A stretch of DNA of 36,694 bases, taken from Brevinematales bacterium (GTDB taxonomy: Bacteria > Spirochaetota > Brevinematia > Brevinematales > GWF1-51-8). Both the position numbers and the translations under genes were made by a program. The first letter of the stretch is position 1; each line of letters starts with the position of its first letter. Under the pieces are notes generated by a model that was not told the origin of the DNA, made no database searches, and saw only the letters and a list, made by a program, of their open reading frames with translations. Below are positions 1 through 36,694 of this stretch, in pieces. The DNA lies in NCBI GenBank assembly GCA_020059465.1, contig JAGVBZ010000016.1:1-36694 (forward strand). The letters run 5' to 3'.

Positions 1-23
1 AAAAACGCCCCCTTGCGGAGGCG
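1..23 (-). terminator. Rho-independent terminator of the tRNA-Gly gene
   Basis: Read on the minus strand, CGCCTCC and GGGGGCG form a 7-bp stem (one G-T pair) around a GCAA tetraloop, followed directly by five T. It begins 4 nt after the tRNA discriminator base, as expected for termination of a single-gene tRNA transcript. Confidence 0.9.
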
Positions 24-27
24 TATG

Positions 28-99
28 AGCGGGAAACGGGATTTGAACCCGCGACTCCCAGCTTGGGAAGCTAGTACTCTACCACTGAGTTATTCCCGC
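28..99 (-). tRNA. tRNA-Gly (anticodon CCC)
   Basis: The minus strand folds into a complete cloverleaf. The acceptor stem is GCGGGAA/TTCCCGC, the D stem ACTC/GAGT, the anticodon stem CTAGC/GCTGG (one T-G pair), and the T stem GCGGG/CCCGT with loop TTCAAAT. The seven-base anticodon loop is TTCCCAA, giving anticodon CCC, which reads GGG. The discriminator base is T, as usual for glycine tRNAs. CCA is not encoded, so the 3' end must be added after transcription. Confidence 0.95.
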
Positions 100-114
100 G
101 TTATCTGACGGAAT

Positions 115-143
115 ATTATAGCATATCCCCGGCGATTTATCAA
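115..143 (-). promoter_or_regulatory. Sigma-70 promoter of tRNA-Gly
   Basis: On the minus strand TTGATA (138-143) and a perfect TATAAT (115-120) are separated by 17 nt. The -10 box lies 15 nt before the tRNA 5' end, so the leader is only a few bases long. It lies just after the stop of the LOG-family gene on the same strand. Confidence 0.85.
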
Positions 144-160
144 AAAATATCGTCCGCGCT

Positions 161-730
161 TTAAACTTTACTCTTGTATTCCTTCGGAAGGTAGTTGTTC
201 AAATATTCGATAGCGTCAGCCGGTTCGCTAGCGATATAGTAGAGATCCCGGAATATATCGTCGATGAAACGCTCGCGGAACAGTTCGTCGAACAGGTCGT
301 GCAGGCTGTCGTAGAAACCGTTGGTATTCAGCAGGACGATCGCCTTGTTATGATACCCGAGCTGTTTGAGGGTGATGACCTCGATAATCTCCTCGAGAGT
401 GCCGAAACCGCCGGGCAGTCCGATAAACGCGTCGGAGCGGTCTTCCATAATCTGCTTACGTTCCCCCATTGTGGGAGTGACGACCAGTTCGTCGGGATGC
501 TCGAATACGATACCCTTACGGTTGAGGATGACCGGGATAACACCGATGACGCGGCCTCCGCGCGATCTGACCGCGCGCCCGATCGCGCCCATCAGCCCGA
601 TATTCCCCGCCCCGAAGACGAGGCTGTCCCCCCCGCGCGCGATCAGCGCGCCGAGTTCTTCCGATTTCTGATAGTAGACATCCGATACATGATCGCTGGA
701 TGACGCGAATACGCAGATTGTCCGGTTCAT
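161..730 (-). CDS. LOG-family protein (cytokinin riboside 5'-monophosphate phosphoribohydrolase-like)
   Basis: A 189-residue cytosolic Rossmann-type protein of the LOG/'lysine decarboxylase-like' family. Known members hydrolyse nucleoside 5'-monophosphates to free base and ribose 5-phosphate; older 'lysine decarboxylase' labels are misannotations. The family signature PGGFGTLEE is present with the preceding MGERKQIMEDRSDAF segment, and an N-terminal GAGNIGLMGA glycine-rich motif. I start at the ATG at 730 because GAGAGG precedes it and the protein then begins MNRTICVFASS, as is typical; an upstream in-frame extension to 868 has no family similarity. In bacteria the physiological substrate is usually unknown. 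The gene is divergent from the lipoprotein gene at 924. Confidence 0.85.
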   Translation of the reverse strand: MNRTICVFASSSDHVSDVYYQKSEELGALIARGGDSLVFGAGNIGLMGAIGRAVRSRGGRVIGVIPVILNRKGIVFEHPDELVVTPTMGERKQIMEDRSDAFIGLPGGFGTLEEIIEVITLKQLGYHNKAIVLLNTNGFYDSLHDLFDELFRERFIDDIFRDLYYIASEPADAIEYLNNYLPKEYKSKV

Positions 731-850
731 TTTTCCTCTCTCAAACGTAAGTATTGGTAGATATCGATAACACCGGGAATTGCCGTTTGCGGGGTTAAAG
801 AAGCCCCTTGTGTTTTTCACGGAGTATAGATTAATATATGCAATACGGTC

Positions 851-900
851 TGTCAATAATTTCCCCATAGGATTGACAAATCATCTTATTGTATTAGAAT
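851..900 (+). promoter_or_regulatory. Promoter of the lipoprotein-purU unit, with an opposing TTGACA
   Basis: On the plus strand TTGACA (873-878) and TAGAAT (895-900) are 16 nt apart, ahead of the ribosome binding site AAAGGAGG at 911-918. On the opposite strand another TTGACA (plus-strand TGTCAA, 851-856) points toward the LOG-family gene, but only weak -10 candidates follow it. The plus-strand promoter is well supported; the minus-strand one is tentative. Confidence 0.7.
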
Positions 901-923
901 ATATGGAACGAAAGGAGGACACT

Positions 924-1340
924 ATGCGAACGGCAGTACTGTTATTAACCGCACTGTTTATGCTATCCTGCGGGGGAAATCAGGCAAAGAAGCCCGACGG
1001 GAATACCAACTCGGTTTCCGGCGTGGAAACCGGCAAGACGGGTAAAAAGATCGAATATATGGACGAACTCGTACTGGTGAAAGAAGGCACCACGAATGAA
1101 GTAAAAATGAGCGAAATCAGCCAGACGGTCGAGGGAAAGATCGACGTGTACGATGACGGGAAAATTTATCTGACGAAGCTTTGGGAAACCAAGTCCGCGG
1201 TGAGCTTCGAGGTAGTCGAAGGCCCGATCAAGGAGCTTAAGAAGCTGAACGGGAAGATTATTACCGCAGAGGGGAAGGTAAATAAAACGGGCCCGTACAG
1301 CGGAACGATCAAGATCAAATCGTACAAATTGAAAAAGTAA
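924..1340 (+). CDS. Small lipoprotein of unknown function
   Basis: A 138-residue predicted lipoprotein. The first 16 residues form a short signal peptide ending in LMLSC, so C16 would be the lipidated cysteine. A polar, glycine- and lysine-rich linker follows, and the remaining ~90 residues look like a small beta-rich domain with alternating hydrophobic residues near the C terminus. I chose the ATG at 924 because AAAGGAGG lies 5 nt before it and because the signal peptide then starts at residue 1. The domain may be a small OB-like barrel, but I see no motif that assigns a function. The stop codon is 12 nt before purU, so the two are probably co-transcribed although no functional link is obvious. 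Confidence 0.75.
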   Translation: MRTAVLLLTALFMLSCGGNQAKKPDGNTNSVSGVETGKTGKKIEYMDELVLVKEGTTNEVKMSEISQTVEGKIDVYDDGKIYLTKLWETKSAVSFEVVEGPIKELKKLNGKIITAEGKVNKTGPYSGTIKIKSYKLKK

Positions 1341-1352
1341 CGGCTGATAACG

Positions 1353-2216
1353 ATGCCGCAGAAAAAACCGACCGCGATCCTGCTTCTATCATGTCCTGAC
1401 ACCAGGGGAATTGTCGCCGAGGTGTCGAAGTTCGTTTTTGAGAATAACGGAAATATCATCCATTCCGACCAGCATACCGATTCCGAGACCGCGACCTATT
1501 TCATGCGGATAGAGTGGGAGCTTGACGGATTTTCCGTACCGGCAGGGGAAATCGCTGGGATATTTGCGCCGATCGCGGAAAGGTTCCGGATGGATTGGTC
1601 GCTCCATCTCTCGGAATACCGTCCGAAGATGGCGGTGCTCGTGTCGAAGACCGACCATTGCCTGTACGATCTTCTTCTGCGGGTCAAATCGGGCGAATTG
1701 GGCGCTGAGGTGCCTGTCGTGATCGGGAACCATGTCGACCTGAAGCCGGTCGCGGACTACTTCGGGACTCGTTTCGAATGCTTTCCGGTCGATCCGTCGG
1801 ACAAAACTGCGGCCGAGCGCCGTGAGATCGAACTGTTCAATTCTCTCGGTATCGACCTGATCGTTCTTGCGCGTTATATGCAGATACTTTCTCCCGAATT
1901 TGCGGAAACCTATAAAAACCGTATCATAAACATCCACCATTCGTTTCTGCCCGCGTTCGTGGGCGCAAAACCGTATCATCAGGCATACTCGCGGGGGGTC
2001 AAGATCATCGGCGCGACCAGCCACTATGTGACCGCCGACCTCGATCAGGGGCCGATTATCGCGCAGGATGTCGCGCAGGTCAGTCACCGCGACAGTGTTG
2101 AGGATTTGATCCGCAAGGGAAAGAGTCTTGAGAAGAACGTCCTATCGCGCGCCGTACAGCTCCATCTCGAGCATAAGATCGTCGTATTCGGCAATAAAAC
2201 CGTCATATTCGACTAA
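1353..2216 (+). CDS. purU: Formyltetrahydrofolate deformylase
   Basis: A cytosolic enzyme of 287 residues, the usual length, that hydrolyses 10-formyl-tetrahydrofolate to tetrahydrofolate and formate, balancing one-carbon pools and supplying formate for purine synthesis. Residues ~8-85 are an ACT regulatory domain (CPDTRGIVAEVSKFVFENNG region). Residues ~90-280 are the formyltransferase-type catalytic domain. The catalytic triad of this superfamily is visible as N193 and H195 in NIHHSFLPAF and D231 in ADLDQGP. The HHSFLPAFVGAKPYHQAY stretch is characteristic of PurU rather than PurN. The ribosome binding site is weak and overlaps the end of the upstream lipoprotein gene, suggesting translation depends partly on that gene. 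Confidence 0.93.
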   Translation: MPQKKPTAILLLSCPDTRGIVAEVSKFVFENNGNIIHSDQHTDSETATYFMRIEWELDGFSVPAGEIAGIFAPIAERFRMDWSLHLSEYRPKMAVLVSKTDHCLYDLLLRVKSGELGAEVPVVIGNHVDLKPVADYFGTRFECFPVDPSDKTAAERREIELFNSLGIDLIVLARYMQILSPEFAETYKNRIINIHHSFLPAFVGAKPYHQAYSRGVKIIGATSHYVTADLDQGPIIAQDVAQVSHRDSVEDLIRKGKSLEKNVLSRAVQLHLEHKIVVFGNKTVIFD

Positions 2217-2283
2217 ACGCTGCGGCTCCCATGGACGGGGGAAGTGCAGGCGCGAAGGCAGGATACGGAATCCCGATCCTTGC

Positions 2284-2460
2284 ATGATGCTTGGAATAGA
2301 GAGTTAGCCCGCGATGAAGGGGGCAAATCCCGATTCGGCGTCATGGTGAGCCTGCCGAACCAGCCTGTGCATCAATATGATTCCTGCAAGAAGGCGATAG
2401 CCCGTGATGAAAGGAATGTATAATTCGTCACCCTGAGCTATGCCGAAGGGTTGTTATCAA
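2284..2460. repeat. Degenerate tandem duplication between convergent genes
   Basis: Two ~90-nt units can be aligned by eye: one from ~2284 to ~2376 and one from ~2377 to ~2460. Each begins TGAT, carries TAGCCCG[C/T]GATGAA (2305 and 2398), then ATTC, GTCA, TGAGC and GCCGAA in the same order. It lies between the convergent purU and TPR lipoprotein genes. Function is unknown; it may be a remnant of a dispersed intergenic repeat. No gene is seen in 2217-2475. Confidence 0.5.
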
Positions 2461-2475
2461 GGTAGCCTGTAATGC

Positions 2476-3435
2476 TTACTGGTTCGTTTCGCCTTGGATA
2501 GTTTCGATTTCCTGAACAATATCAAGCTGGGTATCTATGGGTTTAAGCGGCTTATCGAGCGGCTTATCGGAGATCAGTGATTTTGCCGCCTCGATCAGCG
2601 CGTATTTTTTCATCAGCTTGAGTATAGCGTCGGTGTACTTTTCATGCTTAATTCCCTTGGACACCTTGAGGGCGCGGTCGAGGTAAAGCGCGGTTTTATC
2701 GGTCTCGTCCATTTCATAAGACACCATAGCGAGCTTGATCAGGTCTTCGATGATACCGACCGAATTCTCGACCAGTTTATCGTTTTCCAGCGCGAGCTGG
2801 TAATACCTGAACGCGCTGTCCCATTTCTGCTGCTTGCGGTAGATTTCCCCGATATTATAATAATTGTCGGCGAGATTATCGCTCACGCCGTACATTTTAT
2901 TGATCTTTTGGGCGATTTCAAGGGTATAGAGAGCGTTTTCGTCGTCGCCGTTCTTCCGGTAGATGATACCGAGGTTATTATAGACTATCGCTTTCTGAAG
3001 CTCCGACTTTGTATCGTTCAACGCCCTGTGGTAAAACTCGATTGCTTTGTCGACCTGTCCAATGGTGTTATAGAATTTGCCGATGGAAATATGGAGCTGG
3101 AAAAGGTACTTTTTACTTTCCGTGATGATCGACAGGTTTTCAGCGGTAAACAGGTAATTCGACGCTTCGGTTATATTCTTGAACGCCAGATGCAGTTCGG
3201 CAAGGTTCACCATCGCGCTGATCTGCTCGTCGATATTATCGACCGAATAAGCAAGCTGGAGCGCTTCCTCGAGGAACCCCCTCGCGTTTTCGTAATTTCC
3301 CTTTCCGTATTCCTCGACTCCGATGGCAAGGTTATCGGTGATTCGTTTCAGCACATTGGTCTTGACCAGCGGAGCTACGCTGCGGGTACATCCCGCTAAT
3401 CCGAAAAATATTATCAGGGCGATTATTTTTCTCAT
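2476..3435 (-). CDS. TPR-repeat lipoprotein at the end of the Mla operon
   Basis: A 319-residue predicted lipoprotein. The signal peptide MRKIIALIIFFGLAGC ends in a canonical lipobox (LAGC, C16). Residues ~35-290 form about seven tetratricopeptide-type helical hairpins with spacing near 40 residues, including NLGIIYRKNGDDENALYTLE and NIGEIYRKQQKWDSAFRYYQ. Its ATG overlaps the mlaD stop codon (ATGA), so translation is probably coupled to mlaD. The position suggests a protein-binding partner of the MCE transport machine, perhaps a membrane-anchored scaffold, in a cluster that has neither MlaC nor MlaA in this window. That role is inference. The C-terminal ~30 residues are polar and probably disordered. 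Confidence 0.8.
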   Translation of the reverse strand: MRKIIALIIFFGLAGCTRSVAPLVKTNVLKRITDNLAIGVEEYGKGNYENARGFLEEALQLAYSVDNIDEQISAMVNLAELHLAFKNITEASNYLFTAENLSIITESKKYLFQLHISIGKFYNTIGQVDKAIEFYHRALNDTKSELQKAIVYNNLGIIYRKNGDDENALYTLEIAQKINKMYGVSDNLADNYYNIGEIYRKQQKWDSAFRYYQLALENDKLVENSVGIIEDLIKLAMVSYEMDETDKTALYLDRALKVSKGIKHEKYTDAILKLMKKYALIEAAKSLISDKPLDKPLKPIDTQLDIVQEIETIQGETNQ

Positions 3436-4406
3436 TCTCTGTCACCTCCGATGATGGATGTATCGGGCTGTTCCTTTTTCCCGCTTTTCGAACCGATTCC
3501 GAACGGCAGATTCTCCATCACCTTTTTCAGTTCGATCATATCCTCTTTCAATAGAAGGATCACCTTCTTCAAGTCGGACGGCATGCCCTTAAGGTCGGAC
3601 ATCATCCCGTCGATTTTCTTCATCGTCTGGTCGGCGTTATACGCCATACTGTCTATGTATCCGAAGAGTTTTTTATTATCGTGGATGAACGCCCCGATGG
3701 AGTTCTTTTTCTGTTCGATTTCGGCCATAATACCCTTCAGACCGTATGTCATCGAACGGACGTCGTCCAATATACCGATTATTTTATCCGATGCAAGCGC
3801 CTTATCGGTACCCGCCAATCCTCCCATGATCATCTTAAAGCTGTCGGACATATCCCGCACGTTGAGGATAGTCGTATAAAGCACAGGTCCCATATTGTTT
3901 ACCATATCGAGAATGTCGCCCACCTTCACCATCAATTCCTCGGGGCCTCCGGTCGGGATGCTTATATACTGAGTCATCAGGGTCTGACCCTGCGGCATAT
4001 CGGATGAAAGGAGAAGAGAACCCGACAGCAGATTATTGGTCGGATTTTTATCGGGATGCGTCATCAGTTCGAGGCTTGCGCCGCCCAAAAGCCCGCTTGC
4101 GACCTTGATAACACAGTTCTTTTCCATCAGGCGCTGGTATTTATCGTAAACAATCAGGTCGAGACGAATCGTATCATCGGTCTGCAGATCGATACTGGTG
4201 ATTTTTCCGATGATGAAATCCTTGTATTTTACGGCGGTGCCGGGCTGGAGTCCGTATCCCTTATTCAGGAATGTGTAGTAGCTGCTTTTCCGCTCGAATA
4301 AATCGCTGCTCTTCCCGATCAGGATTAGGAACGTGATCAGTATGAAAATCGCGATAACTATAAAACTCGCGACCGCCTTCTGAGCGGCTTTAAATGTAAA
4401 CGGCAT
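3432..4406 (-). CDS. mlaD: MCE-domain substrate-binding protein, MlaD-like
   Basis: A 324-residue inner-membrane-anchored periplasmic protein. One transmembrane helix spans residues ~12-32, followed by an MCE domain at ~40-120 with the family pattern GLQPGTAVKYKDFIIGKI and a later SGLLGGASLELM segment. In known systems MCE proteins form hexameric rings that bind phospholipid and sit on the MlaE permease. The C-terminal ~170 residues are helical and rich in MSDLKGMPSDLKKV-like heptads, longer than in E. coli MlaD (about 180 residues total), suggesting an extended coiled-coil region. GGAGGAG precedes the ATG. It lies 16 nt downstream of mlaF in the order mlaE-mlaF-mlaD. Confidence 0.88.
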   Translation of the reverse strand: MPFTFKAAQKAVASFIVIAIFILITFLILIGKSSDLFERKSSYYTFLNKGYGLQPGTAVKYKDFIIGKITSIDLQTDDTIRLDLIVYDKYQRLMEKNCVIKVASGLLGGASLELMTHPDKNPTNNLLSGSLLLSSDMPQGQTLMTQYISIPTGGPEELMVKVGDILDMVNNMGPVLYTTILNVRDMSDSFKMIMGGLAGTDKALASDKIIGILDDVRSMTYGLKGIMAEIEQKKNSIGAFIHDNKKLFGYIDSMAYNADQTMKKIDGMMSDLKGMPSDLKKVILLLKEDMIELKKVMENLPFGIGSKSGKKEQPDTSIIGGDRE

Positions 4407-4422
4407 GGACTCCTCCTAAACT

Positions 4423-5142
4423 CTATGACAATAGACTGCGGGTAACCTCGTTCTCCGATTTTTTCATCTCGGCGGGGGTCCCGCTCTCAATAATTTTCCC
4501 GTTATAAAGAATTCCCACCCTATCCGCAAGGGGCAGGCCGAACTGTATGTTATTGGTAACCAGTATCATAGTCTTCCGCTGTTTCTTGAGCTTGCGGAAT
4601 ATTTCATCGACCTTCTTTGCGGTCAGGTTGTCTAGGTTGGCCGACGGTTCGTCCCAAAAAATAAAGTCCGGGTTATGCGAGATCGCGCGGATGATCGATA
4701 CCAGAATCCGTTCGCCGGTACTGAGCATACTGGGGCGGAGTTTCAGGTCGTCGTCCCAGTTAACCTCTTTTAAAAACGGCTGGATACGCTCCATGATTTC
4801 ATCGTCTTTCATATTCATGTGGTACTGGTAGAATAATGCGAGATTTTCGAATATATTCAGATTGCTGATCAATGCGGCGTTCTGGAATACAAATCCGGAA
4901 TTTTTATGAAGTTCGAGCATTTTTACCTTTGAGAAACTGAAAATGTTCTTTCCGCCGATAATTACCTCTCCCTTTGAAGGAAATAACAGCCCGGAAATGA
5001 CTTTCAACAGGGTGCTCTTTCCGCTTCCCGAGTATCCGAGAAGGACATAAGTTTCCCCGTCCTCTATCCGTTCGCTGAGATAATCGAAGACCACGTGTTC
5101 CTGAAATTTCAGGCAGATGTTTTTCAATATAATTGCCGGCAT
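4423..5142 (-). CDS. mlaF: ABC transporter ATPase, MlaF-like
   Basis: A 239-residue cytoplasmic ATPase that would power the MlaE permease. The Walker A motif is GYSGSGKST (36-44), the Q-loop lies in FVFQNA, and Walker B with the catalytic glutamate is FIFWDE (160-165), followed by PSANLD. The signature motif is LSTGE (140-144) rather than LSGGQ, a variant with T at the second position. The switch region reads VTNN (195-198), so the usual H-loop histidine appears to be asparagine at residue 197. The start codon lies 2 nt after the mlaE stop, and a GGGG run in the mlaE end serves as ribosome binding site. Confidence 0.9.
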   Translation of the reverse strand: MPAIILKNICLKFQEHVVFDYLSERIEDGETYVLLGYSGSGKSTLLKVISGLLFPSKGEVIIGGKNIFSFSKVKMLELHKNSGFVFQNAALISNLNIFENLALFYQYHMNMKDDEIMERIQPFLKEVNWDDDLKLRPSMLSTGERILVSIIRAISHNPDFIFWDEPSANLDNLTAKKVDEIFRKLKKQRKTMILVTNNIQFGLPLADRVGILYNGKIIESGTPAEMKKSENEVTRSLLS

Positions 5143-5144
5143 CC

Positions 5145-5930
5145 TTACCCCATATAAAACATAATCGTAATAATTATATCCAATAAAAACATCGCGAATA
5201 TAGAACTGACGACCGCGTTAGTAGTCACTACGGGTACCTGGGTGGACGCGAACGCCTGAAACCCGTGATAGATCGATATGGTCGAAATGAAGAACCCGAA
5301 TGTCATCGCCTTAAACGTCCCGGCGAGGATATCCATCATGGTAATCGCCTTAATCACATGCGATAAAAACACGTCGAACGTGATCCCGCCGAGAAGATTT
5401 CCCACTACGAATCCGCCGAGAATTCCCACTCCGATAAAGAAAATATTGAGCAGTACGAGGCCGATCACCATACCCGCGATCCGGGGAAATATGATCATTT
5501 TCAGCGAGTCCACCCCCAGCATTTCTATCGCATCCATTTCGTTATTGATATTCATAGTGGCGATTTCGGCGGCAATAGCGGTACCGGAACGGCTGATGAC
5601 GATCAGCCCGGTGATGATCGGGCCAAGCTCACGCACGATTACCAGGTTCAGAATCTGCCCTACAAGGTCGAGCGCGCCGAAACGGGACAACTGCGTGAAA
5701 AGCTGGAGAACGGTCACCGCTCCGAGGGCAAGAGCAACCAGTCCGATAATTTTGATCGCCATATTCGCGGTGAAAAATATCTGCATGAGCCAGACCTGAT
5801 TAGCGATCTTGCGTCCCTTCGGATTGACGACATAGTCCGAAATAGCATAGACGAACAGGGCAGTGATACCCCCGTAAAATTTGAATTTTGCCCTAACCCA
5901 TTGAAATAGAGCGCTAACCGGATTCTTCAT
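5145..5930 (-). CDS. mlaE: ABC transporter permease, MlaE-like
   Basis: A 261-residue integral inner-membrane protein with about five to six hydrophobic helices. The conserved family core is present: REL GP followed by ITGLIVISRSGTAIAAE, and then a NNEMDAIEMLGVD segment. Known MlaE proteins form the dimeric permease that passes phospholipid between the inner membrane and the MCE ring. It is the first of the three canonical transporter genes and lies 6 nt downstream of the two-helix membrane protein gene. Length agrees with the family (about 260). Confidence 0.92.
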   Translation of the reverse strand: MKNPVSALFQWVRAKFKFYGGITALFVYAISDYVVNPKGRKIANQVWLMQIFFTANMAIKIIGLVALALGAVTVLQLFTQLSRFGALDLVGQILNLVIVRELGPIITGLIVISRSGTAIAAEIATMNINNEMDAIEMLGVDSLKMIIFPRIAGMVIGLVLLNIFFIGVGILGGFVVGNLLGGITFDVFLSHVIKAITMMDILAGTFKAMTFGFFISTISIYHGFQAFASTQVPVVTTNAVVSSIFAMFLLDIIITIMFYMG

Positions 5931-5936
5931 TTTCCG

Positions 5937-6245
5937 TTACTTCGTCTCTTTTTCGTTTTTTTTCGGGATAAACAGATTATATACGATCGCGAAAAGCGAC
6001 CCGACTATCACACCGTCAACGAACGAGAATATCGACAGAACTATCACTTTCCAGAGATTCTGGATGAACGGAACGGACTTAGAAAATTCCAAATCGATAA
6101 TAGTCATCTTTCCGTAGAACGATTCCATCATCGCGATGATTTCCGCGCCGTATCCGGTAAGCGAATACCATAGACTGATTAACAATGTGATCGCGGCCGC
6201 CATAATACCGGCGGATAGCGCTAGTGCCTTAATGTCCATTTTCAT
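5937..6245 (-). CDS. Small two-helix membrane protein in the Mla operon
   Basis: A 102-residue protein with two predicted transmembrane helices, at ~7-28 (ALSAGIMAAAITLLISLWYS) and ~68-92 (LWKVIVLSIFSFVDGVIVGS), and a lysine-rich cytoplasmic tail. The layout and the second-helix phrase FVDGVIVGSLFAIVYN resemble a widespread family of uncharacterised small inner-membrane proteins that databases sometimes call holin-like. The first 17 nt overlap the end of the sigma-factor gene, and AGGGG upstream of the ATG lies inside that gene, so translation is coupled. The position between a sigma factor and mlaE suggests an accessory membrane part, but no function can be assigned from sequence. Confidence 0.7.
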   Translation of the reverse strand: MKMDIKALALSAGIMAAAITLLISLWYSLTGYGAEIIAMMESFYGKMTIIDLEFSKSVPFIQNLWKVIVLSIFSFVDGVIVGSLFAIVYNLFIPKKNEKETK

Positions 6246-6873
6246 CTTCTAACCCCTTGTGAATCGAATTCTTCAACTGATCGTCCCAATATTCTCCCTT
6301 TAGTTCAAGTTCATCTTTACCCACTTTTTCCGCGAGAATACTCTTAATCTTCATCAGAATATTATCCACTTTTTTAGTTGAAATATCAAGACTTGATGCA
6401 ATTTCCTGATAGGATTTTTTATCCAGATACAGTTCGAGCACATTTTTTTCCCGTTTACTAAGCTTCAGTATCGCGTTCTTTAAATCCTCGGAAAATTCAC
6501 GGATGATTACATCCTCTTCTGGTGAAAAATCCACCGGTACTTCCTCGTCCTCGCCGAGAAAACCCTCGTTCCTTTTTCGCGTCCACATGGAATTGACCGA
6601 ATTGTAGATGCGGTTCTTGATGCATACCGACGCATAGGTTGCGAATTTTACCCCTTTCGACGTATCGAACGTCTCAATCGCGTTGAAAAGCCCGATCATC
6701 CCTTCCTGTATGAGGTCTTCCCGTTCGAGGGAATTGAGGCGGTGTTTCCGGATGAAGTACTTCACTTTATTCTTATAACGCTCGTAGAATTCGTTTTCGG
6801 CGTTCTTATCGGTCTTAATAATATTGAGCAAATCCTCGTCGGTAAGGTCTTTATACTGCTCGTTCTGGGACAT
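6229..6873 (-). CDS. RNA polymerase sigma factor, SigH-like sigma-70 family
   Basis: A 214-residue sigma factor with region 2 at ~25-95 and region 4 at ~130-180. Region 2 contains DLIQEGMIGLFNAIETFD and FATYASVCIKNRI. Region 4 carries LSKREKNVLELYLDKKSYQE and a helix-turn-helix, IASSLDISTKKVDNI. Length and the LELYLDKKSYQEIA phrase are closest to the SigH/Spo0H group that I can recall. It has no extended region 1 or 3 typical of the housekeeping sigma, so it is an alternative sigma factor. AGGGGGCC precedes the start. It overlaps the next gene and is the first of a tightly packed run leading through mlaEFD, so it may help set expression of envelope genes; the regulon is not visible here. Confidence 0.85.
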   Translation of the reverse strand: MSQNEQYKDLTDEDLLNIIKTDKNAENEFYERYKNKVKYFIRKHRLNSLEREDLIQEGMIGLFNAIETFDTSKGVKFATYASVCIKNRIYNSVNSMWTRKRNEGFLGEDEEVPVDFSPEEDVIIREFSEDLKNAILKLSKREKNVLELYLDKKSYQEIASSLDISTKKVDNILMKIKSILAEKVGKDELELKGEYWDDQLKNSIHKGLEDENGH

Positions 6874-6903
6874 TGAGGCCCCCTCGATACATGTATCGGA
6901 ATC

Positions 6904-8166
6904 TTAGTCCTGAAACTTCGCGGACTTGCGGAAAATGAGCGGAAAAATCAGGAAAAGAGGCAGGACGGCGGGAATAATCAGCGCGCCCCTGTATTTGAAA
7001 AGCGACGCGACCCCGCTCCCGATCAGCGAGAACACGAGAATGAATACCGCAGTGACAGTGTTGTTCACCGCGTAGATCACCGAACGCCCGTCGGGTTTCA
7101 CTTTATCCACTATCGCCGTCATCGTGACCAGGTACGCCGCGTTGAAGAATGTCGCGAGGAAGAGGTTGGCGGCGATCGCGGTCACATAGGTCGGGAACAG
7201 TATCAGGGTGAAGTTACAGAGGCTGAGCGCGGCTATCCCGACTATCGACGTGTACCTCTGTTTCAGGCGGTGCGCCATTTCGCCCATATACCACGACGAC
7301 AGCCCCATCGCGATCAGGAACGACGTATTATACCAGCTCAGGAGCATCCCGCGCGATTCTTCCGGGTACAGCGCGATAATATTATCGATCACGTACGGCG
7401 ACATATATGCGTTGGTGATACGCGACACTCCCATGATCCAGAATATCCCCAGAAAAAAGCGGAGGTCGGTGTTTCCTATAATAGTTTTCAGGCTCTGCTT
7501 GACATACTGAACGAATCCGAGTTCCTTATGAAGCGGTTCGCGTTTCATAGGGTAGAGCACGCTCAGGAACGGGATTGCCGTGGAGCCGCCGGTAAAAAAC
7601 ACTCCCGCGATCAGGAAAAGGTATCCATAGTTCCACGGAAACACAGCGAGGGAAAGGATGAACGGCAGCGCGAGCGACGAGAGTATGCCGATAAACCGTG
7701 CGACCATATCGCGTTTACCGATGAACGACGCGAAGATATTGTCGGGTATCGTCATCGAGAGCGTGTCGATCCAGTGCGGGATGGACAGCCCCCATGAGAG
7801 ATTGGAAAGGATAAAGAATATATAAAAACTGACAAGCGAGAGCGTAATGTTATGCCCGAAGAGGAGTATCGATACACCGATCATAATAAAACTCAGCCGG
7901 TGGATACCCTCGAAGATAAAGTAGCTCATCACGGGGTTATGCGACTGGCGTTTATGGGTGAAGTAGAGCGAGAATAGCTGGGGTATGTAGCTCCCGCATT
8001 CCCAGATGATCGGGATGAGCGCCAGAAGGAGGGCGCTGTTTGTGTACGATTTGACATACGCGGGGATAATTACCCCGAACGAGCAGAGGCTGACCCCGAT
8101 AAAAAAACTGCTCGCGTCGATAGTATGCAGGACCGAGTTCCGTTTGTGGTAGAATAGAGTGCTCAT
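6904..8166 (-). CDS. MFS-like multi-pass membrane transporter
   Basis: A 420-residue inner-membrane protein with about 12 hydrophobic segments, consistent with the major facilitator superfamily. The N-terminal half has two pairs of helices up to the polar, charged link near YPMKREPLHKEL, and the C-terminal half follows. No substrate-specific motif is recognisable. I start at the ATG at 8166 because GGAAGG lies 4 nt upstream; an extension to 8205 would add 13 residues with no such site. It ends 30 nt before the sigma-factor gene, so it may be transcribed into it, but a functional link to Mla is not evident. A repeat element lies directly upstream. Confidence 0.75.
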   Translation of the reverse strand: MSTLFYHKRNSVLHTIDASSFFIGVSLCSFGVIIPAYVKSYTNSALLLALIPIIWECGSYIPQLFSLYFTHKRQSHNPVMSYFIFEGIHRLSFIMIGVSILLFGHNITLSLVSFYIFFILSNLSWGLSIPHWIDTLSMTIPDNIFASFIGKRDMVARFIGILSSLALPFILSLAVFPWNYGYLFLIAGVFFTGGSTAIPFLSVLYPMKREPLHKELGFVQYVKQSLKTIIGNTDLRFFLGIFWIMGVSRITNAYMSPYVIDNIIALYPEESRGMLLSWYNTSFLIAMGLSSWYMGEMAHRLKQRYTSIVGIAALSLCNFTLILFPTYVTAIAANLFLATFFNAAYLVTMTAIVDKVKPDGRSVIYAVNNTVTAVFILVFSLIGSGVASLFKYRGALIIPAVLPLFLIFPLIFRKSAKFQD

Positions 8167-8200
8167 AGACCTTCCTAGAACTTTATGACAAACTATAAAT

Positions 8201-8345
8201 ATCATTGCCTGTCTACCTTCGTTAGAAGGCCGGCGAGCTAATCCGTAAGGATTTGCGAATCAATCAGTAGAAAAGAATTCTATTGTTAAATAGACTGCTT
8301 CAACCGCGTGTCTAAAGGCAAATTCTTTCGCGGTCTCGCAGTGAC
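8201..8345. repeat. Dispersed palindromic intergenic element, copy 1
   Basis: This intergenic stretch begins ATCATTGCCT and ends TCTCGCAGTGAC, matching the ends of the better preserved copies at 12401 and 32682. GACTGCTTC is shared near the right end. A 10-nt block, ATGACAAACT, precedes both this copy (8185) and the 12401 copy (12384) at exactly the same distance, so the similarity extends outward. It is longer (145 bp) and more degenerate than the others. Apart from this element I see nothing in 8206-8384. Confidence 0.5.
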
Positions 8346-8384
8346 AAATGCATGTGTAACTTCCGTTTTTGTCGGTGCGCCTTC

Positions 8385-9758
8385 CTATGAAACCTTGCGC
8401 ATCTGAAATATTGCCAGAGTTCGGATAAGAGCGGCTGTGTCCGGCGACTTGATGAGTTTCAGCAGGATGTCCGACGCCTCCTTATTCTTGCCGTCCTTCA
8501 TCAGCAGGACGCTTTTCTTATAAAGGATGAAATCGCCGATAATCTTCGACTGCGGGATTTTATCGGGAATTGTCTGCCCGGCGGTATACGCCTGCGACAG
8601 CCCGACTCCCGGCACTCCCTCCGAGGGTTGTTCCAGCAGGTTGTCGCGGATGATATTCGCGACCGCCGTCAGTTCGGAGGGATTGTTGTAATAGGTGAAT
8701 GCGAGGAGCATCGCCTCGAGAGTATGGGCGTGCGCCGCCTTCGTGTCGAACAGGTACATCTCGATATCCTGTATCCCCTGATTGGTCTTGCCCTCGAGGA
8801 ATCCGACAAATCCCTTGATAAACATAAACGTGTCGCCGTTCTTCATCTTCGGCATATTCATCTTGACCTGTTTATAATCCCCCATCCCCATATAGCAGAG
8901 CGTGATAAAGCGGAAGATGTCGTAGCTCCACGGCTGATAGACCTTCCCGATAGTATCGAGAGCCTTAGCGTACTGCGCGGTACGGAAATACGAATAGGCC
9001 GCGAAATAGGGCACGTCTATCTGGTAATTCATCATCAGGTTCTTCGGGAACGCGTCCGGCTGGGATATGTAACGCTCGATAATCTCGGCGTACTTTCCGT
9101 TATTGAACAGGGAATAGACAAGGAATCCCTGCAAGTCTTTATCGTCCTGAAGGCCGTACGCGGTGATCAGTTTTCCGACATCTCGAGGACGGAATTTCCA
9201 GCTATCGAGAATAAATTTCTTTACCTCGGCGGGCAGAACTTCTTTACTCTGGTGCGCGATCAGGATCGTATCGAATTTCTCAGGAACGTACGCGAGAGTC
9301 AAGCTCCGTTTGAGTATCTCGAAAAATACGGGATCGCCGATCTCCCCGGCGAGCGCGGAGGAGGCTTTGTCGTCCGCGATGCTCCGGTAATAGGAGGTGA
9401 TCAGGACATCCTTATCGTAGAACTTGAGGTAGTCCCGGATATCGTCCGCGAGGAAATCGTAGTACGAGGTGGTGAAGTCCTCGGAGATGATCTGCCCGAT
9501 AACCGGTTTTTCCTTCGGCAGGAGACGGAGAAACTCCATATAAAACCCGTAGTATCCGCGTTGAGCGAGCATCGAGCGTATTGTGGTGATTTGCCCCGAC
9601 GCAACCTTATAAAGATTTGTCATAATAGTCATCGCGGCGGATTTATCCTTGACATACAGATCGATCGCCTGATTGACCTTGTCCTCGACAACGCCGGCGT
9701 AAAGCGCGGACGCGGAAATCACCAAGGTGAGCGCCAATGCGCGGATTAAATACCTCAT
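8385..9758 (-). CDS. Exported helical-repeat protein of unknown function
   Basis: A 457-residue protein with a Sec signal peptide (MRYLIRALALTLVISASALYA, probable cleavage after ALYA). There is no lipobox cysteine, so it should be soluble in the periplasm or further out. The mature part is almost all helical with TPR-like hairpins, for example YAAYSYFRTAQYAKALDTIG and FITLCYMGMGDYKQVKMN. The last ~30 residues also look like a TPR helix pair. I use the ATG at 9758, with GGAG 5 nt upstream; a GTG two codons earlier is possible. It appears to have its own extended -10 promoter. No family name can be given with confidence. Confidence 0.75.
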   Translation of the reverse strand: MRYLIRALALTLVISASALYAGVVEDKVNQAIDLYVKDKSAAMTIMTNLYKVASGQITTIRSMLAQRGYYGFYMEFLRLLPKEKPVIGQIISEDFTTSYYDFLADDIRDYLKFYDKDVLITSYYRSIADDKASSALAGEIGDPVFFEILKRSLTLAYVPEKFDTILIAHQSKEVLPAEVKKFILDSWKFRPRDVGKLITAYGLQDDKDLQGFLVYSLFNNGKYAEIIERYISQPDAFPKNLMMNYQIDVPYFAAYSYFRTAQYAKALDTIGKVYQPWSYDIFRFITLCYMGMGDYKQVKMNMPKMKNGDTFMFIKGFVGFLEGKTNQGIQDIEMYLFDTKAAHAHTLEAMLLAFTYYNNPSELTAVANIIRDNLLEQPSEGVPGVGLSQAYTAGQTIPDKIPQSKIIGDFILYKKSVLLMKDGKNKEASDILLKLIKSPDTAALIRTLAIFQMRKVS

Positions 9759-9787
9759 AATCACTCCATAAATGGATTAGACATAGT

Positions 9788-9796
9788 ATTATAACA
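9788..9796 (-). promoter_or_regulatory. Extended -10 promoter of the helical-repeat protein gene
   Basis: On the minus strand TGTTATAAT matches the extended -10 consensus TGnTATAAT exactly. No good -35 box lies 16-18 nt upstream, which is common for extended -10 promoters. It is 30 nt before the chosen ATG at 9758. Confidence 0.6.
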
Positions 9797-9841
9797 CAGG
9801 TACCGGGGAAATAAAATATATTTACCGAAGGCGGATTTATA

Positions 9842-10321
9842 TCATTTTATCTTTTTATAGAGGAGTTCCAGATAGGGTGAAAACCCCATTTTTTTCCAGA
9901 ACGACGATGCCTGAGTATTTGCGGGTACGATAAAAAGCTGAATCTGTGAAATGCCCCGTTCTTTGAACCATGCCGCCGTTTGCTGAAAAAGCAGTTCGCC
10001 GATTCCGTGACGCTTCCATTTTTCCGATACGGCAAGGATTTCCACAAATCCGAAATCAGGTTCAGGGAAAACGGGGTCTTCCCTCTCTAATTTCATCAAT
10101 ATAAATCCCGCGATTTCATTTTCAAGAATTGCGACAAGTATGCCGGGAACCTCTCTGCGAAGTCTTTCCCTGAGCATTTCTCTGAATATATTTTCAGCAT
10201 GAGGTATTTTTGCTTCGCGCGAATCCAGACCCGCGTGCAATTCGACAAACTCTTTCCATACCGGAATAATCCCGTCGATATCATTTTCGACTGCCTGACG
10301 TACGAGAAAGTCTTCTTTCAT
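9842..10321 (-). CDS. GNAT-family N-acetyltransferase
   Basis: A 159-residue cytosolic acetyltransferase that would transfer an acetyl group from acetyl-CoA to an amine. The GNAT fold is recognisable: the N-terminal VRQAVENDIDGIIPVWKEF strand-helix unit, central FGFVEILAVSEKWKRHGIG with the CoA pyrophosphate loop (motif A, KRHGIGE), and the C-terminal NTQASSFWKKMGFSPY segment (motif B). The FVELHAGLD phrase early on is frequent in GNAT proteins of unknown substrate. The substrate, small molecule or protein, cannot be told. It follows the DUF362 gene by 24 nt and may be co-transcribed. Confidence 0.85.
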   Translation of the reverse strand: MKEDFLVRQAVENDIDGIIPVWKEFVELHAGLDSREAKIPHAENIFREMLRERLRREVPGILVAILENEIAGFILMKLEREDPVFPEPDFGFVEILAVSEKWKRHGIGELLFQQTAAWFKERGISQIQLFIVPANTQASSFWKKMGFSPYLELLYKKIK

Positions 10322-10345
10322 ATATCCCCCGTTCGATAAAAATAT

Positions 10346-11467
10346 TTACCGTAAGCGGATGGCGTCCGCCGGGCAGACCTCGTGACAGCAGTAGCACCGG
10401 ATACATTTTTTATAATCGGCGGAAATCTTCTTACCGTATTTCGGTGAATTATCATCGACGAAACATAGCGCGTCCGACTTACAGATTTTTATACATTCCC
10501 CGCAGCGGATGCATTTATTATGAAGGAAGCGCGGTTTCGGGACAGTAATGCTCCGGATCAGTTTGAACAGGCCGGGAAAGAGCTTATTGATAAATCCCGC
10601 GTCATGGAGCACCTTGACGAGTTTAAAATCCTTCACCCGTACGTCCGCGACAGTTTCACCAGCCGTCACGATCTCGCTTTCGGACTTCAGCCAGAATTCC
10701 CGTGAGAGCGCGTCCGACATAATAGGAATTTTATGCGGGTCGTACCCGATTATCCGGCACACGGTCATATCGAGCGCGAGAATATTCTTCGACGCGAGAA
10801 TCAGGCCGGTATTCCTCGGATAGCCGCTTCCGGGGCCGGGCCCTTCCATCGCGATCACCCCGTCCATAATCGCCATCGCAGGCTTCAGGAGGATATTCAG
10901 GTCGACGATCATCGCGGCGAAATTCGCGCGTTCCGGGAACCGCACATGAAGCTGGGCCTTGGTCAGTCCCGGTATCATCCCGTAAAGATTTTTCATCGCC
11001 CCGGTGTAGTACATCATCCCGTGCGTCTTCAGTTTCGGGAGCGACACCACCGTGTCGACCTTTGAGAATATTTCCGCGATAGGGAACCGTTTCACCATCC
11101 GTCCGCCGGGGTTCGGGGTATCGATTCCGTGATGGAAATCGACCCAATGCGCTCCGGCGTCGGTTACGGCTTTTGCGATACCGCTGACACGTCCCGCCAT
11201 ATGCGGGGGATGCACTCCCGGGGAATCTCCGGCATAGACCTCGGCGCCGGCCTCGATGAAATGACGGCACACCGCCCCGACGAACGCGGGGTGAGTGGTG
11301 ACCGGACGGTCCGGGCCGACGGCGAACAGGATATTCGGATTCAGCAGGACTTTTTTCCCTTTGAATTCTGAAAGTCCCCCCGCGAGCGAAACAGCCTCGC
11401 CCACCTTATCATATAATAATTTATCGTTATATTCCGCGCATCGGACTATCGATACTTTTACGTTCAT
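10346..11467 (-). CDS. DUF362 protein with two C-terminal [4Fe-4S] clusters
   Basis: A 373-residue protein. The first ~290 residues are a DUF362 domain with its usual landmarks: PNILFAVGPDRPVTTHP, AGDSPG, a KLKTHGMMYYTGAMKNLYG segment and an MDGVIAMEGPGPGSG segment. The last ~60 residues hold two ferredoxin-type motifs, CIRCGECIKIC and CIRCYCCHEVCPADAI, each with CxxCxxCxxxC spacing, so two [4Fe-4S] clusters are expected. DUF362 proteins are widespread and poorly characterised. The ATG lies 2 nt after the pyrD stop, giving an obvious operon; whether it exchanges electrons with PyrD is speculative. The protein lacks a signal peptide and should be cytosolic. Confidence 0.85.
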   Translation of the reverse strand: MNVKVSIVRCAEYNDKLLYDKVGEAVSLAGGLSEFKGKKVLLNPNILFAVGPDRPVTTHPAFVGAVCRHFIEAGAEVYAGDSPGVHPPHMAGRVSGIAKAVTDAGAHWVDFHHGIDTPNPGGRMVKRFPIAEIFSKVDTVVSLPKLKTHGMMYYTGAMKNLYGMIPGLTKAQLHVRFPERANFAAMIVDLNILLKPAMAIMDGVIAMEGPGPGSGYPRNTGLILASKNILALDMTVCRIIGYDPHKIPIMSDALSREFWLKSESEIVTAGETVADVRVKDFKLVKVLHDAGFINKLFPGLFKLIRSITVPKPRFLHNKCIRCGECIKICKSDALCFVDDNSPKYGKKISADYKKCIRCYCCHEVCPADAIRLR

Positions 11468-11469
11468 AA

Positions 11470-12333
11470 TTATTTCTCCCTGAGGTATTCCGCGAGCCCG
11501 TCCGCGACAGTCTCCGCGATATCGGGTTCGACAAAGTTCATGGTACCGATGGAAATAAACGACGCTCCCGCGAGGAGAAACTCGATCGCGTCGCCGGCCG
11601 ATGCGGCGCCCCCCGACGCGATAATAGGGATTTTGACTTTCTGCGCGACCCGGTAGACATTATAAAGCGCCATCGGTTTGACCGCCGGGCCTGAAAACCC
11701 CGCGACCTTGTTCCGGAAATACGGCTCGCCAGTCTTCCGGTCGAACGCCATACCGAGGAACGTATTCGATATTGTGAGGGCGTGCGCTCCCGCGTCTTCG
11801 GCGGCGATCGAGTTGCCGAGGATGTCCTGATTAGGGCTGAGCTTCACAGTGAACGGAAAATCCAGCCGTGCAACGGAAGATACGATCGCGCGGACATTGG
11901 CGCAGTCGGAGTCGAAAGTCGCCCCGCCAGCGTGGATATTCGGACAGCTCAGGTTGAGTTCGAGCATATCGATATCCCCCGCGCCGATCACCGCATCAGC
12001 CATCCGCGTAAAGTCGTCCGCCGTCTCGCCCGCGATACTGAATACGATATTCGTATCGTACGCGCGGAACGGGTGTTCCGATTTTATGATGCGGATTACT
12101 TCGTCCATACCGGGATTCTCGAGGCCGATGGAGTTGAGGAGTCCGCACGGGGTCTCGAGGATACGCGGGGGCTGATTCCCCGAACGTGGGCGGGGAGTCA
12201 CCGTTTTCAGGGTGATGCCGCCGAGTTTGGAGTAATCGGTTAACCCGTCGAACTCGCCGCCCATCCCGAACGTACCCGATGCGGTCAGCACAGGGTTGCG
12301 GAACCCGAGGGTGTGGATAGTGAAGTTTTTCAA
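11470..12333 (-). CDS. pyrD: Dihydroorotate dehydrogenase, class 1 (PyrD catalytic subunit type B-like)
   Basis: A cytosolic flavoenzyme oxidising dihydroorotate to orotate in pyrimidine synthesis. Key features are ASGTFG near the N terminus, KTVTPRPRSGNQPPR, NSIGLENPG, NLSCPN with the class 1 catalytic cysteine at residue 130, KLSPNQD, and the FMN phosphate site IIASGGAASAGDAIEFLLAGA. I place the start at TTG 12333: AAGGAT lies 7 nt upstream, and the distance to the conserved NP (14 residues) equals that in B. subtilis PyrD. This gives 287 residues. A further TTG at 12390 would put a terminator inside the gene. Class 1B enzymes need PyrK, which is not in this window. Confidence 0.9.
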   Translation of the reverse strand: MKNFTIHTLGFRNPVLTASGTFGMGGEFDGLTDYSKLGGITLKTVTPRPRSGNQPPRILETPCGLLNSIGLENPGMDEVIRIIKSEHPFRAYDTNIVFSIAGETADDFTRMADAVIGAGDIDMLELNLSCPNIHAGGATFDSDCANVRAIVSSVARLDFPFTVKLSPNQDILGNSIAAEDAGAHALTISNTFLGMAFDRKTGEPYFRNKVAGFSGPAVKPMALYNVYRVAQKVKIPIIASGGAASAGDAIEFLLAGASFISIGTMNFVEPDIAETVADGLAEYLREK

Positions 12334-12352
12334 TTTAGTATCCTTATCAAAT

Positions 12353-12378
12353 AAAAACGGCCGGGTTTCCCCGGCTTC
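12353..12378 (-). terminator. Terminator or attenuator directly before pyrD
   Basis: On the minus strand GAAGCCGGGGAAACCCGGC forms a 6-bp GC-only stem with a GAAA tetraloop and is followed by CG and five T. The T-run ends about 20 nt before the TTG start of pyrD, leaving no room for a promoter between. pyrD must therefore be reached by read-through or from a promoter ahead of the hairpin, which is the layout of an attenuator. Confidence 0.75.
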
Positions 12379-12552
12379 TTTTGATGACAAACTTTATTAT
12401 GTCATTGCGAACAGATCCGAAGGATAGGTGAAGCAATCTGTTTGATCGTCAATCATACGGAGCGGACTGCTTCGTCACTTTATTCCTCGCAGTGACGGAA
12501 TCATATTAAATTCATATCTATTCAGGGGTTTCAGCCGGGTTTCCCCGGCTTC
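12360..12552. repeat. 19-nt direct repeat flanking an intergenic element
   Basis: GCCGGGTTTCCCCGGCTTC occurs exactly twice, at 12360-12378 and 12534-12552, 174 bp apart and in the same orientation. Each copy is itself a hairpin. Only the pyrD-proximal copy carries the T-run that makes a terminator. The palindromic element at 12401-12496 lies between them. Confidence 0.85.
12401..12496. repeat. Dispersed palindromic intergenic element, copy 2
   Basis: A 96-bp element with inverted ends GTCATTGCGA (12401-12410) and TCGCAGTGAC (12487-12496), one mismatch when paired. Internally GTGAAGCAATC and GACTGCTTC-GTCAC can pair, so the whole unit can fold into a long imperfect hairpin. It matches the copies at 8201 and 32682. 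Confidence 0.75.
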
Positions 12553-12554
12553 GT

Positions 12555-13028
12555 CTATTGGTTCGCGTCGTTCTTGTTCACGATCATCGCGGTCATCTCG
12601 GCCTCGCAGGAGACCTCGCCGTCGACCCTGCAGTATCCCTGGAATACCCCGATCTTTCCGCGCATTTTGGTGATCGTGATCTCGTAGTCCAGACGGTCGC
12701 CGGGGCGTACCGGTTTACGGAACTTGACGCCGTCGATCTTCATGAAGAAGATCACATTCTCGTCCGGGTTAAACTCGCCCTTATCGGTGAGGGATTTCAT
12801 CACGATATATCCCGCGCATTGCGCCATCCCCTCGACCTGCAGTACGCCCGGCATTACCGGGGCGCCGGGGAAGTGCCCGTTAAAAAAGTCCTCATTGATG
12901 GTGACGTTTTTATATCCCTTTCCGCCGTCTTCGCGCACTTCAGTGACACGGTCGACCAGTAAAATCGGAAAACGGTGAGGGAGAACCTTCATTATGTCTA
13001 CGACATCGTAAAATTTTTTATCCGCCAT
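12555..13028 (-). CDS. fabZ: 3-hydroxyacyl-[acyl-carrier-protein] dehydratase
   Basis: A 157-residue hot-dog-fold enzyme of type II fatty acid synthesis that dehydrates beta-hydroxyacyl-ACP to trans-2-enoyl-ACP. The diagnostic motif NGHFPGAPVMPGVLQVEGMA is present, with catalytic H52 and E66, and the N-terminal MKVLPHRFPILLVDRV stretch is typical. A GGAGG ribosome binding site lies 8 nt before the ATG. Length is near the family norm (about 145-155). It is downstream of fabD by 70 nt on the same strand, an operon placement that supports the function. The GCCGGG hairpin just beyond the stop (12534-12552) lacks a T-run. Confidence 0.95.
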   Translation of the reverse strand: MADKKFYDVVDIMKVLPHRFPILLVDRVTEVREDGGKGYKNVTINEDFFNGHFPGAPVMPGVLQVEGMAQCAGYIVMKSLTDKGEFNPDENVIFFMKIDGVKFRKPVRPGDRLDYEITITKMRGKIGVFQGYCRVDGEVSCEAEMTAMIVNKNDANQ

Positions 13029-13098
13029 ACCGGCAACCTCCGTTTATTGACTGGGAATATTATAAAATAGACGGCAAAGTTTGTAAAATTAACGCCTA

Positions 13099-13998
13099 TT
13101 ACGCCCCTAAGGCCTGATTCCATGCGGTAACCGTGAACTCGCGGTCGATCTTTTTCACCAGCCCGCGGATAACATTGCCGAAGCCGCACTCCACACCCTC
13201 GGTCACTCCCGCCTTCCGCATATTCAGTACGGACATCGTCCAGAGCACGGGGCTTTTCATCTGTCGGTACAGCATTTCGCGGATATTGGACTCGTCCTCG
13301 AGTTCGGCGGTGACATTGGATATCACCTTGCATACCGGCTTTTTGAACTCGATATCGGCAAGGAACTTTCCGAACTCCTCGGCGGCTTTCTCCATCAGGC
13401 GGGAGTGGAACGCGCCCGACGTATTGAGGACGACCACGCGCATTGCGCCGGCTTCCTCGAGCTTCGGGATCGCCGCGTCGATACCGCTCTTCAGCCCGGA
13501 TATGACGACCTGTCCCGGCGAATTGTAGTTTACCGGCTCGACATATTCGGTCTTGGAGACCTCCGCGCAAACCTGTTTGACAATGTCGTCGTCGAGACCG
13601 AGTACTGCCGCCATACCGCCCTTTCCGTCGGGATCGGCCGCGGCCATCAGTTCGCCGCGTTTACGGACGACCTTGAGGGCGGTCTCGAAATCGAGCATCT
13701 CCGCCGCCACAAGCGCGGAAAACTCCCCGAGAGAATGGCCCGCCGCGTAGTCGGGTTTGATACCCTTCTGCTTCAGGAGAACCGTCGCGATATAGTTATA
13801 TGTCAGAATCGCGGGCTGCGCGTTCTGGGTGAGCGTCAATGTCTCTTCGGGGCCTTCCATACTGAGATTGGAAACCGAAAAACCCAGCACCTCGTCGGCG
13901 CGGGAATAAATCTCCTGCGCGGCCGGGAATTCCTCGATCAGGTCTTTCCCCATCCCCACTTTCTGCGATCCCTGTCCGGGAAATAAAAACGCCTTCAT
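13099..13998 (-). CDS. fabD: Malonyl-CoA:ACP transacylase
   Basis: A 299-residue cytosolic enzyme that loads malonyl groups from malonyl-CoA onto acyl carrier protein for fatty acid elongation. The N terminus MKAFLFPGQGSQKVGMG is textbook for FabD. The nucleophile is S89 in GHSLGE, the conserved arginine is R114 in the RKRGELM segment, and the catalytic histidine is H198 in GAFHSRLM. I start at the ATG at 13998, which has GGAGG 9 nt upstream; the frame stays open to 14112 but that extension has no FabD similarity. A good promoter lies 32-60 nt upstream. With fabZ it forms a fatty-acid synthesis unit. Confidence 0.95.
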   Translation of the reverse strand: MKAFLFPGQGSQKVGMGKDLIEEFPAAQEIYSRADEVLGFSVSNLSMEGPEETLTLTQNAQPAILTYNYIATVLLKQKGIKPDYAAGHSLGEFSALVAAEMLDFETALKVVRKRGELMAAADPDGKGGMAAVLGLDDDIVKQVCAEVSKTEYVEPVNYNSPGQVVISGLKSGIDAAIPKLEEAGAMRVVVLNTSGAFHSRLMEKAAEEFGKFLADIEFKKPVCKVISNVTAELEDESNIREMLYRQMKSPVLWTMSVLNMRKAGVTEGVECGFGNVIRGLVKKIDREFTVTAWNQALGA

Positions 13999-14029
13999 AT
14001 AATCGTACCTCCGATATATTGAGTGCAAT

Positions 14030-14058
14030 AGGATAAAAGAATACGCGAGATACGTCAA
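14030..14058 (-). promoter_or_regulatory. Promoter of fabD-fabZ
   Basis: On the minus strand TTGACG (14053-14058) and TATCCT (14030-14035) are separated by exactly 17 nt, 32 nt ahead of the fabD ATG. Confidence 0.7.
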
Positions 14059-14162
14059 ATTTTCTCGGAGGCCGAATAATAACATATGTTGTAAAATTTT
14101 GCGTAAATTCAATCATATGTCAGTCATTTAACTCTATTACCGAATGTTAATTAGAAATATGC

Positions 14163-14191
14163 TTGACTTGTTGAAAAAGTGGGGGTAAACT
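14163..14191 (+). promoter_or_regulatory. Promoter of the beta-helix lipoprotein gene
   Basis: TTGACT (14163-14168) and TAAACT (14186-14191) are 17 nt apart, ending 48 nt before the ATG. The GTGGGGGTAAAC and ATGGGGGTAAG phrases repeat around the -10 box, at 14181 and 14198; this may be chance. Confidence 0.7.
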
Positions 14192-14239
14192 GAAAAATGG
14201 GGGTAAGGGAGAAAAAAATAACCATTTTGGAGGTGCAAA

Positions 14240-16045
14240 ATGAGTTTTGGAAGAAAGGGTTTTCCTGTTATCCCGGTTCTGATTTTAGCGGTCATCTCCT
14301 GTGCTCCCGCTGTGGACAATACTGCTCATCAGGAGGATCAGACTCCTCCGGTATTAACCATCTCTTCCCCGGCCGACGGGGTTGAGGTAGGCGGGCCGTA
14401 TATCCTGCGGGGATATGCGTCCGATGCCGGGTCGGGTATCAAGGCTGTATATGTTAAAGTTGACGGAGGGAATTATACGCCTGTGAGTATGTCCGGTAGC
14501 AACTGGAGCACCAATATCTCGATTGCGGCGTACGGAGCGCATACGAACTACGTATATGCCGAAGATATTGCCGGGCTGAAGAGTGAAGTCAAATCGGTCT
14601 GGATTCTGCGCGGCGCATTCCCGGTGCTTGAGGTGTTGTCGCCGTTGAGCGGGACATATACCAATACCTCGAATATTCAGGTAAAAGGAACGTCGTCAAT
14701 CGACGCACCTTATAATATCACATCGGTAGAGGTGAAACTGAACGCCGGGGGATGGATCACTGCCGCAGGCATCAGTTCATGGTCGAATATTATTGCGCTC
14801 GCCGACGGAAGCAATTCGATCTATGTGCGGGCGATCGCGGATAACGGCAAGACCAACACGTTGCCTGCTATCAGCATCATTCTCGATAAAACCGTGTATG
14901 TCGCTCTCTCCGGGAGTGACGGAAACTTCGGGACGTTAAAGTCTCCTCTGCTGACTATTCAGGCAGGAGTAAATAAAGCCAAAGCATTGGGAATCGATAC
15001 GGTCAAGGTCGCTGTCGGGGATTATATCCCAGGAACCGGATTAAATGTTTCCGGGAACGGGATAACGTTAAACAACACAACGGGATTGAAGCTTTACGGC
15101 GGCTACAGCACGAATTTCACCGCACGAAGCGGGTATTCCGGACTGAACGGTATGTATACGCTGAAGCATGTCGTATGGTTCGAGAATGCCACGAATACAC
15201 TTCTCGACGGATTCTATATATACTGGGGGAACGCGAGCGGCGCCGGCGCTGACGGCGCGGGCGGGGGAATATATATCAAAAACTCCGCCGGGATCATCGT
15301 CAGCAACTCCATGATCGCAACAAACGGGGCGAACGAGGTCGGCGGCGGGATATATATTACCAACGGCGTCAATCATGTGATCCACGGTACGATTGCCGCG
15401 AACAATGCGGGTAACGCCGGGGGGATTTATATTTGCTACGGGAGCAATCACACAATCAGCGGTACTGTTGCCGGAAGCAATACGGGGTTCAACAGCGGCG
15501 GGGTATATATCAAGGGCGGATTCGCGCATAAGATAAGCGGTACGGTGTCCGGGAATTATGCATCCGCCGGAGCAGGGGTATATCTCGATAACGGGACAAA
15601 TTTCCTGATTAACGGGACGATCAGCGATAATCACGGCTATACCGCAGGCGGGATGTGGGTCTACGGGGGGCTGAACAATACTATCAGCGGAACCATTTCG
15701 GGCAATACCGCCAATAGCGGAGGCGGGATATGGGTTTATGCGGGAGTAGGGCATATATTCAGCGGAACGGTCTCAAATAATACGGCCGATTCGTCCGGCG
15801 GCGGTTTCTACACTTTTCAGGGTGTAGGGCTTACATTTTCGGGAACCATAGCATGGAATACTTCGGTAAGTAACGGCGGCGGAATATACATGTATAATCC
15901 CGGGCCGGGATTTAGCTTCTCGGGGCTGATCAAGGCGAACTCGAAATACGGGATCACTACGAACTCCGGTCTTGCCCAGAATTTCAGCGGCGTAACATGG
16001 GGAACAGGGGCTGAGACCAATAAACCCGCCAATGTGGGGCAATAA
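14240..16045 (+). CDS. Lipoprotein with two Ig-like domains and a right-handed beta-helix
   Basis: A 601-residue predicted surface or periplasmic lipoprotein. The signal peptide ends in LAVISC (C21). Residues ~34-130 and ~132-218 look like two bacterial Ig-like domains, each opening with P-V-L and SP. A linker with VYVALSGSDGNFGTLKSPLLTIQAGV follows, a phrase typical of the first turn of pectate-lyase-like beta-helices. From ~residue 333 to 575 nine rungs of about 25 residues repeat the pattern GGGIYI...G..H.ISGTVSGN. This fold is used by polysaccharide lyases and by adhesins; no catalytic cluster of aspartates is evident, so adhesion or carbohydrate binding is as likely as catalysis. GGAGG precedes the ATG, and a strong terminator follows. 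Confidence 0.8.
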   Translation: MSFGRKGFPVIPVLILAVISCAPAVDNTAHQEDQTPPVLTISSPADGVEVGGPYILRGYASDAGSGIKAVYVKVDGGNYTPVSMSGSNWSTNISIAAYGAHTNYVYAEDIAGLKSEVKSVWILRGAFPVLEVLSPLSGTYTNTSNIQVKGTSSIDAPYNITSVEVKLNAGGWITAAGISSWSNIIALADGSNSIYVRAIADNGKTNTLPAISIILDKTVYVALSGSDGNFGTLKSPLLTIQAGVNKAKALGIDTVKVAVGDYIPGTGLNVSGNGITLNNTTGLKLYGGYSTNFTARSGYSGLNGMYTLKHVVWFENATNTLLDGFYIYWGNASGAGADGAGGGIYIKNSAGIIVSNSMIATNGANEVGGGIYITNGVNHVIHGTIAANNAGNAGGIYICYGSNHTISGTVAGSNTGFNSGGVYIKGGFAHKISGTVSGNYASAGAGVYLDNGTNFLINGTISDNHGYTAGGMWVYGGLNNTISGTISGNTANSGGGIWVYAGVGHIFSGTVSNNTADSSGGGFYTFQGVGLTFSGTIAWNTSVSNGGGIYMYNPGPGFSFSGLIKANSKYGITTNSGLAQNFSGVTWGTGAETNKPANVGQ

Positions 16046-16078
16046 ATTACAGCCAACATCTGATTCGGTAATCATACG

Positions 16079-16110
16079 GAAAGGCGGGCGCATTCCCGCC
16101 TTTCTTTTAT
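16079..16110 (+). terminator. Terminator of the beta-helix lipoprotein gene
   Basis: GAAAGGCGGG (16079-16088) and CCCGCCTTTC (16095-16104) form a perfect 10-bp stem with a six-base loop, followed by TTTTATT. It lies 34 nt after the stop codon. Confidence 0.92.
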
Positions 16111-16185
16111 TATACCGTGTGACGGCGTCAGGAATTGCATTATTCTTCCTTTACCGCTAAACTATTAGCGGTGTTGGAGGGAGTC

Positions 16186-17541
16186 ATGCCGGGTTTTCCA
16201 AAGTTATCCGACGATCTTCTTATTATCATACTCGCGGTCATTGCCGCGCTTTTGGTCGGGCTGATCGTTTTTGTCATCCTGCGTCTTTTTACGACGAAAC
16301 GTACCGATCATGAAATCAAACAGCTCGTACAGGATAAGCGTTTTGACGACGCTATCGCGGTCGGCGAGGAATACCTGAAACGGCATAAGCCCGACTTTGC
16401 GATTTTGGTGGCAATGGGGGAGGCGCACGATGCGAAAGGCAGTCTCCAATCCGCGCTTAAATATTTTACCGACGCGAGCCTGATGGTTCATGGGAATAAG
16501 CCCGTATATCATTCTATTATCATGCGGATGGCGCGTGTGTGCGAGGAACTCGGACGGCATAAGGACGCATTGTCCTATTATCTGATGATACTCGAGAGCG
16601 ACGGGAGCAACGCGGAGGTATTGTACGAGATCGCGGTATACCATTACGATCACCGGAACATGAAGAAAGCCCGCGAGTTTCTCGAACAGCTTCTGAGAAT
16701 CAAGCCCGGCCTGATCGACGCGCGTTTCATCTACGGGAAAACATTATTCGAGACCGGCAACCACGCAGCCGCGATTAAACAGTTCGAACTCCTCGAAAAA
16801 TACGATCCCGCAAATTCCGAGGTTTATTTCTATAAAGGGCGATGTCTCGAAAACCTGAAACAATATCATGACGCGGCGGACTCCTATGATACATTCCTGA
16901 CGTTCGAGGGACTTGTGCCGGAGCAGAAGGAACGCGCGATGATTGCGTCGGTGCAGATGATGCTCAAGGCGAAGGAGCATAAGCCGGCGGCGGCGAGAGC
17001 GCAGGGGTTTCTTATGGGCGAGCTTTCCGAGGGGGCGACTAAGGAACTGCTTTACCTTTTAGCGAACCTGAAACAGGAACTCGGCGAGGAATACGAGGCG
17101 ATCACGATTTTCGACCAAATCGCCAAACTCGACCCCTTATTCCGCGATGCCGGGAGTATCGCGCAGAAATATGAAAAATTTCTCCCTCATACCGTGTTCA
17201 AGCATTACTTTGTCAGCGACGAGGGTAAATTCGACGAAGTCTGCAGGAAGATGCTGGATGAGAATAACTGCCGTATCATACATAGAAGCGTCGATCAGTA
17301 TATCTATAACAGCGAGGGGAGATTTTCCGTGTTTTTCCGGCACATCGATCCGATAAATTATATCCAGATGAGCGCGATAGAGAGTGTGATAACCCTGCAG
17401 CGCGAGGCGTTCGGAGGATGCGAGATTTACTCGGTTTACGGGACCGATTCGGATACTTCGGTGCACCCGTGGAGGAAAACATCCGCGCTTACGGAACGGG
17501 AATCGTTCCTGCGGATACTGAAAAAAGCCCTCGAATCTTAA
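16186..17541 (+). CDS. Membrane-anchored TPR protein with an unidentified C-terminal domain
   Basis: A 451-residue protein with one N-terminal transmembrane helix (~9-32, LLIIILAVIAALLVGLIVFV) followed by a basic stretch, so the bulk is probably cytoplasmic. Residues ~45-320 contain about seven TPR-like hairpins, including YYLMILESDGSNAEVLYEIA and VYFYKGRCLENLKQYHDAAD. The last ~115 residues form a separate alpha/beta domain (KFDEVCRKMLDENNCRII, then FSVFFRHIDPINYIQMSAIE, then GCEIYSVYG). The order of elements is reminiscent of Mrr-type restriction-endonuclease folds without the catalytic QxK, but this is a by-eye suggestion. The ATG at 16186 is chosen for its GGAGG; an upstream ATG at 16135 has no such site. 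Confidence 0.75.
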   Translation: MPGFPKLSDDLLIIILAVIAALLVGLIVFVILRLFTTKRTDHEIKQLVQDKRFDDAIAVGEEYLKRHKPDFAILVAMGEAHDAKGSLQSALKYFTDASLMVHGNKPVYHSIIMRMARVCEELGRHKDALSYYLMILESDGSNAEVLYEIAVYHYDHRNMKKAREFLEQLLRIKPGLIDARFIYGKTLFETGNHAAAIKQFELLEKYDPANSEVYFYKGRCLENLKQYHDAADSYDTFLTFEGLVPEQKERAMIASVQMMLKAKEHKPAAARAQGFLMGELSEGATKELLYLLANLKQELGEEYEAITIFDQIAKLDPLFRDAGSIAQKYEKFLPHTVFKHYFVSDEGKFDEVCRKMLDENNCRIIHRSVDQYIYNSEGRFSVFFRHIDPINYIQMSAIESVITLQREAFGGCEIYSVYGTDSDTSVHPWRKTSALTERESFLRILKKALES

Positions 17542-17550
17542 AAGTATTTC

Positions 17551-17579
17551 TTTAAAGATAAATATTTCTATGTTATACT
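17551..17579 (+). promoter_or_regulatory. Likely promoter of the small exported protein gene
   Basis: TATACT (17574-17579) follows a weak -35, TTTAAA (17551-17556), at 17 nt. It lies between the preceding stop codon (17541) and the ribosome binding site at 17643. Confidence 0.45.
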
Positions 17580-17653
17580 AACTCTGCGGGTACTTTATTT
17601 CGGCAGGAGAGTTTCTGGCGAAAAAACCGTGTTAGTCGGGGCCGGAGGTCGTT

Positions 17654-18193
17654 ATGAAAAGAATACTGATCGGGTGGTTATCGGTTTTGTTAATCGGGCT
17701 GGCATTGTGGAATACCCGGTGCTCCGACGGGCTATTCGGGCAGACCGACATGATGAAACTGGTCACCAACTGGGAGACTACCGAACTTGTGCTCGCGCTG
17801 AAAATCACCTACATCGGATCAAACACGAACGATCTGACGAACTATTCCGTAACCAATCATCTGAGCCGTCTCACCAATTCGCAGGTATTCTGTTTCAGAC
17901 CGTACGGTGTTTTCCAGTGGTACGGTTATTCAAATAATGTTTCCATCAGCACCGATTCCGGGAGCTATATTGTCAATCAGGTTTCCGATAAAATTACCAT
18001 CTATACCGGCAGTTCGAATCTCCGGATATCCTATGCGTTCGGAGATAGTAACTCGCTTCAATTCTCCGATTTCAGGATTATTACGAGTAATACGAATCTC
18101 CCGTTTTTCCCGCTTTATACGCAGGCTCAGGGCGGGGATAAATACCTGATTCTGAAAAGCTACTACTTCAAGCTTGTGAAGGCGGCGAATTAG
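17654..18193 (+). CDS. Small exported protein of unknown function
   Basis: A 179-residue protein with an N-terminal hydrophobic segment (residues 4-19) after MKR. A cysteine at residue 23 follows it, but the residue before it is arginine, so this is not a canonical lipobox; it may be a Sec-exported or N-anchored protein. The rest is rich in Ser, Asn, Thr and aromatic residues with alternating hydrophobics, suggesting a beta-sandwich-like domain. GGAGG lies 5 nt before the ATG. I do not recognise a family. It sits alone between the TPR protein and phosphofructokinase genes, both on the same strand, each with its own likely promoter. Confidence 0.65.
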   Translation: MKRILIGWLSVLLIGLALWNTRCSDGLFGQTDMMKLVTNWETTELVLALKITYIGSNTNDLTNYSVTNHLSRLTNSQVFCFRPYGVFQWYGYSNNVSISTDSGSYIVNQVSDKITIYTGSSNLRISYAFGDSNSLQFSDFRIITSNTNLPFFPLYTQAQGGDKYLILKSYYFKLVKAAN

Positions 18194-18229
18194 TATTGTT
18201 TCCCTCATTTTTTAACCGTTCCATACTTT

Positions 18230-18258
18230 TTGACATTAATCCGTATTTCGTCTAAAAT
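18230..18258 (+). promoter_or_regulatory. Promoter of phosphofructokinase
   Basis: TTGACA (18230-18235) and TAAAAT (18253-18258) are exactly 17 nt apart, a near-consensus sigma-70 promoter. The -10 box ends 29 nt before the ATG. Confidence 0.85.
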
Positions 18259-18287
18259 ATTCAAAACATCCATTCCGGGAGAATCAT

Positions 18288-19601
18288 ATGGAATTCGGGA
18301 TTAAATCGCTGGGAGAACCAAAATACGATTCGCCGCTGCTGACCAAGTTTTTATCCCCTAAGACCGTTTTTATATCCGACGAACAGAAAGTGCTTTACGA
18401 GGCAGAGTTCGATTCCGCAGGATATCCCGCGATGGATTTCGACCATAGTTTTGAGCTTGCGGGCCCCCGCGATAAAATCTACTTCGACCCGTCGAAGGTC
18501 AACAGCGCGGTAGTGACATGCGGCGGGCTTTGCCCCGGCCTGAACAATGTCATCCGTTCGATTGTCATGCAGTCGCATTACCGGTACGGAGTAAAATCCA
18601 TCCTCGGTATCCGGTACGGCTATAACGGGCTGAACCTGGAGAAGGGATACGAGCCGATGAAGCTGACACCCCAGAATGTCCGAAATATCCACGAGATGGG
18701 CGGAACGGTGCTCGGCTCGTCGAGGGGCGGGACAGAGGATATCGGGAAATTAGTCGATACTCTTGTCAAATGGAAAATAGATATTCTATATACCATAGGG
18801 GGAGACGGCACTCTGCGCGGGGCGAACGCGATTGCGGAGGAGGCGGCTAAACGCGGACTGGAACTTGCGGTCGTAGGCGTACCGAAAACGATCGATAACG
18901 ATATCAGTTATATCGACAGATCGTTCGGGTTCCAGACGGCGGTTGCGGAAGCGGTGCATCCGATCTACGCGGCGCATGCCGAGGCCGAGGGGGCGATCAA
19001 CGGTATAGGGCTGGTCAAGCTGATGGGACGGCATTCCGGGTTTATATCCGCGAGTACGACCCTTGCGAATAACGACGTCAATTTCTGCCTGATACCGGAA
19101 ATTCCCCTGAAGCTGGAGGTATTTTTAGAACTTCTCGAGGAACGTGTTACCCGGCGGTCCCACGCGGTGATCTGTGTCGCCGAGGGAGTGGGACAGAATC
19201 TGATGAACGATGGCACGGATCAGGTCGAGCGTGACGCATCGAATAATGTCGTTTTCAAGGATATCGGGCTATTCCTGAAGAAAAAAATCAACGAGCATTT
19301 CGAAAAAAAAGGTATCGAGGTCAACCTGAAATATATCGACCCGAGCTATATGATCCGCAGCGCGCCGGCCTGTCCTATGGACGCAATTTTCTGCGCGCAG
19401 CTCGGCCAGTATGCCGTCCATGCCGGAATGGCCGGGAAAACGGAGCTTGTCATCGGGCGATGGAACAATATGTTTACGCATGTCCCCATCGATCTGGCGA
19501 TATCAAAGCGCAAGTTTGTCGATGTCAATTCCCTCTACTGGAATAACGTCATCGAAGCGACCGGCCAGCCCGTCTCGTGGGATTCCGAAATCACCCGTTA
19601 A
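18288..19601 (+). CDS. 6-phosphofructokinase, ATP-type, long (group III-like) form
   Basis: A 437-residue cytosolic enzyme phosphorylating fructose 6-phosphate to fructose 1,6-bisphosphate. Motifs: CGGLCPGLNNVIR (78-90), GGDGT (171-175), PKTIDND (199-205) with catalytic D203, GFQTAVAEA and GLVKLMGRHSGFI. Residue G174 (E. coli G104 position) predicts ATP as phosphoryl donor, since PPi-dependent enzymes have Asp there. K200 (E. coli G124 position) is shared with PPi enzymes and with the long ATP-type enzymes of plants and trypanosomes. So I call ATP-dependent, with some doubt; kinetic tests would settle it. The N-terminal ~65-residue extension also matches the long type. GGGAGA precedes the ATG. 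Confidence 0.88.
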   Translation: MEFGIKSLGEPKYDSPLLTKFLSPKTVFISDEQKVLYEAEFDSAGYPAMDFDHSFELAGPRDKIYFDPSKVNSAVVTCGGLCPGLNNVIRSIVMQSHYRYGVKSILGIRYGYNGLNLEKGYEPMKLTPQNVRNIHEMGGTVLGSSRGGTEDIGKLVDTLVKWKIDILYTIGGDGTLRGANAIAEEAAKRGLELAVVGVPKTIDNDISYIDRSFGFQTAVAEAVHPIYAAHAEAEGAINGIGLVKLMGRHSGFISASTTLANNDVNFCLIPEIPLKLEVFLELLEERVTRRSHAVICVAEGVGQNLMNDGTDQVERDASNNVVFKDIGLFLKKKINEHFEKKGIEVNLKYIDPSYMIRSAPACPMDAIFCAQLGQYAVHAGMAGKTELVIGRWNNMFTHVPIDLAISKRKFVDVNSLYWNNVIEATGQPVSWDSEITR

Positions 19602-19626
19602 ATACCGTTTTATCTCACCCCCGTCT

Positions 19627-19650
19627 TTCGTAAAAAATATTTTTCACGAA
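19627..19650 (+). other. AT-rich inverted repeat before the tetR promoter
   Basis: TTCGT-A-AAAAAT pairs with ATTTTT-C-ACGAA, giving 11 of 12 possible base pairs with no loop. It lies between the phosphofructokinase stop and the tetR -35 box. It could be a protein-binding site or, less likely, part of a terminator for the upstream gene. Confidence 0.5.
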
Positions 19651-19654
19651 GTAC

Positions 19655-19683
19655 TTGACTCGCGCCCTCCCCGGTGATATAAT
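19655..19683 (+). promoter_or_regulatory. Promoter of the tetR-RND operon
   Basis: TTGACT (19655-19660) and a perfect TATAAT (19678-19683) are 17 nt apart. This is the strongest promoter in the window and is the only one seen ahead of the five genes that follow. Confidence 0.92.
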
Positions 19684-19706
19684 TAATTAATTAGTTAATT
19701 AATTAA
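19683..19706 (+). promoter_or_regulatory. Probable TetR operator (24-bp palindrome)
   Basis: The two 11-nt arms TTAATTAATTA and TAATTAATTAA are exact reverse complements separated by GT. The site begins at the last base of the -10 box and ends in the ribosome binding site AAGGAG, so a bound dimer would block transcription. That placement strongly suggests autoregulation by the TetR protein encoded next. Confidence 0.8.
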
Positions 19707-19716
19707 GGAGCGAAAA

Positions 19717-20352
19717 ATGGCGCGGCCGAAAAAAGACGAGATAGAAAGCGGGGGGATCAGCGCAAAGGATAAAATCATGGACGCTGCGGAGAACCTGTTT
19801 GCCTCCAAGGGATACGACGCCGCGACTATCGGCGAGATCGGGAAACTGGCGGGGGTGAACTCCGCTCTTCTGTATTATTATTTCGCGAATAAAGAAGCGA
19901 TCCTGCGTCAGTTGATGGAAACCGCGATTCAGGAAGTCACGCGCATGGTGGATGAAAGGTTTAGCAAAATAGTCGAGATCGATTCTGAGGCGTTCGAGCT
20001 GTTTATCACGGATATACTGGATTTCCTGCGGAGAAAGAAACAAATTCTGATTATCATGATGGGAGAGGTTTTACGTGCGGGGCGGGAGGATCATTCTATC
20101 TTTGAGCTGCTTTCCCCGGTGTATGATAATGTGATTGCCAAGCTGAAGGAGCTGAATGTCGATGTCGGGGATATCAATTACCTGCGTATCAAATTGTTTT
20201 TAATCTGTACGTCGCCGCTTCTGATGAGTGTGGTTATCGGCGAGGAATGGGCGGTGTACAATAAGATCGACGAGACGGAGTACCGGTCAAAATATATGGC
20301 CGCGATGAAAGAGCTTTCGACGTTATTGGGATTTCCCTTTATAAAAAAATAA
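19717..20352 (+). CDS. TetR-family transcriptional regulator
   Basis: A 211-residue DNA-binding regulator. The N-terminal domain (residues ~16-65) is characteristic: IMDAAENLFASKGYDAATIG, then the helix-turn-helix GKLAGVNSALLYYYFANKEAI. The C-terminal ligand-binding half (~70-205) is helical and has no obvious relatives by eye, so the inducer is unknown. It opens an operon that encodes an export system, and TetR proteins next to RND pumps commonly repress them until a ligand is bound. The AT-rich palindrome between its promoter and start codon is the likely operator. GGAG lies 6 nt ahead of the ATG. Confidence 0.92.
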   Translation: MARPKKDEIESGGISAKDKIMDAAENLFASKGYDAATIGEIGKLAGVNSALLYYYFANKEAILRQLMETAIQEVTRMVDERFSKIVEIDSEAFELFITDILDFLRRKKQILIIMMGEVLRAGREDHSIFELLSPVYDNVIAKLKELNVDVGDINYLRIKLFLICTSPLLMSVVIGEEWAVYNKIDETEYRSKYMAAMKELSTLLGFPFIKK

Positions 20353-20361
20353 GGAGTCTTT

Positions 20362-21060
20362 ATGCGTTACTTTATTCTGTTGGGATTGCTTACGGTTATC
20401 ACTCCCCTGCTGTCCGCCAAAGACGCGATATGGACAAACTGGAATTCTCCGGCTGGGGCGCAGTCGATTATCAGTTATTACCAGAACCATTATGAGACGA
20501 AAGGGGATTATGATTCGTGCTGGAAATATGCCGAAGCGTTAAACTTTTACGCCAAGATGTATGTGAAAAAGGAAGACCGCAAGCCGTATTACGAAAAGGC
20601 GGTAAAAGCATGCGAAAAAGCGGTAAAGCTCAAACCGAATGGGCCTGAGGGGTATCTTTGGTACGCTACGGTGTTCGGCAGGCTGACGGAAATGAATAAG
20701 GATCCGTTCGGCGTCCCTAAAATAATTGAGCTTACAACCAAGCTGATAGAAATAGACCCGTCCTTCGGGGGAGGAGCCGGATATCTGATCCGTGCGCGCT
20801 TATATCACAAAGCCCCCGGATGGCCGATCAGTGTCGGCGATCACGATAAAGCCCTCGCGGATTATCAGGCCGCGATGAAATACGGGAAAAAGAATAAAGG
20901 TGTCTACCTTTTCTACGCCGAGTTCCTTGTGGAGAAAGGTAAAAAAGACGAGGCGCTGAAGGTGATCGAAAAAGGGCTTGCGATCAAACCCGATCCGGAC
21001 GAACCGAGGGACGATACGGCCGACCAGAAAATGAAGGCGTTAAAAGAGAAATGCAAATAG
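20362..21060 (+). CDS. Exported TPR protein, TatT-like
   Basis: A 232-residue protein with a signal peptide (MRYFILLGLLTVITPLLSA, cleavage expected after LSA). The mature part has tetratricopeptide-type helices: EKAVKACEKAVKLKPNGPEG, GYLWYATVFGRLTEM, a segment RARLYHKAPGWPISVGDHDK, and a C-terminal pair ending KGLAIKPD. The GYLWYA and later RLYHKAP phrases resemble the TatT family, known from treponemal TRAP-transporter accessory lipoproteins, but there is no lipobox here. It starts 9 nt after tetR and has GGAG upstream. As second gene of the operon it may be a periplasmic adaptor for the RND system; that is inference. Confidence 0.75.
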   Translation: MRYFILLGLLTVITPLLSAKDAIWTNWNSPAGAQSIISYYQNHYETKGDYDSCWKYAEALNFYAKMYVKKEDRKPYYEKAVKACEKAVKLKPNGPEGYLWYATVFGRLTEMNKDPFGVPKIIELTTKLIEIDPSFGGGAGYLIRARLYHKAPGWPISVGDHDKALADYQAAMKYGKKNKGVYLFYAEFLVEKGKKDEALKVIEKGLAIKPDPDEPRDDTADQKMKALKEKCK

Positions 21061-21082
21061 CTGAGGAAGGGAGATACTTTCT

Positions 21083-23902
21083 ATGAGAAAATTTTTCGAC
21101 CGCTTTGCGGAATTTACGACAAAGAACGCGATATGGATTATTATCGGGACTATTCTGCTCACTTTTGGGCTTGGCGTTTTCATACTCAGACTGGAAATGA
21201 ATAACGACCTTCTCAATCAGGTATCCCCGGAAAGCGAGATCGGGAAACTTCCCCATCATATCAACGAAACATTCGGGGGAGTATCTCCCCTGATTATCGT
21301 GCTTGAGACTGAGGATGTTTTTACCCATGAAAACCTGAGCCTGATCAGGAAAATTACCCGCACTATCGAGACAAATGCAGAGATCGACAATGTGGTCAGT
21401 ATTACGGAAACCAAAGATATGTCCGCCAACGAGTATGGGATATTAGTGGACGATTTGTTCGGCGGGGATATTCCCACAAACGCGGACGAGATCGCGGCGA
21501 AGAAGAAATATATCATGGGTAAGGATATGTATCTCGGGACGCTGGTATCCACCGACGGGAAATACGCGATGATACTGGTAACCGTGAAAGGCGGCGGCCG
21601 GATCGATAAAATCACCCGTACAATTCGCTTACAGGTGGACGAGCTGATAAATGGGAGCAAGGTTAAAATCTACTACGGCGGCACACCGGCGATATTAAAC
21701 TCGATTTTTGATGTGGTGATCGGCGACCTCGTTGTGCTGGTTCCCTTTGTTATTTTCATTGTCGCGCTTATCCTGTTCCTCTCGTTCGGTACAATTCGCG
21801 GGATACTGCTGCCCCTCCTGTCGGTCGGAATGGCGACTATTATGGCGATGGGAGTTATGGGTGTATTTATGATCAATTTCAGCATGATCGGCGCGGCAAT
21901 TCCGGTTGTTCTGATAGCGGTCGGCAACGCATACGGTATCCATCTGCTGAACAAGTACTATGAGGAAACCGCTAAGGGGATAATCGACCCGAAACGCTTG
22001 GTGCATAACAGTTTACGCGATGTCGGAATCCCGATAATCATGGCGGGAATGACCACATTTTTCGGATTTATCTCGCTGATTTTCTCCGATCTGACGATGA
22101 TTCAGGACTTCGGGAAAATTACTGCGCTGGGAGTGGTTTTAGCGCTGCTTATAGCTGTGCTGTTTATCCCCGCTCTGCTGTCCAGGATGAAGCCTCAGAA
22201 ACAGCGTATCGGCGGAACCGACGGCAAACACCATCATATCGGGAAATTCGCGGTGTTTTTAACGGAAGCGCTGATAACGAAAAGGGTGTGGGTGTTCATC
22301 GTTTTCGGGGTAATCTCGATTGCGTGTATATCCCAGTTCTGGAGGCTGTATCCCGAGATGGACTATCTTTCGTTCTTCAAACCGGACAGCGAGCCTGTTA
22401 CTGTCAGTCATGTAATCAACGATCATTTCGGCGGTTATAACGCTTTTTCAATCTATCTCAAGGGAGATATTTCGGATGCAGGGATTCAGAAACTCATGAC
22501 AGTGCTCGAAGAAAAGACCAAGTCGTATAAGAAAATCGCCTCGGTAGGCGGTGTGCACGATATGATCGCGGAACTGAACTTTCTATGGACGGGGCTAAAG
22601 ACAGTCCCCGAGACGACGGGGGAAGTAGAGAATTTATGGTTTTTTCTCGACGGGCAGGAACAACTCAAAAGTATGGTAACCAAGGATAAAAAGGAAGCGG
22701 TCATTACCTTCCTTCTACCCTCGGTATCATCGGGCTTTGAAAAACAAGTTTTCGATCCCCTGAATGAACTGATTGCGAAGTACCGGGATGGGGTGAAGAT
22801 GGCGCCGGTTTATTTTACCAACAGTATGCTTGTTGAACTGGTCGCGATGATGTTATCCAATGCTTATGGAAAGGACGGGGATATTTCGATAGACTCGCAA
22901 AAACTGAAGGAAACGGTTCAGAACACCGGGTTAGCTGTTATCGGGTATAAACCCGCGTTTCCGGGGGATATTCTGATAAAGTATATGACGGGCGCAGAAT
23001 GCGAGATAACTCTCACGAAGCCGCAGACGGCCGGGATTATCGCGAAAATGAAGGGGCTAAAAGACTGCTCGCCTGAATCCGTTTATTCCGCGATAGCGAA
23101 AATTGTCCCTGTAGGGAACGGATATACTTCAGAGGATGTGAAAATGCTGGCGGAGAGCCTGTCGATCCGTTACGATGAAAATATTCGGGTGCAGCAGTAC
23201 CATTTTGCGGCGGATCAGATCTATAGCGCCCTCGATAAAAACATCGACCGCGAGCGTCTCATGTATGCTATCGGGCCGATGTTCTGGAAAACAATGCCCG
23301 CGGGGAGCGCCTATGACGGCCCTACCGCTGTTGAGAAGAAACTCGATGTAATCGAGGTCAGCGGTTACGCCTACTTATTATCACAGACCAAACAGAGACT
23401 GCTTATCAATCAGGCAACCAGTTTGATTTTCGCGCTTCTCGCCGTGCTTATCCTCAATGCGTTTACCTTCCGGTCTTTCGCAAAGGGGATCGTTTCTATT
23501 ACTGCGATCATATTCACGCTGCTTGTCAATTTCGGGGTGATGGCCGTATTCGGGATACCGCTCGATCTGGTCTCGGTGACAATCGCGAGTATCGCTATCG
23601 GAACAGGTATCGATTATAGTATTCACTTTACCAACCGGTTCTCGCTTGAACTGGAGCGTAACGGGGGCGACGAGAAGCAGGCGATTGCCGGAACGCTTTC
23701 GACGACCGGTATAGGAATCCTTGCCAATGCCGTCTCGGTGGGACTGGGGTTTGTCGTCCTGATGTTCGCGAGCCTGGGCCCGTTACGGACGTTCGGTATG
23801 CTTCTCGCGATCAGTATGCTGGTCAGCAGTATCGCCTCGCTGACTCTGCTTCCGGCGGTATTTCATGTGACGGGCGTGTTTAGAAAAAAAACAACAGATT
23901 AG
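21083..23902 (+). CDS. MMPL/RND-superfamily permease
   Basis: A 939-residue inner-membrane transporter with about 12 helices and two large periplasmic loops (residues ~40-210 and ~440-780). Each half repeats TM1-loop-TM2..6. The proton-relay region in the second half reads GTGIDYSIHFTNRF (D~842, Y~843), as in MmpL and SSD-type proteins. The corresponding first-half segment is VGNAYGIHLLNKYYEE (~281), lacking the acidic residue. This asymmetry is seen in other hopanoid- or lipid-type RND permeases as far as I recall. It is flanked by a periplasmic LolA-like carrier and a barrel gene, which supports a lipid or lipoprotein export role. Start ATG at 21083 after GAAGGGAG. Confidence 0.9.
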   Translation: MRKFFDRFAEFTTKNAIWIIIGTILLTFGLGVFILRLEMNNDLLNQVSPESEIGKLPHHINETFGGVSPLIIVLETEDVFTHENLSLIRKITRTIETNAEIDNVVSITETKDMSANEYGILVDDLFGGDIPTNADEIAAKKKYIMGKDMYLGTLVSTDGKYAMILVTVKGGGRIDKITRTIRLQVDELINGSKVKIYYGGTPAILNSIFDVVIGDLVVLVPFVIFIVALILFLSFGTIRGILLPLLSVGMATIMAMGVMGVFMINFSMIGAAIPVVLIAVGNAYGIHLLNKYYEETAKGIIDPKRLVHNSLRDVGIPIIMAGMTTFFGFISLIFSDLTMIQDFGKITALGVVLALLIAVLFIPALLSRMKPQKQRIGGTDGKHHHIGKFAVFLTEALITKRVWVFIVFGVISIACISQFWRLYPEMDYLSFFKPDSEPVTVSHVINDHFGGYNAFSIYLKGDISDAGIQKLMTVLEEKTKSYKKIASVGGVHDMIAELNFLWTGLKTVPETTGEVENLWFFLDGQEQLKSMVTKDKKEAVITFLLPSVSSGFEKQVFDPLNELIAKYRDGVKMAPVYFTNSMLVELVAMMLSNAYGKDGDISIDSQKLKETVQNTGLAVIGYKPAFPGDILIKYMTGAECEITLTKPQTAGIIAKMKGLKDCSPESVYSAIAKIVPVGNGYTSEDVKMLAESLSIRYDENIRVQQYHFAADQIYSALDKNIDRERLMYAIGPMFWKTMPAGSAYDGPTAVEKKLDVIEVSGYAYLLSQTKQRLLINQATSLIFALLAVLILNAFTFRSFAKGIVSITAIIFTLLVNFGVMAVFGIPLDLVSVTIASIAIGTGIDYSIHFTNRFSLELERNGGDEKQAIAGTLSTTGIGILANAVSVGLGFVVLMFASLGPLRTFGMLLAISMLVSSIASLTLLPAVFHVTGVFRKKTTD

Positions 23903-23911
23903 GAGGATAAT

Positions 23912-24658
23912 ATGAAGAAAATGAAGGGGATTATTACAATCCTGTGTATTGCTGCCGGGCTTTCCTCGGGATACGGTCTCACAGGCGCCGAGGTTCTCGA
24001 TAAGGTCGAGAATGCGCTGACCGGGCCGCAGGATGTCGAATCGTTGAATATCCTGACCCTCGCGAATAGCGACGGAAGCGGTAAGGAGATCCGCGAGATG
24101 AAGATGTACGTCTCCGGGACGGATATGCGGGTAGTGAAATTTACAAAACCCGCCGGTGTCAGCGGAATAGGGCTTCTGGTGACCGGTGAGAACCAGATAT
24201 GGATTTATCTGCCGGAAATGAAAAAGATAAAGATGATACAGGGGTCGTTCAAGAACGACAGTTTCCAGGGTACGGATTTTTCCTACAACGAAATCGGGAG
24301 CTATGAATACAAGAAGGATTATTCCGCTTCGATTAGCTCGGAGGACGATAAAACATATGTCCTTACCCTTATCCGGAAACCGGGGTCGGAGAAACCGTAC
24401 GACAAACTGATGATGACTATCGATAAAACCACATTTATCCCGTCCAAGGCGGAATTCTACAACGGTAAAACACTGAAAAAGATTATGGATATTCTCGAAG
24501 TGAAGAAGTACGGGAAATACGATATCCCGGTGAAAATTAAGGTCGAAGACCTTGAAAAAAAGCACTATACGGAAATGAATATGAAGGACGTCAAGTTCGA
24601 TCAGGGATTAAAGAACAAAGGGATTTTTACCCAACAGTACCTGAAGAAAAAAGAATAA
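23912..24658 (+). CDS. LolA-like outer-membrane lipoprotein-sorting family protein
   Basis: A 248-residue periplasmic protein with a signal peptide (MKKMKGIITILCIAAGLSSGYG, cleavage probably near SGYG). The mature sequence matches the LolA-like family often placed beside RND permeases: VLDKVENALTGP at the N terminus, MYVSGTDMRVVKFTKPAGVSG, the phrase NQIWIYLPEMKKIK, and a basic C terminus. The fold is an open beta-barrel with a hydrophobic cavity that carries lipid or lipoprotein through the periplasm. Genuine LolA is about 180-200 residues and is partnered by LolCDE; the pairing with an MMPL permease instead suggests a different cargo. It starts 9 nt after the permease stop with AGGAGG. Confidence 0.88.
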   Translation: MKKMKGIITILCIAAGLSSGYGLTGAEVLDKVENALTGPQDVESLNILTLANSDGSGKEIREMKMYVSGTDMRVVKFTKPAGVSGIGLLVTGENQIWIYLPEMKKIKMIQGSFKNDSFQGTDFSYNEIGSYEYKKDYSASISSEDDKTYVLTLIRKPGSEKPYDKLMMTIDKTTFIPSKAEFYNGKTLKKIMDILEVKKYGKYDIPVKIKVEDLEKKHYTEMNMKDVKFDQGLKNKGIFTQQYLKKKE

Positions 24659-24668
24659 GGGGGAAATT

Positions 24669-26159
24669 ATGAAAAGGTTATTTCTCGCGCTGACGATTGC
24701 CGGTATTACTGCCTCTGGCGGATGGGGTGCGGAAATCCTGGGGAAGGTAAAAACGGAACTGCGGGTCTCTCCCACCAACGGGGATATCGTATTCAACGAA
24801 CTGAGCGGAAGCCTGAAATTCGATACACAGATCAACGATAATTTTTACGGGATGGTCAAGCTCGGGTTCCGGTATTCGGGACAGCCCAAAGGGCAATCCA
24901 CCCTGAACAATATATTGATCCCGCAGGAACTCGCGTGGAGCAGTTCGATGCTTCCGCTCGATATCCTGATCGACGAGGCATACTTCACGTACGATAATTT
25001 TATTTTCGACGGATTGGAATTCACTGTGGGGAAACAGCGAATCGTGTGGGGTACGGCGGATTTATTCAATCCGACCGATATCATCAATCCCGGCGATTTT
25101 TACGATCTGCTGAGTTTCGGGAAGAAGTCGGCGTCTGTCGCCGTGAATACGACGCTGCATTTTAATATCGCGGAAAGCGAATCGGGACTTCAATTCGTAT
25201 ATCAGCCGCATAGCCCGATTGCGCAGATGAATATTACGATGATCGCGTTGATGGAATCAGGGATTTTGCAGAACATCGTCGCCGGGATACTCCCGAACGT
25301 GACGTCGTTCAGCGACGGCTCGCCGGGATGGACGTCGCCGGCCGCCGAGACGCCCGAACTTTCCATCTACAACGCCTCGTACGGTCTGCGTTATAAGATC
25401 AATCTCGGCCCGCTTGATATTTCCGCCAGCGCGGTCAGCCGTATCAACGACCTGCCGTTTATTAAGAATATTTCTATCCAACAGCAGACGATTATCGATA
25501 TGGGCGGCGGTACGACGAACGTGACGCTGAACGGCAAGAGTTACACGCTGGCCTATTACCGCGAGGCCGAAGCCGGTCTGGATTTTTCATGGAATACCGG
25601 ACTTTTCGTAATATGGGGCGAGGCGGGAGTCACGTTCCCGGAAAAAACGGTATCTGTCATGCGGAGCGACGCTGAAGTGATTGTTATTCCGGTGATGATA
25701 ACCAATAATGTTACGACGATCGGAGAACAAACCTATATCTCCAATCAGCCGTACGTGAAATACACTGTCGGCGGGGACTGCCTGTTCGACGGCGGATGGT
25801 ATATCAATTTTCAGTTCGCCCACGGATTTTTCACCGAACGCGGGCTGACCGGCGCCGAACGCCTTCAGGATTATTTTATCCTCCGGTTTGAAAAAAACTT
25901 TCTCGACGATAAAATCAAGCTCTTTCTTACGGGGATACTGAACGTAGACACTTTTGGCGATGCGTTCGAGAGCTCCGATTTTGGCGCATACTTCAACGAC
26001 CATTACGGCGCGGTAATGCAGTTCGGGATATCCTACAAGCCTACGCCCGGGCTGGACATCACTCTGGGCTCTATGTTATTCGACGGTGCGCCCGGATGCA
26101 CGGTCGGACGGATGAAGGATTACGACCTGATTTATACATCGTTCGAGTATGCGTTCTAA
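24669..26159 (+). CDS. Probable outer-membrane beta-barrel protein (DUF1302-like)
   Basis: A 496-residue exported protein. The signal peptide is MKRLFLALTIAGITASGGWG. The mature part alternates polar and hydrophobic residues in many short strands and includes the phrase FTVGKQRIVWGTADLFNPTDI, which is typical of DUF1302-type and related barrels found beside RND permeases. The C terminus ends FEYAF, and a terminal aromatic residue is the usual Bam-recognition signal of outer-membrane barrels. It starts 10 nt after the LolA-like gene with AGGGGG. It would be the outer-membrane exit or acceptor of the export line. The operon ends at a strong terminator 50 nt later. Confidence 0.82.
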   Translation: MKRLFLALTIAGITASGGWGAEILGKVKTELRVSPTNGDIVFNELSGSLKFDTQINDNFYGMVKLGFRYSGQPKGQSTLNNILIPQELAWSSSMLPLDILIDEAYFTYDNFIFDGLEFTVGKQRIVWGTADLFNPTDIINPGDFYDLLSFGKKSASVAVNTTLHFNIAESESGLQFVYQPHSPIAQMNITMIALMESGILQNIVAGILPNVTSFSDGSPGWTSPAAETPELSIYNASYGLRYKINLGPLDISASAVSRINDLPFIKNISIQQQTIIDMGGGTTNVTLNGKSYTLAYYREAEAGLDFSWNTGLFVIWGEAGVTFPEKTVSVMRSDAEVIVIPVMITNNVTTIGEQTYISNQPYVKYTVGGDCLFDGGWYINFQFAHGFFTERGLTGAERLQDYFILRFEKNFLDDKIKLFLTGILNVDTFGDAFESSDFGAYFNDHYGAVMQFGISYKPTPGLDITLGSMLFDGAPGCTVGRMKDYDLIYTSFEYAF

Positions 26160-26208
26160 GGATTGATTGATTTTTATTCATCAGCCCATTTGTGTAAAAA
26201 AAACACGC

Positions 26209-26245
26209 AGGAGTGTATTTAAAAAAGTACACTCCTTTTCTTATT
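26209..26245 (+). terminator. Terminator of the tetR-RND operon
   Basis: AGGAGTGTA (26209-26217) and TACACTCCT (26228-26236) form a 9-bp perfect stem with a 10-nt loop, followed by TTTCTTATTT. It closes the five-gene operon. Confidence 0.85.
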
Positions 26246-26369
26246 TATCCCGATAAAACGATAAAAAGGCGAATTATATGGAAAATGTTCAATTTGACAG
26301 GTAAAACAGTGCGGTTTTCAAGAAATTTATGCATTATTAATAGGTTTCTCCTTGCCGTTTTTTGGTATG

Positions 26370-26397
26370 TTGGCACAGTTTATGCGATATATATTAT
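26370..26397 (+). promoter_or_regulatory. Promoter of the four-cysteine protein gene, possibly sigma-54 type
   Basis: TTGGCACAGTTTATGCGA (26370-26387) places GG and GC ten bases apart and matches the sigma-54 consensus TGGCAC-N5-TTGC with one mismatch in the -12 half. The same stretch can also be read as a sigma-70 promoter: TTGGCA (26370) and TATTAT (26392) 16 nt apart. Which one works cannot be decided from sequence. Confidence 0.45.
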
Positions 26398-26420
26398 GAG
26401 GTCACACAAAGGAGGAAACT

Positions 26421-26621
26421 ATGTGCCCATTAAGAGAAAGTTGCGGTTTTTATAACAACAACGATAATAAGAAACTTTCCGACAATGAAGTCGGCCTTAT
26501 GAAGAAGGTATTCTGCGATTCCGAGCTGTTTCTGCTCAATAAGGACTGCAAGATATTCCTGTATAAGATGCACCAGAAGGCCGCACGCCCCCGTCCGATG
26601 CATATGCATCCGCTCGGGTAA
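26421..26621 (+). CDS. 66-residue four-cysteine protein
   Basis: A small cytosolic protein with a strong ribosome binding site (AAAGGAGG, 5 nt from the ATG) and its own promoter and terminator, so I judge it real. Cysteines lie at 2, 8, 32 and 43 (C-x5-C-x23-C-x10-C). The opening MCPLRESCGFYN and the C-x5-C spacing recall a set of uncharacterised small proteins with a C-P-x(4)-C-x-F start that I have seen in many anaerobes; they may bind an iron-sulfur cluster or zinc. The C terminus is basic and histidine-rich (HMHPLG). No function can be assigned. It is convergent with the GH31 gene. Confidence 0.75.
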   Translation: MCPLRESCGFYNNNDNKKLSDNEVGLMKKVFCDSELFLLNKDCKIFLYKMHQKAARPRPMHMHPLG

Positions 26622-26665
26622 CGAAATAAATTTTAGTGCAATGCCTCCAAATCATACACGGATTA

Positions 26666-26695
26666 GGGGCGCCGGTAAGGCGCCCCTTGTCTATT
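26666..26695 (+). terminator. Terminator between convergent genes
   Basis: GGGGCGCC (26666-26673) and GGCGCCCC (26679-26686) form an 8-bp GC stem with a five-base loop, then TTGTCTATT. It follows the four-cysteine gene; the stem is symmetric and may also serve the GH31 gene on the other strand, although that side lacks a T-run. Confidence 0.8.
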
Positions 26696-26704
26696 GATAG
26701 GGTA

Positions 26705-29086
26705 TCAGTATATCACCTTTCCGTCCTTGACAGCAGAACTCACCCCGTTAATGGAGACTGATTTCACTCCCGCCGGTAAAACGAATATCATTTTACGACC
26801 CGGGTCGTACGCGCCGTCGGTTTTGACTGTTATCGACGCTTTATCGCCGGACTGCCGGAAAGTGACTCCTGTCAGCAGGTAGCCGCCGTGCATAAAGCTC
26901 CAGCTATTCCCGTCATCCTCGTACACTGCTCCGTAAGCGTATCCGGCCGAATCGGGATACACTGTCATTGTTACGTCACGGCCCTTCGCGAGCGCGGCGG
27001 TGTTTTTCATCTTGAATTCGTAGGTCGGCAGGATCGATCCGCATCTGATGAATACGGGAATGTTCGTAATGGTGACGTCAAGGGAGAATTTCCCGGCGGA
27101 GTACTTCTTCCCAGTCCAGAAGTCGGTCCATTCGCCCGGAGGCAGTACCGCGTCGAACTTGGTCTGCCCTTCCTTGATTACCGGGCAGATCAGCATATTG
27201 TTCCCCATCATGAACTCGTTGGTGACCCCGCAGTAATTGTACCCGTACTCGAAGAATAGCGGGCGCGCGATCGGCGCGCCGGTCAGCGTAGCATGATAGA
27301 CCTGAGTGTATATATACGGTAAAAGACGGTAGCGCAGGTAAAGGTAGTTTCTGATTATCCCATGATATTGCTTGAAATGCTTCGCATAGGGTTCCTGAAA
27401 CAGGGTTCCCTTGCCGGTATGGTCGCGCATGAACGGGATAAAAGTACCGAGCTGAATCCATCGGGTGAAGAGTTCCGCCGACGGGCTTGCAGAGAATCCG
27501 CCGATATCCGAACCGGAGTACGGCATCCCGCTGAGGCCGAGGTTGAGCACCATCGGTACGACGTGCGCGAGATGTGCCCATGACGCTTTGTTGTCGCCCG
27601 TCCACATGAACGCATACCTCTGGATGCCGGGATACGCCGAACGGGTCAGCAGAAAGACCCTGTTCGAAGGGTCTGCGCTGTAGATTCCCATAGAGGTCGC
27701 CATCGCCATCGTGAGGCCGTAGACGTTATGAATCTGCCAGTCGGGCGCGCCGATGCCTTCCCAGTCGCGGAAAGCGTTCATATCCATCCCCCATCCGCTG
27801 ACTTCGGTTTTAAATACGCTGGGCTCGTTCATGTCGATCCATTGGCCGGATATACCCCAGTCCTTAAGGGTTTGATAAAGCCCCGCCCACCAGTCGCGGG
27901 CCGCGGGATTGGAGTAGTCCGGGAAAACACACATCCCGGGCCAGACCTTCCCGATAAAATGATCTTTCCTGTTCGCTTTATACATGAAGGCATCTTTCTG
28001 CATCCCGCTGTCGTAGACCCAATAGCCCGGTTCCTGTTTTACTCCCGGGTCGATGATGGTTACCGTTTTGATGCCTTTCGCCGATAGATCGGACGTGAGT
28101 TTCTTCAGGTCGGGGAATGTTTCCTCGTTGAAAGTGAAACACTTATATTCGTCCATATAATCGATATCGAGCCAGATCGATTCGACGGGCATGTCGTAGG
28201 TTTCGAAGTTTTTCGCGACCGCCCGGACGGCGTTCTCGTCCATATAGGAGTACTTGCACTGATGGAACCCGAATGCCCAGAGGGGCGGAAGGTACGGACG
28301 CCCGGTCATGGAAGTGAATTTTTCGAGGATCTCCTTCGGCGTGCCGGTATAAATATACAAGTTGAAGGTCGTTCCGAAAGTCCCGAAACTGGAGGCGAAA
28401 GATTCGTCCTTGAAGACGGATTGGTATCCCTTCTTTATGTCGGGGTCGTTGAATGAAAAAACAGAAAACGCGGGACTGTCGAGGAATACCCCATAGGAGT
28501 ATCCGGGACTCATCGCGACATACACCGGGAAGGAGGCATAATATGGATACCAGTCTTTGTTGTAATTGCCGAGTGTCATACCGGTCAATTCTAAATTAGT
28601 CGACTGCCCGCCCATCCCGAAAATCCGTTCGCCGTAATAATCGTAATCCACGCAGAATCCTTTATAGTTAGCGATAACGATACCCGACGGTTTCGCGGAG
28701 AATATGACCTTTCCTTTCGCGGTCACAGAAAATTGAAAATCCTTTTTCACTATCTTAACCACAATCCCGCCCGCGTCGAGGAGAATGCTATCCCCGTTAT
28801 CTTTTACGAACGTCTTCACGGTATCGTTCGTATGAATCACCGCATACGAATAATGCGGTACCGGCTTATCCCCGTACTGCCCGTAAATATGCACGATGCC
28901 GTTGGAGAGTATCCGCACATGGAACGTTATGTCAGTATATTCCAGCGCGGCGGAATTATTGGAGACTGCAAAACCCTTCAGCTCGCCCGCCGGTGCGATC
29001 GTATTTCCGCCGGCGGCGGATAAGTTGCAGTGCATACCGAAAAGTGCGGCGGCGATTATTAATAATTTGATGTAAACTTTTTTCAT
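26705..29086 (-). CDS. Secreted GH31-family alpha-glycosidase, copy 1
   Basis: A 793-residue exported glycoside hydrolase. The signal peptide is MKKVYIKLLIIAAALFGMHCNLSA. The domain order is N-terminal beta-sandwich (~40-240), a TIM barrel (~250-590) and C-terminal beta domains. The nucleophile is D418 in WIDMNEP and the acid/base is D498 in FMWTGDN, with RSAYPGIQRYAF between. Phrases such as SIWLDIDYMDEYKCFTF and WAHLAHVVPMVLNLGLSG are typical of alpha-glucosidase-type GH31. Substrate (maltodextrin, alpha-glucoside or alpha-xyloside) is not determined. GGAGG precedes the ATG, and a separate promoter lies 28-57 nt upstream. It is paralogous to the gene at 29209. Confidence 0.9.
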   Translation of the reverse strand: MKKVYIKLLIIAAALFGMHCNLSAAGGNTIAPAGELKGFAVSNNSAALEYTDITFHVRILSNGIVHIYGQYGDKPVPHYSYAVIHTNDTVKTFVKDNGDSILLDAGGIVVKIVKKDFQFSVTAKGKVIFSAKPSGIVIANYKGFCVDYDYYGERIFGMGGQSTNLELTGMTLGNYNKDWYPYYASFPVYVAMSPGYSYGVFLDSPAFSVFSFNDPDIKKGYQSVFKDESFASSFGTFGTTFNLYIYTGTPKEILEKFTSMTGRPYLPPLWAFGFHQCKYSYMDENAVRAVAKNFETYDMPVESIWLDIDYMDEYKCFTFNEETFPDLKKLTSDLSAKGIKTVTIIDPGVKQEPGYWVYDSGMQKDAFMYKANRKDHFIGKVWPGMCVFPDYSNPAARDWWAGLYQTLKDWGISGQWIDMNEPSVFKTEVSGWGMDMNAFRDWEGIGAPDWQIHNVYGLTMAMATSMGIYSADPSNRVFLLTRSAYPGIQRYAFMWTGDNKASWAHLAHVVPMVLNLGLSGMPYSGSDIGGFSASPSAELFTRWIQLGTFIPFMRDHTGKGTLFQEPYAKHFKQYHGIIRNYLYLRYRLLPYIYTQVYHATLTGAPIARPLFFEYGYNYCGVTNEFMMGNNMLICPVIKEGQTKFDAVLPPGEWTDFWTGKKYSAGKFSLDVTITNIPVFIRCGSILPTYEFKMKNTAALAKGRDVTMTVYPDSAGYAYGAVYEDDGNSWSFMHGGYLLTGVTFRQSGDKASITVKTDGAYDPGRKMIFVLPAGVKSVSINGVSSAVKDGKVIY

Positions 29087-29113
29087 TTTATCCTCCGGTT
29101 AGAAACGGCACCC

Positions 29114-29143
29114 ATTATAATATCATGCGTGTTTAAAAGTCAA
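29114..29143 (-). promoter_or_regulatory. Internal promoter for GH31 copy 1
   Basis: On the minus strand TTGACT (29138-29143) and TATAAT (29114-29119) are 18 nt apart, ahead of the ribosome binding site. No copy of the LacI operator palindrome TGGAAACGCTTCCA is seen here, so this gene may escape full LacI control. Confidence 0.7.
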
Positions 29144-29208
29144 AAACGGTTCGGAAATAAACAACAAATACTACTATAGTTATGAATTATTTCCCATTCG
29201 CCCGGAAG

Positions 29209-31587
29209 TTATTCCAGTACCGCCTTGCCGTCAGTTACTGCGACCGCTTTGCCGTTATAGGTCAGCGCGGTGATGCCCTTCGGCAGTACGACCGTGAGTT
29301 TCCGTTTCAGCGCGAAGCCGCCTTCCTTGACCGAGGTGATCGACGCGGAATTACCTGACGACTTATACTCGAACTTGGTGTAGACATACGCGCCCTTCTG
29401 GTACGCATAGCTGACCATATCGTCCTCGAACAGGCGTCCCGATGCGCTGCCCGATTCATCGGGATATATCGTTAATGTGACGTCGCGTTTCTTCTGGAGC
29501 TCCATTGTGCTCATGTAGTCGAAGGCGAACACAGGAATAATGCTTCCGCCCCGGACATAGACCGGGATATCCTCCATCGTTACCGGCAGGGAGTAGTTCC
29601 CCGCCTTAGACACTTTCCCGGAGAAGTAATCGTACCAGATACCTGTGGGCAGTATGACTGAAACGCTGTCCTTTTTCTTCAACGGATCGAGCACGGGCGC
29701 GACGAGGATACTGTCCCCGAACAGGAATTCCTGATCGATATCCAAGTATTCTCCGCCGAACTCGAGGAACAGCGGGCGCGCCACGGGGATTCCGTCGCGG
29801 GATGCCTCGTACGCCATCGTGTAAAGGTACGGCATGAGAGTATAACGGAGTTTCATGTATTTTTTGATGATCGGCAGGCTTTTTTCAAATACGTAGGGTT
29901 CCTGATACTTGGTGCCCTTTTCGGAATGGTCGCGCATGAACGGGATAAACGCGCCGAGCTGGATCCATCGTACGAAGAGTTCTTCGGCGGGGCTTCCGGT
30001 ATACCCGCCGATATCCGCGCCGCTGAACGGCACCCCGGATAATCCGAGGTTCAGCACCATACTGACGTTCATAGCGAGGTGTGTCCAATCGGCGGAATTA
30101 TCGCCCGTCCATACGAACGCAAATCGCTGGACACCCGCGTATCCCGAACGTGTCAGGATAAAGACCCGTTTATCGGGCTGTATCGCGCGCATCGCGGCAA
30201 AGGTCGCGGAGATCATGGTCAGCCCGTAGATATTATGCAGGTACATATGCTCTGTTGGCGTCCCGTTATTGTCCTGTACTGCATCGCCGGCCATCGTACC
30301 GCCGGGTACGTTAAAGACGCTCGGCTCGTTCATATCGTTCCAGAACCCGTCGATGCCGAGATTGACGAGGACTGGGTGATGGGACTGCCACCACTTGAAG
30401 GTTGCGGGCTTGGTGAAGTCAGGGAATGCGCAGAGTCCGGGCCATACGCTCCCGGTATAGATCTTCCACGGCGATGCCGCGGACTTGCTTTTATTCGTAA
30501 TCATGACGTACACGCCGAGATTGGTGCCGGAGGTGTAAACCCCGTATTTTTTATCGGTCTTGATACCCGGGTCGACAATCGCGACAAGGCGGATACCCTG
30601 TTTTTCGAGGGCGATATCCATCCCCTTCGGGTCGGGGAACGCCGCCGGATTATAGGTAAACGCCATATTATTGCTCATAAACCCGATATCGAGATAGATA
30701 GAATCGATGGGAAGTCCGTTTTTCAGGAACTTTTCCGCCACGCCCAGCACTTCCTTCTGGCTTTCGTAGCTGTAACGGCACTGGTGAAAACCGAGTCCCC
30801 ACATCGGGGGGAGATTGGCGAACCCGGTGAGCGAGGAATAATTCTTGATGACGGTTTTAGGGTCGCCGGGGATTATGTAAAAATCGATACGGTCGTCATA
30901 CACCGCCTGCGAGTAATCGTCCTTTTTGAAGCTGAACTCGGACCGGGCGGGATTATCGATAAACACCCCGTAGGAATATCCGCTGCCGATAGCAAGATAG
31001 AACGGGATCGAACAGTAGACCGGGTCGGTGGTGAAACCGTACTTATAGGTATCGGAGTTGTAATTCTCGAATTTCCTTCCGGTAAGCTCGAGTTTCCCTG
31101 TTTTTTCACCCAGCCCGAAATAGCGTTCTTTTTCCGCCGGGCTGACGAGATACAGTTTTTCCTCTTCATCGTCTTCGACCAGCGACGTCTTGAAGATCTG
31201 TTTACCGTTCTGGAGCAGCGACACGCCGAACATGCCGTCCTGCGGGACGCGCACTTCATAGTTATTCCATCGGATGATATACAACTGGTTGGACAGGAAA
31301 AGAATCTTGTCCGCGCCGCCGAGCGGTTTTTCCGACACGACCGCGTAGGAATAATGATAGGGCAGTGCCGGACGGTACGCCGCGGACACCTTTACGACCG
31401 GCCCGTCGAGAATCTCCACGACCGCGGAAAGATTATCATAATTCAGGACAAGTTTTCCGTTTTTATAATCGTAGGATATCAATTTTCCCATCTTGCCGGA
31501 CGTGCCGGGTCTGACGGACGCCTGCTGGCACAACGGTACGGTCAGCAGGATGAATAAAACAGTAAATAAGGCAAAAAACTTTTTCAT
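29209..31587 (-). CDS. Secreted GH31-family alpha-glycosidase, copy 2
   Basis: A 792-residue exported glycoside hydrolase related along its length to the next gene. The N-terminal MKKFFALFTVLFILLTVPLC looks like a signal peptide; the cysteine lies too irregularly placed for a confident lipobox. Catalytic residues are nucleophile D418 in WNDMNEP (Asn instead of Ile at the preceding position) and acid/base D496 in FVWTGDN. Conserved flanks are DPGIKTDKKYGVY, LTRSGYAGVQRFAF and YTGSPAEELFVRWIQ. It starts 18 nt after the LacI gene with a GGAGG site, making it the first structural gene under that regulator. Substrate specificity is unknown; the differences from copy 1 suggest division of labour on linkages or chain length. 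Confidence 0.9.
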   Translation of the reverse strand: MKKFFALFTVLFILLTVPLCQQASVRPGTSGKMGKLISYDYKNGKLVLNYDNLSAVVEILDGPVVKVSAAYRPALPYHYSYAVVSEKPLGGADKILFLSNQLYIIRWNNYEVRVPQDGMFGVSLLQNGKQIFKTSLVEDDEEEKLYLVSPAEKERYFGLGEKTGKLELTGRKFENYNSDTYKYGFTTDPVYCSIPFYLAIGSGYSYGVFIDNPARSEFSFKKDDYSQAVYDDRIDFYIIPGDPKTVIKNYSSLTGFANLPPMWGLGFHQCRYSYESQKEVLGVAEKFLKNGLPIDSIYLDIGFMSNNMAFTYNPAAFPDPKGMDIALEKQGIRLVAIVDPGIKTDKKYGVYTSGTNLGVYVMITNKSKSAASPWKIYTGSVWPGLCAFPDFTKPATFKWWQSHHPVLVNLGIDGFWNDMNEPSVFNVPGGTMAGDAVQDNNGTPTEHMYLHNIYGLTMISATFAAMRAIQPDKRVFILTRSGYAGVQRFAFVWTGDNSADWTHLAMNVSMVLNLGLSGVPFSGADIGGYTGSPAEELFVRWIQLGAFIPFMRDHSEKGTKYQEPYVFEKSLPIIKKYMKLRYTLMPYLYTMAYEASRDGIPVARPLFLEFGGEYLDIDQEFLFGDSILVAPVLDPLKKKDSVSVILPTGIWYDYFSGKVSKAGNYSLPVTMEDIPVYVRGGSIIPVFAFDYMSTMELQKKRDVTLTIYPDESGSASGRLFEDDMVSYAYQKGAYVYTKFEYKSSGNSASITSVKEGGFALKRKLTVVLPKGITALTYNGKAVAVTDGKAVLE

Positions 31588-31605
31588 ATGCGCCTCCGGG
31601 AATTA

Positions 31606-32550
31606 TTATGAACCTCTATCGACAACGACGGGTAAGAACACCCGCGATTTCGGTTTATCCTTTTTAGAATAATTCGCGACGGTCATCGCCCCGTCGTAAC
31701 CCATCTCGAATGCGGGCTGGCGGACGGACGATAAGCCGAGGTACTGCGAAGCGGGAGCGTCGTCATATCCGATAATCCTCGCGCTGATACTTTGTTCCTT
31801 CATGTACTGCATGACCCCGTACGCGATGCGGTCGCAGAAGCAGAATACCCCGTCGATACCGCCGGATTGAAGGACTGCGGCGGCCGCATTGTAAGCGGTC
31901 TTTTCGTCGATATGGATATATGTCTCGTTTGACAGGGTTTTCCCGGCGCGGGAAAGCTCCGTGCGGAAGCCGTGGAGACGGTCGTCCTGCTGCTGGCTTT
32001 CGCCGCTGTCGCCGATATACGCGATTTTCCCGCACCCCGCCGATACCAGGTACTTCGCGGCGAGGCTTCCTCCGAGCATGTTATCGATCCAGAACGACAC
32101 CGCATGATCCTCGTGCCTGTCGAGAAAAACGACGTTCGTATTCTGGGCGTTCAGGTGCGACAGGCTGTCATGTGAAATCCCCGCGGCGACGACTATGATC
32201 CCCGCGAGGTTCTCCTTGGCGATATGCCCGACCACCAGTTCCTCGTAAGCGCCGAGATTGAACACCATCATGTTCTTATCGATCTCGCTGAACGCGGAAT
32301 GGATGCCCCGGAGGATTTCAAAATAGAACGGGTGAATGATGCTGGGCAGTACGACCCCGATTGTAGTGGAGGAGAACCCTCCGCGCGCGAGCTGACGCGC
32401 CGCCTCATTGGGACGGTATCCCAGCTTCCATGCGACAGTCAGGATTCGGTCGCGGGTATCGGGTCGGATATTCGGTTCTCCGTTCAGCGCGCGGGAGACT
32501 GTGCCCAGCCCCACACCCGCTGCTTTCGCGATATCTTTAATTGTCGTCAT
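31606..32550 (-). CDS. LacI-family transcriptional regulator
   Basis: A 314-residue repressor-type regulator. The DNA-binding head is TIKDIAKAAGVGLGTVSRAL (3-22), followed by hinge-helix sequence PNEAARQLARGG. The effector domain (~60-310) has the periplasmic-binding-protein fold with IGVVLPSIIHPFYFEILRGI, VVFLDRH, and IIGYDDAPASQYLGLSSVRQP. It is the first gene of a unit with two GH31 glycosidases and so probably senses a breakdown sugar or sugar phosphate. Its own promoter contains the likely operator. GGAG precedes the ATG. Confidence 0.93.
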   Translation of the reverse strand: MTTIKDIAKAAGVGLGTVSRALNGEPNIRPDTRDRILTVAWKLGYRPNEAARQLARGGFSSTTIGVVLPSIIHPFYFEILRGIHSAFSEIDKNMMVFNLGAYEELVVGHIAKENLAGIIVVAAGISHDSLSHLNAQNTNVVFLDRHEDHAVSFWIDNMLGGSLAAKYLVSAGCGKIAYIGDSGESQQQDDRLHGFRTELSRAGKTLSNETYIHIDEKTAYNAAAAVLQSGGIDGVFCFCDRIAYGVMQYMKEQSISARIIGYDDAPASQYLGLSSVRQPAFEMGYDGAMTVANYSKKDKPKSRVFLPVVVDRGS

Positions 32551-32566
32551 CGTTTACTCCGCGAAC

Positions 32567-32595
32567 AGTATATTATGGAAACGCTTCCATGTCAA
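32567..32595 (-). promoter_or_regulatory. Promoter of the lacI-type gene with LacI operator in the spacer
   Basis: On the minus strand TTGACA (32590-32595) and TATACT (32567-32572) are 17 nt apart. The spacer holds TGGAAGCGTTTCCA (32576-32589), a 14-bp palindrome with a central CG and one mismatched pair, of the type bound by LacI-family proteins. A bound repressor would cover both boxes. Confidence 0.85.
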
Positions 32596-32681
32596 GAGTT
32601 TTCTCATTTCCCTCTGCGATTTTTTGGCAAAACTATGGCAATAACCGATGGGCTATATATACCAATGGGAAATGTGTGTTT

Positions 32682-32780
32682 GTCATTGCGAGCAAATCCG
32701 TTTGGAAAAGCGAAGCACTCTGTTTCATGATAAAATACCAAACTGTAAAGACTTCTTTGCCGCTAGCGTCCCGCAGTGAC
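32682..32780. repeat. Dispersed palindromic intergenic element, copy 3
   Basis: A 99-bp element beginning GTCATTGCGAG and ending CCCGCAGTGAC, with internal GCGAAGCACTCTGTTT and GACTTCTTTGCCGC arms that match the copy at 12401. It lies between the lacI promoter and the end of the 922-residue protein gene. Nothing else is recognised between 32596 and 32819. Confidence 0.7.
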
Positions 32781-32819
32781 AGCGTAATTCCCTTTTTATA
32801 GGGTTGATAAAATGAGAAC

Positions 32820-35588
32820 CTATAACATTCCGGGGCCGGTTTTTACCTTGCCGGGGCGGTCTAACCCCATGAACCAGAAATCGAAGCCTATTCCCCATCG
32901 GTAATCGAACTGATTGTTATTGACCGCGTAGTACACCTCGAAATACCCGTTGAGATTGAGGTTTGCGAACAGGGCGGTTTCAAGGCTTACCCGCGCGAAT
33001 ACGGATTGCAGGTATTCCGGCTCGATCCATGCCGCGCGGTATCCGGTCACAAGATAGAACCGTTTGAAATAGACCGGGATAAGTCCGGGGCCCCATTGCA
33101 TCTCCCAGTTAAATACGGGAAACGACAGGTTCCCGCAGAGGTAATAATTCCTGAATCGGGTGTATGACTGGTATTCGTAGAACGCCGGGTAATGGTTGCC
33201 CCAGAACACGGAGTTTACCGACGACGTATTGAAAAGCGCCGTGCCCGAATATGCCCCGTAGAGATTAATCAGTATCGATAAGAAATGGGGCGCGATTTTC
33301 AGGCTGAATTCCGTCTTGGCGATATTCCTCTGGAAATTGTAGTCCGCGAATACGGCTGCAGTCCATCCCCGGTACTGGAAAAATCCGTAGAGCGGGGCAA
33401 GTGTCGAGACCTGCGCGTATACGGTCGCTGTGGTGACATCCTGGGTAAAACTCCAATTATACGGCGAACGGTCGATAAGATTATCCCACGCGATACTTGT
33501 GTGCGAAACATATCCGCCGAGCGCGAGGGTGTTGCATGCCGGGGTGAACTGGTAAACCCACCAGAGCGAAAGGCTCGCCGAGGTCTGACGGTAATACTCG
33601 TCGTAATACCTCGAGTAATTCAGCCAGTCGCGGAGGGATAATGTGAAGTTTACCGGAAGCGCCGTATTGTCCCAGTCGATCGAGAAATCGGCGAACGGTT
33701 TCACTATGTTGATCATGAGGGTGGGAGTGACGGACTGATTGTTCCGCACCGGGTCGGCGAGAAAGCTCAGCACACCGACCGCGTCGAGTTCCCCCTTCGC
33801 GTTGATGTCGAATGCGGGCGCCCATACATGCGGGATAAGGTACCCGATGGGATAGTACGGTTCCGTCTTGAACTCCGTTTGCGGGCCTTCCGGCTGGGAA
33901 GGGGGGGCGGGAGTGAACTTTGTCATATTCACTTGAGCGGTATATACAGGGATTTCCGCCAGCGGACATCTCATCAGCTGTGCGCCGTCCGAAAAACTCG
34001 CTCCGTAATAAAGCGCCCCGCCCACAGGCATGGGGTAATAGATTCCCCCGGAATATTGGTTCGTCTGGATAGCCATTGTCTCGAGGTCGGTCCACCCCGC
34101 GCGGTAAAGCGACCCCATTTTTCCCGCCGAGAAATAGAGTTTGCCGTTTTGTACCGACATATCGTGGATAAACCCGGTCTCGATTCCCGGCGCATCAATA
34201 ATGGAAATTCCGCCGTCACGGAGATCGAAGACCGCGAGCGATTTCTTACCCTTCTCGTTCAGGATGAATACGATACGGTTCTCGTCCCACTGCACGGGAT
34301 GCCCGTAATAAGTGTCGGCGTCCCCGGAGAGCAGTATGGCGGTCACGCCGTTGCGGATGAGTACCAGATCGGTGTAACGGTCGAGTATCCGTATCGCGGC
34401 AACATCGGTATCGGAACCGCCGGGAGTCCGGAAAAACGAGGCCTCGCGGATACCGGGATATTTCACATCGAGAACGGTATTTTTCGCGGTATCGTAAAAT
34501 TCTGCGAACAGCTTGGGTATCCCGTTGATGTATTTCATCCGGTTCAGCACGAGCAGTCTGCCGTCCGGCGACGCGTTCAGTGAAACGATATCGTTATAGA
34601 TACCGAAGATGTCCCGGATTTTCCCGTTCGACGTGTCGTACTCCCGGAGAAGCTGAAGGAAATAATCGACGTAATAGATTTTATTTCCCGCGAGCGTGAA
34701 ACAGTAGAGTCCCCCGGATAAGGGCAGGAGTTTATTCGAATTAACAATTATTTTTTCCTTCGGCGCAAACTCTGCCTTGAAATTCTCCCATTCGTCATAA
34801 ATCCATACCCCGTACACCTCGAGAAAACTCCCCGGCAGGAGCGCGAAGAAATTGCCGTTGCCGGTAGTCCGCCAGAGCTGGGCGTATTTTTCCATCCCGT
34901 ACTTTTTCTGGATATAGCTGCTGAACATTCCGCCGTAGAAATAGGGAACCTGCCCGGCGGGATAGATATCGTACGGCCCGGACGCCTGCGCCGTATCCTT
35001 GAATTTCCCGTCGATAAAGTCCTGCATGAGCGAGGCATGCACATAGGGATTGTTCACCCGCCCGAACCCGTCGAGGCTCTCGAAGCTCACGGTGACGCCC
35101 TCGACCATGAACCACGGGGTCATATATATCTGCGTCTGCAGCCACGGGCCGAACAGGTACGACAGTCCCTGGAAGAACGGCGAACGGATATTGAGCGATA
35201 CCGCGTGCGTCAGTTCATGGATGAACAAGTCTTCGAGCCATGCGCGGTAGTTCCCGATGGAGGATTCGAATTCCGGGGGATACGCGTACAAAAGGATATG
35301 GTTGTACGGCACCGTACGGCTGAACCCGTTGGCGTCGAAATAGTCCGATGTAACGACTACGGTAATCCTCTGCCGGTCGAGGGTCGGCAGGAGGTTCGTA
35401 ACCCTCTCGAACATCGCGTCGGCGAACCCGGCAAGCTCGTACGCGGCCGATTTAGAATTATCGGAATAGATAATATCGAAGTACTTGGTTTTCAGGACTG
35501 TAAGCCCGCTTCCGGGGTCGAATATTTGGGCGCGGAGGCTGACCGTAATCAGTGTGATGAAGATGAAAACAGCGGGAATCTTTCTCAT
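32820..35588 (-). CDS. Exported zinc-metalloprotease-like protein with a beta-barrel-like C-terminal half
   Basis: A 922-residue exported protein. The signal peptide is MRKIPAVFIFITLITVSLRA. Residues ~30-260 form a gluzincin-like peptidase domain: HELTH (H124, E125, H128) and a third ligand E163 in WFMVEG, 35 residues on. Residues ~290-530 repeat a strand-rich pattern that looks like a TolB/WD40-type beta-propeller (LPLSGGLYCFTLAGNKIYYV, VSLNASPDGRLLVLNRM). The final ~330 residues are rich in aromatic, strand-like repeats and read as an outer-membrane barrel, though the extreme C terminus is not a typical barrel end. The combination suggests a surface protease or assembly factor. Length and domain order make a fragment unlikely. 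GGAGG precedes the ATG. Confidence 0.75.
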   Translation of the reverse strand: MRKIPAVFIFITLITVSLRAQIFDPGSGLTVLKTKYFDIIYSDNSKSAAYELAGFADAMFERVTNLLPTLDRQRITVVVTSDYFDANGFSRTVPYNHILLYAYPPEFESSIGNYRAWLEDLFIHELTHAVSLNIRSPFFQGLSYLFGPWLQTQIYMTPWFMVEGVTVSFESLDGFGRVNNPYVHASLMQDFIDGKFKDTAQASGPYDIYPAGQVPYFYGGMFSSYIQKKYGMEKYAQLWRTTGNGNFFALLPGSFLEVYGVWIYDEWENFKAEFAPKEKIIVNSNKLLPLSGGLYCFTLAGNKIYYVDYFLQLLREYDTSNGKIRDIFGIYNDIVSLNASPDGRLLVLNRMKYINGIPKLFAEFYDTAKNTVLDVKYPGIREASFFRTPGGSDTDVAAIRILDRYTDLVLIRNGVTAILLSGDADTYYGHPVQWDENRIVFILNEKGKKSLAVFDLRDGGISIIDAPGIETGFIHDMSVQNGKLYFSAGKMGSLYRAGWTDLETMAIQTNQYSGGIYYPMPVGGALYYGASFSDGAQLMRCPLAEIPVYTAQVNMTKFTPAPPSQPEGPQTEFKTEPYYPIGYLIPHVWAPAFDINAKGELDAVGVLSFLADPVRNNQSVTPTLMINIVKPFADFSIDWDNTALPVNFTLSLRDWLNYSRYYDEYYRQTSASLSLWWVYQFTPACNTLALGGYVSHTSIAWDNLIDRSPYNWSFTQDVTTATVYAQVSTLAPLYGFFQYRGWTAAVFADYNFQRNIAKTEFSLKIAPHFLSILINLYGAYSGTALFNTSSVNSVFWGNHYPAFYEYQSYTRFRNYYLCGNLSFPVFNWEMQWGPGLIPVYFKRFYLVTGYRAAWIEPEYLQSVFARVSLETALFANLNLNGYFEVYYAVNNNQFDYRWGIGFDFWFMGLDRPGKVKTGPGML

Positions 35589-35611
35589 TCGGGCCTCCGT
35601 ATGGGGAATAT

Positions 35612-35640
35612 AGTTTACACGGCGGGCGCGTCCCCGTCAA
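35612..35640 (-). promoter_or_regulatory. Promoter of the metalloprotease-barrel gene
   Basis: On the minus strand TTGACG (35635-35640) and TAAACT (35612-35617) are 17 nt apart. The -35 box lies at the edge of a 22-nt repeat unit containing the palindrome GTACTGCGTAC, so a regulator bound there would touch the polymerase site. Confidence 0.7.
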
Positions 35641-35744
35641 GTACTGCGTACCCTAATCCCATTACCATCCGAAGTACCGGCATTGATCGTGAGGCTGCGA
35701 CGATACCGCGCGCAATTCCGGCGTCAAGTACTGCGTACCCTAAT
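35636..35744. repeat. 22-nt direct repeat pair upstream of the metalloprotease-barrel gene
   Basis: Identical 22-nt units occur at 35636-35657 and 35723-35744. Each contains GTCAAGTACTGCGTACCC, and within it GTAC-TGC-GTAC is an inverted repeat. The units are 87 nt apart, in the same orientation. The first overlaps the -35 box; the second is farther upstream and has no partner -10. Confidence 0.8.
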
Positions 35745-36105
35745 TACAACACCACAATATAAGAAAACAGAAGGAATCCATCCGTGATGATGTCAGAAAA
35801 AATATATATAGGGCTGTTTGACTTCTATTTTTCCACCCGCTAGTATGCCGCGATTTTTCCCAGCAAAACGGATTTTCCGCGAAGCGGAAAAGAAACGCCG
35901 TTGTTTGACGACTCCGCGATGCGGAGAAGGAGTTACGGCATTTCACGTTTTGCGGTTTTTCTTCTTTTAAGCGGCATTATAGCGGGCAGGCTTTCTTTGC
36001 TACTTTCTTTCCCCTGCGGGAAAGAAAGTAGAGGCATTCCCGTGATGACGCGCGTCTGCTAACGGAAACGGAGCCCTGAAGGACTCCGTTTTATTATTCA
36101 GTGTT
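35745..36105. other. Gene-free, hairpin-rich stretch
   Basis: No convincing gene is seen. Three hairpins stand out: TTTTCCGC-GAA-GCGGAAAA at 35873-35891; CTCCGC-GAT-GCGGAG at 35912-35926; and a 14-bp perfect stem CTACTTTCTTTCCC/GGGAAAGAAAGTAG at 36000-36031 with loop CTGC. The first two share a CCGC core. None is followed by a T-run, so they are not classical terminators on either strand. Confidence 0.7.
36066..36097. terminator. Possible bidirectional terminator beyond the AT-rich gene
   Basis: AAACGGAG (36066-36073) and CTCCGTTT (36084-36091) pair with CC/GG inside and a TGAA loop. On the plus strand it is followed by TATTATT. On the minus strand it lies 15 nt past the stop of the AT-rich gene, where only a short T-containing tail follows. 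Confidence 0.55.
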
Positions 36106-36694
36106 TTAATCAACGGGCGGTGGGGCTAATGATACCCATTCCCAACCACCTCCATCACTTAAATTCCAAAAAACAAATTGATTTTTTTTATCTTTACTTA
36201 TAATAACACATGAATATGTTATTTTATGAGAGTTTATATTTGTTTTTTCTCTATAAATTGTTTCTCCTTCAAAAACATTTATTAATTCATGAATATTTAT
36301 TTTATCTATTATTGGTTTTGTAATTTCATTATAATCAACATTTGTCATCCTATTCTCTGCAGTTGTAAGATAATAGGGAGGATATATATAATTCTCATCG
36401 GTATAGAATTCTAAAATAGGAATACCACGACAAAGCTTTTTTAATAAATTATAATTCGTAGAGTATAATGAATCTTTTAATATTTTGCTATATAATTCCC
36501 ATGCCTCAATAATATATTCTCCATATCGATTTATTGCAATTTTTCCATATTTTGTATTAGTATAACCTGTTATTTCGTCTCTATATTTTGCCCAATATAT
36601 CGGATTAATATTACTCAATTCGGTTTCTTCCTGTTTTAATAAAACAGTATTCTCTTGAGTATTCATATTTGTTTTACCATCATATTTTTGATTA
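36106..36694 (-). CDS. AT-rich hypothetical protein, 5' end beyond the window
   Basis: A reading frame of at least 195 residues that remains open to the window edge. An ATG at 36666 would give 186 residues, but no ribosome binding site precedes it, and nine further codons upstream (NQKYDGKTN) are in frame without a stop. The true start is probably outside the window. Base composition is around 20-25% G+C, far below the neighbours, with an Asn-, Ile- and Tyr-rich sequence. I do not recognise a family; the small acidic, mixed alpha/beta appearance would suit an immunity or other accessory protein, but this is a guess. The C terminus ends WEWVSLAPPPVD. Confidence 0.65.
   Translation of the reverse strand, partial: NQKYDGKTNMNTQENTVLLKQEETELSNINPIYWAKYRDEITGYTNTKYGKIAINRYGEYIIEAWELYSKILKDSLYSTNYNLLKKLCRGIPILEFYTDENYIYPPYYLTTAENRMTNVDYNEITKPIIDKINIHELINVFEGETIYREKTNINSHKITYSCVIISKDKKNQFVFWNLSDGGGWEWVSLAPPPVD

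Follow-up and report, generated by a model that had tools for sequence, protein, structure and literature searches.

We describe a five-gene operon in a Brevinematales-like spirochaete MAG (3.19 Mb, 96.6% complete) that joins an RND pump, a LolA-fold carrier and an outer-membrane barrel, a combination of a known kind, to a probable TPR carrier, whose gene was found as part of such a cassette in no other genus. The MMPL-LolA_like-barrel core is common to about 20 phylum labels and is not peculiar to the Brevinematales genome. We think it probable, if well short of certain, that the operon encodes an inducible exporter, driven by protons, with an acyl lipid or amphiphile as its cargo. Positions refer to the window, i.e. 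the whole stretch of 36,694 nucleotides that was analysed, unless a locus name precedes them.

The operon comprises five ORFs, all on the plus strand and separated by gaps of 9, 22, 9 and 10 nt (Table 1). Every ORF starts with ATG and has a purine-rich ribosome site on its 5' side. The promoter is the top consensus match in 9.5 kb, ranking first of 18 candidates between positions 18500 and 28000, and the terminator is a clear hairpin. An earlier note, made from the sequence alone, had described five tightly spaced genes between a strong promoter and a strong terminator and had labelled their products TetR, TPR, MMPL, LolA-like and outer-membrane barrel; these statements and all five labels were borne out, the barrel by its AlphaFold2 model together with a weak DUF1302 match. 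The same note had proposed a comparison of gene order in related genomes: three congeneric genomes carry the same five genes, collinear and with similar gaps, and the operon promoter recurs in the upstream regions of two of these loci (L032 and L033).

Table 1. Genes and control sites of the operon, with positions in the window.
Feature	Position	Strand	Evidence
Sigma-70-type promoter, TTGACT-17-TATAAT	19655..19683	+	11/12 consensus matches, TG before the -10 box
Near-palindrome TTAATTAATTAGTTAATTAATTAA (24 bp), probable TetR operator	19683..19706	.	Single occurrence in the 3.19 Mb genome; matched in 0/100 window shuffles
TetR-family regulator, 211 aa	19717..20352	+	PF00440 (TetR_N), 1.6e-16
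Periplasmic TPR protein (232 aa, signal peptide), BstC/TatT-like group	20362..21060	+	BstC model, 3.1e-10
MMPL/RND permease, HAE3/HpnN-like, 939 aa	21083..23902	+	PF03176, 2.1e-47
LolA_like periplasmic carrier, PF17131, 248 aa	23912..24658	+	5e-43
Outer-membrane beta-barrel, DUF1302-like, 496 aa	24669..26159	+	AlphaFold2 pLDDT 89.9; PF06980 8.7e-4, below cut-off
Intrinsic terminator	26209..26236	+	12-pair stem, 4-nt loop, T tail

The near-palindrome covers the final base of the -10 box together with the probable start site. Similar palindromes occupy the equivalent position in three congeners (L032, L033, L034), and order-level relatives have different repeats there. Because the TetR gene comes first and the palindrome lies over the start site, autorepression of the operon is likely; the description "self-regulated" in the earlier note stands in this predicted sense. 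Among NCBIfam models the regulator matches RefZ and Bacillus FadR best, with every score under its cut-off. FadR is a fatty-acid regulator; the match to it lies far below the threshold and is only a hint.

The surroundings of the operon hold several further features. Directly 5' of its promoter lies an imperfect AT-rich inverted repeat (TTTCGTAAAAAATATTTTTCACGAA, 19620-19650), the counterpart of which is a perfect palindrome in congeners (30 bp in L032, 24 bp in L033); it may serve to terminate the phosphofructokinase gene, or be a second operator. A 260-aa ORF on the minus strand (23783-24565) runs antisense to the permease/LolA_like junction and is open in L032 too, at 61% identity; codon bias probably accounts for this frame as a mere shadow. 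Past the operon terminator and ahead of the glycosidase genes lies a small ORF with Cys in its product (MCPLRESCGFYNNN..., plus strand, 26420 onwards), which has a strong ribosome site and a promoter-like site of its own. There follow, in a row on the minus strand (26705-32550), a gene of glycoside hydrolase family 31 (26705-29086), a second large gene of similar size (29209-31587) and a gene whose product resembles, by eye, a LacI-type regulator (31606-32550).

The permease belongs to the MMPL/RND proteins: it matches PF03176 over two stretches at 162 bits (cut-off 20.5) and has 12 hydrophobic segments in a simple scan. Its scores against TIGR00921 (HAE3; 7.3e-72, 242.5 against a cut-off of 351.9) and TIGR03480 (HpnN; 7e-44, 150 against 751.9) place it, judged by these curated models, as a near relative of HAE3/HpnN and not as a member. 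The closest solved relatives are HpnN (PDB 5khn, 7.5e-17) and then mycobacterial MmpL4/5/3. A GIDY motif in the second half is nearly invariant; the first half carries GNAY or GSAY, i.e. no Asp, in nearly all relatives, and since only the second-half motif keeps its Asp, a single Asp relay is likely. None of the five operon proteins matches membrane fusion protein or TolC-type factor families, and the operon is not a classical tripartite HAE1 efflux pump. We also considered the permease insert at about residues 605-712, which is absent in Brevinematia relatives, as a genus-specific docking site for the TPR protein. This idea was rejected: most distant relatives without a TPR gene have a stretch of equal or greater length there (median 228 versus 211 residues), so loss in the near relatives appears the more likely history.

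The LolA_like protein is a clear member of PF17131 (147 bits against a cut-off of 30, covering profile positions 2-184 of 184), with 3bk5, 9tp6, 3buu and 4z48 as relatives in the PDB. The barrel falls below the DUF1302 threshold (PF06980; 18.8 against 23.2). Foldseek places its model closest to AlgE, at a TM-score of about 0.5, and then to general porins; the model supports an outer-membrane barrel and little more.

The TPR protein has a signal peptide without a lipobox. Homologues of about 30-43% identity occur throughout the phylum, two paralogues are encoded in the same genome, and this genus alone was found to have such a gene within the cassette. All 22 members of the family match the BstC model at E <= 1e-3 (best 3e-13) and 14 of the 22 match TatT; two richer TPR proteins of the window, taken as a control, do not match the BstC model. 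The operon protein itself remains below the curated thresholds (40 bits against 350 for BstC, NF045602; 20.9 against 26.5 for TatT, PF16811), and the family profile finds BstC (7t1s, 8.7e-16) as its best natural solved protein by sequence. An AlphaFold2 model built from three sequences only (pLDDT 86.5) matches PTPIP51 (7cc7), a TPAT protein (8g52), BstC (7t1s) and TatT (3u64) over the full length with TM-scores of 0.65-0.69; most designed repeat proteins score 0.36-0.48 and TTC0263 (2pl2) 0.63, and the general resemblance among TPR folds limits what the fold says about lipid binding. Of these relatives, BstC is a sterol binder (PMC10942540), and PTPIP51 has a TPR domain with phosphatidic acid transfer activity in vitro (PMC9239997). 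Because of the signal peptide and the nearness to the BstC/TatT/PTPIP51 fold, lipid binding by the TPR protein is likely, and a second periplasmic lipid carrier is a more likely role than the plain adaptor that the earlier note had proposed. Elsewhere in the genus, a TPR paralogue lies directly 3' of two LptF/LptG permease genes (L152, 4160-7631), which suggests a TPR partner for LPS-type export too.

To place the operon among other bacteria, we scanned genome contigs with a profile of the permease alignment. The scan gave 80 loci, nearly all from MAGs, under about 20 phylum labels taken from record titles; labels may be wrong for some bins, and their number is too large for this to alter the picture. 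Where 4 kb or more of sequence follows the permease gene, the MMPL gene is accompanied by a LolA_like gene in 49 of 51 loci and by a barrel gene in 48 of 51. A TetR gene lies upstream of the permease in 40 of 52 loci, and a TPR gene was found in none of the 52. The nearest named records are two 'Spirochaetes bacterium' genomes, GWF1_49_6 and GWF1_51_8, with 77% and 64% permease identity, followed by permeases of Brevinematales MAGs at 33-35%. In the open-access literature we found no paper that treats this cassette as a family.

We then compared operonic or internal extra genes with the other ORFs of the same loci by Fisher's test. KAS III (FabH-like) genes make up 7 of 105 operonic neighbours and 0 of 304 other ORFs (p 6e-5), and patatin-like phospholipase genes 10 of 105 and 2 of 304 (p 4e-5); the p-values are guides only, since redundant loci were thinned by hand and the loci are not phylogenetically independent. 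Both kinds of neighbour come from distant phyla. Pfam scans of about 100 proteins per set point in the same direction, with START-type lipid-binding proteins and MlaE in the near set; PlsC-type acyltransferases are not enriched among operonic neighbours (4 versus 3, at the same set size). One locus (L106) encodes an MMPL-LolA_like fusion, which we discarded as proof of hand-over: a separate start and signal peptide are still present in its LolA part, and loss of a stop codon may explain the fusion.

Searches of the genome, made family by family, found three LolA_like genes, and the two outside the operon (L178, L179) are clustered with genes for LolD, FtsX and a barrel. Both barrels are homologues of the operon barrel (profile E-value 2e-14 for one, hhalign probabilities of 97 and 92%). 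These LolCDE/MacB-type ABC loci therefore share the LolA_like-barrel pair with the operon and differ from it in having ATP-driven FtsX permeases instead of an MMPL permease and no adjoining TetR or TPR gene. Across 42 LolA_like loci of the phylum (these two and 40 more), an FtsX gene is near on the same strand in 34 and a barrel gene is near in 31; the loci were picked mostly among those in which no MMPL gene was seen, and the counts show that the arrangement is common, not its true share. Since the other two LolA_like genes adjoin homologous barrels and LolCDE-type permeases, carrier and barrel look like a module usable with either engine. The earlier note had drawn a contrast between LolCDE and MMPL; because LolCDE-type loci have a homologous barrel as well, it is a contrast of swappable engines and not of a lipoprotein path with a new one. 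A locus in another spirochaete (L201, 4059-13272) lines up genes for MMPL, a pair of ABC transporters, a LolA_like protein and a barrel. More tentatively, and with somewhat less than even confidence, we propose that LolA_like and the DUF1302-like barrel form a general two-gene module for outer-membrane export in diderms, used with either proton-driven MMPL or ATP-driven LolCDE-type pumps, an unnamed lipid-export family in about 20 phyla to which this genus would have added a TPR carrier of PTPIP51/BstC fold.

The closest characterised system is AmeABCD of Castellaniella defragrans, whose DUF1302, LolA-superfamily and HAE3 parts confer hydrocarbon tolerance (PMC6394551). Both systems bring together an HAE3-type RND permease, a LolA-superfamily periplasmic protein and a DUF1302-type barrel, and hydrophobic substrates, probable for the operon, are a further likeness. 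They differ in the carrier (DUF1329 in AmeB, PF17131 here) and in the COG4447 protein AmeC, for which the operon has no counterpart, so that it is not strictly of AmeABCD type; AmeABCD in turn has no TPR gene, lies in a catabolic genomic island and has been described without a TetR gene in its cassette. Growth on C28 alkane also induces a protein of Thalassolituus oleivorans (TOL_3187) that combines MMPL and LolA-like domains, together with its porin-like neighbour (PMC6304351). BstABC of Methylococcus capsulatus resembles the operon in its RND permease and in the outer-membrane-associated, TPR-like lipid-binding BstC, which belongs to the group of the operon TPR protein (PMC10942540). It differs in that BstB, of the phosphonate-binding type, takes the place of LolA_like, a barrel is not among its described parts, the operon proteins score far below the BstA/BstC cut-offs, and squalene/hopene enzymes were not found in the genus. 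The hopanoid transporter HpnN acts with no partner dedicated to it in the periplasm or outer membrane (PMC6394551). Hopene cyclase was not found in the genus genomes. Mycobacterial MmpL7 and LppX likewise pair an RND lipid pump with a LolA-fold carrier; their envelope is different, LppX is a lipoprotein, and no DUF1302 barrel takes part.

Our model builds on the gene set, its order, families and conservation, the TPR export signal and the barrel fold, all read from sequence or structure models, and takes its direction of transport from relatives. TetR on the start-site palindrome would repress the operon until freed by a ligand, for which the cargo itself and an acyl-CoA precursor are candidates. 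The MMPL permease would lift the cargo from the inner membrane into its own periplasmic domains, powered by protons that pass via the second-half Asp-Tyr pair of GIDY. LolA_like would then ferry it across the periplasm in a hydrophobic groove, with the BstC/TatT-like TPR protein as a putative second periplasmic lipid carrier in this genus, and the DUF1302-like barrel would receive or release it at the outer membrane.

No biosynthetic genes lie within the operon. FabD and FabZ are encoded about 6 kb upstream on the opposite strand, and Mla genes lie further off, where a phospholipid-transport-type locus (2476-6245, minus strand) encodes MlaD, an ABC ATPase, MlaE and a TPR protein. Squalene/phytoene synthase and hopene cyclase gave no match in three genomes of the genus (at least 93% complete) and were detected in control genomes, which makes a sterol, hopanoid or carotenoid cargo unlikely. 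LPS is unlikely as well, since the genes for LpxC and LptF/LptG lie at other sites of the genome. Of the cargo classes that are left, an acyl lipid or amphiphile fits best. The cassette's spread across phyla, its lipid-enzyme neighbours and its lipid- or hydrocarbon-handling relatives make a path for a lipid-like cargo from inner to outer membrane the best reading; this sustains the lipid half of the dedicated lipid or lipoprotein path suggested in the earlier note, and the lipoprotein half found no positive support.

Alternatively, the operon could be an inducible efflux system for external toxic hydrophobics such as free fatty acids, terpenes or alkanes, in which TetR senses the toxicant and membrane building plays no part. 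A TetR gene at the head of its own operon fits detoxifying efflux, deletion of AmeABCD makes cells less tolerant of monoterpenes and increases their net influx of Nile Red (PMC6394551), and TOL_3187/3188 are induced by C28 alkane (PMC6304351). However, the neighbours enriched elsewhere are lipid biosynthesis and phospholipase genes, with no catabolic family prominent, and we consider this explanation the less likely of the two. A lipoprotein-sorting branch, in which an MMPL permease would take the place of LolCDE and hand lipoproteins to LolA_like, draws on the annotation of PF17131 as lipoprotein-sorting and on one solved relative named LolA superfamily protein. It is quite improbable, given that the genome has two further LolA_like genes with LolCDE-type permeases, that lipids or small molecules are the cargo of the characterised HAE3/MmpL relatives, and that a dedicated barrel stands in place of LolB; the operon contains no FtsX or LolD gene, and so lacks the LolCDE partner of a Lol system.

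A TetR-ABC-ABC-MMPL-LolA_like operon (PG1175-1181) and similar ones in Porphyromonas/Prevotella are induced 13- to 136-fold by iron limitation (PMC10434189), and the MMPL-ABC-ABC-LolA_like-barrel layout of L201 resembles these iron-regulated operons. With siderophore export by MmpL4/5 as a further parallel, an iron- or haem-linked exporter comes into view, but around the operon we recognised neither siderophore nor iron genes and the ABC pair is absent, which leaves this reading very improbable. The least probable one is an uptake route, with barrel and LolA_like bringing hydrophobic nutrients inward, because known MMPL/RND pumps are, as is well established, proton-driven exporters and GIDY is conserved. 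What speaks for it is that a barrel fold alone gives no direction and that TPAT/TatT-type TPR proteins have been assigned to uptake (PMC10942540).

We return to export of an acyl lipid or amphiphile as the favoured reading. The transport of lipids other than LPS to the outer membrane is still poorly understood, and a cassette that stays intact in about 20 phyla beside lipid enzymes is a strong candidate for such a non-LPS route. What gives the operon wider value is that its core is conserved and that RND and ABC engines share carrier and barrel within one genome; if true, this sharing would provide a rule for reading many unassigned operons.
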